NCBI GenBank assembly: GCA_937981555.1
Contig: CALJOK010000043.1
Coordinates: 62,001 to 126,000, forward strand
Length of the DNA: 64,000 nucleotides
Source: an uncultured Saprospiraceae bacterium
GTDB taxonomy: Bacteria; Bacteroidota; Bacteroidia; Chitinophagales; Saprospiraceae
Direction: 5' to 3'
A program made the position numbers and the translations under genes. A model generated the notes under the pieces. That model was not told the origin of the DNA, searched no databases, and saw nothing but the letters and a program-made list of their open reading frames with translations. Shown here one piece after another: positions 1 through 64,000 of the stretch; the first letter of the stretch is position 1, and every line of letters begins with the position of its first letter.

Positions 1-222
1 ATCATCAATAGATGTCAATGTTAAAACTGTTGGATCCCAATGAAAAGAATAATCAAAGGCGTTCATTTGGATAAAATCAGTTACCTCAATATCAATGCTC
101 AATGAATTGGTAGCACAATCAACCGTAGTAGATTGGGCAGTAAATTGAACAAAAGGTTGTGCAAAGGACTTTAAGGGCAAGGCAAAAAGCGCTAGCAATA
201 GAAAGTATTGGAACTTCTTCAT
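1..222 (-). CDS. Secreted protein with cohesin-like N-terminal domain (3' part lies outside the window)
   Basis: Minus-strand reading from ATG at 222: MKKFQYFLLLALFALPLKSFAQPFVQFTAQSTTVDCATNSLSIDIEVTDFIQMNAFDYSFHWDPTVLTLTSIDD; signal peptide, then a cohesin-like 'FDYSFHWDPTVLTL' strand pattern; open to the window edge. Confidence 0.75.
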   Translation of the reverse strand, partial: MKKFQYFLLLALFALPLKSFAQPFVQFTAQSTTVDCATNSLSIDIEVTDFIQMNAFDYSFHWDPTVLTLTSIDD

Positions 223-471
223 GTGTTGGAAAATTACCGATGAAATTATTTTTTTTGAAAACATGTTCGGTCGGGATTAATTTAATTAAAATAATGTCGA
301 ATATGATCGACAAGTTATACGTGAAAGGTTAAAGGTAGGTTAGCGCTTATTTGTTTTTTTTTGAAAAAAAAATCTAAGCTATCAAGGTTTCGTTTCAATT
401 TTAAAAATGTGAAAAATAAGCATATTAAAAAATATGCCTATTTTTCACAAGTGTATTATTTAATGAAATTC

Positions 472-3400
472 TTATTCAAGAATAATCATTTTCTTAGTAT
501 CAATATGTTCAGCTGACTCTAGTTGATAATATAAAACGCCTGTTGAAGATAAATCGTTGCTTTGGATTCTTACTTCGTTGTATCCTTTAGCAAAATCACC
601 TTCAATAACTTTTAAAGTTCGACCAGAAATATCTGAAATAGTCATTGTTGCAAAACCAGCAACCGGTAAGTTGAAACTAATTAAAGTTTCTCCATTAAAC
701 GGATTTGGTCTATTTTGATGTAATTCAAAATCAGTAGCTGTAGTTACAGTAGGAGAGAAGAAAGCTAAACTTACTTCGCCAGTTGCTCCGCTCATTAATG
801 AACTTTGAGACTGAACTGTTCGTGAAGTAACGTCAATCAAACCACTCAATGCATCTGCATCATCTAAAGCTGTAAATTGAAGCGTAAATAATACGTCATC
901 AGAATTTACGGAATTAGGAGTTCCATACCAAACAGCTCCAATGATTCCTTCTTCTACTGCATTCAAACCTAATTTATTTTCTTCAAAACCTTCGATTACA
1001 CCTGGAACAATACCTTCGTAAGCCAAGTAGTTCTCGTCAAATTCTAAAGTAAATTGCCAAGCAATAAATGCCGCATAATCTTTTGCATAAACTGGAATTG
1101 AAATCAATTCGCCATTACTTACTTTTTGATTTTCAACACTCATCACAAAGTTTTCACCTGTTCGAGAGTCAACATCATTAGTCGTTAATGTACTTGTATT
1201 TAATGCTCCGAAAATTTGTCCAACTTTTACAGCAATCCAATCTACATTAGCCATTGGTAAAACCGCTGGATTATTATAAATGTTCTGCGCACTTGCAGGA
1301 ACTATAGGTGCAGATGGCTGTGAAGGTAATGAAATAGAAGGATCTAAATCATAAGGATCAAGAGTCATTTCGGCATAATCACGTTGGATAAATCTCCAAG
1401 GATTATATGCATCAATCACAGATGATGGAATTGGTGAAATTTCAGGGTTTACAATAACATCCTGAATCAATACCAAATCAAGTGTAGTAATAGTTCCACT
1501 TTGATTTACATCAGCTGCGATATAATCATAAATAGAATTAAGTGGAATATTATTCACAATATGCTGTTGAATAAAGAATAAGTCACTAGAGTTTACATCT
1601 CCATTGTTTAACCAGTTTGGATTGTTCTTTCTAGGAGTTAAGTCGATTGCAACTCCTCCTACAACATTAGCAACTTGAACAGAATAATCTCCATTCACAT
1701 CAGTCATATCAAAATCGGTAGTATCAGGATTATTCGAAATCAATGGCAATAATGTTTCGATTTTCACCATGCTTGCATTTTCTAATCCTTGACCAGCAAC
1801 TAAGATTACGGTATCTAAATTATATGTATAAGTATTAGGAGTAACCATAAAGTTAGTATCAATACTCATGGTATCAATTCTAGTTCTATTCCAAGTACTT
1901 ACATTTCCAGAAATAGGAAGTGTAGCGTTATCTCCAACTTCGAAAAAACCAATCGGAGCTACACATAGAGGTGGGGTGTCTTCCAAAATATCATTTCCAT
2001 ATTTTGTAGTCAACTCATTAGCATAAGGAGCACCTGTAATTGAAAAAGTTGTCATCTCTCCAACTACACCAAGAGCATTTAACCTAAAGTTAAATAATGG
2101 CATTCCATCAGGAATAGAAACCGGGTTAGGGGAAGTATTAAACCAAGAAACTGAAAGTACTTTTCCATCTGGACTTATTTGATTTGTAAATGTTCCATTA
2201 CAGATTAATGCTTGATTAATTCCACTTAAGTTAGGAACATTTACCGTTATCGCTCCACAAAGGTTTGGAGCATTATCTAGTGCAAAAGTGGCAACAGTTT
2301 CATCATCTACTTGCATACTGAATTGGAAACCAATTACATTTACAAAATTTGTAGAAGTGTAAGGTATTTCAACTTCGCCATTTGAAGTTACATCAGCTGA
2401 TGTAATACAAGTAGTTGGCGGTGTAACAATAAGAGTATTTGGCGTACAAGTCCCAACATTTCCATGAGCATCTGTTACTTGTAGAGTAGGAGTGATACCA
2501 TCTGAGATTGGGTGGGAACCAATATCATTAACATCAAAAGTAGTATTACCTGTCAATTCAATAGTAATAATATCTGAACAATCATCAATACCTCCATTTA
2601 GCATAGCAGTAGTTGCGGTAGCCATTCCATTTGCATCTAAAGAGATGATTAATGGGTCAACACAAGTAACAACAGGATTGTTATTATCTTGAATAGTAAT
2701 GGTCGTTTGACAGAAAGTAGTATCTGTGCTACCAGGAACTGATACTGCTAAAGTAATTGGAAAATCTTGAACCCCACCTGCTATTTGTGAGCAGTAGAAA
2801 ACATTAGGGAAAACATTCAAATCAACTACAGGAGAACAATTGTCAAAACTTCCGTTATTAATTAAAGCTATCAATGGATCATCTATTAAGATAGAATCTT
2901 GCCCATTTGGAATACCAACAATAATATTATGACATGCTGCAAATGGTGGAGAATCATCTACAACATCTACACTTACAGTATAAGAATCTGAATTTCCACA
3001 AGGATCAGTTACGGTAAAAGTAACTGGTGTAGATCCTACTGGATAAACTCCTGAAGCATCAGCATCACCTGTTCCATTTCCGTCATTTGTAATAGTAAGG
3101 TTAGCAAAAGATACACATCCCGGTAGATCTAAAACATCTGTTGCTGTCATTTCTAACGAAACGGTAGCATCACATGATCCAGCATTTGCATTTATTGTAA
3201 CAATACTTGGAAAATTAGTTGTTGCAAATATTGGAGCTTGAATATCTTGAACGGTAATTACTTGAGTTCCAGTTACTGAATTTCCACTTTGATCGGAAAC
3301 AGACCAGGTTCTTGTTAATTGATAGTTGTAAAAACCGCAAAGAGCTGGGTCTGTTAATCGAGTAGTCGTTTCGTTAAAAACAATTCCAATTGGATTACAA

Positions 3401-6400
3401 TTGTCACTAGCTGTTACTCCCGTTTCAACCGTTGGAATACTAATACAGTCAACTGTTACATCAGCAGGAATTCCAGAAAGAGTTGGATCAATATTATCTA
3501 CAATTGTAATTGATGCGTTGCAAGCTCCAGTATTACCATTGATGTCATTAGCCGTTACTGAAACAGTATTTGGTCCAAGGTCAGCGCAATCAAAATTAAC
3601 AATAGTATTTCCATTTGCTAATAGAGAACTGAAGTCAACACCACAATTATCAGTAATGTTAGGAGCATTGTATACCGCTTGAGGACCATTAGTTGTCCAA
3701 TTACTAAACGCTAAATCTCCAGTTAAACCACCTGGGAATGTAATGTTTGCAATTGAAAAGATAATAAAATCATTATCAAGTGTAATACAAAAAGTCTCTC
3801 CAGCCAATAGGGAAATACTTTCAGCTCCACTTTGACTTGAAGGACCAAATGGGTCTGTTAAAATAGTAGAAGTTCCATCAATAGAATATCTTAATTCATC
3901 AAAATCAGGTTCCTGTGTATAATTCCAATCAAAATCAAAATCAATATCGTTTGGAACAGTAATACAAAATTCAGAAGTATTCGATGGTCCAGTTCCAGTT
4001 CCTAAAGTAAATCCTTCTCCTAATAAATTACCTGCTGCTATTGAAGCTTCTCCATTTTCATCTAACTCCAATGTTAAAGAAAAACAGGTAAGGGAAGGAG
4101 GGATATTATCATCAGAAATATTAAATTGTTGTATTTGCTGTGAGCTATTTCCAAATCCATCATCATATACCCAGAAGATCGTATGATTTCCAACAGGAAT
4201 TTCATATTGAGGGATACTTCCTGGAGGAGGAGGAGTTGAGAAAGTCATTTCCCAAAAATTTAACCATCCACAATCTCCACCAGCATCGTCTCTAATACTT
4301 AGCGTCCATGTACCATCAGCATTTTCACCATCAAATGTACTTGCGAAAGTTCCTCCTTGTGCTTCAAATGTCCCATTGAATGGAGGGGAAGAAGCAGTTA
4401 TACTTGTTCCACCATCTTGGAAATTAGTACCTGAATAATTAACTCCAAAGGATCCATTATTATCTGATAATTTTAAAATGGTACCAGAGGGTGACACAAT
4501 AGAAATATCCAAATCACCAACCCAAGAATGGAAAAGATCCATACTAATATTTTCAATTACTCCTGTACCAGCTCCTAAAGTTCCAATTCCTGAAACATTA
4601 GTGGTGAAGGTATATGTTCCACTAGTAGATACTCCACAAGTTCCTGCAAGTGGACTATCATCTCCTAAAGATCCAACAGTACCTGAAAAGTCAGAAAATA
4701 CTGTAGCATTGGAACTACATACTCCTCCGATAAAATTAGCAGAAGTAGTAGGAGTTGGATTCCCACAAACAGTATTTCCACAAGCATCAAGTGCGGTTGG
4801 GGCATCTACGAAAACTGGTCCACAAGTTGAAGTTACGATTGGTAAAGTTCCGCCTGCAACAGTTGGAACAGGGGCACCATCTTGATTCAACACGATTTGG
4901 ATTTCACAAGTATCTGCAAAACCATTCGCATTATTATCTGTAGCAATGACTTCAATAATCAAAGTAGCTCCATCCGTTACTGCAATGTGACTACTTAGTA
5001 AATCGAATTGAGAAGGTTCTTGTGTTACAGTATTACTTCCTCCACAATTATCCGAAACTGTAGCCAACCCTCTTACATCGGGTACTAATAGTGATGCTGC
5101 ATTACAAGCTGCAAAATCCACCGTTTGTGGACCAACACAGGTAATAACTGGCGCTTCATCATCCAATACAGTTACCGTATAAGTAATAGAATTGGTATTT
5201 CCACAAGCATCTGAAAAGTTCATTGTAATATCATTAGGCCCAACAGGTAATATTGCAATAGGTGCAGTAGTTGGCGTAATAACAGCAATATTATTTCCTT
5301 TTCTATCAGTTGCAGTCGTTGAAACAAAAATGACAGTTCCACAATTATCAGTAACTGCTGGTACTGTTAAGTTTACAGTTTGAAAACATGTTCCTGCTGC
5401 GTTATTAATGTCATAATCTGCTACAACTGGAATTACTGGATCAGTCATATCTCCTCCAGAGTGAGTAATGGTTTCACCCGTTAAAGAATTTCCACAATCA
5501 TCAGTTACACTATAAGTATAGGTTACTGTCCAACTACAATCATTTCCTATTGAGTTAGTTCCTGTAAGTGTTGCAGTTACATTTCCACAATCGTCTGTAT
5601 AATTTGCTGCTGTTGTTGTCGCATTGAATGCAGGTGCATTAGCCAAACAATCGTTAACAGCTGTCATTCCAGCAGGTGCAGTACCAGTAGGTGCAACATT
5701 ATCGGTAAGTGTTATAGTTTGAGTAAAAGTACCACTCATATTTCCACATTCATCAGTTGCAATAAAAGTATTAGTATATGTTCCAGCATTTGGACACGCT
5801 CCCGCTACAAAAGTTCCAGCAGTTTCGGTAATTGTTATATTACCAGAAGTAGAACAATTATCAGTAGCTGATGGCATCATAGCTTGAGCAGTAACTAAGC
5901 CAGCTGCATCACTACATGCTAGCGTTACGTCAAGGTCACCAGCAGGATTTGTCCAAGTAGGAGCATTATTATCGGTAATAGTAATCACCTGGGTATATAC
6001 TACACTTGAATTAGTACATTCATCGAAAGCAATAAAAGTATTAGTATAAGTTCCTACATTTTGACAAGCGCCAGCATTAAATGTTCCTGCGGTTTTTGTA
6101 ATTGTAATATCACCAGTAGCGGAACAATTATCATTGGGTACAGGCTGTGCAGCTTGGGCAGCAGCTAAACCAGCAGCATCATTACAATCTAAAGCAACAC
6201 TTAAAGCGCCAGGAGCACTTACCCATGTCGGATCAGTATTATCTGTAATGGTAATGACTTGAGTGAAAAATGCACTATTTCCGCAAGCGTCAGTACCTGT
6301 AAATATATTGGTATAAGTTCCAGAATTAGGACATAATATATCTGGATTAAAAACTCCAGTAGTAGTTTTAGTAACGGTAACTGCTCCTCCGCAATTATCA

Positions 6401-7941
6401 GTAGCAGTAGGTGCTAATGCTTGAGCAGCAGCTAAGCCAGCAGTATTACTACATTCTAAAGAAGTATTAAGAGCAGTAGCTCCTGTAGTGAAAGTAGGTA
6501 TGGTTTGATCGCTTCCTGAGTGAGTAATCGTTTGACCACTCAAAGTATTACCACAATCATCTGCAATACTAAAGGTATAAGTTACCGACCATAGGCAATC
6601 GGTTCCTGATGGAGTAGTACCTGTTAAAGTAGCTGTTGCATTATTGCAATCATCTGAATATCCAGCTGCTGCTGCAATTGCATTGAATGCAGGAACAGCG
6701 GTTAATGCATTAGTTGCACAAGCGTTGATACCTGTAGTTCCAGTTGGTGAAGTTCCAGTAGGTGCATCTGTATCACTTCCACTTATAATCCAAGTTTCAC
6801 TACCTAAAGTGTTTCCACAAGCATCTGATACATTATAAGTATAAGTTACATCCCAATTACAATCATCTCCTGAATCAACAGTTGAAGTAAGTGAAATGGA
6901 TGCAGCATTTATTGTACTACAATTATCTGTATATCCCGTAGCAACTGTTGCGGGGACAAATGGATAATTAGTGGTTACATACGTTAAGGCATCGGTACGG
7001 CAAACACTTTCTGTTGAAGGGATATTTATAGAGGCTGGTTCTGACCCAGATGGAATAGTATTATCATTTACAGTAATTGTAACAGTAAAATCATCAGAAT
7101 TGCCACAATTATCAGTAGCTCTATAAACAACTGTTCTGACAAAATTATTTACACAAGAACCAGCTACAGTATTGTCTGAGAAGATTGCAATAGTTGGAGT
7201 ACCTCCACAATTATCAGTAGCGGTAGGAGCGACTAAAGTTACATCAGCAGCACATTGTTCATTAATATCTAAAGAACCTACAGCCTCCACAAAAAGAGGA
7301 TCTGTATTATCATTCACAGTAACAGTAACTGTAAAATCAGATGTATTACTACAATCATCAGTAGCTCTATAAACAACTGTTCTGACAAAATTATTCACAC
7401 AAGAACCAGCTACAGTATTATCTGAAAAAATTGCAATAGTTGGAGTACCTCCACAATTATCAGTAGCGGTAGGAGCGACTAAAGTTACATCAGCAGCACA
7501 TTGTTCATTAATGTCTAATGTTCCAGCACCTTCAACAAATGTAGGACCAGTTGCATCTCCAGTAATATTTACAGATACATCACAAAAACCGATACCACCA
7601 AGATTACATAAAGGATCAGCATCTCCATGTAAAACTCGAACTACCACGGCGACTCCTGCTCCAGAGCAAACTGGTGTTGTTGGAGGAACTATATAGGATG
7701 CACTACCTCCTGTTACAGGAGTACATAATGCCGCCGTTACAGCTGCTTCAGCCATAGCGAAGGCATCTGATTCACATTCGACAGCTATTGCTCCTGGACA
7801 TTGCGAATAACCTTGAAATGAAAAAATAGTAACAAAAGCCACTAAAGCAGTAAGCTTTTTTAAATGTCTTAATTTAGAAAGAAAAAGTAATTCTGCACTT
7901 AATCTATCTGCATTGTTTTGGGAGTAAATTCTAGGAACCAT
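472..7941 (-). CDS. Giant secreted HYR-like repeat adhesin with P-domain, cohesin-like and dockerin-like segments and T9SS C-terminal sorting domain
   Basis: 2489 aa; many 'DNCG..xxVTITDNxxP' repeats; P-domain-like segment (IENISMDLFHSWVGDLDISIVSPSGT...DGTWTLSIRDDAGGDCGWL); dockerin-like 'GDVNSSDLFFIQQHI...ADVNQSGTITTLDLVLIQDVI'; C-terminus 'NRPNPFNGETLISFNLPVAGFATMTISDISGR'. Confidence 0.9.
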   Translation of the reverse strand: MVPRIYSQNNADRLSAELLFLSKLRHLKKLTALVAFVTIFSFQGYSQCPGAIAVECESDAFAMAEAAVTAALCTPVTGGSASYIVPPTTPVCSGAGVAVVVRVLHGDADPLCNLGGIGFCDVSVNITGDATGPTFVEGAGTLDINEQCAADVTLVAPTATDNCGGTPTIAIFSDNTVAGSCVNNFVRTVVYRATDDCSNTSDFTVTVTVNDNTDPLFVEAVGSLDINEQCAADVTLVAPTATDNCGGTPTIAIFSDNTVAGSCVNNFVRTVVYRATDNCGNSDDFTVTITVNDNTIPSGSEPASINIPSTESVCRTDALTYVTTNYPFVPATVATGYTDNCSTINAASISLTSTVDSGDDCNWDVTYTYNVSDACGNTLGSETWIISGSDTDAPTGTSPTGTTGINACATNALTAVPAFNAIAAAAGYSDDCNNATATLTGTTPSGTDCLWSVTYTFSIADDCGNTLSGQTITHSGSDQTIPTFTTGATALNTSLECSNTAGLAAAQALAPTATDNCGGAVTVTKTTTGVFNPDILCPNSGTYTNIFTGTDACGNSAFFTQVITITDNTDPTWVSAPGALSVALDCNDAAGLAAAQAAQPVPNDNCSATGDITITKTAGTFNAGACQNVGTYTNTFIAFDECTNSSVVYTQVITITDNNAPTWTNPAGDLDVTLACSDAAGLVTAQAMMPSATDNCSTSGNITITETAGTFVAGACPNAGTYTNTFIATDECGNMSGTFTQTITLTDNVAPTGTAPAGMTAVNDCLANAPAFNATTTAANYTDDCGNVTATLTGTNSIGNDCSWTVTYTYSVTDDCGNSLTGETITHSGGDMTDPVIPVVADYDINNAAGTCFQTVNLTVPAVTDNCGTVIFVSTTATDRKGNNIAVITPTTAPIAILPVGPNDITMNFSDACGNTNSITYTVTVLDDEAPVITCVGPQTVDFAACNAASLLVPDVRGLATVSDNCGGSNTVTQEPSQFDLLSSHIAVTDGATLIIEVIATDNNANGFADTCEIQIVLNQDGAPVPTVAGGTLPIVTSTCGPVFVDAPTALDACGNTVCGNPTPTTSANFIGGVCSSNATVFSDFSGTVGSLGDDSPLAGTCGVSTSGTYTFTTNVSGIGTLGAGTGVIENISMDLFHSWVGDLDISIVSPSGTILKLSDNNGSFGVNYSGTNFQDGGTSITASSPPFNGTFEAQGGTFASTFDGENADGTWTLSIRDDAGGDCGWLNFWEMTFSTPPPPGSIPQYEIPVGNHTIFWVYDDGFGNSSQQIQQFNISDDNIPPSLTCFSLTLELDENGEASIAAGNLLGEGFTLGTGTGPSNTSEFCITVPNDIDFDFDWNYTQEPDFDELRYSIDGTSTILTDPFGPSSQSGAESISLLAGETFCITLDNDFIIFSIANITFPGGLTGDLAFSNWTTNGPQAVYNAPNITDNCGVDFSSLLANGNTIVNFDCADLGPNTVSVTANDINGNTGACNASITIVDNIDPTLSGIPADVTVDCISIPTVETGVTASDNCNPIGIVFNETTTRLTDPALCGFYNYQLTRTWSVSDQSGNSVTGTQVITVQDIQAPIFATTNFPSIVTINANAGSCDATVSLEMTATDVLDLPGCVSFANLTITNDGNGTGDADASGVYPVGSTPVTFTVTDPCGNSDSYTVSVDVVDDSPPFAACHNIIVGIPNGQDSILIDDPLIALINNGSFDNCSPVVDLNVFPNVFYCSQIAGGVQDFPITLAVSVPGSTDTTFCQTTITIQDNNNPVVTCVDPLIISLDANGMATATTAMLNGGIDDCSDIITIELTGNTTFDVNDIGSHPISDGITPTLQVTDAHGNVGTCTPNTLIVTPPTTCITSADVTSNGEVEIPYTSTNFVNVIGFQFSMQVDDETVATFALDNAPNLCGAITVNVPNLSGINQALICNGTFTNQISPDGKVLSVSWFNTSPNPVSIPDGMPLFNFRLNALGVVGEMTTFSITGAPYANELTTKYGNDILEDTPPLCVAPIGFFEVGDNATLPISGNVSTWNRTRIDTMSIDTNFMVTPNTYTYNLDTVILVAGQGLENASMVKIETLLPLISNNPDTTDFDMTDVNGDYSVQVANVVGGVAIDLTPRKNNPNWLNNGDVNSSDLFFIQQHIVNNIPLNSIYDYIAADVNQSGTITTLDLVLIQDVIVNPEISPIPSSVIDAYNPWRFIQRDYAEMTLDPYDLDPSISLPSQPSAPIVPASAQNIYNNPAVLPMANVDWIAVKVGQIFGALNTSTLTTNDVDSRTGENFVMSVENQKVSNGELISIPVYAKDYAAFIAWQFTLEFDENYLAYEGIVPGVIEGFEENKLGLNAVEEGIIGAVWYGTPNSVNSDDVLFTLQFTALDDADALSGLIDVTSRTVQSQSSLMSGATGEVSLAFFSPTVTTATDFELHQNRPNPFNGETLISFNLPVAGFATMTISDISGRTLKVIEGDFAKGYNEVRIQSNDLSSTGVLYYQLESAEHIDTKKMIILE
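7110..7521. repeat. Tandem near-identical ~246-bp (82-aa) duplication inside the adhesin gene
   Basis: 'tcagtagctctataaacaactgttctgacaaaatta...' starts at 7112 and again at 7358; the two copies differ by only a few substitutions. Confidence 0.9.
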
Positions 7942-8566
7942 AATTTGTTGGTTTAAGATTAAAAAAAATTATATGAATTCATTCAGTTGCTAAAAAATCA
8001 CCTCGTGAGCAATGAATAAAAATTAAAAAAGCTTACAACTCCATCATTGAAGTATGTAAGGCTTATAATTAGCCAATTAAAATTTCTTGTGGAACAGCGT
8101 CGAGAAAAGCCTGCTAGTCGTATATTAAGAAGACTAAACTTTCTCTGATTTAGTATAGACATCTAAGACGGTTCTGGATTAAGGAAAAATACTATTTTTT
8201 AAATAATATTGGGTTTTAGTTTTTTCCTCAGTAATGCCGTATTACCTGTGTGCTTAAACTCTTAATTAGCTGATTAACAGGTAGTTAAGAGTTTATTTTT
8301 TTGTTGAATAAGTCAACAGGTTGTGGATAGGTTTTATGATCTTATCAAATTCTCAGAAAGGACTTTTTACAATCCTAAAATAATAATTAAAGGTAGTAAT
8401 TAATTTGAAAATTCAATTTTAAACTATTAATTAATTACTAACAATTAGGATACAAGAATATAAGTACGTAGTACTTTTACTAATGTTTAATAATAAATAA
8501 AATAATTTGAGACGGACAGTTTAGAGTGGAACAGTATGTTGTAATTTGGAATTAATCATTCCAATT

Positions 8567-8592
8567 AAAGCCTAAATTTAGGCTTTTTTATT
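8567..8592 (+). terminator. Intrinsic terminator-like hairpin
   Basis: aaagcctaaatttaggctttttta. Confidence 0.6.
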
Positions 8593-8805
8593 AAAAAACA
8601 AGAAATCGAGTATTTTTTTTATTTGAAAATGGAATCTATTTAACATATAACGATATTCCATTTTCATAAAATATTGATTACTAGATGTTTAAGATAAGTG
8701 CTGATTGGGAAATCACAAACTAAATCATTTCTTCAAATTTAGATTATTCAGGTCATCCATTTTTGTCAATTTTTCACTTTGTGATCTCCAATCAACGCTC
8801 TACTT

Positions 8806-11800
8806 TTATTCTTTCTTCAAGATAATTGCATCAATTTGTGCATCCTTCACCATTTGATTAAATATTGGCAATTCGTTCGCTTTTATCTTTTTAAATAAAT
8901 CTAACTGCTTATTAATTTCTTTTGTCAATACATTTTTCACTTCAATCGCCTGAGCAGTTGGAGGATAATCTCCACCAGAAACCAAAGAATTCAAGTGACC
9001 TAATTTGTTCGTTAACTTTATCGGGAAATTCAAAGGATCTTGCCGACTTTGATTTTTAGTTTGATACAATTCATTTTCTATCACCATCATCATTGAATCA
9101 ATTGCGTTCGCTTTTTCAAAAATAGGTTTAGTAGAATCATCTTTTTTCAATCGACCCGTATAATTTTTTAATTGAGAACGCACATCCCGAATTTCGATAA
9201 TTGCTTCATGTGCTTCACTCATTTTACTTTTTATCTCATTTAAAAAATCAAACTGCTCTTTCAAACCTTTGTCATTAGTTTCTATTCTTGGATCTTTTAG
9301 AATTTCAAATTCTACATTTTGAATCATGTCATTCACCGCCAATTGAACTTCGTATTTTCCTGGCATAGCTTTCGGTCCATTAAGGGAAGCCCACCACAAA
9401 ATCATTTTGTCAAATGACTGCGCATCTTCATATCTCATATTCCAATTAAATCGGTTTGTTCCTTCTTCCACTTTTAAATTGTCTTTTTTCTCCTTCGCTT
9501 GATTAGAAAATTTACGGATCACTTTTCCTCCTTTTTCCAAAAATGATAAAGTGACATTAGTCGAGTCCGTCAAGTCTTTTACAAAATAATTTACCATAAC
9601 ACCACCTGGATGATTGGTTCCTGAAGTTAAAGATTTTCGACCGCCACCGCCTTTCATTCGATAAGAAGGCATTGGTTGATAAAGATGAGTTTGTCTATCT
9701 TTAAAATCTTTTTGCATTTGATGTAAAGGTGTCAAGTCGTCAATAATCCATAATGATCTACCTTGAGTTGCAGCAATCAAATTATTATTTTTTACTGCCA
9801 AATCAGTAATTGGAACCATTGGTAAGTTTAATTGAAGTGGTTGCCATTGCACTCCATCATCAAATGAAACGTACATTCCCGCTTCCGTTCCCGCATACAT
9901 CAAACCAGGTCGATTTGGATCAATTCTTACGACTCTTGTAAAGTGTTCTTTATCAATTCCGTCAACCATTTTTTTCCAATTTTTTCCATAATCAGAAGTA
10001 CGATAAATGTATGGTTGAAAGTTACCAGATTTGTACATCGTTGCAGCAATGTAGGCAATCGCTGGATCTGTCGGATGAGGTTCAATTGTATTTATCATGA
10101 TCCACTCAGGCATGTTTTTAGGCGTTACATTTTCCCAATTTGCACCGCCATCTTTTGTGATATGAACTAGTCCATCATCAGAGCCTGCCCAGATGAGCCC
10201 TTGCCGTACCGGCGATTCAGCTGCTGCGAAAATGGTACAGTAATATTCTACCGAGGTATTATCCTTGGTAATCGGACCTCCTGAACTTACCAACTTAGAT
10301 GGTTCATTTCGAGTCAAGTCAGGACTTATAATTTTCCAAGATTGCCCTTCGTCAGTTGAAACGTGTAAGTGTTGAGAAGCCGTGTATAGTTTGTTTTTTT
10401 CATGTGGAGAAAAGAAAATAGGGAAGTTCCATTGGAACCGATATTTCATTCCTTCTGCACCATGACCCATTGGATTGTCAGGGTAAACATTGACGGATCG
10501 CTCTTGATCATTTTTATGATTTTTTCGTTGTAAAAGCCCATCGTAGCATCCTCCATATACGATGTCATTGTCAGTTGGATCAACTGCGATATGTCCACAT
10601 TCGCAACCTGCTGTAGATTCCCAATCATCTTCTCCAATCGACCTACCTGCACTTCTATGAGAAATTCGAATGGTAGAATTATCTTGTTGAGCTGCATAAA
10701 TTCTATAAGGAAAATGATTGTCCGTAGATACTCGATAGAACTGTGCGGTAGGTTGATTATGGTAAGTTGACCAAGTCTCGCCACCGTCATAACTCACTTG
10801 TCCACCACCATCATCAGCCATAATCATTCGCTTAGGATTCTCGGGAGCAATCCACAAATCATGGTGATCGCCGTGAGGAGCATTTGCAGATTTAAAAGTT
10901 TTTCCACCATCAGTAGATTTATGATATCTTACATTTAATACATACACCACGTCTTCATCTTGTGAGTCAGCATAAATACGAGAATAGTACCAAGCTCTTT
11001 GTCGAAGATTTCGTTCACTATTTAATTTTTTCCAAGTTTTTCCTCCATCTTCAGATCGAAAGACACCACCATCTTTATTTTCAATAATGGCCCAAACTCG
11101 TTCTGAGTTAACTGGCGAAACTGTAATTCCAGATATTCCCCAAGTTCCTTTTGGTAATCCTTCATTGGCAGAAATATTTTCCCAAGAGTTTCCTCCATCA
11201 GTACTTTTCCAAATCGCACTTCCTTCTCCACCACTTTCTAAACTATAAGGTGTTCGTTTAATTTTCCATGTACTTGCATAAAGGATTCGAGGATTGTTTG
11301 GATCTAAAATCAAATCAACTGCACCTGCTTCTGAATTTACAAACAAAACTTGCTTCCAATTATCTCCTCCATCATCACTTCGATAAACACCGCGCTCCGT
11401 ATTTGGTGCGTACAAGTTTCCCATTACGGATGCATAAACGATGTTGGCATTTCGTGGATGAATTCTAATTCTACTGATGTGTCGAGATTTTTCAAGCCCC
11501 TTATGTTTCCATGTTTTACCGGCATCTTCAGATTTCCAAATTCCATATCCAGAAGAAACATTTCCTCGAACGGTAACTTCTCCACCTCCGGCATAAATCA
11601 CATTTTGATCATATTCACTTACGGCAACTGAACCAATCGATCCTCCAAAGAATCCATCTGAAATATTTTTCCATTGACGTCCACCATCTTGTGTTCGCCA
11701 AACTCCTCCTCCTGCAGCACCCATGTAAAACAAATTTGGTTTGCCAGAAACTCCAGTTACGGCAGCTGATCTTCCACCTCGAAAAGGACCAATTTCTCTC

Positions 11801-11967
11801 CATTCCACCGCTTTCAATAATTCAGCGTCCATCATAGTCCGTAAAGGTCTATCAGTTTTTGGTTTTTTCTTACGCTGCGCAAAAAGAGGTAAAGAGCTGA
11901 TAATGAGGAAGATACAAATCGATAATTTTATCAATAAAGATTTTTGAAAAAAGGATTGGTTTCTCAT
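8806..11967 (-). CDS. VPS10/sortilin-like BNR (Asp-box) repeat secreted protein
   Basis: 1053 aa; signal peptide; repeated S.DGG..W motifs (TQDGGRQWKN, SEDAGKTWKH, STDGGNSWEN, SEDGGKTWKK). Confidence 0.9.
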   Translation of the reverse strand: MRNQSFFQKSLLIKLSICIFLIISSLPLFAQRKKKPKTDRPLRTMMDAELLKAVEWREIGPFRGGRSAAVTGVSGKPNLFYMGAAGGGVWRTQDGGRQWKNISDGFFGGSIGSVAVSEYDQNVIYAGGGEVTVRGNVSSGYGIWKSEDAGKTWKHKGLEKSRHISRIRIHPRNANIVYASVMGNLYAPNTERGVYRSDDGGDNWKQVLFVNSEAGAVDLILDPNNPRILYASTWKIKRTPYSLESGGEGSAIWKSTDGGNSWENISANEGLPKGTWGISGITVSPVNSERVWAIIENKDGGVFRSEDGGKTWKKLNSERNLRQRAWYYSRIYADSQDEDVVYVLNVRYHKSTDGGKTFKSANAPHGDHHDLWIAPENPKRMIMADDGGGQVSYDGGETWSTYHNQPTAQFYRVSTDNHFPYRIYAAQQDNSTIRISHRSAGRSIGEDDWESTAGCECGHIAVDPTDNDIVYGGCYDGLLQRKNHKNDQERSVNVYPDNPMGHGAEGMKYRFQWNFPIFFSPHEKNKLYTASQHLHVSTDEGQSWKIISPDLTRNEPSKLVSSGGPITKDNTSVEYYCTIFAAAESPVRQGLIWAGSDDGLVHITKDGGANWENVTPKNMPEWIMINTIEPHPTDPAIAYIAATMYKSGNFQPYIYRTSDYGKNWKKMVDGIDKEHFTRVVRIDPNRPGLMYAGTEAGMYVSFDDGVQWQPLQLNLPMVPITDLAVKNNNLIAATQGRSLWIIDDLTPLHQMQKDFKDRQTHLYQPMPSYRMKGGGGRKSLTSGTNHPGGVMVNYFVKDLTDSTNVTLSFLEKGGKVIRKFSNQAKEKKDNLKVEEGTNRFNWNMRYEDAQSFDKMILWWASLNGPKAMPGKYEVQLAVNDMIQNVEFEILKDPRIETNDKGLKEQFDFLNEIKSKMSEAHEAIIEIRDVRSQLKNYTGRLKKDDSTKPIFEKANAIDSMMMVIENELYQTKNQSRQDPLNFPIKLTNKLGHLNSLVSGGDYPPTAQAIEVKNVLTKEINKQLDLFKKIKANELPIFNQMVKDAQIDAIILKKE

Positions 11968-12161
11968 GAATAAAGTTGATTTAGTTGGTGAGTAGTATAT
12001 GGTGGTCTGCTTTAGTTAAGCTAAAAGAAATTGTAAAATAATATTTTACAAATCCACAAGAGCAGATCATTATATAAGACTCATTGAATTTTGTTTTGAA
12101 AAAAATTGAATTCACAATTTAGAAAAATGTAGATGGAATGTTAATTTTTTTGGTTAAAATA

Positions 12162-12210
12162 AATAAAGAGAGGTGTTAGCGCTTCATGCGCTAACACCTC
12201 TCTTATTTTA
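12162..12210. terminator. Hairpin between convergently oriented T-tracts, 'GTGTTAGCGC...GCGCTAACAC' family
   Basis: aataaagagaggtgttagcgcttcatgcgctaacacctctcttatttt. Confidence 0.75.
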
Positions 12211-12231
12211 AAATATAATCGTATTTATGAT

Positions 12232-13023
12232 TTACGCTAATTCTTTTTGTAGCTCTTTTAACTTATCAGAAAATGACCCTTTTCGTCTTCGGCTCACTTC
12301 AATCTTAGCACCATCATCCATAATCAAATGAGCCGAATCTCCTTTGATAAATTTTCTAATATAATTTAGATTAATAATATGACTTCGGTGAACTCTGAAA
12401 AAATTGAAAGGAATAAACATGCCCTCAAAAGATTTTATGGTTTTAGAAGCTACAATTTTACTACCGCCCTTAAGATAAAAGATGGTGTAATTATCATCGG
12501 ATTGTAACCGAACAATTTCATGGATATGGACAAAATGCATTTCATCCAAAGATGCAATCGTTATTTTTTTAAAAGGATTCAAATGACTTAGATGTCCTCT
12601 AAAAACTTCTAACCGATCTTTCATATCATCGTCTTCTCGATTGGGCTTTATTCGTTCTACCGCTTCTACTATCATTTGTGGATCAATGGGTTTTGAGACA
12701 TATCCAATGCAACTATAAGCACATGCTTTTACTGCATAATCTTGATAAGAAGTCACAAAGATTATTTCAAATTTGATATCATCTAATTTGTCTAACAAAC
12801 TAAATACAAGTTCATTATTCAAATTAATATCTAGAAAAACAACATCAGGTTTGAGTGATTTATCCGTCAAAGTCAAATAGCCTTCTTCGATACTTCGAGC
12901 TTCTGCGATGACCTTTACTTGAGGGCAGTTTTTTTGTAAAATGTTTTTGAGGTTATCTAGGCTTGCTTGTTCATCTTCAATGATGATCGCGTGTAGATTC
13001 ATAGTGTTCCTTTTTTTATTCAC
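12232..13023 (-). CDS. LytTR-family response regulator
   Basis: Receiver domain (IIEDEQASLDNL, DVVFLDINL, VTSYQDYAVKA) plus LytTR DNA-binding domain (FFRVHRSHIINLNYIRKF). Confidence 0.93.
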   Translation of the reverse strand: MNKKRNTMNLHAIIIEDEQASLDNLKNILQKNCPQVKVIAEARSIEEGYLTLTDKSLKPDVVFLDINLNNELVFSLLDKLDDIKFEIIFVTSYQDYAVKACAYSCIGYVSKPIDPQMIVEAVERIKPNREDDDMKDRLEVFRGHLSHLNPFKKITIASLDEMHFVHIHEIVRLQSDDNYTIFYLKGGSKIVASKTIKSFEGMFIPFNFFRVHRSHIINLNYIRKFIKGDSAHLIMDDGAKIEVSRRRKGSFSDKLKELQKELA

Positions 13024-13171
13024 ATAATAAAACGCTAATATATAAATTATTACATATTTATTTTAGGAAATATATGAAAAGTGAATTTTAATTCTGTAAG
13101 TGTATTGTTATTGATTTTAAATTTTGGAATAAAAAACGAGCCATCAAGCTTTTGTAGTCAACCCCAAAAAG

Positions 13172-14050
13172 TTATAATTTGGAAACTCTTTCCAAAACTG
13201 TTTCAATTAATTTTTCTACAATTACTTTTGGATTGGCACTAAATTCATTCGTAATTCGATTAGCTAAAATTGCATTAAACGAAATCGCCTGATGCCCGAA
13301 AACATTAGATAATCCATAGATTCCAGCAGTTTCCATTTCAAAATTAGTGCATCGTAAATCGTTGTAATTAAATGTTCCCAAATGCTCAATCAAATTAGGA
13401 ACTGAAATATCTCCTCTTAAAATCCTTCCTTGTGGCGCATAAAAACCTGGACAAGTTAAAGTGATCCCTTTTAGAAAGTCGGGGGCTAATTTTTTTAATA
13501 AATCACTACTCGCAGAAGCAATGTATGGGCGAATAGGAAAGTTGATTTCACTCCCCATTTTTTCCATAAAATGTAAAAAAGTCATATGCTCGTCTGCATT
13601 ATTTTTATAATCATAGAAATGCAAAAGTCCATCAATTCCAATTCCATATTCAGAGACTAACAATGTATTTACGGGGATGTCTTCTTGCATAGAACCTGAT
13701 GTTCCAATGCGAATAATATTGAGTGAAGTAAGTACTGCTTTTTCTGTTCTGGTAGCAAAATCAATGTTGACCAATGCATCTAATTCATTTAAAACAATGT
13801 CAATATTATCTGTTCCAATGCCGGTAGAAATTACAGAAATTCGAGTACCATTTAATTCGCCGGTGTGGGTGACAAATTCTCGTTTTTGTATTTTATATTC
13901 AATGGAATCGAAGTGTTTTGAAACTTCACCAACTCTATCTGGATCGCCAACGGTAATAATATTTTTGGCAATTTGATCAGGTTTTAAATTAAGATGATAG
14001 ATGCTACCATCTGGATTTATGATGAGTTCGGAAGGAGGGAAGTGCTTCAT
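13172..14050 (-). CDS. Nucleoside (uridine-like) phosphorylase
   Basis: ITVGDPDRVGEVSKHFDS, ISVISTGIGTDNIDIVLNELDAL, IIRIGTSGSM, TNFEMETAGIYGLS. Confidence 0.9.
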   Translation of the reverse strand: MKHFPPSELIINPDGSIYHLNLKPDQIAKNIITVGDPDRVGEVSKHFDSIEYKIQKREFVTHTGELNGTRISVISTGIGTDNIDIVLNELDALVNIDFATRTEKAVLTSLNIIRIGTSGSMQEDIPVNTLLVSEYGIGIDGLLHFYDYKNNADEHMTFLHFMEKMGSEINFPIRPYIASASSDLLKKLAPDFLKGITLTCPGFYAPQGRILRGDISVPNLIEHLGTFNYNDLRCTNFEMETAGIYGLSNVFGHQAISFNAILANRITNEFSANPKVIVEKLIETVLERVSKL

Positions 14051-14143
14051 CTTTTTTTATGGAAATTAAATGACATTAAAAATAAAGTTATTAGTAAAAT
14101 TAGCTTTTTATTTGTGTAAATTTTAAAAACATAAAATTCAATC

Positions 14144-14497
14144 ATGAGAAAAATATATCATCTTTCCACTTGTTCCACTTGCCAACGAATTATCAAAGAT
14201 TTAGGTGGACTCGAAGGTTTTGAAATGCAAAATATTAAAGAGGAAAAAATTAAAGCTAAACAGATTGATGAAATGAAAAAAATGGCTGGTTCCTACGAGG
14301 CTCTTTTTAGTCGTCGTTCGATGAAATACCGACCAATGGGATTGCATGAAAAAGAAATTTCCGAAAAGGAATATCGACAATTAATTTTAGAGGAATATTC
14401 TTTTTTAAAACGTCCTGTGATTTTTATCGACGATGAGATCTTTGTGGGGAATGCTAAAAAAGTGGTTGCTGCTGCAAAAGAGAAATTAGGACTTTAG
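14144..14497 (+). CDS. ArsC/Spx-family thioredoxin-fold protein
   Basis: MRKIYHLSTCSTCQRII (CxxC), FSRRSMKYRPMGL, LKRPVIFIDDEIFVG. Confidence 0.8.
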   Translation: MRKIYHLSTCSTCQRIIKDLGGLEGFEMQNIKEEKIKAKQIDEMKKMAGSYEALFSRRSMKYRPMGLHEKEISEKEYRQLILEEYSFLKRPVIFIDDEIFVGNAKKVVAAAKEKLGL

Positions 14498-14513
14498 AAT
14501 TACCAAAAGACTT

Positions 14514-14546
14514 AGGTATCGGATTCCTTAAAGGAATCCGATACCT
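14514..14546. terminator. Perfect palindromic hairpin, 'AGGTATCGGAT' family copy 1
   Basis: aggtatcggattccttaaaggaatccgatacct. Confidence 0.7.
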
Positions 14547-14565
14547 GAAATTTAAATTATCAACA

Positions 14566-15459
14566 ATGCCAAATAAAAAAGAAATCACCACCTTCTTCAA
14601 AAATCTCCAAGACGATATTTGTGCTCAACTCGAAGCAGCGGATGGTGTAGGAAAATTTCAACAAGACCTCTGGGAAAGAGAAGGCGGCGGTGGCGGTAGA
14701 ACTCGAATTTTTCTTGGAAAACATATCGAAAAAGGCGGCGTGAATTTCTCCGCAGTCGAAGGAGAATTACCTGAGAAAATTTCTCAAGCACTCAAAATTG
14801 ATGCAGGTCAATTTTATGCTACAGGGGTGAGTATTGTTTTGCATCCAACGAATCCGCACGTTCCGATTATTCATATGAATGTTCGGTATTTTGAAATGTC
14901 TGATGGTCGATGGTGGTTTGGTGGTGGTATTGATGTTACTCCGCATTATGTAGTGGAAGAAGATGCAACGTTTTTCCATAAATATTTAAAAACAACCTGT
15001 GATGAACATCATGAATCGTATTATCCTGAATTTAAAAAATGGGCAGACGACTATTTTTACATCAAACATAGGAATGAAACTCGTGGAATTGGAGGGATCT
15101 TTTTCGATAGATTAAGTGAACAAAATGGTTTTGAAAAAAGAGCAAGATTCGATTTTGTAAAATCTATCGGTAATTCTTTTTGCCCAATTTATTTAAATCT
15201 TTTTCATAAAAGTAAGGATAAAGAATTTACAGAAACACAGCAAGATTGGCAATCAATTCGACGAGGTCGTTATGTGGAATTTAATCTAGTTTGGGACAAA
15301 GGAACTAAGTTTGGGTTGGATACAAATGGACGAACAGAATCCATTTTGATGAGTATGCCGCCATTGGCAAATTGGAAATATAATTACAAAACAGAAGAGG
15401 GGAGTGAGGAAGAAAAGACTCAAGGTTTATTAAAAAAAGGAATTGATTGGGTTAATTAA
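14566..15459 (+). CDS. hemF: Oxygen-dependent coproporphyrinogen III oxidase
   Basis: GGGGRTRIFLGKHIEKGGVNFSAVEGELPE, NPHVPIIHMNVRYFE, WWFGGGIDVTPHY, GRYVEFNLVWDKGTKFGLDTNGRTESILMSMPP. Confidence 0.97.
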   Translation: MPNKKEITTFFKNLQDDICAQLEAADGVGKFQQDLWEREGGGGGRTRIFLGKHIEKGGVNFSAVEGELPEKISQALKIDAGQFYATGVSIVLHPTNPHVPIIHMNVRYFEMSDGRWWFGGGIDVTPHYVVEEDATFFHKYLKTTCDEHHESYYPEFKKWADDYFYIKHRNETRGIGGIFFDRLSEQNGFEKRARFDFVKSIGNSFCPIYLNLFHKSKDKEFTETQQDWQSIRRGRYVEFNLVWDKGTKFGLDTNGRTESILMSMPPLANWKYNYKTEEGSEEEKTQGLLKKGIDWVN

Positions 15460-15481
15460 TTTTACCTACCTTTAAATGAAA

Positions 15482-15528
15482 AATGGCTATAAATAATTGA
15501 TATTCAATTATTTATAGCCATTTTTTAT
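15482..15528. terminator. Intrinsic terminator downstream of hemF
   Basis: aatggctataaataattgatattcaattatttatagccatttttt. Confidence 0.8.
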
Positions 15529-15541
15529 TTAACTAGACTGA

Positions 15542-16042
15542 TTAGTTTTCACATAAAAGAACTAATGGGCCAGTTTCAATAACATTACTTTTGTTTCCAG
15601 CACGATCCTTAATATAAATTTCATAAACTAAAGTATCCTTAGTAATTCCAGTAGCCGCGAAAGGTGCGCCACAACCATCTGGAGCTAAAAGTGGATCAGG
15701 ATGGATACAGCAAGTAGTATTCACTTTTATATACATTTCACCTGAAATTCCATTGCCAACGCCTTGCTCAGGAATGGGTGTTGCAGCTGCGGTTATAATC
15801 TCCGTACCATCTCTCAAGTCTTTAAAAAATACAGTTGGTGAATCATCAATTCCAATATCTCCATCTCCATCTGTGAAGGATATAGTTAATGTTGTAAATT
15901 CTTCATTTTGCGACCCTTGGGTCATGGTCGAATTTGAATAACTAATAAAAGCAATTTCTGGCGTGTCAGAATAATCAGGTGGCTTAGTACAAGCTATGAT
16001 CATTGTGATAGAAAGGAAAAGAGTATATTTTAATGCCTTCAT
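15542..16042 (-). CDS. Putative lipoprotein
   Basis: Signal peptide with lipobox-like MIIAC; FTDGDGDIGIDDSP motif common in Bacteroidota lipoproteins. Confidence 0.7.
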   Translation of the reverse strand: MKALKYTLFLSITMIIACTKPPDYSDTPEIAFISYSNSTMTQGSQNEEFTTLTISFTDGDGDIGIDDSPTVFFKDLRDGTEIITAAATPIPEQGVGNGISGEMYIKVNTTCCIHPDPLLAPDGCGAPFAATGITKDTLVYEIYIKDRAGNKSNVIETGPLVLLCEN

Positions 16043-16196
16043 AATTTTGAATTTTTTCTAGAAAAAAAGACTTTTTAATTTAACGGAATCTAGCCATATT
16101 TAGTTTAAGTTACGATAGAAAACTAAAAAAGGTTAGTTGTTTGATCGCTAATATAATAGACGGTTATTTTTCTCTATTTGGTTGGAATTTATTTTT

Positions 16197-17210
16197 TTAT
16201 AAAAACTCCTTATTCGATTCTTTGTAAATCACCGCCGTCACAACTTGTCCTACAGCTTCCAAAGTCTTCACATCAATTACATCCATATTATCTCCATGCG
16301 TATGCCAATGAGGACCGAAACCAAAGTTTTCAGAAGGCATATTAATGATGTCCACCATTGGTAATCTAAAGTTTTTTATCACAAAATAATGATCATCAGT
16401 AATTGATCCACCTGTTTCATTGATGAAAAAATTATCCTTTTTCATGCCTGCTGCCAATGACCATATTTTATTATTTAATCGTTCTGCCACTTGCATGGAA
16501 TATCCTTCTTTATAAAATTTTGCATCCTTTGCACCTACCATGTCTAACAGGATTCCATACTTCACATTTTCTCTTTTGACATGTGGATTTTTACTCCAAT
16601 ATTGAGAACCTAATCCCCAACTATCTGGATTGTTACTTTCAGAATCGCCATAATCTTCTGCATCAAAAAGTACAATATCTAGACCCATCGGGATTGGATT
16701 ACTTTGCAATAATTTAGCAATTTCTAACAATACTCCTACGCCACTTCCAGCGTCATCTGCTCCTAGAATTGGATCACTTTGTCGCAACGGATCAGGGTCT
16801 TTATCAGCAAAAGGACGCGTATCATAATGTGCTGATAAAATAATTCTTTCTTTTATATTTGGGTTGTACCGAGCGATGATATTGGTCGCATTAAGTTTTA
16901 CATTATTAAATGTAGTAGCCGAAAAATCTTGCTCTACAACTTCTGCTCCGAATGATTTAAATTGACTCACCAACCAATTTTTACATTTTTGATGTCCTTC
17001 TGAACCAGTTACTCTAGTACCAAAAGAAACTTGTTTTGCTACAAATTCTTTAGCTGCTTTTCCATCAAATTTTGGAATTCTAACCTTGATGTTTTCTTGA
17101 TCATCTAGCATCTTGTCATTATCATTATTCGAAGATTCATTTTCACATGCGGTGAAAATGAATGCAATTATTAAAATATAAAATAGGATTTTTGAAAAAT
17201 GTAATTGCAT
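16197..17210 (-). CDS. M28 family peptidase / glutaminyl-peptide cyclotransferase-like lipoprotein
   Basis: Lipobox FIFTAC; LSAHYDTRPFADKDPDPLRQSDPILGADDAGSGVGVLLEIA; DAEDYGD; FRLPMVDIINM. Confidence 0.88.
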   Translation of the reverse strand: MQLHFSKILFYILIIAFIFTACENESSNNDNDKMLDDQENIKVRIPKFDGKAAKEFVAKQVSFGTRVTGSEGHQKCKNWLVSQFKSFGAEVVEQDFSATTFNNVKLNATNIIARYNPNIKERIILSAHYDTRPFADKDPDPLRQSDPILGADDAGSGVGVLLEIAKLLQSNPIPMGLDIVLFDAEDYGDSESNNPDSWGLGSQYWSKNPHVKRENVKYGILLDMVGAKDAKFYKEGYSMQVAERLNNKIWSLAAGMKKDNFFINETGGSITDDHYFVIKNFRLPMVDIINMPSENFGFGPHWHTHGDNMDVIDVKTLEAVGQVVTAVIYKESNKEFL

Positions 17211-17220
17211 TGTTATTTTT

Positions 17221-17787
17221 TTAAAACTTCATTAATTCTTTATAAACTTTTCGCATCGGTAAACCTACTATGTTGGAGTAAGTTCCTTTTACTTTTTTTA
17301 TTTTGCAAAGGCCAATCCATTCTTGAATGGCATAAGCACCTGCTTTGTCAAAAGGCTTGAATTCATTGATGTAGTAGCGTATTTCCGAATCTGATAATGT
17401 ATCAAATGTAACCTTTGAAACGCCTTTAAAAATTCGTTTTTTATCCTTTGACAAAAGACAAACACCCGTGATTACTTTATGCGATTTTCCCGAAAGTGTT
17501 TTCAAAATGTCAAACGCATCGTGGGCATCTTTTGGTTTGCCAAAAATAGTGTTTCCCATCACCACGGTGGTATCTGAAGTTAAAATTATTTCATTTGATT
17601 TGATAAAGTCTTTGACACCTTCCGCTTTTTTCTCTGCTAAAAATTCTGCTACATCTTCGGCTGGAAGGGTAGTAGGATAAGTCTCTTCGATATCTCGAGT
17701 TTGGATGTCAAATTGGAATCCTGCTTCGCGAAGTAATTGACTTCGTCGAGGGGATTTAGAAGCGAGAATGATTTTTCGGTTGATCAT
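17221..17787 (-). CDS. maf: Maf-like nucleoside triphosphate pyrophosphatase
   Basis: MINRKIILASKSPRRSQLLREAGF, SDTTVVMGNTIFGKP, FDKAGAYAIQ, NIVGLPM; the start at 17787 is preferred to the longer ORF call, whose extension lies in a palindrome. Confidence 0.93.
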   Translation of the reverse strand: MINRKIILASKSPRRSQLLREAGFQFDIQTRDIEETYPTTLPAEDVAEFLAEKKAEGVKDFIKSNEIILTSDTTVVMGNTIFGKPKDAHDAFDILKTLSGKSHKVITGVCLLSKDKKRIFKGVSKVTFDTLSDSEIRYYINEFKPFDKAGAYAIQEWIGLCKIKKVKGTYSNIVGLPMRKVYKELMKF

Positions 17788-17804
17788 GTTTTTTATGTTT
17801 TTTT

Positions 17805-17906
17805 TAGCCACAGACTTGTGCTGACTAAGCTGACTTCCCACTATTTGTTTCCCACATGTACACACCTTGGGAAAGTCAGTTTAGTCAGCGCAAGTCTGTG
17901 GCTAAA
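17805..17906. repeat. ~100-bp intergenic palindrome ('gCCACAGACTT..GACT..CTGACTT' family)
   Basis: Left arm tagccacagacttgtgctgactaagctgacttccca, right arm tgggaaagtcagtttagtcagcgcaagtctgtggcta. Confidence 0.9.
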
Positions 17907-18813
17907 TACTCAAAATTAACAAATACAAAATTCCCGAGAGCATAATGTATTTTGAAATTTGGCTAAGTAGATGAAATTCTTTTTTTGTTTTGGCTAAAAA
18001 TAATTTGACCAAGGAATATAATAATGGGAAAATTATCCCCGCCAAAATATAGAAAAATCCTAGATCGAACCCATTTTCTTTTTTTAAAAAAAGCCAATAA
18101 CCTAAAATTAATAACAATATATTTCCAAAAAATATTGCGACCCATTTTGCTTTTGTTTTTCCAAAAACAATTGGAAGTGTTCGACACCCATTTTTTCGAT
18201 CTCCATCCTCATCTTCTATGTCCTTAATGATCTCTCGAAACATTGTGGAAAAGAAAGCAAACACCAAATAAAAAATAAAAATGCCTACGACTTCTGAGCT
18301 TAATCCTTTCATTTCCCAAACATTTTCACGCTCTGCAAAAATAACGATTCCTGCAACAAAAGCGCAAAAAATAGAGACAATCACATTTCCCCATAAAACA
18401 CTCTTTTTCAGGGACTTAGAGTAAAAGTATAACAAAAATATAGCAGTAGGATATATAAAAACCAGCGGTAGGTTTTTGACATAAATGGCTAGGTAAAGTG
18501 AAATCAGAAAACCAAGAATTGAAACTCCCCAATACATTTTCCAAGCATTCTTAGCAGAAATATATTGATTGATTATTACTTTTTTAGGTTTATTTAAAAT
18601 GTCGATTTCGTAGTCCTCTAAATCATTAATAATGTAACCACCTGCTGCAATTAGAACAGTAGATAAAACTAAAATCGAAAAATGAAAATGATCCAAAAGA
18701 GGGGAGACGCCAGCCGATTCAAATGCAGGTATTAAAATCAAATATTGCAATAAATATTGTGTGAGAACAACAATGATAAGATTGGGAAATCGGATGAGTT
18801 TTAAGAAAGACAT
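17902..18813 (-). CDS. UbiA-family prenyltransferase (geranylgeranylglycerol-phosphate geranylgeranyltransferase-like)
   Basis: Multi-TM; AAGGYIINDLEDYEIDILNKPKK (NDxxDxxxD), REIIKDIEDEDGDRKNGCRTLPI. Confidence 0.9.
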   Translation of the reverse strand: MSFLKLIRFPNLIIVVLTQYLLQYLILIPAFESAGVSPLLDHFHFSILVLSTVLIAAGGYIINDLEDYEIDILNKPKKVIINQYISAKNAWKMYWGVSILGFLISLYLAIYVKNLPLVFIYPTAIFLLYFYSKSLKKSVLWGNVIVSIFCAFVAGIVIFAERENVWEMKGLSSEVVGIFIFYLVFAFFSTMFREIIKDIEDEDGDRKNGCRTLPIVFGKTKAKWVAIFFGNILLLILGYWLFLKKENGFDLGFFYILAGIIFPLLYSLVKLFLAKTKKEFHLLSQISKYIMLSGILYLLILSI

Positions 18814-18818
18814 TTTGT

Positions 18819-18914
18819 AATGGTTAATGTAGAATGGTGAATGGTTAATACTGCTTGGTGCTAACAATTACTGGTATTAACCATCCACCATCCACCATTC
18901 TACATTAACCATTA
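18819..18914. repeat. Intergenic inverted repeat ('TGGTTAATGTAGAATGGTGAATGG' family)
   Basis: Left arm taatggttaatgtagaatggtgaatggttaata; right arm tattaaccatccaccatccaccattctacattaaccatta. Confidence 0.9.
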
Positions 18915-19418
18915 ATTTTCGGGCATCCATTTTCCATGCAGTCGCATTACTTTTTCAATCACATCTCGTGCGCAACCTTTGCCGCCTTCGATCGGAGAAA
19001 TGTAATCAGCGATTTCAATTACTTCATGAGCAGCATCTTTTGGGCAAGCTGCAATTCCTACTTTGTGCATGACTTCAATGTCTGGAAAATCATCTCCCAT
19101 GTACAAAATATTGATCGGGTGTAATCCATAAATGTCTACCAATTCTTCGTAGACTTCCATTTTATCACTTACCCCAGCATAGACATCTTTGACTCCTAAA
19201 TTATTTAATCGAGTTATCACACCTTCTGATTTTCCGCCGGTGATGATGACTACTTGGTAACCATTTTTCAAGGCATGTTTGATTGCGTAACCATCTCGAA
19301 TACTCATTTTACGAAGTAGTTTCCCACTTTCCAAAACGATAATTTCGCTATTGGTCAACACTCCATCTACATCGAAAATGAAGGTTTGGATATCTTTAAA
19401 TTTCTCTAGGTAATTCAT
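18912..19418 (-). CDS. kdsC: KdsC-like HAD phosphatase (3-deoxy-D-manno-octulosonate 8-phosphate phosphatase family)
   Basis: TFIFDVDGVLTNSEI, RDGYAIKHALKNGYQVVIITGG, LYMGDDFPDIEVM, GKGCARDVIEKV. Confidence 0.9.
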   Translation of the reverse strand: MNYLEKFKDIQTFIFDVDGVLTNSEIIVLESGKLLRKMSIRDGYAIKHALKNGYQVVIITGGKSEGVITRLNNLGVKDVYAGVSDKMEVYEELVDIYGLHPINILYMGDDFPDIEVMHKVGIAACPKDAAHEVIEIADYISPIEGGKGCARDVIEKVMRLHGKWMPEN

Positions 19419-19423
19419 TTGAA

Positions 19424-19489
19424 TAATGGTGAACGGTGAACAGTAAATGGTGAACAGCATTCACCGTTCACCATTTATCATTCACCATT
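19424..19489. repeat. Intergenic inverted repeat ('AATGGTGAACGGTGAA' family)
   Basis: Left aatggtgaacggtgaacagtaaatggtgaac; right attcaccgttcaccatttatcattcaccatt. Confidence 0.9.
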
Positions 19490-19493
19490 TTTT

Positions 19494-19739
19494 TTATTGA
19501 TTATCTCTCCATTCATACACCCATTTCGCTTGGATCTGCTCCAAGTGTCCTTCGTTGCATTCTTCTTTTTTTCCTTCAAAATTAGGAAGACTCAAAATCC
19601 AATCAATTAGGTCGGTAAACCGAATTCGATAGATTTTTTGCTCTGTAAAATCATCGCCAAATTTGTCGTACAATTTCATGGCAATGTCTTCATGATCAAG
19701 CCAGTTAATTGGAAAGTCGTCTATATCTTTAAAACCCAT
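19494..19739 (-). CDS. iscX: Fe-S cluster assembly protein IscX
   Basis: INWLDHEDIAMKLYDKFGDDF...IRFTDLIDWILSLPNFEG...CNEGHLEQIQAKWVYEWRDN. Confidence 0.93.
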   Translation of the reverse strand: MGFKDIDDFPINWLDHEDIAMKLYDKFGDDFTEQKIYRIRFTDLIDWILSLPNFEGKKEECNEGHLEQIQAKWVYEWRDNQ

Positions 19740-19833
19740 GTTATTTTTTATTATAAAATTTTAATGAATTAAAATAGGATTTTGAACATTCTGGAGAGTA
19801 TTCAAAATTCAAAATTTCTTATTCAAAACTAAA

Positions 19834-20175
19834 TTAATGTTCGTGTCCGATGATTCGAGATTGATCTGGAATTTCAACTTCAACTACCGCATCATTTTTT
19901 AAAATAACGCATTGACAACCTAATCGAGATTCTACTCGTGGATTGATTGCACGGTCAATAAAGTCTTCTTCTTTGTCAGAAATTTCTTCCAAAAATTCAT
20001 CCCCTGAATGTACATAAACATGGCAAGTGCTGCATGCACAAACTTCGCCACAGTTATGATTCAAGTGAACACCATTTTCTTCAGCTGCTTCTAATAATGT
20101 GAAACCTTCTTCTATATTTTCCACCGTTTTCGGTGCTATATTTTTATCCTCGAAGGTAAATTTTACCGTCGCCAT
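19834..20175 (-). CDS. fdx: 2Fe-2S ferredoxin
   Basis: CGEVCACSTCHVYVHSG plus downstream LGCQ cysteine; acidic adrenodoxin-type C-terminal half. Confidence 0.92.
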   Translation of the reverse strand: MATVKFTFEDKNIAPKTVENIEEGFTLLEAAEENGVHLNHNCGEVCACSTCHVYVHSGDEFLEEISDKEEDFIDRAINPRVESRLGCQCVILKNDAVVEVEIPDQSRIIGHEH

Positions 20176-20470
20176 GATTGTTATTATTTTTTTTTAAATA
20201 AATGCTGTTTTTTAAGTCAAGCTAAAATTGAAATCAACACTTCCATTGGTTGTTTTTAATTACAATTTTAGTTTGACAACAGACCTTATTTAAAAGGTTA
20301 TTTTTAATGATTCTAAAAAAGATTGCAAATGTAATTTTTAATAAATAAGTAAACAACTTATTGAGGGAGAAGTTCAAATGGAATATCTAATATCGAGCAA
20401 GGAATAACCAATGATGAAGTTTGTCCCTGTTGATGTTATTTATTATGGTTGGATATTGGAGATTCAAAAA

Positions 20471-23400
20471 TTACTTTCTCTTCGAAGCAGGAATCAATCG
20501 ATTTCGTACACTCGGAGTCATTCCTGCATAAACCAACAATAAAAATTCTTCACTCGTAATATTCACCGCATTGATAAAATTTGTTCTAAAATCTGTCAAT
20601 GCATTTTGACTATCATAACCTCTGACTACGAGGTTGTGAATTGCTTTCGTTTTTGGTTTTCCAAAATCCAGAATAACTCTAATTGGAATTGGATTTTCAT
20701 ATGGCATATGAAATAAATGAATGCCTTCTTCTCCTTTTAAAAAACTAAAAAGGGAATATCCTTCGAGTTGAATAAATTGCTTTTCTTTATCCACTTCTTT
20801 TTCCAAATGAAGATAATCAAAAAGGTTGTTGTACAATTTAAAAAGATATTCAATTTGTTCCTGTCCTGAATTATGAATGACACTTTCAAATCGAAGGGTC
20901 ACTTTTTGTAATTGATTTTTAATGAAGTTTTTTGAAAAAAGTTTGAGCATCGCCACTTCCAAAAAGCTATTTAAAAATTCGGTTTGAAGTGTATTATATT
21001 GAATGTTGGTTCGATTATAAATTTCACTTATTTCAGCCAAACCTTCTTGCTGGAAAAATAAATCTTTATAGTTTTCTTTTAAAATTTTATCAGAATTACT
21101 CCAAATGGTATTTCGCTTCAATCGCAGAGGAATAGCAGGATCAAGGTGAAATTTTTTATCTCTAAACCCTAGCGACAAATGTAGAATTCGTTCTTTCGTT
21201 TCCGCAATTTTTTCCTTAAAACTATAATGGTGACTCTTGGAATAATCGACGATTGCATGATCTTCCGAGTCATCACTTTCCATTCGTTGAATTTGTTTTT
21301 CGATGGTTTCTAAAATTCGATTGATGCGAAGGTAAAATCCTTTTCCTTTTTCTGCTTCGGGTAATTCAGGAAACCAACTTTCCTCTAAAGGCGCTACAAA
21401 TTGAAGAGGAGAAATCTTGGGGACGAGTTGATTTTTAACCAAAGAAATTTCAAATAAAATCGGACTAGTCGAATAATTACTCACCAATTGTGCAGCAGTC
21501 AAAGCAGTCAAATCTTTTTCAATTTGTCGCTTTAAAGCACGTCCACCCATGCGAGAATTAAAACCTCGACGAGCGACCCATTCCAATGCATCTACTTCGA
21601 TATTTAAAATAGTTGTTCTTCGAACAAATCCATCACGTGATAATAAATCCTTAATCTGCAGTCGAGCGATGCCTAAAATGTGTTGTATTTCAAGTGAATT
21701 AAAAATAACGATTTCATCAATTCGATTGACAAATTCAGGACGAAATTTATCTTCCACGGCCTTGCGATAAATCGCTCCATCATCTTGGCTGGAAGTTTTA
21801 AAACCTGCTTGTGAAGAAACTTGATTCGCTCCAATATTTGAAGTCATGATGATAATGATATTGGAAAAATCAATTGTACGACCAAGGCTATCTGTCAATC
21901 GAGCATCATCCAAAAGTTGAAGTAACAAGTCCAAAACTTTAGGATGTGCTTTTTCAATTTCATCCAACAAGACCACTCCAAAAGGTTGATACCTAACCTT
22001 GCCAGTCAGTTGACCTTCTGGATTTTGAGCATCTCCGATCAGCCTTTGCACGGCAGTATGATCGATGAATTCATTCATGTCAAATTGCATCAAAGTCGAT
22101 TCGCTTCCTGTTAGGAATTTTGATAGAACTTTGGCAGCTTGTGTTTTGCCAACACCCGTTGGCCCAATAAACATAAAGGATCCAAGCGGTTTATTAGGAG
22201 TTGTCAATCTTGCCTTGATCGTATGAATTACATTCGATAAAGTAGCAACTGCCTTTGGTTGCCCGACTAAATCGTGACTAATTTTTTGATAAAAATCTTC
22301 TTCTTCATTAGAAATCGGTAGGTTGAAAATATCTTGATTAAGTCCGCTAAATGTTTCAAATTCAGCTCGCACTTCAGGAACATCAATTCTTTGACCTCGA
22401 TGTTTTACGGCGAGTTGACGCATGATATTTATGATACTGCCTGGAAGTGATTTTCGTTTTAAATAATTTCTTTGGAAATCAAAAAGTGACTGAATGGCTT
22501 TTATTGAAAAAGTGCAATTATGAGAGTTTTCTAAAATCTTTCGATTTTCGAGCGCCATTTTCACAGCATTTTTTAGGTCAGGTTCATCCATCCTGATCAT
22601 CTGAAAAAGGTCTGCATAGCGTCGATCTTTTTCTTGAATAATTTTCCATTCTTCGGGAGTAGCAAGGATGACTAGCTGAATTGATCTTTTTTCTAAATAT
22701 GGTTTGAGGACATCATTGACCGTCATATTATTTTGAGCTGACTTTCCAATGTTTAACATCGCGACTGCATTATCGATCAAAATAATATCAGAACTTTTAT
22801 TTTTTTGATATGGATTTTTGATAAAATTTAAAACGGCTTCCATCCTTTTTTGCCACATTCCTACAATGCTCATTCCCGTAATAATTCGGGTGGGATCGAT
22901 ATGCCAAATGGTTCGAGATTTTTTGTTGAACTCCTCGATGTGTTGAAATAAAGTTTCGTGAATAATACTTTTTTTCCCAACTCCTTCTTTTCCAACTATG
23001 GCAATTGGCGTATTTTTAAATGGCTGATCAAACAAAAGACTTTCCAATCTTTCCACCATCTCTTCCTTATAGAAGGCTCGATTTAAATCATTAGGAAAAC
23101 TATTATTTAGATTTTTAGAAATTTTCCAAACTTCATTTTCACCATCCATTTTCGTATCAGCAGAAAACCGATCAATAAATGAATTTTGATTTTGATAGAC
23201 AAATGAAAAACTATCATGAGCTGCTTGAATCGGAATTTCAACAGAGGTTACAAACTCTTTTTCAGGAGAGGTATAATTATTAAAATCAAATTCACTTGGT
23301 TCGTTCGAGTGATATTTTTTTAATAATCGACTAATTACTTTGGTAGCTTGTTGTTCAAGGTTGAATCTACTTTTTTTATTCTTTTCAACGACATACATTG

Positions 23401-23764
23401 TACCATTGAAATGTGGTAAAGAGGCGAATGTGATGTTATGTAATTCGAAGAAGGCAATTCCAAATCTTCCTTGCTGATCTTTTTTTCCAGGAATAGGAAT
23501 AGTCAGGTTAAAAATTTGATAATCAATCGTTGGATTAAACCTGAACCAAATTAGATCATCTAGCGTAATACTTTCTAAAACATACCCTTTTACCGCATTT
23601 TGAATAGCCGATTTCATTTTGGAGACTGAACCTTCAAAACGAGGATGAGCATAACTCGAAAAACTAAAGAAAAGTGGAGTAGATTGATACTGCTCTTTTT
23701 CTTCATTTTTGATGAGGCTGACAAGTGCTGGAAATTCTAAATTTAATTGGACGGTGTTATTCAT
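20471..23764 (-). CDS. Divergent Clp-like double AAA+ ATPase with long C-terminal extension
   Basis: D2: FMFIGPTGVGKTQAAKVL, VVLLDEIEKAHPKVLDLLLQLLDDARLTDSLGRTIDFSNIIIIMTSNIGA, PEFVNRIDEIVIF; D1 variant motifs GKEGVGKKS and IILIDNAV; ~300-aa C-terminal extension beyond the ClpB_D2-small region. Confidence 0.88.
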   Translation of the reverse strand: MNNTVQLNLEFPALVSLIKNEEKEQYQSTPLFFSFSSYAHPRFEGSVSKMKSAIQNAVKGYVLESITLDDLIWFRFNPTIDYQIFNLTIPIPGKKDQQGRFGIAFFELHNITFASLPHFNGTMYVVEKNKKSRFNLEQQATKVISRLLKKYHSNEPSEFDFNNYTSPEKEFVTSVEIPIQAAHDSFSFVYQNQNSFIDRFSADTKMDGENEVWKISKNLNNSFPNDLNRAFYKEEMVERLESLLFDQPFKNTPIAIVGKEGVGKKSIIHETLFQHIEEFNKKSRTIWHIDPTRIITGMSIVGMWQKRMEAVLNFIKNPYQKNKSSDIILIDNAVAMLNIGKSAQNNMTVNDVLKPYLEKRSIQLVILATPEEWKIIQEKDRRYADLFQMIRMDEPDLKNAVKMALENRKILENSHNCTFSIKAIQSLFDFQRNYLKRKSLPGSIINIMRQLAVKHRGQRIDVPEVRAEFETFSGLNQDIFNLPISNEEEDFYQKISHDLVGQPKAVATLSNVIHTIKARLTTPNKPLGSFMFIGPTGVGKTQAAKVLSKFLTGSESTLMQFDMNEFIDHTAVQRLIGDAQNPEGQLTGKVRYQPFGVVLLDEIEKAHPKVLDLLLQLLDDARLTDSLGRTIDFSNIIIIMTSNIGANQVSSQAGFKTSSQDDGAIYRKAVEDKFRPEFVNRIDEIVIFNSLEIQHILGIARLQIKDLLSRDGFVRRTTILNIEVDALEWVARRGFNSRMGGRALKRQIEKDLTALTAAQLVSNYSTSPILFEISLVKNQLVPKISPLQFVAPLEESWFPELPEAEKGKGFYLRINRILETIEKQIQRMESDDSEDHAIVDYSKSHHYSFKEKIAETKERILHLSLGFRDKKFHLDPAIPLRLKRNTIWSNSDKILKENYKDLFFQQEGLAEISEIYNRTNIQYNTLQTEFLNSFLEVAMLKLFSKNFIKNQLQKVTLRFESVIHNSGQEQIEYLFKLYNNLFDYLHLEKEVDKEKQFIQLEGYSLFSFLKGEEGIHLFHMPYENPIPIRVILDFGKPKTKAIHNLVVRGYDSQNALTDFRTNFINAVNITSEEFLLLVYAGMTPSVRNRLIPASKRK

Positions 23765-24198
23765 AAAGTATGCAACGATCTAATTTTTTTAAGAGAATAG
23801 TTTTCAAAACAATTTTCTAAGTTTGACGAATATGATTTTTTTAATGCTGACTTCTTTATAATTTTTTCTGTTTTGGTTTTCCTAAAGGAAAATTCTTAAT
23901 AATTGCTTGGAATGTAAAAAGACAGCATGAATGAAAAAACTAAACCATTTTTAAATGGACTAAAAAAGAGTTGAAATTAAGAAAAACTATGCAAATATTT
24001 AATTCCAGATAAATTGGTGATAAAGAATATTTTTAATAAGTTTATCATTCTCTTTATTCAATAAATGAGAAGAGATAGTTTTACTTCGTATTAATTTTGA
24101 ATTAAATATATATATTGCAAGGATTAGATATAAAACATTGATTATCAAATTCTTATACAATAAAAAATACAATACCAAATATTAATTAAATAGAGCGA

Positions 24199-26835
24199 AT
24201 GGGCGAAAGTTATAAATATCCGAAATCAGATAATTTTAAGTTTAGAGAACTTAAAGTATATGCTTCGACTGAGTGGTTGGCTGATAACAAAAAGAAATAT
24301 CGGCAAGTGTTTGACCGCTTTGAAATTTCGTATGTATATGCTGAATTATCTTTTCATAATAAAATGTATGATGAGGAGGATTGGGAAATAGATGTAGAGT
24401 TGAAATGTTTTTCTTTGAAAAAAGGCCGCAAGGAATTGTGTTCTTTACCTTTTAAGCGAAAGGTGAGTAAATATGATCCGACGGTTTTTATTCGAGAAGG
24501 TTGGGGGAATAAAAAGGAAGGCGTTTTTTGGAAAAAAGGAACTTATTATTGGGAAGCTTGGGTAGAAGGGGAAAAAGTGGCGACCAAATATTTCTACGTC
24601 GAAGATGCTGGAACGGAGGATTTTGATGGGACAAGTGGATACTTGAGTGTGAAATCACTCAAACTTTATGAAGGACCTTACGATGATGTTACGGATGATG
24701 ATCGAGTTTACTTAAAAACGTTTAGTAGTGAAGAGACTCGGTATATTTATGTTGAAATTTTATTGAAAAATGAGCACATCGACAAAAATTGGCAATGCGA
24801 ATTATATACCAAATTTTACAATAATGCGCGTGAATTAAAAGGTCAAGTCGTGCGACTGCAACGGGTTGAAAAGAAAGATGGGTTTATAAAAATGACTGCG
24901 GGTTGGGGATCAAATGTTAAAGGTTCTTGGCGAAGAGATTTGTACACCGCAGATTTAATTTTTATGGATCGATTGATTGCTACGATTCCGTTTGAGATTG
25001 ATGATGATTTTGAAGAAGGAATAACTGGAGTATTTTTACCGAATCAACAAGCTCCGGTAATTTTAGCGAACGAGGTCGAACAAGGGCAAACATTTGATGA
25101 GGTCATGTTAAAAATGGATAATTTAATTGGCTTGACTGAAATCAAACAACGAGTTCGAGATCATGCTCAATATATTCAGTTTTTACAATTGAGGAAAGAA
25201 AAAGGATTTGAAGAAAAAGAAGACATCAATGTTCATTCTGTCTTCGTTGGAAATCCTGGAACTGGAAAAACGACCGTCGCAAAAATGATGGGACAGTTGT
25301 ATAAAAAAATGGGGTTGTTGACCAAAGGACATGTGCATGAAGTGGATCGAGTTGATCTAGTGGGAGAATATATTGGACAAACAGCTCCCAAAGTAAAAGA
25401 GGCGATTGAGAAAGCAAGAGGTGGAGTTTTGTTTATTGACGAAGCTTATTCTTTGGCTCGCTCGAATGATGACAGCAAAGATTTTGGAAGAGAAGTGATT
25501 GAAATTTTGGTTAGAGAAATGTCAAATGGAAAAGGAGACATGGCAGTTATTGTTGCTGGGTATCCTAAAGAAATGAAACATTTTATGGATTCGAATCCAG
25601 GGTTGAAATCTCGATTTAAAATAAACTTTGAATTTACAGATTACTTGCCACAAGAGCTTTCACGGATTGCAGAATTTGCAAGTGTAGAAAAAGGAATCAA
25701 GTTTACGCAAGAAGCAAAAATCAAAATTGATGAGTTAATTACGAATGCATTTCGGAATCGAGATAAAACTTTTGGAAACGCGCGTTTCGTTTATGATTTG
25801 ATTGAAGAAGGGAAAATTAACCTTGGATTGCGAGTAATGGATGGTGCAAATCCAAGAGGGTTGGATAATGACCAATTGTCGATTGTTGAATTGAAAGATG
25901 TAGCCAATATTGAAGTAGAAAAGAAAAGAGAGATACCATATATACCTATTGATAAAAATTTATTAGAGGAAGCAATGGATGAATTGAATAATTTGATAGG
26001 TATGGAATCTATCAAAGTTCAAATTCAAGAGATGGTTCAGTTGGTTAAATATTTTAGAGAAACTGGAAAAGATGTATTGAAGTCATTTTCATTACATACT
26101 ATTTTTGTTGGAAATCCAGGAACAGGTAAAACCACAGTTGCGAGAATTTTGACAAAAATATATAAAGCATTGGGCGTATTGGAAAGAGGTAAAATGGTGG
26201 AAACTGATCGTCAAGGTTTGGTGGCAGGATTTGTTGGACAAACAGCCATCAAAACTGCAGAACAGATTGACGAAGCAATGGGTGGCGTACTTTTTATCGA
26301 TGAAGCTTATGCCTTAACTGCTAAAACTGGCGGTGCTCATGGAGACTTTGGTGATGAAGCGATTCAAACTATTCTTAAAAGAATGGAAGACAATCGAGGC
26401 GAATTTTTTGTCTTTGCTGCAGGTTACCCAGACAATATGGAAAATTTCTTAAAAGCTAATCCAGGATTGAATTCTCGTTTTGATAAAACGCTAAAATTCG
26501 AAGATTACTCTCCTAAGGATTTAAAGAAAATTGCTAAAATGATGCTCCTCGAGCAAGGGGTAAAAATGTCGGAAGATGCTTCCGCTCATTTGGATAAATA
26601 CCTTAATTTCTTGTATGAGTTCCGAGATAAATATTTTGGAAATGCACGTGATGTTAGAAAAGTAGTTGTTGAAGCAGTCAAAAATATGAATCTAAGGTTG
26701 GCTGAAATTCCAGAGAAGGATCGAAAGGAAAATGAAGAAATGATTCTTACATTTGAAGATGTCCGAAAATTTAAATTAGATACGAATGACTTTACTTTTA
26801 ATAAAAAGAAAATAGGATTCGGTAGGAATAAATAA
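24199..26835 (+). CDS. Tandem CbbX/SpoVK-type AAA+ protein with duplicated N-terminal beta-rich module
   Basis: Two AAA domains: VFVGNPGTGKTTVAKMMG...GGVLFIDEAYSLA and IFVGNPGTGKTTVARILTK...GGVLFIDEAYALT; two N-terminal related units ending EGWGNKKEGVFW.. and AGWGSNVKGSWR.. Confidence 0.92.
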   Translation: MGESYKYPKSDNFKFRELKVYASTEWLADNKKKYRQVFDRFEISYVYAELSFHNKMYDEEDWEIDVELKCFSLKKGRKELCSLPFKRKVSKYDPTVFIREGWGNKKEGVFWKKGTYYWEAWVEGEKVATKYFYVEDAGTEDFDGTSGYLSVKSLKLYEGPYDDVTDDDRVYLKTFSSEETRYIYVEILLKNEHIDKNWQCELYTKFYNNARELKGQVVRLQRVEKKDGFIKMTAGWGSNVKGSWRRDLYTADLIFMDRLIATIPFEIDDDFEEGITGVFLPNQQAPVILANEVEQGQTFDEVMLKMDNLIGLTEIKQRVRDHAQYIQFLQLRKEKGFEEKEDINVHSVFVGNPGTGKTTVAKMMGQLYKKMGLLTKGHVHEVDRVDLVGEYIGQTAPKVKEAIEKARGGVLFIDEAYSLARSNDDSKDFGREVIEILVREMSNGKGDMAVIVAGYPKEMKHFMDSNPGLKSRFKINFEFTDYLPQELSRIAEFASVEKGIKFTQEAKIKIDELITNAFRNRDKTFGNARFVYDLIEEGKINLGLRVMDGANPRGLDNDQLSIVELKDVANIEVEKKREIPYIPIDKNLLEEAMDELNNLIGMESIKVQIQEMVQLVKYFRETGKDVLKSFSLHTIFVGNPGTGKTTVARILTKIYKALGVLERGKMVETDRQGLVAGFVGQTAIKTAEQIDEAMGGVLFIDEAYALTAKTGGAHGDFGDEAIQTILKRMEDNRGEFFVFAAGYPDNMENFLKANPGLNSRFDKTLKFEDYSPKDLKKIAKMMLLEQGVKMSEDASAHLDKYLNFLYEFRDKYFGNARDVRKVVVEAVKNMNLRLAEIPEKDRKENEEMILTFEDVRKFKLDTNDFTFNKKKIGFGRNK

Positions 26836-26910
26836 GAATTAGGACAATCAAAAAGTAGTTATCCTCGGTGATTTAGAGTAAGATTAACTTTTAATTTAAA
26901 AATAAATAAA

Positions 26911-26947
26911 AATGCCATCAGCAGAAATGTTGATGGCATTTTTTTAT
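26911..26947 (+). terminator. Intrinsic terminator
   Basis: aatgccatcagcagaaatgttgatggcattttttta. Confidence 0.85.
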
Positions 26948-27353
26948 TGAACTGCACTAACTCATTGACAATCAAAAAGTTAAGCGGGGAGAAAATAAAA
27001 ACAGCATGATTGTTTAAAAAATAGGAAGCGTTTTGTTTGTCACATTTTTTTAATTTATATGCATTTTTTTGCTCAAATTAACAATCGTTGGCAAGGTATT
27101 TGAAATTAATATATTAGAAAAAATCGTAATTGATTTTTTATGATGAACATAACATTTAGATTTATCCCAAGAGTAAATTTGCATTTTATTATCCCATGTT
27201 TTTTGAATACTTCTATTCAGTAGAATAAGTACTAAGGTGAGTTACTTTTTTCTATTGAGTGGGAATAAGCTGATTAATTATCTGCTTAATTGTTCCATAT
27301 TTTATAAATAATGGAATGGTGTTCTGGTATTTTTTTACCAAATTTTAAAATAC

Positions 27354-28799
27354 ATGATAAGTACAAACACAAAGGACAATAACAACCAGTCAAAGAGTCT
27401 ATCTATTTTTAGATTAGATATGTTTTCACTTAAAGTGATTCGTTTTCGACCTATCTTCTTGGTTCTGTTTTTATTAGGCTTATTACTAATATTCTACCTA
27501 GCCGTTTTAAATCCTGATTTTATTTTTTCCATTATTTCTGGACTGGTACTATTTGTAGCAGGTTTTTTCTTATCCAATTTATTCTATTTGAATGCGAGTG
27601 GAAAGAAAGAAGATATTTTCAATCGAATGATTATTGAAAATTCTACAGATTTATTTTTGATTTTTCAAATCAAAAATGGACGCTTTAAATATGTAAGTCC
27701 TGGCATTCAAGAAATGTTGGGTTATGATATGACTGCAGTTTTGGATTTATATGATTTGTCATTTGTACATCCGGCTGATCGATTTGATCTATATAATATT
27801 TTGGATAAAAGTTTCCTCCGTTTGAACCGAACTTTTACGACTAAGTTGAGAATGATAAAAAGGGCAGGAGGTATATCTTGGATTGAAATCAAGGGAGATG
27901 TGATTGTTGATGCATCCAACGAATTGGAATATGTTGTGATGAACTTGAGAGACATTACTGATGAACATGAACAAGCAATAGCTCAACAACAATATCAAAA
28001 AAGTCTTGAACAATCTATCCAAAAAAATAATTTCAAAAGTCATGAGTATGAAGAGATTGCTGATTTAATGTCTTCTTATGATTTGAAAGAACCATTGCGA
28101 ACGATCTCTAGTTATTCTCAATTAGTTCAACATCGGTATGCGAAAAATTTGGATAGTGATGGTAGAGAATTTTTACAATATACTGTTGATGGTGCGAATC
28201 GAATGGCGAGAATGATGGATGATATTTTATCATTTTCAAATGTAAGCGTAGAGAAATTTAAACCTCGAGAGGTGAATATAAAAAAGGCGGTGAAGGAAGT
28301 TGAACATGTTTTGGCAAATGAATTGAAATCTTCTAATGCAAAAATTGTATATGGAGAATTGCCAGAAGTGAAAGTTGATTTTATTCAATTCAAACAATTG
28401 CTCAAAAATTTATTTGAAAATGCTTTGAAATTTAGAGGACAAGATGATCCTGTGATTGAATTAGATGTGCAAGAAATGAGCAATCATTATTTGTTTAAAG
28501 TGAGAGACAATGGCATTGGAATTTCAAAAGCATATCATGAATCTATTTTTGATGTTTTTGGAAAAATAAAAGAAGCTGGAAAAGCAAATGGAACTGGAGT
28601 AGGATTGGCAGTTTGTAAAAAAATAATATCCAATCATGACGGAAAAATTTGGGTTGAGTCGAATGGGACAGGACAGGGGAGTGTGTTTTGTTTTACGATC
28701 CCTTTGAATTTGGAGACAGAAGATGCTCAAAAAATAAATTCAAGAAAAGAAGGATTCCAACCTGCATTAACTTTTAAGAAATTAAAATTACACATGTAA
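27354..28799 (+). CDS. Membrane PAS-domain sensor histidine kinase-like protein with non-canonical H-box
   Basis: Two TM helices; PAS (YVSPGIQEMLGYD); LMSSYDLKEPLRTISSYSQL; QLLKNLFENALKF; VRDNGIGIS; GTGVGLAVCKKII. Confidence 0.9.
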   Translation: MISTNTKDNNNQSKSLSIFRLDMFSLKVIRFRPIFLVLFLLGLLLIFYLAVLNPDFIFSIISGLVLFVAGFFLSNLFYLNASGKKEDIFNRMIIENSTDLFLIFQIKNGRFKYVSPGIQEMLGYDMTAVLDLYDLSFVHPADRFDLYNILDKSFLRLNRTFTTKLRMIKRAGGISWIEIKGDVIVDASNELEYVVMNLRDITDEHEQAIAQQQYQKSLEQSIQKNNFKSHEYEEIADLMSSYDLKEPLRTISSYSQLVQHRYAKNLDSDGREFLQYTVDGANRMARMMDDILSFSNVSVEKFKPREVNIKKAVKEVEHVLANELKSSNAKIVYGELPEVKVDFIQFKQLLKNLFENALKFRGQDDPVIELDVQEMSNHYLFKVRDNGIGISKAYHESIFDVFGKIKEAGKANGTGVGLAVCKKIISNHDGKIWVESNGTGQGSVFCFTIPLNLETEDAQKINSRKEGFQPALTFKKLKLHM

Positions 28800-28809
28800 A
28801 AAAATAAGA

Positions 28810-28858
28810 GTCAAGCTTGAGGTTAATTGCCGTAGGTAATCAACCTCAATACCTTGAC
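28810..28858. terminator. Imperfect hairpin downstream of the kinase-like gene
   Basis: gtcaagcttgaggttaattgcc / ggtaatcaacctcaataccttgac. Confidence 0.5.
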
Positions 28859-29191
28859 GATTCAAGATAAAAACAACCACAGACACTTTGAAAATCGGAA
28901 GGGACGTGACTAATTTACGCATCAAATAATTTCTAAATTTAAGACTTTCTCATATTACGTTTAGTACAATTTTGAATAGTAAATGTTATCGTTGAAACGT
29001 AAACTTTGTTTGGGATTTAGGTTTCCTTTGATGAGCCTTTATTCCTAGTTATTCCAAAAACTATTTCAGACAAAGATTCAACGTGCGGTTGCTCCCTTCC
29101 CTTTCAAAAAAAATTATTTTTGCTTTTCAATTCCTATTTTAAAAAACTTCAAAATTCCTTGTTGGATATTCGATATTCCGTTTTGGGAATA

Positions 29192-29236
29192 AAAAAAACT
29201 CCTTCTATTTTATATGAAATAGAAGGAGTTTTTTAC
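29192..29236 (-). terminator. Bidirectional-type intrinsic terminator
   Basis: aaaaaaactccttctattttatatgaaatagaaggagttttttac. Confidence 0.85.
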
Positions 29237-29257
29237 ATATAAAGTGTTGACTAACAG

Positions 29258-29941
29258 TTATTTATTCAAGATGCTCCCATTCTTGAATTTCATCTCATAA
29301 ATTTTTTCCGACGATTCAAATTCCACCCAAAAGCCATTTGATTGCGCAGCTAATTTTGTAGGCAACCAATTCCTTCCATTTTTCACCACAATAAAAACAC
29401 CATTATAATCACCTACCCAACAAAAAGAATCATTTAAATGATGAAGGTCAATTAATTGAATTTTGTATTGATTAATCAGTTGGCGTGATACTTCCATTGG
29501 GTCATCAACAGGCATTCCGATTTCATTTATTTTGATAACTTGATGGATATTAAAATCATTTTCAGCTTCCAATTCTAAAGATGCTCTTTCGATAAACTCT
29601 GCAATATTTCCGTCCTCATCAAAAAAGTAAATAGCACGACCTGTGTGGTTTTCTTTAGTGCCAAAATAAATAATTTTTTCTCCTTCTCTTTTAAGTAATT
29701 CAATTCCTTTTTTTTCTAAAAAAATAATGGCTTGATCTAATTTTTGATTAGGAATGAGGAAGGCAAAATGGTAAATAAAATTACTTTGTTTTTCTTCTTC
29801 AAAAATCAGTTGAGTCTTTCCTGCTGAAATGGAGATTTTATTTTTATCAAAGAAATCTACTTCAAAGCCAAGTACATTTTTATAAAAATCAAACTGAGCT
29901 GAAATGTCTTTTGAGTATAATTTTAGTTTACGTAATTCCAT
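29258..29941 (-). CDS. VOC/glyoxalase family protein
   Basis: MELRKLKLYSKDISAQFDFYKNVLGFEVDFFDKNKISISAG...IYFFDEDGNIAEFIER. Confidence 0.88.
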   Translation of the reverse strand: MELRKLKLYSKDISAQFDFYKNVLGFEVDFFDKNKISISAGKTQLIFEEEKQSNFIYHFAFLIPNQKLDQAIIFLEKKGIELLKREGEKIIYFGTKENHTGRAIYFFDEDGNIAEFIERASLELEAENDFNIHQVIKINEIGMPVDDPMEVSRQLINQYKIQLIDLHHLNDSFCWVGDYNGVFIVVKNGRNWLPTKLAAQSNGFWVEFESSEKIYEMKFKNGSILNK

Positions 29942-30593
29942 TAGCGGATGCGTTATAAATGTTTTTCACCGAAGGAGAAACAGGAATTCCATCTCTCATT
30001 TTATCATCATCGATTGGATCTTGATACACTCTCTCGATAGGAACGATACCTGTCCAAATATCTAATTCATAATCTTCTTGATCGTTGTGGCAACCCTCAT
30101 TTCGAACTTTGGCAGATGCTTCGTTGATCTCAATTTCCAAAACAGTTGTAGCTTTTAATTCCTTATCGCTTGGAAGTCGAACTTCTTCCCAACGACCTTT
30201 TAGTACCTGATCCGAAACGACCTTAAGTGCAAACATGTTGGCTTCTTTTCCCTCCACTTTTTTGGCTTTTCCAAAAACTACAACTGACTCATAATTCATT
30301 GAATGATGAAAAGCAGAATTTGATAAAACTAAACCCGTAACTCTGTGCATACAAAAACACATATCAAAACCTTCTTCCAAATTTTTGATCATCCTAGAAC
30401 TGGCTGCTCCATGCAAATAAATTTTATTTTCATGTCTTCCATAGATTGTCGGAATGACAACTGGAACACCTCGATGGATAAAACCAATCGTGCAAGTACT
30501 ATCATTATCTAAAATTTTATAAATCTCTTCTTGATCATAAATTCCTCGTTTGGGTACTCGACGAACTTTAGTTTTGTCATTTACTTCTTTCAT
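29928..30593 (-). CDS. Pyridoxamine 5'-phosphate oxidase-family (FMN-binding split barrel) protein
   Basis: STCTIGFIHRGVPVVIPTIYGRHENKIYLHGAASSRMIKNLEEGFDMCFCMHRVTGLVLSNSAFHHSMNYESVVVFG. Confidence 0.9.
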   Translation of the reverse strand: MKEVNDKTKVRRVPKRGIYDQEEIYKILDNDSTCTIGFIHRGVPVVIPTIYGRHENKIYLHGAASSRMIKNLEEGFDMCFCMHRVTGLVLSNSAFHHSMNYESVVVFGKAKKVEGKEANMFALKVVSDQVLKGRWEEVRLPSDKELKATTVLEIEINEASAKVRNEGCHNDQEDYELDIWTGIVPIERVYQDPIDDDKMRDGIPVSPSVKNIYNASANGIT

Positions 30594-30594
30594 G

Positions 30595-30933
30595 TTATGG
30601 ATAATTTATATCGTCTTTCACGGGCGGCAGAGAGATCAGTAAAAACCGTAAAAACGAATGATGAATATTCTTAATTTGGTGTAATGCTCCAGTTGGAATA
30701 TGAATACTATCTCCAGCTTGAAGATTGAATTCTTGTCCATTTAAAATGCAAAAAGCTTCTCCTTCTAAAATGTAAATGTATTGTTGAGAATGTTGATGGA
30801 AGTGCATTTCTTCCTGAGAGTTAGGTGGAATTAATTCTTCTTTGACATTTAAGTCTGGGTTGGAAAACAATGGCCAAGCCATACAGTTTTTGCCCCAAAG
30901 GTAACCTTGAGTTTGGTTTTTAATAATCTTCAT
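30595..30933 (-). CDS. Cupin domain protein
   Basis: EEMHFHQHSQQYIYILEGEAFCILNGQEFNLQAGDSIHIPTGALHQIKN. Confidence 0.9.
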   Translation of the reverse strand: MKIIKNQTQGYLWGKNCMAWPLFSNPDLNVKEELIPPNSQEEMHFHQHSQQYIYILEGEAFCILNGQEFNLQAGDSIHIPTGALHQIKNIHHSFLRFLLISLPPVKDDINYP

Positions 30934-31424
30934 GATGGTAGTTTAAATGGTTTAAAATCTTGTTGCAAAATCGACATAATTATTAAACTACGAAAATTAT
31001 TTCCACTTTTTATGCATTCCCTTTTTGTTCCTTCTATTACAAAACCTACTGATTGATAGACATGTAGAGCTCTTGGGTTATCAGTAAAAACATCTAACCA
31101 AAGTCGATGTTTTTTTAATTTTCCGAAAACTAAATTTTGTAATAATTGTAAAGTTATTTTGCCATAATTTTTTCCTTTTTTATTAATGACAATTCGTTTT
31201 AATTCTACACTCAAATTTGAATTTTGTAATTCTCCTAATATAATAAAACCAATCATAACCCCTTGATTATCAATTAGTTTTAAGTGAATTTGATCTTTGC
31301 TCTTGATGACTTCTTTGTGTTCGGCAACTGAGTATTGGAAAATAAAATCTTTGTTTTCAAGATTGTTTTCCCATTTAATTATGGTTGAAAGATTATCATA
31401 ATTTGTTGGTTCGAAGTGCAGCAT
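30930..31424 (-). CDS. GNAT-family N-acetyltransferase
   Basis: VELKRIVINKKGKNYGKITLQLLQNLVFGKLKKHRLWLDVFTDNPRALHVYQSVGFVIEGTKRE. Confidence 0.9.
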   Translation of the reverse strand: MLHFEPTNYDNLSTIIKWENNLENKDFIFQYSVAEHKEVIKSKDQIHLKLIDNQGVMIGFIILGELQNSNLSVELKRIVINKKGKNYGKITLQLLQNLVFGKLKKHRLWLDVFTDNPRALHVYQSVGFVIEGTKRECIKSGNNFRSLIIMSILQQDFKPFKLPS

Positions 31425-31547
31425 TTTTTTGATTTAAAACTATTCGCCGAACCTCGCTACTATTCGAGATTCAGCGAATAAAAATTAAAACTCTATAAAA
31501 TATTGTTTAATATTTATTTCAAAATTAAAATATTACTGGTAGCTTTG

Positions 31548-31582
31548 AATAGTCCAGTTTTAATAAAACAAATAGTCCAGTT
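31548..31582. promoter_or_regulatory. Candidate MocR operator: direct repeat AATAGTCCAGTT x2, 23-bp period
   Basis: aatagtccagtt at 31548-31559 and at 31571-31582, between the divergent GNAT operon and the MocR gene. Confidence 0.6.
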
Positions 31583-31600
31583 ATGTTGCCGTATAAAAGT

Positions 31601-33067
31601 ATGATAAAACTTGATTCTAATTCTAGAATGCCAATTTATGTTCAGTTGGCGAATGGAATCATCAAAGAAATTTCTTGTGGAAATTTAGTGCCCGGATTAA
31701 AATTACCAGGCTCAAGAACTTTGGCCAATCATTTTGAAGTGCATCGGAAAACGATCATTGCCACCTATGAAGAATTGGAAGCACAAGGTTGGATTGAGAC
31801 CGTTCCAGCTAAAGGAAGTTTTGTCAGTAAAAAAATGCCAGTTACCAAAGCTCAAAGTTTTAATGTTCAAAAAAGAGAAATAATTTCACCACTTCAAACT
31901 TCTCTTTTTTTTATCAAAAAAAGATTTAGCGAAGATGTAAATGAGATGGTTCCAAAATTTACCACCTTCAAATATCAATTTGACGATGGTGTTCCTGATT
32001 TAAGATTAGCACCGATTCATGTTTTAGCTCGACAGTATAAAAGTGTTTTGAATAGTAAGTTGGCTGCCAAGAAATTAAATTATACGCATGACCTAAAAGG
32101 AAATATTTCTCTTCGAAAAGAATTGGCGAAGTATCTTTCTGAAACCCGAAGCATCAATGTGACGACTGAAAACATCATGATCGTCCGAGGTAGCATCATG
32201 GGATTTTATTTATTATTTCAAATTATTTTGGAAAAAGGATCGAATGTAATTGTAGGTGAAACTAACTTTAAAGCTGCCAACGAAATCATGAAAAATGCGG
32301 GAGGGAAATTAATTACCGTTCCTGTTGATGGTCAAGGAATTGATGTAGAAAGAGTAGCAGAAATTTGTAAAAAGAAAAAAATCAGAGCAATCTACATCGT
32401 TCCACATCATCACCATCCGACGACAGTTTCCTTAAGTGCGGAACGGAGAATGAAATTATTGCAGCTAGCCGAGCGCTATAAATTTGCCATAATTGAAGAT
32501 GATTACGATTATGATTTTCATTATGAAAGTAGTCCAATTTTGCCTTTGGCGAGTTCCGATCGGGTAGGCGTAGTTTCGTATGTTGGGTCGTTTAGCAAGT
32601 CGATTGCACCTGCTTTTCGAATTGGTTTTGTGGTTGCTCCAGAGGATTTAATTGATGAAATGTCAAAGCTTCGAAGATTTGTGGATCGGCAAGGAGATGT
32701 ATTGTTAGAGCAAGCGATTGCGATGATGTTGGAAGAAGGAGAAGTTCGACGACATATGCGAAAAGCGCTGAAAACATATCATCAAAGAAGAGATTTTTTC
32801 TGTGATTTATTGCAAAGGGAATTAGGTGATTTTGTTGAATTTAAAAAACCCGATGGCGGACTTGCGGTGTGGACTAAATTTGATAAGAAAATCAATATGA
32901 CAAAATTAAGTGAAGCGGCAGCAGCTCAGAATTTATACATCGCTGATAGTAGAAGATATGATCCGATTGGGAAAGAATTGAATTCGACGAGGTTGGGTTT
33001 TGCTTCAATGAATGAGAATGAGATGCGGGCGGCGATGAAGATTTTGAAGAGGGGAATTAAGAATTAG
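31601..33067 (+). CDS. MocR/PdxR-like GntR-aminotransferase transcriptional regulator
   Basis: wHTH MPIYVQLANGIIKEISCGNLVPGLKLPGSRTLANHFEVHRKTIIATYEELEAQGWI; aminotransferase fold YKFAIIEDDYDYDFHYES, GSFSKSIAPAFRIGFVVAP. The ORF track begins at 31583; internal ATG 31601 is preferred. Confidence 0.93.
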   Translation: MIKLDSNSRMPIYVQLANGIIKEISCGNLVPGLKLPGSRTLANHFEVHRKTIIATYEELEAQGWIETVPAKGSFVSKKMPVTKAQSFNVQKREIISPLQTSLFFIKKRFSEDVNEMVPKFTTFKYQFDDGVPDLRLAPIHVLARQYKSVLNSKLAAKKLNYTHDLKGNISLRKELAKYLSETRSINVTTENIMIVRGSIMGFYLLFQIILEKGSNVIVGETNFKAANEIMKNAGGKLITVPVDGQGIDVERVAEICKKKKIRAIYIVPHHHHPTTVSLSAERRMKLLQLAERYKFAIIEDDYDYDFHYESSPILPLASSDRVGVVSYVGSFSKSIAPAFRIGFVVAPEDLIDEMSKLRRFVDRQGDVLLEQAIAMMLEEGEVRRHMRKALKTYHQRRDFFCDLLQRELGDFVEFKKPDGGLAVWTKFDKKINMTKLSEAAAAQNLYIADSRRYDPIGKELNSTRLGFASMNENEMRAAMKILKRGIKN

Positions 33068-33204
33068 TCCATGAGAAATGGGGCGGGTTTGGACTGGCGA
33101 AAAATGTGGGTGCGGGTGTTTGCTTTTCTCAAGGCTAGTTCCCTCACCCTCATTTTTCGCCGTGCTCCGCCCGCCCCATTACACATCGAACACTTTTCAT
33201 GGAA
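33067..33204. repeat. GC-rich imperfect ~138-bp intergenic inverted repeat
   Basis: gtccatgagaaatggggcggg...ggcgaaaaatg...gggtg / ccctcaccctcatttttcgccgtgctccgcccgccccatt...ttttcatggaac. Confidence 0.8.
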
Positions 33205-33245
33205 CATTACTCATAGAATCTTCTCAAAAATTAGAAGAGGTTAAT

Positions 33246-33737
33246 TTAAGTTTGAATTGTATATGCCATCCAAAAAAATATGACTCCAATTACTAAACAC
33301 AAGGGAGAAAAAAAATTAGAATCTAACTTCCCAAAGTTTGTATTTTTTACTTTTTTGAAAAACCCAACATAGTTGAAATCGCCGATCGCTCTAATAATAA
33401 AAATCCCACCAATTACCCAAAACCCGTAATCATACATCCAACTTGGTAAAAAAGCGGCAGGGTTCTCTAGTTCTGAAATAGAAGAATAAATAGAGTGAAT
33501 TATTTTTGAAAAAATAAAAACAATCATTAAAATAAATCCAAATCCAACAAGTGCAGATTGGAAAGGAGTAGGGACAAAAAGTAATGTTCCATCTTCTTTT
33601 GATGGAACAGATTTTTCTATTCCCCATTTTCCACCAAATGCCCAATAGAAATGTAATAATGAAATGGTGAAAAGAATCAAAATTAGAATAAGTATCAAGA
33701 TGCCTTGCCAGCCAAATTGTATATCGATAAATGCCAT
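33246..33737 (-). CDS. DUF3995-like membrane protein
   Basis: LLHFYWAFGGKWGIEKSVPSKEDGTLLFVPTPFQSALVGFG; about four TM helices. Confidence 0.75.
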   Translation of the reverse strand: MAFIDIQFGWQGILILILILILFTISLLHFYWAFGGKWGIEKSVPSKEDGTLLFVPTPFQSALVGFGFILMIVFIFSKIIHSIYSSISELENPAAFLPSWMYDYGFWVIGGIFIIRAIGDFNYVGFFKKVKNTNFGKLDSNFFSPLCLVIGVIFFWMAYTIQT

Positions 33738-33800
33738 GTTGTTTTAGTTTTTACTTGTCCAGAATTTTCTCGAAATGAAAAAAGTGAAAAGAGAAAAATC

Positions 33801-34877
33801 CTAACTACTCAATTTCGTCATCCCCAAAATCGTCATCGCAATTTCCTCTGGTTTTTCACTCTCCTTAAATTGAAATTGCCGAATCAATAAAGTCTTAAAA
33901 GTAGGATACTCTTGGTGTGTCGATGCATCATAAAAGTTTTCAATTGGTCTGAGGAAACCATGGAATTGAGTCAGTCTATAACAATGCTTTTGCAAGTCAA
34001 AATCAATCACAAATTTTTGACTGTTGATCGGAGATTGTAATTGAATAAAAAGCGGTGTTTCCAATTCTTGTAACTCTCCAATGTTATTCATGTAGCCTTT
34101 GTCGAAGAGCGGATAAAAATAAATTTTATAATCAATGGCATGCATTTTTAAGACCATGCCCATTTTAACTAACTGATTTTCAATGACTTCTGAAGGGAGG
34201 TCGGTGTTTTTCATTTTATCAAAAGGCAACCATTCATCTTCTTTTGCTTTGTAAAAATCAACTTCACCAATTCGTAATTTATAATCGAACTTTGGATAAT
34301 TTGGAATGACATAGCCAGGATAGTAAAACTTAAAGCCATTTTTTTTTCCATAACTAATCTCTGCCAACATTGTATAAAATCCCAAACTATAGCTCGAATA
34401 TTCAGGATCAAAAAGCCCGATGATACTTGCCATACTATTTTCTCCAAGATCAAAAAAACTAACAGCAATTAATTTTTCTCCATCGTAAACTGCGACTTCG
34501 TACGTATTATAAATCGTAGTTTCTCCACCATCTTGCAAAGCATCTTTGATCGTCTGAGAAACAAATCCATCAAAGCGCAATTTATGTTTTTGATACAATT
34601 CTTCTTTCTCTCGACTAATAAATGCTTTTCTAAATACCGTTTCAAACTGCTGATTTTTATTCCAAATTTTTCGGAGACTTTTTCGAAATTCATAACCTTC
34701 GAGTGGCAATCGAATTCGAATAGGAGAGTACAATTTTCCATCAAAATTTAAAATCTTCGTCGTGTAGATATATTGTCCTGATCGAAACCAGCCATTGGCT
34801 AAGTAAAAATCTAGGAGTTCGCCGTGAAGACTTTTCGGATTATGGAATTGTGTGAACATTGTAGGACGGCCTTTCAA
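33801..34877 (-). CDS. Arginyl-tRNA--protein transferase (ATE)-like protein lacking the N-terminal Cys motif
   Basis: ANGWFRSGQYIYTTKILNFDGKLYSPIRIRLPLEGYEFRKSLRKIWNKN; YSLGFYTMLAEISYGKKNGFKFYYPGYVIPNYPKFDYKLRIGEVDF. Confidence 0.75.
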   Translation of the reverse strand: MKGRPTMFTQFHNPKSLHGELLDFYLANGWFRSGQYIYTTKILNFDGKLYSPIRIRLPLEGYEFRKSLRKIWNKNQQFETVFRKAFISREKEELYQKHKLRFDGFVSQTIKDALQDGGETTIYNTYEVAVYDGEKLIAVSFFDLGENSMASIIGLFDPEYSSYSLGFYTMLAEISYGKKNGFKFYYPGYVIPNYPKFDYKLRIGEVDFYKAKEDEWLPFDKMKNTDLPSEVIENQLVKMGMVLKMHAIDYKIYFYPLFDKGYMNNIGELQELETPLFIQLQSPINSQKFVIDFDLQKHCYRLTQFHGFLRPIENFYDASTHQEYPTFKTLLIRQFQFKESEKPEEIAMTILGMTKLSS

Positions 34878-35062
34878 AGCCGATTATATTTTAGTTTTTT
34901 TTAAAAAATTATGAACCTATGGCATGGTCTAAGGTTGTGCAAGAGTTTTATTTTACACAGATTTTTTTTTATTTTTTGAAAGAGAAAATTGTTTTACATT
35001 TTATGGAGAGTTGTTTTAGTTTCTATCTATTGCCCAGGTTTTAACTGTGGATTGGAAGATTT

Positions 35063-36115
35063 CTAAAACTTAACTCTATTAAATGACATCGCCTTGATTA
35101 ACCAATTTGGTAATGGCTTAGTCGGGTTTCTCTTTTTCATATTGATGGTCCAGCCAATTTTTTTGACAAGCGGAACTTTTAATGTTTCTACAAATTCAAT
35201 TAAGGTACCATCTGGATCTTCCAAATATCCCCAATTTCCATTTGCATCGCCCATATCAAATTCATCATCGACCAATACTTGAAATGGAAAACCAGCTGCT
35301 TTGCAATCTCTTACCACCGCACCAATATTTCGAACATCAAAACATAAATGGATAAATCCAATGTCTCCCCAATATCGATTTGCAAAGATTTTGTTCGGTG
35401 TTCTTGAAATGGATTGCACCAATTCTAATTGACTCGTTCCAAATAAATTGGAGAATCCGCCGCTCTTTGCTTGCTTACTCAGCAGTACTCTTCGAAAAGT
35501 TTCTCCTCCACTTGGTAACGCTGCAAGATCATCAAATGTTCCTGTCTCGTCATAAATAACTTCATCATAGCCTAAGACATCAACATATAATTTTTTTGCT
35601 GCGTCAATATCAGAAACCCCAATCGTACAACCAAAAAATCCACCCATGTTTTTTCCTTTCGCAAACCAGTTGTCGTAACTTTTGATTTGGATAATATTGT
35701 CGCAAGGATCTTGAATGTAAAATGATTGTGTACCATTTGGAGCAGTTACAATATCAGAAATTGGGGTAACTCCTTTGGCTTTTAAATTAGAAAAAGCTTC
35801 TTGAACATTTCGTGTTTTAACTTTTATAGAAAAAATACCGGTGTCGCCTAATTGAATTGGAGAAGCAGGAGCTTGAGGTTCTCGATCTTCAAATTGCCAA
35901 ATTTCATAACCACTTCCTCCTTGCAAATTCAAGGCAAGAATTGCTCGTTTGTCATGCGGTTTTCCTCCCATGTATTTCGCCATGTGAGTAGCGGTATTGT
36001 TATCATCAAAAACTTTTACGTCAGCACCCAACTTTGTCGCGTACCATTTGAAGAGTTTTTCGGCATCATTTACACCAACTCCAATTTGTTGAATTCCGTA
36101 GATAATTTTCTCCAT
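35063..36115 (-). CDS. Two-domain VOC/glyoxalase family protein
   Basis: IQQIGVGVNDAEKLFKWYATKLGADVKVFDDN... and GCTIGVSDIDAAKKLYVDVLGYDEVIYDETG...YLEDPDGTLIEFVET. Confidence 0.88.
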   Translation of the reverse strand: MEKIIYGIQQIGVGVNDAEKLFKWYATKLGADVKVFDDNNTATHMAKYMGGKPHDKRAILALNLQGGSGYEIWQFEDREPQAPASPIQLGDTGIFSIKVKTRNVQEAFSNLKAKGVTPISDIVTAPNGTQSFYIQDPCDNIIQIKSYDNWFAKGKNMGGFFGCTIGVSDIDAAKKLYVDVLGYDEVIYDETGTFDDLAALPSGGETFRRVLLSKQAKSGGFSNLFGTSQLELVQSISRTPNKIFANRYWGDIGFIHLCFDVRNIGAVVRDCKAAGFPFQVLVDDEFDMGDANGNWGYLEDPDGTLIEFVETLKVPLVKKIGWTINMKKRNPTKPLPNWLIKAMSFNRVKF

Positions 36116-36501
36116 GCTGTTGTATTGAATTTTACCAAAAAAGGTACCTAGAAAACATCTTACGAAATAATAAATTCTATGTTTTCTATGTGCCTATCTA
36201 GTTTAAAAATATTCTATTCTTTAAAAACCCAAATTTAGGAAAAATTGCTAGATTCTGTTGCTTTCGAGATTGGTGTTTTCAAAACTGAAAATTAGGAAGA
36301 TTTTCAGTTCCTAAATGTGTAAAATTTAGAGACCACTAAACATTACATAAATACTCTATTTTTTATTATTTTACCGATATTTGTAGAAAATCTAAACAGG
36401 TTAATCGAAAGTGTTCTATTTCGATTGAACAAAAGTGAATTTTGCCGTTTATATTTTTACAAAATAAGTTTTTAAATACTCAATTTGACTAAAGAATTTT
36501 T

Positions 36502-37203
36502 ATGTTAAAAAATCTCAAAAAGTGGTTTGTTGTAGACGATGAAGAATTTAAAGACAAGATGTCTGGAGGTAGTGCAGATGATTCTGATATTGTTCCCGAA
36601 CAAAAAACAAAATCCACTTCAACTCCAAGGTCAACTTCGTCCCCTTCTAGTACAAGTTCCACCTCTAGTTCAACAGTCCCTTCAGGGAAATCGAGCCCAA
36701 AATTTACCAATATTTTATTGCAAGCGATGGAAGCGAACAATTTGGATGGATTTGATTATTTAGAATATAAACACAGTTTGCACAACTTGGCAAAGATGCC
36801 AATGGATGAACAAACTCGTTACCAATCTGCTTATGCAGCTGCTTCGACGATGGGAGCAACTCCAGCTAAGTTAGTCAAGACCGCTCACTTTTATATTGAT
36901 GTTTTGAAAAAAGAAGAAGCGAAATTTGCGCAAGCATTAGCGAATCAAAAAGACAAGCAGATCGGAGATAAGTCTCAATTGATTCAGCAGCATGATAATT
37001 TGGTCAAAGAAAAAACCAAACAAATTGAGCAACTCAAAAAAGAAATTGCGCAGCATCAAGCGAAAAGTGAACAAATGAAAAAGAGTATTTCTTCTGCAAC
37101 GGTAAAAGTAGAAACTACTAAAAATAATTTTGTAGCCTCTTATAATCTCGTACTTTCGCAGATTAATAGAGATATTGAAAATATGAAAAAATACCTTAAA
37201 TAA
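36502..37203 (+). CDS. Hypothetical coiled-coil protein with Ser/Thr-rich linker
   Basis: TKSTSTPRSTSSPSSTSSTSSS linker; C-terminal KEKTKQIEQLKKEIAQHQAKSEQMKKSISSATVKVETTKNNF coiled coil; starts the SBP-OmpA cluster. Confidence 0.75.
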   Translation: MLKNLKKWFVVDDEEFKDKMSGGSADDSDIVPEQKTKSTSTPRSTSSPSSTSSTSSSTVPSGKSSPKFTNILLQAMEANNLDGFDYLEYKHSLHNLAKMPMDEQTRYQSAYAAASTMGATPAKLVKTAHFYIDVLKKEEAKFAQALANQKDKQIGDKSQLIQQHDNLVKEKTKQIEQLKKEIAQHQAKSEQMKKSISSATVKVETTKNNFVASYNLVLSQINRDIENMKKYLK

Positions 37204-37293
37204 TGGTGGACTTTTAACGGTTAACTGTGAATGGTTAACGGTTAATAATGTTTCTCAGGATTCTTTTAAAATAAATTAATCAAAATATTAAAA

Positions 37294-38319
37294 ATGGAAA
37301 TGCAAGATTTTAAACCAAAATCATTTTGGAAAAAACCGGAAGGGGTGACTGGGGCAGTTTTTTTAACTGCGATACTTGGTGGACTAGGATATTTGATTGC
37401 AACGAATACAGCTCTTATCGCTGGGTTGTTTGCAAATACAATTACGTTAGTTGCCACACTTGCAGTTTTAGGAGCAGTAATTTATATGGTGCTTGATCCT
37501 AAAATGCGAAACCTAGTTTGGTACATGTACAAAAGTGTGATGCGATCCATAACTGGTATGTTTGTGCAGATTGATCCGATTGGAATTTTGAAATCATACA
37601 CAGATGATTTGGGTGATAATTTGGGGAAAATGAATAAGCAAATTGGAAAACTCAAAGGTCAAATGCATAAACTCAAAGAGTTGATTGTCAATAACCAAAA
37701 AGAGATTAAAAACAATTTGACCCAAGCGAGCAAAGCCAAAGAAGTCAACAAAAAGAATATCATGATTCTTAAATCTCGAAAAGCGGGACGATTAAAAGAA
37801 TCAAATATGCGATTGGAAGATTTGTACAAAAAAATGGAAGTCTTATACCGAGTGTTGACTAAGATGTATGAAAATTCTGAAATCCTTTTGGAAGATGTGA
37901 AAGATCAAGTGATGGTCAAAGAGCAAGAATACAAAGCGATCAAAGCAAGTGCTTCTGCGATGAAATCTGCAGCAAGTGTGATTTCTGGAAATCCAGATAA
38001 GCGAGCAATGTTTGATATGGCGATGGAAGCAGTAGCTGACGATGTAAGTAATAAGGTAGGGGAGATGGAAAGATTTATGGAAATGTCTTCCAACTTTATG
38101 GACTCTGTAGATTTGCAAAATGGAGTTTTTGAAGAGGAAGGAATGAAGATGTTGGAGAAATGGGAGAAAGAAGGAATTTCTAAAATCTTAGGAGAAGAAA
38201 AATCAATACTCGTCAACCAAGCAAATAGTGATGATGATGTATTGGACTTAAATGAACCAATCGCAAAACCAATGCGAGAATCAGGTCATCAAAATCAATA
38301 TGATTCGCTTTTTGATTAG
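37294..38319 (+). CDS. Membrane-anchored coiled-coil protein (PspA/IM30-like in character)
   Basis: Two N-terminal TM helices (VTGAVFLTAILGGLGYLIAT; LFANTITLVATLAVLGAVIYMVL), then a ~200-aa helical coiled coil. Confidence 0.75.
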   Translation: MEMQDFKPKSFWKKPEGVTGAVFLTAILGGLGYLIATNTALIAGLFANTITLVATLAVLGAVIYMVLDPKMRNLVWYMYKSVMRSITGMFVQIDPIGILKSYTDDLGDNLGKMNKQIGKLKGQMHKLKELIVNNQKEIKNNLTQASKAKEVNKKNIMILKSRKAGRLKESNMRLEDLYKKMEVLYRVLTKMYENSEILLEDVKDQVMVKEQEYKAIKASASAMKSAASVISGNPDKRAMFDMAMEAVADDVSNKVGEMERFMEMSSNFMDSVDLQNGVFEEEGMKMLEKWEKEGISKILGEEKSILVNQANSDDDVLDLNEPIAKPMRESGHQNQYDSLFD

Positions 38320-38334
38320 TACTTAACTTCGTAG

Positions 38335-38372
38335 TAGGTATCGGATAGCTTTAAGTTATCCGATACCTATTT
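38335..38372. terminator. Palindromic hairpin, 'AGGTATCGGAT' family copy 2
   Basis: taggtatcggatagctttaagttatccgatacctatttt. Confidence 0.7.
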
Positions 38373-38453
38373 TAAAATAAAGGGGTAGCAAAAGGTTATC
38401 ACTTAATTACCGAACAAATTTTTTTAATAACATAATCATACAATTAAAACAAC

Positions 38454-40040
38454 ATGGCAAGGAAACTCACCACATTTTCAAAATTATTAATAGTTCTAGT
38501 AATCGTCGCAATTCTTTTCTTTGGAATTACTTATTTGAGAGATAATGGATTCTTGGGAGATATGGGACAAGAGAATACAGAACAAGCAGATAATACAGGA
38601 TCCAGCACAAGTCCAAGTTCAACTAGTTCTAATTCAGGAAGTAGTTCATCAAAAGATGTGATCAAAGTCGGAGTAGTAACTTGGGGAGGATATGCAGGTG
38701 GACAATATTTTAACGAAGGATTTGAAGCATCTAAAAAATCTCGATTTTATAAAGACTATGGCTTTGAAGTAGAATTTAAAGTTTTAGATGATTTTGATGC
38801 TTCTCGGAATGCCTTCAAATCTGGAGACGTAGATTTACTTTGGGCAACTATTGATGCCTTCCCAACTGAGGTTGGTGGATTGTCTGATTTCGATCCAGTT
38901 GTCGTTTTTCAAGCAGATTGGTCTAGAGGAGGTGATGCAATTGTAGCTCGAAGAGGAATTACAAGTGTAGCAGATTTGAAAGGTAAAAAAATCGCAGTAG
39001 CGGAAATGACACCATCTCACTCATTTTTGATTTGGTTGATGGAAGCAGGTGGATTAACTGTAAACGATGTTGAAATTTTAGGACAACCAAGTGCAATTGA
39101 TGCAGCAGAAGTTTTTAAAAGTGGTCGATGTGATGCAGCGGTAGTTTGGAGTCCAGATGATATTTTGAGTTTGAAAGCAGTACCTGGAAGTAGAGTTTTA
39201 GAGAGTTCAAGATCAGCGGCATATATTATAGCAGATGTATTCTTTGCTAAAAGAGCATTCGTTGATGCGAACAAAGAAAAAGTTCGTCAGTTATACGAAG
39301 GTTGGATGAAAGGTGCAGCTGAAATTAATTCTAATACAAATTCTAGAAAAAAAGCAGCGGCTATTTTATCTGAAGAATTTACAGAAAGAGGAACTCCGTT
39401 GACTCCTGAAGAAGCTGATGAAATGATTGGAAATGTTCGATTAGCGACTCATGGTGATAACAAAAACTTCTTCCGATTGAATAGTGATTATAAAGGTATA
39501 GCAGGAGATGATTTGTATCGAAACATGACAGATAAGTATACTGACTTAAAATATATCGAAGGTCGTGTTCCAGCGTGGAGACAAATAGCTTATCCATCAT
39601 TGGTAAGTTCCACCACTTTAACTGATCCAGCCAACTTTGCTGAAAAAGCTAAAAACTATACCAAAGCAACAAAGGCAGAAGAAACTAAAACTGCCTTGGC
39701 GACCAAAGCTGTTAGTATCTCTTTCCGAACTGGAGAATTTCGATTAGATGATAATGCGAAATATATTATTGACAAAGAGTTTGTTGACATTGCAAAAGTC
39801 TTTAACTCTAGAATTCGAATCGAAGGAAATACGGATAATGTAGGAGGCGTTGCTAGTAACAAAGCACTTTCATTAAAACGAGCAAATGCGGTAGCTGACT
39901 ATTTAGTTACAGAGCACGGAATGCCTCGTAATCGTTTTGTCATTGTTGGAAATGGACCAAACAAACCTGTGGCAACTAATGATACAGATAAAGGTCGAGC
40001 GAAAAATAGAAGAACTGATTTTGAATTACTCGCGGAGTAA
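38454..40040 (+). CDS. Inner-membrane-anchored ABC substrate-binding protein (SsuA/TauA/NMT1-like) fused to C-terminal OmpA domain
   Basis: N-terminal TM; Ser-rich linker; VGVVTWGGYAGGQYFNEGFEASKKSRFYKDYGFEVEFKVLDDFDASRNAFKSGDVDLLWATID; OmpA: RIEGNTDNVGGVASNKALSLKRANAVADYLVTEHGMPRNRFVIVGNGPNKPVATNDTDKGRAKNRRTDF. Confidence 0.92.
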   Translation: MARKLTTFSKLLIVLVIVAILFFGITYLRDNGFLGDMGQENTEQADNTGSSTSPSSTSSNSGSSSSKDVIKVGVVTWGGYAGGQYFNEGFEASKKSRFYKDYGFEVEFKVLDDFDASRNAFKSGDVDLLWATIDAFPTEVGGLSDFDPVVVFQADWSRGGDAIVARRGITSVADLKGKKIAVAEMTPSHSFLIWLMEAGGLTVNDVEILGQPSAIDAAEVFKSGRCDAAVVWSPDDILSLKAVPGSRVLESSRSAAYIIADVFFAKRAFVDANKEKVRQLYEGWMKGAAEINSNTNSRKKAAAILSEEFTERGTPLTPEEADEMIGNVRLATHGDNKNFFRLNSDYKGIAGDDLYRNMTDKYTDLKYIEGRVPAWRQIAYPSLVSSTTLTDPANFAEKAKNYTKATKAEETKTALATKAVSISFRTGEFRLDDNAKYIIDKEFVDIAKVFNSRIRIEGNTDNVGGVASNKALSLKRANAVADYLVTEHGMPRNRFVIVGNGPNKPVATNDTDKGRAKNRRTDFELLAE

Positions 40041-40054
40041 AAACTAAACAGACC

Positions 40055-40092
40055 TAGCGGTGTTAGCGTTTTAGGCGCTAACACCGCTTACT
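40055..40092. terminator. Hairpin, 'GTGTTAGCGC...GCGCTAACAC' family
   Basis: tagcggtgttagcgttttaggcgctaacaccgctta. Confidence 0.7.
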
Positions 40093-40108
40093 TTTTATAA
40101 AAAATAAT

Positions 40109-41227
40109 ATGGAATTATTCAAACTCCGTGGTGATCTTAGTCGTTCAAATAGTCTTATTTTAGGACTAGTTGGATTTGTAATATTAATTATCGTTTGGTG
40201 GGCAGTTGCAGAAATGCTTTCTATTAAACGTCCAGTTATTGAAGGTTTTGATACGCGATTAGAATCTTCAATTGGAAAAGATCCCGCAGTTCATAAATTA
40301 TATTTAGATTCGATTGCAAAAGTAGATTCAATCAATTTTGCCAATGCAACTGAGTTTGAAAAAGTCTATCCATTATTTCCCACACCACTTCAAGTCGTTC
40401 AATCATTTCCAGAACTGATCAAAAAAGATGAGTTAGTACAGCAAACAGGAAGATCACTTTGGCTCAATATTCAAGGATATTTTTGGGCGATTTTCATTGC
40501 CGTTCCACTTGGATTTTTGATTGGGTTGTTTCCACTTTTTAGAGGATTGTTTAGTAAGCAGGTTGATGCGATGCGATTTTTACCGTTGACGGCTTTGACT
40601 GGGTTGTTTATTATTTGGTTTGGAATTGAAGATCAAATGAAGATTGCTTTCTTGGCATTTGGTATTTTAGTTTACCTTTTGCCTGTTGTGTCGCAACGAG
40701 TTTTTGAAGTGGCAGATGTTTATTTAAAAACTGTTTTTACACTTGGTGCTACAGATTGGCAAACGATTAAGACTGTTTATTTTCCTTCAGTCATGTCTAA
40801 ATTGATGGATGATATTCGAGTGCTGACTGCGATTTCTTGGACTTATATTATTATTGCAGAGTTGCTAAATCGGCAAGGTGGAATCGGTTCGTTGATGTAC
40901 ATCAAGGCTCGACAAGGGCAAATCGAAAAAGTATTTGCAGGACTAATCGTCATCATTATTATTGGATTTTTGCAAGATCGAATTTTCCAATTTATAGATA
41001 AAAGAATTTTCCCACATAAATATTCTAGCACTCAACCAACGGGATTAAAAGAATCTCAATCAGGAATACTTTTAGTTTTAGGAGGTGTTTTATTTGCGTT
41101 GTTGTTGCAAGTGATTTTGCCAAATGCGGGTTGGATTATGGGATCGTTGTTGCCGGTGATTTTGATTGGGGGAGTGTTGTTTGTTTTATATGGGGAGTTT
41201 AAGATTGCGCAGAATACTAAAGCTTAG
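40109..41227 (+). CDS. ABC transporter permease (SsuC/TauC type)
   Basis: VQQTGRSLWLNIQGYFWAIFIAVPLGFLIGLF; RFLPLTALTGLFIIWFGI; FTLGATDWQTIKTVYFPSVMSKLMDDIRVLTAISWTYIIIAELL. Confidence 0.92.
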   Translation: MELFKLRGDLSRSNSLILGLVGFVILIIVWWAVAEMLSIKRPVIEGFDTRLESSIGKDPAVHKLYLDSIAKVDSINFANATEFEKVYPLFPTPLQVVQSFPELIKKDELVQQTGRSLWLNIQGYFWAIFIAVPLGFLIGLFPLFRGLFSKQVDAMRFLPLTALTGLFIIWFGIEDQMKIAFLAFGILVYLLPVVSQRVFEVADVYLKTVFTLGATDWQTIKTVYFPSVMSKLMDDIRVLTAISWTYIIIAELLNRQGGIGSLMYIKARQGQIEKVFAGLIVIIIIGFLQDRIFQFIDKRIFPHKYSSTQPTGLKESQSGILLVLGGVLFALLLQVILPNAGWIMGSLLPVILIGGVLFVLYGEFKIAQNTKA

Positions 41228-41239
41228 AAATAGAAAATT

Positions 41240-41842
41240 ATGAAATGGAAAACAAGCACAATAATTACTATTTTAATTTTTTCCATTGGAGTCGTTGTGT
41301 TTACTCAATACGAAAAGAAAAATAAGATTTCAGTTTTAGAAGATACAATGGATGACAGGGTTGAGGAAAGAGTGATTTTTGAGAAAACAGAATTAAATAG
41401 AAAATATGAAACTCGGATTAAGAGTTGTGAAGAACTTAATCAAGCACAGCAAGAAGAAATTAATGAATTAAAAGAGCAAATTAAATTTATTCGAAATGGA
41501 GGCGAAAACGAATATTACATAAAGCAATTAAAATTAAATTCTAAAAAGGTTTTAGAAAAAATTAAAATAAGAAAAGGAGAAGTTTATAAACATGAGAAAT
41601 CTGGAATAGTAGTTTATGTAAGAAGAGATTTTTATGAAGACCAAATTTACCTAAATATTACTTTACCAAATGAACAAACTCAAGAAAAAGATTGGTTAAC
41701 GGGCAAGTATTACTATTATTGGAATTCTCAGGAAAATGAACTTAGCGAAATAATTCCAACTTTCATTGGAGATGAATTTATTGAAATAGAATGGACTTAT
41801 TATAAAGCAAATCAAGGTACAATAGGTGACTCAATTAAATAA
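41240..41842 (+). CDS. Hypothetical single-TM coiled-coil protein
   Basis: N-terminal TM STIITILIFSIGVVVFTQY, then helical region; lies between permease and ATPase genes. Confidence 0.6.
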   Translation: MKWKTSTIITILIFSIGVVVFTQYEKKNKISVLEDTMDDRVEERVIFEKTELNRKYETRIKSCEELNQAQQEEINELKEQIKFIRNGGENEYYIKQLKLNSKKVLEKIKIRKGEVYKHEKSGIVVYVRRDFYEDQIYLNITLPNEQTQEKDWLTGKYYYYWNSQENELSEIIPTFIGDEFIEIEWTYYKANQGTIGDSIK

Positions 41843-41853
41843 AAAAAATAAGA

Positions 41854-42657
41854 ATGCCTAATTTTCAAGATACAGAACTAGACAACATCATCGAAATGCG
41901 AGGCATGGGTCAAAGCTATGATGGAGGAAAAAACTTTATCATCAAAGACTTAGATTTTTTGGTGGAGGACAAACCTGCCCAAGGTCAGTTTATCGTAATT
42001 TTAGGAATGTCTGGTTGCGGAAAATCAACGCTATTAAGATACGTCGCTGGGTTGCAAGAACCAACCGAAGGCAAATTATTACTCAAAGATAAACGCATCG
42101 GAAAGGACAATCGAGTGAGTATGGTTTTCCAACAATACTCTTCCTTGCCATGGTTGTCAGTTTTAGATAATGTCGGTTTAGCATTAAAATATAAGGGTGT
42201 TTCCAAAGCGGAACGAGATGCCAAGGCGATGGAACTCATCACTAAAGTTGGGCTCGCAGGTCACGAACATAAATACGCGCAGTATCCAACATTGTCAGGT
42301 GGTCAGTTGCAAAGAGTTGCGATTGCGAGAAGTTTATTGGCGAATTCTGATATACTTTTGATGGACGAACCCTTTGGTGCTTTGGATGTTAGCACACGAT
42401 TGCAGATGCAAGATTTATTGTTGGATATTTGGAATGAATATCATCCGACGATAGTTTTTGTAACGCATGATATACCCGAAGCTGTTTATTTGGCAGATGA
42501 AATTTATATTATGAAGTCGGCGCCTTCTCGATTTGTGGAACACATACATGTTGATTTACCCTTGAAGCGAGATCGTTCAACGAAGCGAGATCCAAGATAT
42601 ATTGAGTTAGTTCAGCAAGTGGAAGATACGATGATCCGAGTTGCAGAAATGGGGTAA
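41854..42657 (+). CDS. ABC transporter ATP-binding protein (SsuB/TauB type)
   Basis: ILGMSGCGKSTLLRYVAGL; LSGGQLQRVAIARSLLANSDILLMDEPFGALD; FVTHDIPEAVYLADE. Confidence 0.96.
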   Translation: MPNFQDTELDNIIEMRGMGQSYDGGKNFIIKDLDFLVEDKPAQGQFIVILGMSGCGKSTLLRYVAGLQEPTEGKLLLKDKRIGKDNRVSMVFQQYSSLPWLSVLDNVGLALKYKGVSKAERDAKAMELITKVGLAGHEHKYAQYPTLSGGQLQRVAIARSLLANSDILLMDEPFGALDVSTRLQMQDLLLDIWNEYHPTIVFVTHDIPEAVYLADEIYIMKSAPSRFVEHIHVDLPLKRDRSTKRDPRYIELVQQVEDTMIRVAEMG

Positions 42658-42692
42658 GAGTTTAGAAAATAAATGGAAAATCATCTTCCTCA

Positions 42693-43526
42693 ATGACGAT
42701 AATCGAAACGTTTGATTTTGAAGAAATAAAAGGATTTAAGTTTGGTTATTCTCCCTTCGGAAAACCTAAATTGTATTCTCACATCTATTTTATTGATGGA
42801 TTAATGATTGACACCGGTCATACCAAAATGGCTAGCAAAATATTTAATCACGTCAAAGACCTTCCTGTAAAACAAATTTTTATCACTCATCATCATGAAG
42901 ATCATTCTGGAAATATTGCCAGAATGCAAGGTCATTTTAATTGTCCGATCTATGCTTCCAAATTGTGTAGTGAAATGATGAAGTCTCCACCTTCAATAAG
43001 TTTCGCGCAAAAAATGTCTTGGGGGAATCGACCTGCTTACAAAAAGATAATTCCGCAATCAGATTTTTTGGAAACGGAGAATTACAAATTTGAAATAATT
43101 CCTATTCCTGGTCATGCAGCTGATATGGTGGCACTTTATGAGCCCAAGAGAAAATGGTTGTTCTCTTCTGATTTGTATGTGAACTCTTACATCGCCTATT
43201 TTTTGGAAAATGAAAGTACCTCTGAACAAATCAAATCGATAAAAAGAATCTTGGAATTAGACTTTGACGTTTTGCTTTGTGGACACAATCCACAGTTTAA
43301 AAATGGGAAGGCTAAACTCAAAAAGAAATTATTATTTTTGGAAAAATTCTTTGAGTTAGTTTCGAATTTATACGAAAAGAATTACTCGGCAGAACAGATT
43401 TTTAAAGAATTGAAATTAAAAGAGTTCTGGTATGTGAGGATGATGTCGAATGGACATTTGTCAAAAATGAATATGGTCAAGTCAGTCATCCGAGATATTG
43501 AAAATGAAATGAAGATTAGTCAATAA
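42693..43526 (+). CDS. MBL-fold metallo-hydrolase
   Basis: IFITHHHEDHSGNIARM; IIPIPGHAADMVALYEP; WLFSSDLYV. Confidence 0.93.
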   Translation: MTIIETFDFEEIKGFKFGYSPFGKPKLYSHIYFIDGLMIDTGHTKMASKIFNHVKDLPVKQIFITHHHEDHSGNIARMQGHFNCPIYASKLCSEMMKSPPSISFAQKMSWGNRPAYKKIIPQSDFLETENYKFEIIPIPGHAADMVALYEPKRKWLFSSDLYVNSYIAYFLENESTSEQIKSIKRILELDFDVLLCGHNPQFKNGKAKLKKKLLFLEKFFELVSNLYEKNYSAEQIFKELKLKEFWYVRMMSNGHLSKMNMVKSVIRDIENEMKISQ

Positions 43527-44229
43527 TTTCAAATCTCATAAAATCCATCCAACCATTTTCCTTCGTTTCATCTGCTAATTTTATCGGAGTTAATTGATGA
43601 GTGATATTTTGCTGATTCCCATCTTTATTTTTTAGAAAAACAAAATCTCCCGCTATTAATTTTCGTTGGAAAATAACTTCCGTTGAATTATCATCCATGC
43701 GTTCCAATATCTGAGATTCTCCTCCTTTAATATTTTCTTGCTGCAAGATTATAGTGGAACCTTCAAAATTAGGATTCTCGAATGCAATCATCTTCTCCAT
43801 TCCTTGAGAAATTTTTTCTCTAATAAATTGAATTTCAATTTTTACGAAATCCTGCGGTAATTCGCTTTTGATAAATTTATAGAATTGTGAAAACACCGAT
43901 CCAAAAAGATGATGAATCGGCTTGGTTCGAAATTCTTTATTGAAAAAATAATTAATGGGAAAATTAGTATCCTCCTCTTTTTCTATAAAAAGTCGAAGAC
44001 CTTTTGAGGAGACCTTAAATTCAATGCTAGCATTTTTTCTCAACGAAATTTTTTCGGAGGCATTTTTCTCCCAAGGCAGTTCATCAAAAAACTCAATAAA
44101 AGTTTTTACGAATAATTCAGGTTGAATATAAAAATATTTTAAATTACTCATCTGAACTATCGAATTGATAGGTCTACCAATCTTATTAGAAATTGTTACT
44201 TGAGAAAGTGGAAATTTTTTATTCTTCAT
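43516..44229 (-). CDS. Hypothetical protein
   Basis: 237-aa ORF, convergent with the MBL-fold gene and overlapping it by 11 nt. Confidence 0.65.
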   Translation of the reverse strand: MKNKKFPLSQVTISNKIGRPINSIVQMSNLKYFYIQPELFVKTFIEFFDELPWEKNASEKISLRKNASIEFKVSSKGLRLFIEKEEDTNFPINYFFNKEFRTKPIHHLFGSVFSQFYKFIKSELPQDFVKIEIQFIREKISQGMEKMIAFENPNFEGSTIILQQENIKGGESQILERMDDNSTEVIFQRKLIAGDFVFLKNKDGNQQNITHQLTPIKLADETKENGWMDFMRFEIID

Positions 44230-44251
44230 AATTTATGATCAAGCCCTTCTT

Positions 44252-44338
44252 TCAGTTTTTCAAAATGGGAATAAAAAATCCCTACTTTCAGTCTCGAAAA
44301 CGAAAGTAGGGATTTTTTTAGTCCCGTTTTTGAAAAAC
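44252..44338. terminator. Nested terminator-like palindrome
   Basis: tttttcaaaatgggaataaaaaatccctactttc...gaaagtagggatttttttagtcccgtttttgaaaaa. Confidence 0.8.
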
Positions 44339-44349
44339 GAAAATATTGA

Positions 44350-44718
44350 CTAGAGTAATTTTTTTAAGACACGCATTAGATTTTGTTCTAGCAAACTAAA
44401 TTCGCCATCTGCCATGAATTCTTTTTTCATCAAGTCTAATAATTCATTAGTCCTGTCAGCAGTTGGGAAATATAAACCTTTGTAGGACAGGATTAAATTA
44501 ATCTTATTAATGTCAGACATGGAATGATATTCCTTCCAAATTTCTTCGTAGGTTTCTTCATTTACTTTTTGCAAAATTGCTTCCTTTTCTTCAGAAGTAA
44601 CTTTCAAATCTGCTGATGCAGCATAGAGCATTAGAAATGCTGAAAATTCTTGGAAATTCCACTTTGGGTGATCATTCATGTGTGTTTGTTTTTTTGTAAA
44701 AGTAAATATTTTTTCCAA
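44350..44718 (-). CDS. TerB-like small helical protein
   Basis: FLMLYAASADLKVTSEEKEAILQKV...MKKEFMADGEFSLLEQNLMRVLKKLL: paired 'aDgxxxxxExxxi' signatures typical of TerB-like folds. Confidence 0.6.
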   Translation of the reverse strand: MEKIFTFTKKQTHMNDHPKWNFQEFSAFLMLYAASADLKVTSEEKEAILQKVNEETYEEIWKEYHSMSDINKINLILSYKGLYFPTADRTNELLDLMKKEFMADGEFSLLEQNLMRVLKKLL

Positions 44719-44982
44719 AAAAATATAGAAGAATAATTTTAGATATAAAAGGGGATTGGAATAGGTGAAATTAAAAATTACTCCTACTACTATTTAAGAA
44801 AAGATAGTGATTCTTGTCGATTAGATCTACTACAATATTAACCTAAGTTTCAATTGTTTTATCCCGAAGGGAAGAGGAATTTTTATTTTCGTATAATGAT
44901 TTTTTATAATAAAATAAAATCTAGATTTTGTCCTGAGATAGCAACAAGTTCTATTTAAAATACTTATTTTTGTATCCTTTCG

Positions 44983-47900
44983 TTGTTATTTCATCAAAAC
45001 ATAAAGTCTATTATATACAACTCACTTTTTCACGACGTGCGAGGATCAATTATTACTTTTCTAATGTTGCTTTTTGGAAGTTCACTTTTTGCTCAAGTTG
45101 GCAAAGTGAATAAGGAAACATTTTTTCCTGTAAAAATAAATAAGCAATGGGGAATGATGAATTCCAAGGGGAAGGTTGTAATTCAACCTCAGTATGATGC
45201 CATCGGAGAATTTAAAGAATATGGCTATGCGGTTATGCAACGTAATGATAGAGTTGGTTTGGTCAATAAATATGGTCGAGAAGTTCTACCGCCTGAATAT
45301 GACGATATCAAAATTTTAGATTCATTACTCTTTGCCGTTTTGGATGTGTCGGATTGGAAAGTGGTTAATGTAGCAGGGGAAGTAATTTTGAATAATGGTT
45401 ACGAGCAAGTTCATATTTGGAAAAGGAAGTTTATTGGGTTTAGGCAAAATAGAAAATGGGGAGTAGCGAATATCGAGGGTGAAATAATTACTAGTCCAAA
45501 ATATGATGAAATAGAACTCTTGGACAATGAATTCTTTCAAACTAAAATCAATGATAAATTAGGTTTGCTATCCACCGATGGAGAAGAAATTTTAGCCAAC
45601 GAATCTTCCCAAATTGAAATATATAACTCCGAACTTTTCTTTTTTCAAAAAAATAAAAAATGGGGCGCGGTCAATCAAAAAGGCCAACAATTAATTCGCC
45701 CATCCTTCCAATCCTTTTTTACCCTTTCCGATAATTTTATTAAACTCATTGCCAATAGTCGGGTGTATTTATATTCGGTTCCAAAAGAAAAGATTATCAC
45801 TAAAGGACAATATGAAACTTATTATACTTTTTCCAAAAAACAAGTTTTGTGTAAAAATAATCGCAAACTAGGTTTGATTGATTGGTTTGGAAAAGCATTG
45901 TTAGATGTAAAATATGACGAGATTCAATCTTATGGAAATAATCAATTTCGAGCAAGCATCAAAGGTAAATGGGGAGTGGTTGCTGCAGGGGATCAAATCA
46001 TTGTTCCATTCGAGTATGATTATATCGCACCATTAAAATCAAAAATGTGTGTGGTCAAAAAAAATGGAAAATTAGGAATAGTTAGCATAGATGGTAAAGA
46101 ACAAGTACATCCTAAATTTGATAAAATTAGCATCAAAGAAAATAAAGCAGAGGCTTATCAAAATGATGTTTTTACGATCCTCACATTTGACAAAAATGGA
46201 AATCTACAAGGAGAGGATGAATTTCAGAATCATGTAAAATTAAAAATTGGAGGAAAGAAAAGTAAAAATATTTCCGAGAATTCAATTGATAAAAATGATT
46301 ATCAATTAGATCAATTTGAATGGTACTATGATGCCAAGCAAGATAAGTGGGGATTGCGAAAACTAGAAGATGGAAGTGTGCATATCGAACCAGTTTTTGA
46401 TTGGATTAGAATGGAGCGGGATATTAATTTTACGTTGGTAGGGATTGAAAAATGGAATAAGTATTCTTTTGATCGAACGAATTATCGGTTCGATATGGTT
46501 TTTGGATTAGTTAATAATGAGAATGGATTGCTCGTAACTCCGGTTGAATTATTAGATGTTCGACTCTCAGATTTTCAAGAGGGGAATCCTACCGCACGAG
46601 TTGTTTTTTCAAATGGGACACATGGTTTAGTGGCTAAAAATGGAGCTTACCTTGCAAAAGATTATGCATTCATTGATGACTTCCAAAATGGAATTGCTCG
46701 AATGAGTATGCGTGGGAAATTGTCAGGGAATTTGAAAAATAAAAATCAAAGTTTAGGGAAAGTCAAAGATTACTTAAGTGCGATTTTGTCACCAAACTAT
46801 ATGACTGATTATACGGATCATGACAAAGAATTTAGAAATGAGGCAGAGTTGACTTGTCATAATTGTGAGTGGGGATATATTGATACAAGCGGTACGATTG
46901 CAGTTACGCCTAAATATAATTTTGTTGGAGAGATGGTTAACAATATTGGGATTGTAGAGAAAGGAGCTAAAATTGGAGCAATTGATGCTTCCGGAAATGT
47001 ATTGTTATCATGTGAATATGACCGTATTCATTTTTTGGAAAAAACGGATAACCAGATTTTGCAAGTCTATAAAAATGGATCAAAATATGGTTTGATTGAT
47101 ACCTTGGCAGAAGTGGCCGTTGATTTAAAATATGATGAAATAGGGGAGTTTAGTGAAAATCGATTAGCGGTTTTGAGAAAAGGACTTTGGGGGTTTACTA
47201 ACTTAGAAGGAGAGGAAATTATTTCTTGTAAATATCGAAAGGTTGGAAAATTTGAAGAAGGATATGCAGCTGCTCAGTTAGGCAACAAATGGGGATTTAT
47301 CGATCGCAAAGGGAATATTATTATTGAGTTTAAATATCGAAGAGTAGGGAATTTTAAAAATGGTTTAACCTGGGTCGCGACTTCTTCAGGAGTTGGATAT
47401 ATTAATGATAAAAGTGAAAAGATCATTATTCCAAAATTTGATAAAGCTTTTGATTTTGAAAATAATGTGGCGAGAGTAGTGGTCAATGGGAAGTTTGGAT
47501 TAATAAATAATTTGGGAGAATATTTTGTCAGACCAAAATATAATCACATCGGGGAGTTTAATGAAATTGGAGTTGCTATTGTCCAAACTGGGAATCAAAA
47601 AATCAGATATGGACTGATAAATCAAACAGGAGATTTAATTGGAAATACTCAATACAAAAAAATTCTACCTTTTAAAGAAGGCTTGGCTGCGGTTCAATAT
47701 AAAAATCGATATGGATTTATTGATGCTAAAGGTAATATTCAAATTGATGCTCAGTATTCGAAGGCTTCCAGTTTTTCAGAAGGCTTGGCTGCTGTTCAAA
47801 AAAACGGACAATGTGGTTACATTGATAAAACTGGAAAAGAAGTAATTCCGCTTACGTATTCTCGTTGCTTGGATTTTGAAGATGGAAAAGCTATTGTTTT

Positions 47901-48375
47901 TCAAGGGATGAGAAATGCAGGAGTAATTAGTAAAACGGGGGAAGAGATTATTTCACCAAGTATTAATGGTCTCGTTGGCTTCTCCAATAAGCGAGGATTA
48001 ATTCGAGATAGAAGTTGGAATTATTACTATATAACTGAGGAAGCAAGATTCTATGATGGATATTATGACTATGCTCAATCTTTTGAACATGGAATTGCTA
48101 TCGTACAAAAAAAAGGAAAATGGGGAATCATCAACCAAAATGGAATGCCCGTCATTACTCCAAAATATGATAAGATTGAACCTTTCCAAAATGGATTTGC
48201 AAAAGTCAGAATTAATGGATTTAGTGGGTTGACTAACTTGAAAGGAGAGCTAATTGTTTTGCCTGAATATGAGTTTATTAGTTATGTTGGAGAAGGATTA
48301 TTTAGAGTAGAGCAAGGTGATAAGATTGGATATTTCGACTCGATGGGAGAGTGGATTTGGAAATTGCAAAATTGA
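44983..48375 (+). CDS. Secreted WG (KWG)-repeat protein
   Basis: More than 15 repeats of type KWG.i(n/d).kGe.ii.pkYd.i..F..g.A.v (e.g. GKWGIINQNGMPVITPKYDKIEPFQNGFAKV); start codon uncertain (the track starts at TTG). Confidence 0.92.
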   Translation: MLFHQNIKSIIYNSLFHDVRGSIITFLMLLFGSSLFAQVGKVNKETFFPVKINKQWGMMNSKGKVVIQPQYDAIGEFKEYGYAVMQRNDRVGLVNKYGREVLPPEYDDIKILDSLLFAVLDVSDWKVVNVAGEVILNNGYEQVHIWKRKFIGFRQNRKWGVANIEGEIITSPKYDEIELLDNEFFQTKINDKLGLLSTDGEEILANESSQIEIYNSELFFFQKNKKWGAVNQKGQQLIRPSFQSFFTLSDNFIKLIANSRVYLYSVPKEKIITKGQYETYYTFSKKQVLCKNNRKLGLIDWFGKALLDVKYDEIQSYGNNQFRASIKGKWGVVAAGDQIIVPFEYDYIAPLKSKMCVVKKNGKLGIVSIDGKEQVHPKFDKISIKENKAEAYQNDVFTILTFDKNGNLQGEDEFQNHVKLKIGGKKSKNISENSIDKNDYQLDQFEWYYDAKQDKWGLRKLEDGSVHIEPVFDWIRMERDINFTLVGIEKWNKYSFDRTNYRFDMVFGLVNNENGLLVTPVELLDVRLSDFQEGNPTARVVFSNGTHGLVAKNGAYLAKDYAFIDDFQNGIARMSMRGKLSGNLKNKNQSLGKVKDYLSAILSPNYMTDYTDHDKEFRNEAELTCHNCEWGYIDTSGTIAVTPKYNFVGEMVNNIGIVEKGAKIGAIDASGNVLLSCEYDRIHFLEKTDNQILQVYKNGSKYGLIDTLAEVAVDLKYDEIGEFSENRLAVLRKGLWGFTNLEGEEIISCKYRKVGKFEEGYAAAQLGNKWGFIDRKGNIIIEFKYRRVGNFKNGLTWVATSSGVGYINDKSEKIIIPKFDKAFDFENNVARVVVNGKFGLINNLGEYFVRPKYNHIGEFNEIGVAIVQTGNQKIRYGLINQTGDLIGNTQYKKILPFKEGLAAVQYKNRYGFIDAKGNIQIDAQYSKASSFSEGLAAVQKNGQCGYIDKTGKEVIPLTYSRCLDFEDGKAIVFQGMRNAGVISKTGEEIISPSINGLVGFSNKRGLIRDRSWNYYYITEEARFYDGYYDYAQSFEHGIAIVQKKGKWGIINQNGMPVITPKYDKIEPFQNGFAKVRINGFSGLTNLKGELIVLPEYEFISYVGEGLFRVEQGDKIGYFDSMGEWIWKLQN

Positions 48376-48403
48376 TTTTTGATAAGAAATAAAAAACGAT
48401 ACA

Positions 48404-48444
48404 AAAAGAGCTGTTAGCGCATGAAGTGCTAACAGCTTTTTTTT
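48404..48444 (+). terminator. Terminator hairpin, 'TGTTAGCGC...GTGCTAACA' family
   Basis: aaaagagctgttagcgcatgaagtgctaacagctttttttt. Confidence 0.8.
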
Positions 48445-48485
48445 ATATGCTAAATGAAATTTGTATAAAGGTCAAACGAAGATGA

Positions 48486-48875
48486 TTAGTCTTCTTTTAC
48501 CAATCCATTCTCATCCAAGAATTCTAAGAAATGTGATTTTAAAGATTTATTAAAAATCGAAATGACTCGTCCTTCCTTCTTTTCAAAACCATCACTTACT
48601 TTAGCCACCTCTTCAAGTATATTAATCAAGTCATAATAACTTTTTGTTGGTCCATTTTCTTTTAGTGTATCCAATGCTTTTAAGTAAGCCTCTTTAAGTT
48701 GAGTTTCTTTTTTTCTTTCCCAATTAAAAGACCATTTGGCATCTTCTCCCCACGAAAATTGAGCAAGTTTTTCATCAATCAATTTTAGTTCTTCTTCCTG
48801 AATTAATCCATCTGCAATGGCAACTGCATAAATAATTTCTCCAAAAGCATCATGTAATCTTGCTTGACTGACCAT
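48486..48875 (-). CDS. TerB-like small helical protein
   Basis: IIYAVAIADGLIQEEELKLIDEKLAQF...EEVAKVSDGFEKKEGRVISIFNKSL. Confidence 0.65.
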   Translation of the reverse strand: MVSQARLHDAFGEIIYAVAIADGLIQEEELKLIDEKLAQFSWGEDAKWSFNWERKKETQLKEAYLKALDTLKENGPTKSYYDLINILEEVAKVSDGFEKKEGRVISIFNKSLKSHFLEFLDENGLVKED

Positions 48876-49175
48876 AAGTTAAGTTTGTGTTGATGTAAAA
48901 ATTAAGTTTTATTTTCTGAACAAATATAAAACTAGTTGAAATTTATTTAAGTGCAAAATAAAACTTATTTCCCATATAGCACCTTAATAGAAAGAAGAAG
49001 TAAATTATTGAATCATAGATGAAACCTTGCTTTTCCTTTATTATTTCCATAGTTTTGGGCTTTAGTTATCCTACCTACCGATTATTTTTTAATTCCAATT
49101 ATTTTAAACAAATTTTTGACTCTTAATGCAATACGTATTGGGAGAATTTTTATTTATTCTAAGACAATCTATCTA

Positions 49176-50276
49176 ATGAGAACTAAATTTACTATTCTTC
49201 TGTCCCTAATTATATTAGGTGCAATTTTTCACTCTTGCAATTTAGACAAGACAGAATTTGAAAAAGAAATTGTAATAGAAGAACCAATAGAGGAAATAAA
49301 CCCATTTGCAGGAGCAAGCGATTTTGCTATTTCCCAAAATTATTTATTTAGAATCATGACGTTATCTTTGACGAATGCCTTACTTCGACCAGAGATGCAT
49401 GGCCTGCAAGGTCCACCACAAGTAGATACTCGAACTTGTCCAACGGTGACAGCTACGACTGGATCTCCAAATGTATTGGAAATTGATTTTGGAACAGACT
49501 GCTATTTTGTCAATACAATCGGAGGAACGCCAGATACTATTTCTGGCCTAATTCGATTAGAAGCATATGGTCCGATTACTGATCCTTCTACAAATACTTT
49601 TTTTATGATGGATGAATTGAAAATGAACGGGAAAACTATCAGATTCGTAGCTGGGAATCCTGTAACTTCAAATTGGATAAAATTTCAATTTTCAGGAAAT
49701 ACTTCTACCAGTACATTTACTTATGATGCATTTATTGATGGTTCAGTTACTTCAGGAAGAGATCCAATTTTTGGTCGATCACAATTTCAAATTATCGATT
49801 GTACCTCTGGAGATAGCCTAGTTTTGTACCCATCTTATTCAGGTATTACTGCCTTTAATTTCGATTTTATTGATCCAGATGATCCAACAACTCCTCCTGA
49901 ATTCACCTATGAAAGTTTACTAAATGGAAGCTATGAGATTGATGTCAATCCAATAGTTGCATTATATTTTGATGGGACAGGAACGTTAATCGAAGATTAC
50001 AATATCACGAAAGAAGATAATGCACCATTGCTTTATAAGCCATTATGTAAATGGATTTATGGAGGGAAATTTAACTATGATGATATACCTACGAGTAATC
50101 CAAGTTATTCAGATATGATAGATAATCCTTATTTAAAAATTTGTTATGGATCTGATGAATTTGGAATTGAAAATAATGATTGTGATCGATTTGTGAAAAT
50201 GACGAGTTGTGATATTTTTAATAATAATTTATGTATTGCAGGAGCGGATACCACTATTTTGGCTTGCCCACTTTAA
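49176..50276 (+). CDS. Putative lipoprotein
   Basis: MRTKFTILLSLIILGAIFHSCNLDKTEF lipoprotein signal; upstream in-frame extension from 49116 looks unlikely. Confidence 0.75.
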   Translation: MRTKFTILLSLIILGAIFHSCNLDKTEFEKEIVIEEPIEEINPFAGASDFAISQNYLFRIMTLSLTNALLRPEMHGLQGPPQVDTRTCPTVTATTGSPNVLEIDFGTDCYFVNTIGGTPDTISGLIRLEAYGPITDPSTNTFFMMDELKMNGKTIRFVAGNPVTSNWIKFQFSGNTSTSTFTYDAFIDGSVTSGRDPIFGRSQFQIIDCTSGDSLVLYPSYSGITAFNFDFIDPDDPTTPPEFTYESLLNGSYEIDVNPIVALYFDGTGTLIEDYNITKEDNAPLLYKPLCKWIYGGKFNYDDIPTSNPSYSDMIDNPYLKICYGSDEFGIENNDCDRFVKMTSCDIFNNNLCIAGADTTILACPL

Positions 50277-50284
50277 ATATTAAT

Positions 50285-50337
50285 AAAGGGTCAATCAAAA
50301 TCAAGAGAGAAATTATTTTGATTTTGATTGACCCTTC
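50285..50337. terminator. Bidirectional terminator
   Basis: aagggtcaatcaaaatcaagagagaaattattttgattttgattgaccctt. Confidence 0.85.
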
Positions 50338-50353
50338 TTTATTTTTTTAAAAT

Positions 50354-50845
50354 TTATTCTTCCCCTTCCTCTTCTTCCTCAGGTAGTAATATTGGCTCCA
50401 ACATCGGCAAAGTCATCCACTCACTTTCAGCCTTACTCACTCGACTAAAACCTAAAAATCCACCAGAAGCATTCGCCACATGTTTAGCAAAACTTACAAA
50501 ACTATCATAAAGTTTAGCATTAAATGGAGGATCTAATTTTGGAAAAATAGTATTTAATTCAGCTAGTTGATTAGAGATACTTTGTTGTCTTTCAGCAGTA
50601 TTTTTAGGAAGTTCATCAATGTTTTTATTGAGTCGTTCGGCAAAATTAGTCCCAATATGTGAGTAATAATCATGCAATTCATTAGGATTTGAGTAGGTTC
50701 TAATGTTTGCTAATTTGATCGCCCATTTTTTCTCATCATAATCAATCATATCGTCAGCTCCTGCAATCAAAATTGTGATTAAAGGAATGGCGTTAAGCAT
50801 TCTTGAAGCTTCGCCCTCTGTTAAGTTATTAAAATGTTGAATCAT
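50354..50845 (-). CDS. TerB-like small protein with acidic C-terminus
   Basis: LNAIPLITILIAGADDMIDYDEKKWAIKLANI...FVSFAKHVANASGGFLGFSRVSKAESEWM; ends LPEEEEEGEE. Confidence 0.6.
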   Translation of the reverse strand: MIQHFNNLTEGEASRMLNAIPLITILIAGADDMIDYDEKKWAIKLANIRTYSNPNELHDYYSHIGTNFAERLNKNIDELPKNTAERQQSISNQLAELNTIFPKLDPPFNAKLYDSFVSFAKHVANASGGFLGFSRVSKAESEWMTLPMLEPILLPEEEEEGEE

Positions 50846-51048
50846 TGTATGTAGGTTTTCTAAAGTTGGAGATAGAGTAAAATTTTGATTTTTTATGTCA
50901 GTAGAGTAAGATATATCTTTTTTGTAGAAAATGAAAAATGAAACAAGAATTTGTAAGGGTATTTATTTTCAATTCGCTAAAACACATTGTCCTTAAATAC
51001 TCATAAAATCACCCTGTATTCTTATATTTGCAAAAAAAACAAAACACA

Positions 51049-53727
51049 TTGGCAAAGAAAGGGAAAACAACAAGCAAACCGAAAAAGGTTACTCCATTAA
51101 TGAAACAATATTTTGGAGTAAAAGAAAAGTATCCAGGAGCTATTTTACTTTTTCGAGTAGGTGATTTTTACGAAACATTTAGTACTGATGCAGTCACGGC
51201 TTCTCAGGTCTTAGGGATCGTTTTGACCAAAAGAAATAACGGTGGGGAAGACATCGCACTCGCAGGATTTCCATATCATTCGATGGATACCTACTTGCCT
51301 CGGTTGGTAAAAGCGGGTTATCGAGTAGCGATTTGTGAGCAATTGGAAAAACCAAGTAAGGAGAAAAAAATTGTCAGACGTGGGGTAACTGAAGTCGTTA
51401 CTCCTGGGGTGGCGATTAATGATAAATTACTTGATCATCGAACCAATAATTATTTAGCTTCCATTCATTTTGGGAAAAAAGATGAATTGGGTGTTTCATT
51501 TTTAGATATTTCTACGGGTGAATTTATGGTGACGCAAGGCAGTTTAGCTTACGTCGATAAATTGCTTCAAAGTTTTCAACCTTCTGAAATTATTTTTTCC
51601 AAAAAGAATGTCGCACTATTTGAGAAGCGATTTGGAGATAAATTTTATACTTATCCTTTAGACGATTGGATTTATGCGATTGATTATTCCAAGGAAAAAT
51701 TGATCGAACAATTTGAGGTGAGTACATTAAAAGGTTTTGGTGTCGAACATCTAGAAATGGCGCAAATTGCAGCAGGTGCATCTTTGCATTATCTCGCGAC
51801 TACTCAAAATACTAATCTAAAACACATCAATGCACTTAGTCGAATTCAACCTGATAAATATGTTTGGTTGGATCGGTTTACAATTCGAAACTTGGAGTTA
51901 GCATTTAGCAATCATCCTAGTGGAATTCCGCTGATTGATATTTTGGATAAAACAGTTTCGCCAATGGGTGCGAGACTCATGAAAAAATGGGTCGTACTTC
52001 CGTTAAAAAATCAAACAGCTATCGAAGCTCGTTTGGACATGGTCGATTGGTTGATAAAAAATCATGAGCAAGCTAGCGAAATCGAATTGAATATACGTCA
52101 AATTGGAGATTTAGAAAGACTGATTTCAAAAGTGCCTTTAGGGAAAATTAATCCACGTGAGGTGGTGCAATTAAAGCGAGCTTTGGAAGCCATCGTTCCA
52201 ACTAAAGCTTTATTGGAGAAAAGTGAAAATTCATTTTTACAAAAAATAGGAGATAACTTAAATCCTTGTAAATCAATCAAAGAACAAATCGCCAATGAGC
52301 TTCGAGAGGAACCACCGGTGAACTTAGCGAAGGGAGGAGTGATCGCAGATAATTTTAATCAAGATCTTGATGACCTTCGACATATTGTGAAAAACAGCAA
52401 GGATTTACTCCTTGAAATTCAGATGGCAGAAGCGGAGAAAACAGGAATCACTAACCTGAAAATTGGTTTCAATAATGTCTTCGGTTATTATCTCGAAGTA
52501 ACTAATAAATATAAAAATCAAAACCTAATTCCCGATGATTGGATTCGAAAACAAACGTTGACGAATGCCGAAAGATATATCACCGAGGAGTTAAAAGTTC
52601 TTGAAGCCAAAATCCTAGGAGCGGAGGAAAAGATTCTTGCACTTGAAGAAAAGCTGTTTGAACAACTCGTTTTTTCTATCGCCGATTTTATTCAACCTGT
52701 GCAGATGAATGCTAATTTGATTGCACAATTAGATTGCCTTTTGTCTTTCGGAAAAGTAGCGGTGAAAAATAATTATTGTCGTCCAGAAATTAATGATTCG
52801 ATGACTATCGACATCAAGGCTGGAAGACATCCTGTGATCGAACAACATTTGCCGCTTGGCGAAAATTATGTTCCCAATGATGTGTACCTCGACAATGAGG
52901 AGCAACAAGTGATGATGATTACTGGGCCAAATATGGCAGGTAAATCGGCACTTCTTCGACAGACTGCTTTAATTTGTTTGATGGCTCAGATGGGGTCTTT
53001 TGTGCCTGCAGAAAGTGCGAAATTAGGATGGATTGATAAAGTGTTTACTAGGGTAGGAGCCTCCGATAATATTTCTTCTGGGGAATCTACTTTTATGGTG
53101 GAGATGAATGAAACGGCCAGTATCATGAATAATATTTCTGATCGTAGCTTAATTTTATTGGATGAAATAGGAAGAGGGACAAGTACTTATGATGGTATTT
53201 CTATCGCTTGGGCGATTGCAGAATTTTTGCATAATAATCAAATTGGGACCAAGGCTGGGATGAGACCCAAAACACTTTTTGCGACTCATTATCATGAATT
53301 AAATGAACTCGCCAATAAATTTACCCGAATTAGAAATTTCAATATTGCTACCAAAGAAGTTGGACAAAAAGTGATCTTTCTTAGAAAGTTAATTGAAGGA
53401 GGAAGTCATCATAGTTTCGGAATTCATGTAGCAAAAATGGCTGGCATGCCTCGAAGTATTGTTGAACGGGCGGCACATATTTTAGTACAACTCGAGCAAA
53501 AGTCTATCGCGAATGGAGAAGAGGAAAAATCATTTGGAGGACAGCCTGATAAAAATATTGGAAAAAAATTAGAGAAGATTTCAGAACCGATGCAATTGAC
53601 TTTCTTTGATGCGAACGATCCAATTTTAGAGGAGTTAAAAGAAGACTTATTGGATTTGGATGTGAATTCGATGACGCCGATAGAGGCGATGATGAAGTTG
53701 AATGAGTTGAAGAAGAAATTGGAGTGA
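51049..53727 (+). CDS. mutS: DNA mismatch repair protein MutS (probable TTG start)
   Basis: KYPGAILLFRVGDFYETFS; MITGPNMAGKSALLRQTALI; SLILLDEIGRGTSTYDGISIAWAI; FATHYHEL. Track start 51028 (TTG) overlaps a TATATTTG box; TTG at 51049 gives (M)AKKGKTTSKPKKVTPLMKQY. Confidence 0.96.
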   Translation: MAKKGKTTSKPKKVTPLMKQYFGVKEKYPGAILLFRVGDFYETFSTDAVTASQVLGIVLTKRNNGGEDIALAGFPYHSMDTYLPRLVKAGYRVAICEQLEKPSKEKKIVRRGVTEVVTPGVAINDKLLDHRTNNYLASIHFGKKDELGVSFLDISTGEFMVTQGSLAYVDKLLQSFQPSEIIFSKKNVALFEKRFGDKFYTYPLDDWIYAIDYSKEKLIEQFEVSTLKGFGVEHLEMAQIAAGASLHYLATTQNTNLKHINALSRIQPDKYVWLDRFTIRNLELAFSNHPSGIPLIDILDKTVSPMGARLMKKWVVLPLKNQTAIEARLDMVDWLIKNHEQASEIELNIRQIGDLERLISKVPLGKINPREVVQLKRALEAIVPTKALLEKSENSFLQKIGDNLNPCKSIKEQIANELREEPPVNLAKGGVIADNFNQDLDDLRHIVKNSKDLLLEIQMAEAEKTGITNLKIGFNNVFGYYLEVTNKYKNQNLIPDDWIRKQTLTNAERYITEELKVLEAKILGAEEKILALEEKLFEQLVFSIADFIQPVQMNANLIAQLDCLLSFGKVAVKNNYCRPEINDSMTIDIKAGRHPVIEQHLPLGENYVPNDVYLDNEEQQVMMITGPNMAGKSALLRQTALICLMAQMGSFVPAESAKLGWIDKVFTRVGASDNISSGESTFMVEMNETASIMNNISDRSLILLDEIGRGTSTYDGISIAWAIAEFLHNNQIGTKAGMRPKTLFATHYHELNELANKFTRIRNFNIATKEVGQKVIFLRKLIEGGSHHSFGIHVAKMAGMPRSIVERAAHILVQLEQKSIANGEEEKSFGGQPDKNIGKKLEKISEPMQLTFFDANDPILEELKEDLLDLDVNSMTPIEAMMKLNELKKKLE

Positions 53728-53733
53728 ACATTT

Positions 53734-53865
53734 TAGGCGGTAACTTCCAGTTACCTCCTAAATTATTCTTGAGAATAAAAAAAAAGGAGCTAAATTATTT
53801 TTAGCTCCTTTTTTTTAGGTCCATACTGTACTATAATTTAGGAGGTAACTGGAAGTTACCGACTA
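53734..53865. repeat. ~32-nt inverted repeats flanking an intrinsic terminator
   Basis: taggcggtaacttccagttacctcctaaatta (53734-53765) versus taatttaggaggtaactggaagttaccgacta (53834-53865). Confidence 0.85.
53777..53817. terminator. Bidirectional intrinsic terminator between mutS and ffh
   Basis: aaaaaaaaggagctaaattatttttagctcctttttttt. Confidence 0.9.
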
Positions 53866-53869
53866 AAAA

Positions 53870-55210
53870 CTACCGTCTCTTCCGACCACCACCCATCATA
53901 TTCCCCATATTCCCTTTACTCATTGTGTGCATCATTTTTTTCATCTGATCAAATTGCTTGATAAACATATTGATCTGGTGAATATCTTGACCGCAACCTT
54001 TTGCAATTCTTTTCTTCCGACTCATATTCAACACTTCAGGATTTGCTCTTTCTTGTGCGGTCATCGAGTAAATAATCGCTTCTACTTTATTGAATGCCTT
54101 ATCATCAATTTCTACATCTTTCAACGCTTTGCTCATTCCAGGGATCATTTTCATCAATGATTTTAAATCACCCATTTTTCGAATCTGATTCAACTGACTT
54201 AAGAAATCATCAAAATCAAATTTGTTCTTTTTGATTTTCTTCTCTAATCGTTTTGCTTCTTTTTCGTCAAATTGCTCTTGCGCTTTCTCTACAAACGAAA
54301 CAATATCACCCATTCCCAAAATTCGATTCGCCATCCGATCAGGGTGGAAAACATCTAAGGTTTCCATCGTCTCACCTGTACTCACAAATTTGATTGGTTT
54401 TCCAACAGTATACTTTACAGAAAGTGCAGCACCACCTCTTGTATCACCATCCAATTTTGTCAATACAACTCCATCAAAATTAATTCGCTCATTAAAAGCT
54501 TGAGCCGTATTCACGGCATCCTGACCCGTCATCGAATCTACTACAAAAAGTGTTTCCGTTGGATTGATTGCTTTTTTGACATTCGAAATCTCCGTCATCA
54601 TTTCTTCATCCACCGCCAAACGACCAGCTGTATCGACGATCACTACATCGTGATTATTGTTACGAGCATATTCGATGGCATTTTGAGAAATAGAAACTGG
54701 ATTTTTATTCTCTTCTTCTTTATAAACCGCTACACCAATCTGCTCACCCAAAACAGTTAACTGATTGATCGCCGCAGGTCGGTAAACATCACAAGCCACT
54801 AAAAGAGGTCGCTGCTGTTTTTTTGTTTTTAAGAAATTCGCCAATTTAGCTGAGAAAGTCGTTTTACCAGATCCTTGCAAACCAGAGATCAAAATGATTC
54901 CTGGATCTTTCGTCCCTTTACCCGTATTGATTCCTTCGGCTTGTCCACCCATCAATTCCACCAATTCATCCAAGACGATTTTGACCATCATCTCACCAGG
55001 CTTCACCGCACTCAAAATATTTTTACTTCCGAGGGCTTGCTCTTTTACTTTGTCTGTAAATTCTTTGGCGATCTTATAATTCACATCGGCACCTACCAAA
55101 GCACGTCTAATTTCTTTAATTGAAGTAGCTACATTCAGCTCCGTCAATTTTCCATCACCTTTCAGATTCTTAAACGCGCCGTCTAATTTGTCCTGTAAAT
55201 TTTCAAACAT
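53870..55210 (-). CDS. ffh: Signal recognition particle protein Ffh
   Basis: MFENLQDKLDGAFKNLKGDGKL; LISGLQGSGKTTFSAKLA; DVYRPAA; VDTAGRLAVD; TKLDGDTRGGAALS; C-terminal M domain with MMGGGRKRR. Start 55210 preferred to the longer ORF. Confidence 0.97.
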   Translation of the reverse strand: MFENLQDKLDGAFKNLKGDGKLTELNVATSIKEIRRALVGADVNYKIAKEFTDKVKEQALGSKNILSAVKPGEMMVKIVLDELVELMGGQAEGINTGKGTKDPGIILISGLQGSGKTTFSAKLANFLKTKKQQRPLLVACDVYRPAAINQLTVLGEQIGVAVYKEEENKNPVSISQNAIEYARNNNHDVVIVDTAGRLAVDEEMMTEISNVKKAINPTETLFVVDSMTGQDAVNTAQAFNERINFDGVVLTKLDGDTRGGAALSVKYTVGKPIKFVSTGETMETLDVFHPDRMANRILGMGDIVSFVEKAQEQFDEKEAKRLEKKIKKNKFDFDDFLSQLNQIRKMGDLKSLMKMIPGMSKALKDVEIDDKAFNKVEAIIYSMTAQERANPEVLNMSRKKRIAKGCGQDIHQINMFIKQFDQMKKMMHTMSKGNMGNMMGGGRKRR

Positions 55211-55338
55211 AATTTTTAATATTGAAATGGTTGATTTGGACAACCAAATTGATTTTTAATTTAAGGGTGCAAATATAGTAGAAATATAGGTAAGGTTGAA
55301 ATAGATTTTGAGGAAAAAAGGTGAATTTCTAAAAAGGG

Positions 55339-55429
55339 AAAATTTCACCACAGATGTAGACAGATTAGTAAAGATTTTTTCAGTAATTAATATCCTGTGG
55401 AAAATCTGTGTAATCTGTGGTGAAATTTT
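55339..55429. repeat. Intergenic inverted repeat ('CCACAGAT' family)
   Basis: aaaatttcaccacagatgtagacagatta / aaaatctgtgtaatctgtggtgaaatttt. Confidence 0.85.
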
Positions 55430-55582
55430 GTTTAATGCATAACATTCTGATTAACAGTTGTTTATAACATTGAATCACTAGTAAAGAAGTAATTTTAAAA
55501 GAAGAAACTTAACATTAAACTGAAAATTTAACTATTACCTTATTCTCCTATTTTATGACTAATTTCGCACCCAAAAAAAATC

Positions 55583-56695
55583 ATGTCCACATTTCAAGAA
55601 TTAGGAATTTCAAAAAAGATTATTCAAGCACTTAATGAAAATAGAATTGTTAAGCCATCTGAGATTCAGCAGAAAGTAATTCCAATTTTGATGGGAGCAA
55701 AAACTGATATCGTTGGACAAGCACCAACTGGAACTGGTAAAACTGCTGCTTTTGGAATTCCTATTTTACAAAAAATAAAACCGAACGAACCTGTTGTGCA
55801 AACATTGATTCTTTGCCCGACTCGTGAACTTGGAATTCAAATCAAAAGAGAATTATTTCGATATACAAAATACACCGAAAAGATTTTTGCGGAAGCAGTT
55901 TACGGAGGTGAAAAAATTGATAAGCAAATTGCTTCTCTTCGAAGACCAACTCATATTGTGGTCGCCACTCCAGGTCGATTGATTGATTTGGTGGAACGAA
56001 AAGCGGTAGATTTAAGTCGAGTTGAAACGGTTGTTTTGGATGAGGCTGACGAAATGTTGAAGCGAGGATTCAAAGAAGATTTGGAGAAAATTCTAACGTT
56101 TGTTAAAGGTAAAGGCAATATTTGGTTATTCTCTGCGACGATGCCGAAAGGAATTCAGGACATCATTCACAATTATTTATCGCCTGATGCACATCGGATT
56201 CGAGTGCAAAAAGACCATGAAGTTAATCCTGATATTACGCATGAATATGTGTTGTGTAATCCTGTAGATAAATTGAATTATTTGATTCGGTTTCTTAAAG
56301 GGCAAGGGGAAGAGCAAGGGTTGATTTTTTGTCGGACGAAAAAAATGACTCAAACATTGAGCATGCAATTGAAAGCTAAAAATTTTAGAGTTGACGCGAT
56401 GCATGGTGATCTCAAACAAATTGAAAGAGATAAAGTGATGCGTGCTTTTAAAAATAAAAATTTACAAATGGTCGTCGCGACGGATATTTCTGCGAGAGGA
56501 ATTGATATCAAAGATTTAGCTTTTGTCGCTCATTTTGAGCAGCCTGATCAGTCGGAATATTACACGCACCGAAGTGGACGAACTGCTCGTGCGGGGAAGA
56601 AAGGAATTTCTTTGAGTTTTGTTTCGAATCGAGATTTGGAGAAATTGATGTTGATGGCGAAGAGTTTGGGGATTAAGATTTCGGGACGGAAATAG
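55583..56695 (+). CDS. DEAD-box RNA helicase
   Basis: QAPTGTGKTAAFGIPIL; PTRELGIQ; VATPGRLIDL; LDEADEML; FSATMP; HRSGRTARAG. Confidence 0.97.
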   Translation: MSTFQELGISKKIIQALNENRIVKPSEIQQKVIPILMGAKTDIVGQAPTGTGKTAAFGIPILQKIKPNEPVVQTLILCPTRELGIQIKRELFRYTKYTEKIFAEAVYGGEKIDKQIASLRRPTHIVVATPGRLIDLVERKAVDLSRVETVVLDEADEMLKRGFKEDLEKILTFVKGKGNIWLFSATMPKGIQDIIHNYLSPDAHRIRVQKDHEVNPDITHEYVLCNPVDKLNYLIRFLKGQGEEQGLIFCRTKKMTQTLSMQLKAKNFRVDAMHGDLKQIERDKVMRAFKNKNLQMVVATDISARGIDIKDLAFVAHFEQPDQSEYYTHRSGRTARAGKKGISLSFVSNRDLEKLMLMAKSLGIKISGRK

Positions 56696-56707
56696 GAATT
56701 TGGATTT

Positions 56708-56802
56708 GCCACAGACCAACACAGACTTGACTGACTTTTCCACATTTCAGTCTCTTAGATCAATTAATGTGAAAGTCAGTCAAGTCTGTGTTAATCCGTG
56801 GC
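56708..56802. repeat. Intergenic palindrome ('gCCACAGA..ACAGACTTGACTGACTTT' family)
   Basis: gccacagaccaacacagacttgactgacttttccac / gtgaaagtcagtcaagtctgtgttaatccgtggc. Confidence 0.9.
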
Positions 56803-57175
56803 AAAAAAAAATAATCAAATATTATGGAACCTTTTCACAATTCCAAGTGTTCTCTCTTTTGTAAAAATAATAACATGAGACTTACGATTATTTTCCAACC
56901 TTTTAAAATGGTATTTTGCCCATTGCTCTTTATTTCTTCAACGCAGAAGTAAAAGCTGGGCAGGCAATTTAGCACTCGCTAATTGACCGTTGCTTCTGTA
57001 TTTAACAAAAACAAGTTTGGTATTTTAAATTAACCTCGATGAGAGTTAATCTTTCTTTTTTTGAAAAAAAATAAAATCAAAAAATGAGAATAGATTAATG
57101 TTTCGGACGAAGGTTATCTGGCATTGTTCAGCTAGTCAGAGTATTGTTTTTTTTGAAGTATAAAAAATTAAAAAG

Positions 57176-59287
57176 ATGAAACGCGATAGATTGCGATTTT
57201 TACGAAATATAGGAATTGCCGCACACATTGATGCAGGCAAAACAACATTAACAGAAAGGATTCTTTACTTCACCGGCAAGTCACATCGCATAGGCGAAAC
57301 TCATGATGGCAACAGCCAAATGGATACGATGAAGCAGGAAAAAGAAAAAGGAATTACGATTAGTTCAGCGGCAACTCATACGGAATGGAAGTATGGTGGA
57401 GAGCAATTTTTGATGAACATTATTGATACTCCAGGGCACGTTGATTTTATGATTGAGGTGGAACGATCACTCCGAGTTTTAGATGGAATGGTTGCCTTGT
57501 TTGATGCGGTTGCGGGAGTTGAATCTCAGACGGAAACGGTTTGGCAACAGGCAGCTAGATACGAAGTTCCTGTGATTGCAATGGTCAACAAAATGGATAG
57601 AGTAGGAGCTGATTTTTTTGAAGTGGTTCGACAAATTGAAACTCGTTTGGGAGCGAATGCTTTAGCGATTCAAATTCCAATTGGAGCGGAAGATGGTTTT
57701 GTAGGAGTGATTGATTTGATTGAATGGAAAGCAGTTTATTGGAATGAGGAAGGAGAGGTTTTGGAGAAAAATGAAATTCCAAAATCGCTGATGGAAGAGG
57801 CACAAAAGTATCGAGATATTTTGCTAGAAACAATTGCTCTTTTTGACGAAAACTTGATGAATCAATATTTCGAAAATGCCAAAAGTATCACCGCTGAGCA
57901 ATTGAATATTGTCTTACGGAAAGCAGTTTTAAATCGACAAATTGTTCCTGTAATTATGGGTGCCGCGTATAAAAATAGAGGAGTGCAAACGTTGCTAAAT
58001 GCAGTTTGTGATTACTTGCCTTCGCCATTGGATCGAGGCGCAGTAGAGGCAAAAAAAATGGCAGATGAAACTACTGTTTTACGTCAGCCTGATGCCGACG
58101 AACCCTTTGCTGCCTTGGCTTTTAAGATTGCGTTGGATGAGCAGAACCGACAACTTTGTTTCTTTAGAGTATATGCTGGAATGCTAAAAATTGGGGATTC
58201 AATTTTAAATCCTCGAACGGGCAAGAAAGAAAGAATTGGTCGTTTGTATCAAATTCATGCGAACAAACGAGCGGAGATTCAAAGTGTTTCTGCTGGCGAT
58301 ATTGCTGCCACGGTTGGTTTGAAATCTGTACGAACAGGAGACACACTTTCTGCGCAAAATGACCCAATTATTTTGGAAAGTTTATTCGTTCCTAAGCCTG
58401 TAATTAGCATGGCGATAGAAGCGAAAAATGCGGAGCAATTAGACAAATTAGGAATGGCATTAGCCAAGTTGCAAATGGAAGATCCTAGTTTTAAAGTTCA
58501 ATTGGATGAAGCAACTGGACAAACAATTGTGCTCGGGATGGGTGAATTACATTTGATGATTAAGTTGGATATTTTAAAAGAAGATTTCAGTCTTGACGTC
58601 AAGGTAGGTTCTCCGAAAGTGGCGTATCAGGAAGAATTTACCAAGTCCGTTCAGACTCGATATCGATTGAAGAATCAAACTGGCGGCGGCGGGTTATATG
58701 CAGAAATCGAAGTGAAAGTTGGTTCTGCTGACGAGGCATTTTTAAACAGCGATGCTTTCCTAAAAGAAGGAAAACGATTGCAGTTTGTCAATAAAATTGT
58801 TGGCGGTACAATTCCAAAAGAATTCATTCCTTCGGTTGAAAAAGGTTTTGCTCAAATGTTGGATAATGGTGCTTTGGCAAGTTATCCAATTCAAAATTTG
58901 AAAGTTGAATTGTTGGATGGAAAAACACATTCCAAAGATTCCAAACCTTTAGCATTTGAACTCTGTGCCATGGAAACTTTTAGATCGATCGCGATGCAAA
59001 TGGAACCTCAACTTTTAGAGCCAATGATGGCTGTGGAAGTAACTACTCCTGAAGAATATTTAGGAAACATTTTAGGTGGTTTGAATCGAAGGCGAAGTGT
59101 TATTTTATCACAAGAAATGACTGGACTTCATAATCGAATTGAAGCAGAAGTTCCTTTGGCTGAAATGTTTGGTTACGTGAATCATCTTCGATCGGTGAGT
59201 GCTGGTCGGGCAAATTATTCGATGAAATTCAAACATTACGCTGCTTTGCCAGGGCAAAAAGTGGAAGAGGTTTTGGCTCAAATTTAA
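57176..59287 (+). CDS. fusA: Translation elongation factor G (divergent paralogue type)
   Basis: [81 protein letters not shown]-terminal EF-G domains IV/V. Confidence 0.95.
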
Positions 59288-59345
59288 AATGTAAGTATCA
59301 TGTTATAAACGGTAGCTCTCATTAATTTGGGAGCTACTTTTTTAT

Positions 59346-60065
59346 TTAAATACTCAAATAAATTCCACCGACTACCAATGCAACTAATGAAGTATGCAAA
59401 ACAGTTGCTAGCAAATAACAACCAATCGCCTTTAGAAATCCCTTCCAGTTTTTTTCATCAAAAACGGAAATGTAAGCCACAAACATATAAATAATGGAAC
59501 CTGTAATCAGAATTGTGAATACCTTCATATCAACAAATGCTACAGGGATAGTAACAATAAAAATAAACGTAGTCAGAGCAATGATATAACTATTGATAAT
59601 TAAATGCTCTGCGTAATTGTATTGTTTTTTTCGAAAAATCCAAAGAGTTGCTAATGCAAAAAATGGAATTTTTAGTAATTGAAAAATGTGATAATATTGC
59701 TTGACTAGGTTATTGAAAATTCCAACTGCATCATTTAGTTTTTGAGGAATACCTTCACCTAAATTAATTGTAGTTCCCCCCATCATACCATCAATTTCAT
59801 TTCCACTCAGGGCATCAGAATTGGAAGCTTTTATTAATTCTAAGGTTAAGAACGTAGCAATGGTAATCATCAAAATTAGAAAATTCATTGGCTTGATATG
59901 CTTCGTCCTTTCGACTGTAAAAAGATAATTACTCAAAGTCTTCCCAGGAGTAAACAAAAGATTTTTTACCGTAAAAGAAAACCCTTTTTCAAAATTGAAA
60001 ACAGCTAAAATAGATTCATAGATGGTTTGCATCGAAATGCGAGGTGGAATATTTGGTTGCTCCAT
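59346..60065 (-). CDS. DUF3667-like membrane protein
   Basis: NFEKGFSFTVKNLLFTPGKTLSNYLFTVERTKHIKPMNFLILM. Confidence 0.75.
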   Translation of the reverse strand: MEQPNIPPRISMQTIYESILAVFNFEKGFSFTVKNLLFTPGKTLSNYLFTVERTKHIKPMNFLILMITIATFLTLELIKASNSDALSGNEIDGMMGGTTINLGEGIPQKLNDAVGIFNNLVKQYYHIFQLLKIPFFALATLWIFRKKQYNYAEHLIINSYIIALTTFIFIVTIPVAFVDMKVFTILITGSIIYMFVAYISVFDEKNWKGFLKAIGCYLLATVLHTSLVALVVGGIYLSI

Positions 60066-60224
60066 ATTTGTTTTTTTCTAAAAATAAGAAATTAAAAGTT
60101 GGAATAAAAAATCATATTGGAAATGTATTGTTATTTTATAATATGAACAGGAACTTATACTTATTTTATATAACTTTCGTTTTCTTGTTTTAAAGAATTT
60201 TACCTCAAAAAAAATAACTAAATT

Positions 60225-60689
60225 ATGGCAAAATGGCTCACCTCAATTTCTTCTAATGTTCAAGAATTTATTGAAAAACAAAAAATGTTTTTCGTCGCAA
60301 CTGCTGCTAAGGATGGCAAAGTAAATGTTTCGCCAAAAGGATTAGATACTTTAAAGGTGATAGATAAAAATAAAGTGGTTTGGTTAAATCTAGGAGGAAG
60401 TGGCAATGAAACGGAAACACATTTAAATGATACAAATCGAATGACTTTGATGTTTTGTTCATTCGAAGGAGGTCCGTTGATTGTTAGATTATATGGAACA
60501 GCAAAATCTATTCGACCTGAAAATGAAAATTGGGAATCGATGATTTCGTTTTTCCCCAACCAACCTAGAGCACGGCAAATATTTGAAATGGAAGTGGTGG
60601 ATGTACAAACTTCTTGCGGATATGGAGTACCATTTTTTAAATTCGAAGCACAACGGAAACCATTAACAATTCCAAAAGTTAAAAAATAA
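60225..60689 (+). CDS. Pyridoxamine 5'-phosphate oxidase-family protein
   Basis: QKMFFVATAAKDGKVNVSPKGLDTLKVIDKNKVVWLNLGGSGNETETHLNDTNRMTLMFCSFEGGPLIVRLYG. Confidence 0.9.
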   Translation: MAKWLTSISSNVQEFIEKQKMFFVATAAKDGKVNVSPKGLDTLKVIDKNKVVWLNLGGSGNETETHLNDTNRMTLMFCSFEGGPLIVRLYGTAKSIRPENENWESMISFFPNQPRARQIFEMEVVDVQTSCGYGVPFFKFEAQRKPLTIPKVKK

Positions 60690-60708
60690 TAGAGAGCAGA
60701 CCACCACG

Positions 60709-61074
60709 TTACTCTTTAGTGTTAATAAAAAAATAAAAAAACAATGCTCCTACAAAATAAAAAATATAATCAAAATAGTCTTTTGTAAACTGAGCTGACC
60801 ATCTCGGAAAACCTTCTTCAAAGACAATGGCCAAAGTGATTCCTATCACTACAGTCTCTAAAATTGAAAACGTGTACACCTTGTTATGATTTATTTTTCT
60901 TAGAAAAAAACGACGTTCGGCCAGCATGAATCCCATGAAAATTGGAAGGCATAAAAGTGGGTCTAAATAGCTATCTAAAATAACAAAATTCCAACCTAAT
61001 ATCTTTTGAAAAAATTGGTGTAGGATAAATAGAAAAACACAAAAAAGCCAAGCAGGATTTTGAAAAATTTTCAT
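60709..61074 (-). CDS. Hypothetical membrane protein
   Basis: 121 aa, about four hydrophobic helices. Confidence 0.55.
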   Translation of the reverse strand: MKIFQNPAWLFCVFLFILHQFFQKILGWNFVILDSYLDPLLCLPIFMGFMLAERRFFLRKINHNKVYTFSILETVVIGITLAIVFEEGFPRWSAQFTKDYFDYIFYFVGALFFYFFINTKE

Positions 61075-61084
61075 TTTGAAGAAG

Positions 61085-61321
61085 TTATAATGCAGCAGTT
61101 ATTCCTACTATCAATCCTATAATTACAAAAGGAGAAATCGCAATCAAAAGAAGAATTCCAATAACTCGGATAACTATTTTTGTAAAGCCTATCCATATAG
61201 AATCGTCTTCATTAATTGTTGCTGCTCGATTCCACCAATTAAGACTGTCGGCTGCTTTGTCCATCATCTTATCAGAAGCAGATGGTTTTTCACTAGGTTT
61301 CTTTTCATTTTTATATTCCAT
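61085..61321 (-). CDS. Hypothetical small membrane protein
   Basis: 78 aa; C-terminal hydrophobic IVIRVIGILLLIAISPFVIIGLIVGITAAL; 10 nt upstream of the preceding minus-strand gene. Confidence 0.55.
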   Translation of the reverse strand: MEYKNEKKPSEKPSASDKMMDKAADSLNWWNRAATINEDDSIWIGFTKIVIRVIGILLLIAISPFVIIGLIVGITAAL

Positions 61322-61587
61322 AATTTAAAAATATTAATAACTATTAATATTAGGCATGATTTTTTCAAAATTAAAATTGTTTAGAACAAATTTAAATGAC
61401 TTGAATTGTTCTTTTTTTATATGCAAAACTTGATTTTTAAAAAATAGCCTATCGTAAATTGTTGGTTTTCAATGTTTTATATATACTAAAACGTTCGGTT
61501 CTCTTATCTTAGTTTGTTTTATCATTCCCCTCTAGAATAACTTTCCCCTAAGTTTACTTTTTTTTTAATCCAGAAAACTTCTTTAAG

Positions 61588-63108
61588 ATGAAAAAATGGA
61601 CAAAGGGACTTTTCCTTCTTATGTCGCTATTCCTAGTTCAAAGTTGTGTCAAAGACCTTCAAGAGATAGATAATATTGAGGTCGAAAATTGGCAACCAGA
61701 AGTGGCAGTTGCACTTGTTAATACCACCGTTTCCATCCAAGATTTTTTAGATGATTTTGATTCCCAAGGCTACCTTGATATCGATGACGATAACTTCATG
61801 ACATTAGTTTATGAGAGTAATGTTTTTTCTGTTTCGGGAGAAGAAATTATTGACATCCCAGACATTACGATTCCGATGTTAGACACTAGTATGGTGCTAC
61901 CTTATGGGGCAATAAATACTTCGTTTGATATTGACTTTTTTACGGTAAAAAGTGGAGTATTAAATTATGCTTTTCAGTCAACTTATTCTGAAGATATAAA
62001 TGTCATAATTGAAGTACAAAATTTGACTCAAAATGGAGTCAAGTTAAGTTATCCTACAATTGCTGAATATTCAGGTAGTTCTCCAACTAATGTAAGTGGA
62101 ACGATTGATTTAAGTGGTTACATCATGGATTTTTTCAATGACGAAATCAAAGTAAAATATATAGCAACTAATGCAGCAGGAGAGCGAAAATTTTTACAGA
62201 ATATGGTTTTGCAACTTCAAGATTTTGAGTATTCTCTTATCCAAGGATATTTTGATCAGTATATATTTGACTTGCCGAGTGATACTATCTTGATTAACCT
62301 TTTTGAGACGGCGGTGAGTGGAAGTTTGAAGATCGAAGATCCAAAAATAAATTTGAAAATCTCTAACAGTTTTGGTGTTCCAATTGGAATGATTGCAGAA
62401 AACTTAACTGCGGAAACGATGTCAGAAGGAACGATGGAAGTTTATTCTGTTTTAGATGATGGGATTGCATTTAATTATCCTTCATTGATGGAAGTCGGTC
62501 AATCTAAGATTACTGATGTTGGAGTGAATAAAGATAATTCGAATTTGAGTGAAATTATATCAAGTAATCCAACACAATTAAGTTACGAATTAGGTGCTTT
62601 GACTAATCCTAGCGCTGATCCAAATATAAAAGGATTTGTGTTAGATACTAGTCGATTTGATGTTGATATGAAAATGGAACTTCCGGTGTGGTTAAGTGCA
62701 AGTGGTTTTGCAGTAGAAGAAGTAAGTAAATTTGATGCTTCATTTTTTGAAGGTATTGAAAGTGCTTCATTTAAATTAATTACTGAAAATGGATTACCGA
62801 TAGAAGCAGGTGTACAAGTTTATTTTATGGATGAAAATAATATGGTTTTAGATTCATTATTTGATAATGGAAATATGACTTTGATTCCAGCGGCAGAAGT
62901 TAATGCTCAAGGAGAAGTTACTGCAAAAAGTTCGACTGAGAATATAGAAGAATTTACAATTGAGCGAATTGCGAAAATTAAAAATGCTACTCAAATTTCA
63001 ATTAAAGGAATGGTTTCAACTGCTGAAATGGGAACGGTTACGGTGAAGTTTTATACTGATTATGGCATGAGCTTTAAGCTTGGAGCAATTGCTAAATTGA
63101 AAGAATAA
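61588..63108 (+). CDS. Putative lipoprotein
   Basis: MKKWTKGLFLLMSLFLVQSCVKDLQ lipobox; 506 aa beta-rich protein. Confidence 0.8.
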   Translation: MKKWTKGLFLLMSLFLVQSCVKDLQEIDNIEVENWQPEVAVALVNTTVSIQDFLDDFDSQGYLDIDDDNFMTLVYESNVFSVSGEEIIDIPDITIPMLDTSMVLPYGAINTSFDIDFFTVKSGVLNYAFQSTYSEDINVIIEVQNLTQNGVKLSYPTIAEYSGSSPTNVSGTIDLSGYIMDFFNDEIKVKYIATNAAGERKFLQNMVLQLQDFEYSLIQGYFDQYIFDLPSDTILINLFETAVSGSLKIEDPKINLKISNSFGVPIGMIAENLTAETMSEGTMEVYSVLDDGIAFNYPSLMEVGQSKITDVGVNKDNSNLSEIISSNPTQLSYELGALTNPSADPNIKGFVLDTSRFDVDMKMELPVWLSASGFAVEEVSKFDASFFEGIESASFKLITENGLPIEAGVQVYFMDENNMVLDSLFDNGNMTLIPAAEVNAQGEVTAKSSTENIEEFTIERIAKIKNATQISIKGMVSTAEMGTVTVKFYTDYGMSFKLGAIAKLKE

Positions 63109-63165
63109 GTTTTTGTAATTAAGTTGTTATAACAAGATACTTACAAATAAAATAAAAATAATAAA

Positions 63166-64000
63166 ATGAAACAATATATTTTTTCCCTACTTGGAGTTTG
63201 TTTAGGATTTTCGATGCAAGCTCAGATAGAATTGGGAACACATTTTATGTCCAATGTTGCTCAAAATAATTTGACGAATCCAGCTTCATTTACAGATAAT
63301 GGTTACAAAGTCAATGTGAGTTTGTTACCTTCAGTTTATGCCGGATTTTATAATTCTTCGATTGCTCCTGATAATGTTTTGGAAAAAAGAGGAACATCAC
63401 TTTACCTTGATGTAGATGGATTAATTGAACAAGTTGGAGTAGAAGGAATGAATATTCAAACCAACTTAAATGTTGAAACATTTTCTTTTTCTTTCCAAGC
63501 CAAAAGATGGCAACTGAGTTTGCATCATGGCGTACGAGTGAGCACATTTCACTCGATCCCAAAATCTATGTTGCAATTTGCTTGGGGCGGGAATGCTCAA
63601 TTTGTAGGAGAAACAATCAACATCGCACCATCCCAAAATATTTTGGCTTACCAAGAATTTGGTGTTGGCTTTGGATATAAAATTGGTGACAACTTGACTT
63701 TAGGGACACGTCTAAGATATTTAGTTGGAATTGCCACTTACCAAACTGCGAATGCAAAAGCGAGTATTTATACTGATCCTGAATACTACCAATTAACTGC
63801 CGATACAGATTATTTAATTAATACTGGAGGGCTACCTGAAAGTGATATTGATAATGGAGAGTTTTTAAATTTAGATGACTTCGAACCTTCTTTATTTGGA
63901 GATAATCGAGGTGTCGCATTTGACTTTGGAGCAAGTTTTGATGTTAATGAGAAACTCAATATACAAACGAGTGTATTGAATATTGGAAAAATAAAATGGG
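63166..64000 (+). CDS. DUF5723-like outer-membrane beta-barrel protein (3' truncated by window end)
   Basis: Translation from ATG 63166: MKQYIFSLLGVCLGFSMQAQIELGTHFMSNVAQNNLTNPASFTDNGYKVNVSLLPSVYAGFYNSS...; open to the window end. Confidence 0.75.
   Translation, partial: MKQYIFSLLGVCLGFSMQAQIELGTHFMSNVAQNNLTNPASFTDNGYKVNVSLLPSVYAGFYNSSIAPDNVLEKRGTSLYLDVDGLIEQVGVEGMNIQTNLNVETFSFSFQAKRWQLSLHHGVRVSTFHSIPKSMLQFAWGGNAQFVGETINIAPSQNILAYQEFGVGFGYKIGDNLTLGTRLRYLVGIATYQTANAKASIYTDPEYYQLTADTDYLINTGGLPESDIDNGEFLNLDDFEPSLFGDNRGVAFDFGASFDVNEKLNIQTSVLNIGKIKW

Follow-up and report, generated by a model that had tools for sequence, protein, structure and literature searches.

The stretch of DNA analysed here (64,000 bp, hereafter the window) belongs to contig C43 of a 7.25-Mb genome (label G000) from an uncultured member of the Saprospiraceae. 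Its minus strand was found to encode a large protein of the AAA+ type, designated A, the layout of which is given in Table 1 along with its divergent neighbour and two paralogues, B and C, encoded on other contigs of the genome. Homologues of A of ~1100 aa were identified in 73 of 199 genomes of the family, and relatives with a GTDB name belong for the most part to the Saprospiraceae, Phaeodactylibacter among them; the alignment of the A family (A3) was built from 80 homologues.

Table 1. Protein A, its parts, its divergent neighbour and its paralogues (window positions, unless genome and contig are given).
Feature	Position	Strand	Description	Basis or remark
Protein A	20471..23764	minus	1097-aa HSP100/Clp-type AAA+ protein, release-factor-like C-terminus	ORF list
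A, N-terminal domain	23210..23764	minus	aa 1-185, alpha/beta	AlphaFold2 pLDDT 84, pTM 0.71
A, AAA+ D1	22355..23083	minus	aa 228-470, probably non-hydrolysing	Walker A/B motifs in homologues
A, AAA+ D2	21470..22306	minus	aa 487-765, ATPase motifs intact	Conservation in 74 homologues
A, shortened D2 pore loop	22004..22045	minus	RLIGDAQNPEGQLT vs RLIGAPPGYVGYEEGGQLT in ClpB/ClpC	Aligned with ClpB and ClpC of the same genome
A, helical region	20921..21355	minus	aa 804-948, at the position of release-factor domain 1	AlphaFold2 helices and end-to-end RF2 alignment; weak on its own
A, release-factor domain-2-like (PCRF) segment	20666..20908	minus	aa 953-1033; segment of the original prediction	Foldseek; hhalign with nulls
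A, second release-factor block	20495..20632	minus	aa 1045-1090, post-GGQ, IRxY..TDxR	R, D, R invariant in family; aligned to release-factor IRTYNFPQxRVTDHRI
Tandem AAA protein (CbxX/SpoVK type)	24199..26835	plus	878 aa, long N-terminal region	Commonest divergent neighbour of A
Protein B	G000:C35:9522-12764		1081 aa, release-factor-like	Same unusual AAA+ features
Protein C	G000:C18:3440-5704		755 aa, without release-factor tail	Same unusual AAA+ features

The tandem AAA gene adjoins that of A in ~30 of the 56 loci with enough upstream sequence and is a core gene, being present in 188 of the 199 family genomes; its product is probably not part of the A system. A shared function of A with this gene or with an ABC/OmpA cluster at 36502-42657 was considered and rejected, since both are core genes (188/199) and their proximity carries little information. 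The cluster encodes two coiled-coil proteins (the second being the one found in 188/199 genomes), an NMT1-like substrate-binding protein fused to an OmpA peptidoglycan-binding domain, a permease, a small protein and an ABC ATPase, relatives of which lie near A at eight loci. Elsewhere in the window, positions 472-7941 encode a protein of 2489 aa which is probably secreted and in which similar repeats of the TDNCGGTPTI / VTDDCGN type recur many times, and three small proteins (44350-44718, 48486-48875 and 50354-50845), two of them with sub-threshold TerB similarity, are encoded around a 1130-aa WG-type-repeat protein (44983-48375).

AAA+ Architecture of Protein A

The original prediction, made from the sequence alone, had called A Clp-like, which is correct, with matches to Pfam AAA_2 (1.6e-48), ClpB_D2-small (4.8e-8) and other generic AAA models. 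Like ClpB, ClpA and ClpC, and as expected of the HSP100/Clp group, the protein has two AAA+ modules, the D2 motifs of a ClpB-type D2 and a D2-small domain. However, it scores far below the cut-offs of the NCBIfam ClpA and ClpB models (324 vs 993 bits for ClpA), lacks a Clp_N match and a middle domain, and has an N-terminal domain of its own, for which Foldseek against the PDB gave no clear structural relative (none at E ≤ 0.001, best E 0.11).

The motifs of D2 (GPTGVGKT, LLDEIEK, the arginine finger and the sensor 2 GGRALKR) are invariant or nearly so across 74 homologues. In D1 the Walker B motif reads D-N, Asn replacing Glu in 73 of the 74, and the residue following the Walker A Lys is usually His or Lys. 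This loss of the Walker B Glu and the altered Walker A suggest that D1 probably does not hydrolyse ATP. The ordinary ClpC (G000:C1; L004) and ClpB (G000:C50; L005, L007) of the host, which served as an internal comparison, have intact GYVGY pore loops, whereas that of D2 in A has been lost through a five-residue deletion, making classical threading doubtful. Most members of the A family carry an [LIV]GF-like tripeptide in D2 (AGF in the window member), placed in a loop of ClpB length and lacking the longer insertion of ClpC; binding of ClpP by A is unsupported at the sequence level.

The Release-Factor-Like C-Terminus

At positions 20471-20910, corresponding to the last ~146 aa of A, the original prediction had recognised a segment resembling the PCRF domain of release factors but without a GGQ motif, and the peptide which it quoted represents aa 955-1030 (window 20675-20902, minus strand). 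Both observations were borne out, the first by the profile comparison described below. The first block of the segment, I..EGYGL..LL.GE.GIHLFY, matches IEIKGDFVYGLLKGENGVHRL of RF2, and just downstream of it lies a second block, VVRGYDSQNALTDFRT, which the original prediction had not named and whose consensus VIRxYDxxxTLTDLRTGF resembles the release-factor IRTYNFPQxRVTDHRIG. A remote orthologue of A in another family (35% identical) keeps both blocks (LEGPGLLDLFQQEVGVHLL ... IRLYTFED ... NVTDLRTGM). The two are separated by 19 aa in the A family (median of 74 sequences) vs 114 aa in release factors, a difference which corresponds in length to the absent GGQ domain. Since the catalytic domain of bacterial release factors is an insertion in the codon-recognition domain (Burroughs and Aravind, PMC6514570), a clean loss of it is plausible. 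GGQ triplets in the A family are few, scattered and unconserved, and no GGQ catalytic domain was found. The stop-codon tripeptide PxT or SPF is likewise absent in A, its position reading HLFYxxHxNPxPI, as is the Arg which follows the conserved His. With a median net charge of -3, the module cannot be called basic.

No match to Pfam PCRF was obtained for A, the best value among its relatives (E 0.011) being below threshold, and PCRF was the Pfam family most often matched by members of the C-terminal alignment (3/36 and 5/81). A PF03462 search of the host genome recovered only its two true release factors, encoded elsewhere, and the C-terminus of A gave no significant release-factor match against Pfam, NCBIfam or PDB sequences. 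When this C-terminus was compared by hhalign with a full release-factor profile, the score of 25.2 (P 0.024) lay inside the null. The GGQ domain was then deleted from the alignment of 59 release-factor sequences and the comparison repeated, giving a local score of 36.2 over 71 columns (null maximum 23.2, with 0 of 60 block shuffles as high). End to end, the GGQ-deleted RF2 aligned over 238 columns (P 5.9e-5) with a score of 26.2 (null maximum 14.7). This deletion was picked after the sequences had been read and the signal of A depends on it, with paralogue B serving as the independent check. The profile search for PCRF proposed with the original prediction gave, in sum, a divided answer, with no Pfam match at threshold but a clear profile-profile score once GGQ was removed. 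A weak C-terminal match in another family (G263) was identified as HisC and set aside as chance.

The structural comparison with release factors, also proposed at the outset, turned out favourably. The AlphaFold2 model of the C-terminus is confident (pLDDT 85.7, pTM 0.87), and among 350,542 PDB chains searched with Foldseek the first eight places were all taken by release-factor or termination-complex chains (probabilities 0.84-1.0; E from 7.6e-5 to 7.9e-3), followed by an unrelated ninth match (E 0.56). Global TM-scores against the release factors are low (0.20-0.29), which indicates that the domain packing differs and that the likeness is to parts and not to one rigid body. After the helices, the elements of the model run strand-helix-strand-strand-helix-strand-strand, with a further three strands and a final pair of helices, which is the order expected of release-factor domain 2/4 without domain 3. 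The predicted fold is that of domain 2/4 in the sense of homology, not of function, and the tail, made up of the last ~290 aa of A, corresponds to the domain 1 + 2/4 core of a release factor without the inserted GGQ domain and without stop-codon motifs.

On the basis of (i) the fold match, (ii) the controlled profile-profile comparison and (iii) the independent evidence from paralogue B, the homology with release factors is held with high confidence, even if the Pfam threshold for PCRF was not reached. The tail is most likely descended from RF2 with loss of the peptide-cutting part. RF2 (prfB) is the best fit for A and B, B retaining the RF2-type FW..A signature, and the likeness to RF2/RF1 takes in the position of the helical domain 1, the strand-helix order of domain 2/4, the E-x-G-[IV]-H core and the IRxY...TDxR block. 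In contrast to RF1 and RF2, A has no GGQ domain, PxT/SPF codon-recognition tripeptide or HTS, and carries its module fused behind a double AAA+ protein.

Paralogues B and C and Their Distribution

The survey of homologues and their genome context, the third check proposed originally, revealed a set of three ATPases which had been invisible in the window. The D1 Walker B motif, D-N in A, reads R-N in B and mostly [VE]-D in C, the canonical Asp-Glu occurring in none of them; the D2 pore loop, shortened in B and C as well, has GYVGY in none of the three, and the D2 ATPase is intact in all of them. The C-terminal profile of B scored 37.4 against GGQ-deleted RF2 (maximum of 40 nulls, 27.3) and aligned over the full extent of RF2, and PCRF heads the Pfam list of B, although tied (2/31). 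B also possesses an invariant FW followed by an Ala, as in RF2 domain 1 (LEIKGDLCYFYLQGEEGFQKW in a remote B), and the C-termini of A and B align end to end (P 9.2e-6). As judged from these sequence comparisons, B confirms the release-factor link independently of A.

Of the 199 genomes of the family, 73 carry A, 76 carry B and 71 carry C, with all three in 68; B is present in every genome with A (73/73) and in every genome with C. The Fisher P for co-occurrence is as low as 2e-51, a statistic which ignores phylogeny, and joint presence or absence within several genera is for that reason the stronger argument, six genera holding both system-positive and system-negative genomes. In the genus of the window, genome G078 lacks A, B and C altogether, and at its syntenic locus A is simply missing from the place between the ferredoxin gene and that of the tandem AAA protein. 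Among 365 genomes of the class, the only one outside the family to have A is G495, where the genes for B, a Schlafen AlbA_2 protein (SLFN_AlbA_2), A and C stand in tandem on one strand as an operon, the orthologues being alignable along almost their entire length and identical at 32% over 1141 columns (A), 36% over 1060 (B) and 44% over 757 (C). A Septu PtuA-PtuB pair lies directly upstream of this operon on the same strand (L323:15868-18079; PADLOC E 4e-135 and 1.5e-83). In the family of the window, the three genes are mostly unlinked, A and B lying within ~40 kb of each other in G093, G098, G099, G057 and G152. No widely recurring neighbours of B or C were found in the family, no translation gene was found as a conserved neighbour at the A, B or C loci, and plasmids and phages gave no match. 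That A, B and C constitute a three-part system, gained and lost together, is considered very likely.

Proposed Function and Alternatives

Protein A looks like an HSP100 protein with an RF2-derived, GGQ-less tail, within an apparently undescribed three-ATPase system. A search for a PCRF or release-factor-like domain coupled with Clp, HSP100 or AAA+ returned nothing relevant in the open-access literature, most subscription papers and all preprints being outside its scope, and Clp fusions are unmentioned in PMC6514570. Eukaryotic quality control, in which the release-factor-like Vms1/ANKZF1 works with the AAA+ remodeller Cdc48, and Dom34/Pelota, a catalytically inactive release-factor relative in ribosome rescue, offer functional analogies only; these are separate polypeptides from an unrelated release-factor superfamily (aeRF1), whereas A is one polypeptide.

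We infer that A, B and C would be HSP100-derived subunits of a single heteromeric, ATP-driven remodelling machine, in which D1 would form a nucleotide-binding ring without hydrolysis and D2 would supply the motor. A ring without canonical pore loops may alter its shape instead of threading polypeptide, and the tails which A and B derive from a release factor would act as docking domains, most likely on the A-site region of ribosomes that are stalled or vacant. This proposal of a heteromeric, non-threading machine docked most likely on ribosomes is put forward tentatively, as falling a little short of probable when taken as a whole, and the choice of the ribosome as docking target is itself a tentative one. 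The layout retained from release factors is that of the part which occupies the small subunit's decoding region, and its preservation in the tails makes the ribosome the leading candidate target. With the catalytic domain gone, the outcome cannot be peptide release of the release-factor type, and the loss of the codon-recognition residues and of net positive charge makes a pure scaffold role nearly as likely. In its most specific form, the proposal would be that a three-subunit AAA+ machine exists in the Saprospiraceae, and in one or more further families of the class, two subunits of which place catalytically dead RF2-derived modules on the ribosomal A site, with ATP hydrolysis clearing, remodelling or sensing stalled ribosomes without peptide release, as a bacterial counterpart to the pairing of a release-factor relative with Cdc48; this is possible, though not probable.

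A real possibility, again short of probable, is that the module is release-factor-derived but repurposed, serving as an oligomerisation or protein-binding domain within a three-ATPase complex off the ribosome. The loss of GGQ and, in A, of the stop-codon motifs would agree with this, as would the non-basic charge, the strong divergence of the C-termini of A and B from each other and from release factors, and the lack of a conserved translation-gene neighbour. However, the domain 1 + 2/4 layout has been kept in two paralogues, and A retains the E-x-G-x-H core and the IRxY..TDxR block, which is beyond the needs of a bare scaffold.

The original prediction had instead envisaged a Clp-like unfoldase with a ribosome-associated or translation quality-control role. 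Spelled out, a Clp-type unfoldase, possibly with ClpP, would reach stalled ribosomes through the module and extract or degrade nascent chains. The Clp-type D1-D2 architecture and the [LIV]GF-like tripeptide in D2 of most members fit this version, but the term unfoldase is doubtful for a protein whose D1 lacks the Walker B Glu, whose D2 lacks GYVGY and whose GF-bearing loop (AGF in the window) is without the ClpC-type insertion, and this version is regarded as unlikely. A biological-conflict system (anti-phage or abortive-infection), with the ATPase set sensing the state of translation, is similarly improbable. The patchy distribution of the set, which comes and goes as a whole, and the G495 operon with its Schlafen protein and adjoining Septu pair would suit such a role. 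However, this is a single operon, in the family of the window the genes lie dispersed, with housekeeping genes around them, phages and plasmids gave no match, and the PADLOC matches of A, B and C (Dodola DolB and PDC-M37B, with which a Clp-like AAA domain is shared) involve the generic AAA part only, with no defence-type partner genes beside them in that family. That the release-factor resemblance is due to convergence or chance is highly improbable, as the absence of a Pfam match at threshold and the low global TM-scores are outweighed by eight top structural matches that are all release factors followed by a sharp gap, nulls that never scored as high (0/60), the agreement of paralogue B in the same register, and a missing stretch which coincides with one domain.

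The strict co-occurrence of A, B and C provides a ready test, with natural positive and negative genomes in one genus. Should the modules have kept their ability to dock on ribosomes, the system would represent a new bacterial route of ATP-driven ribosome remodelling; if they have not, it would clearly exemplify the reuse of a translation factor as a scaffold.
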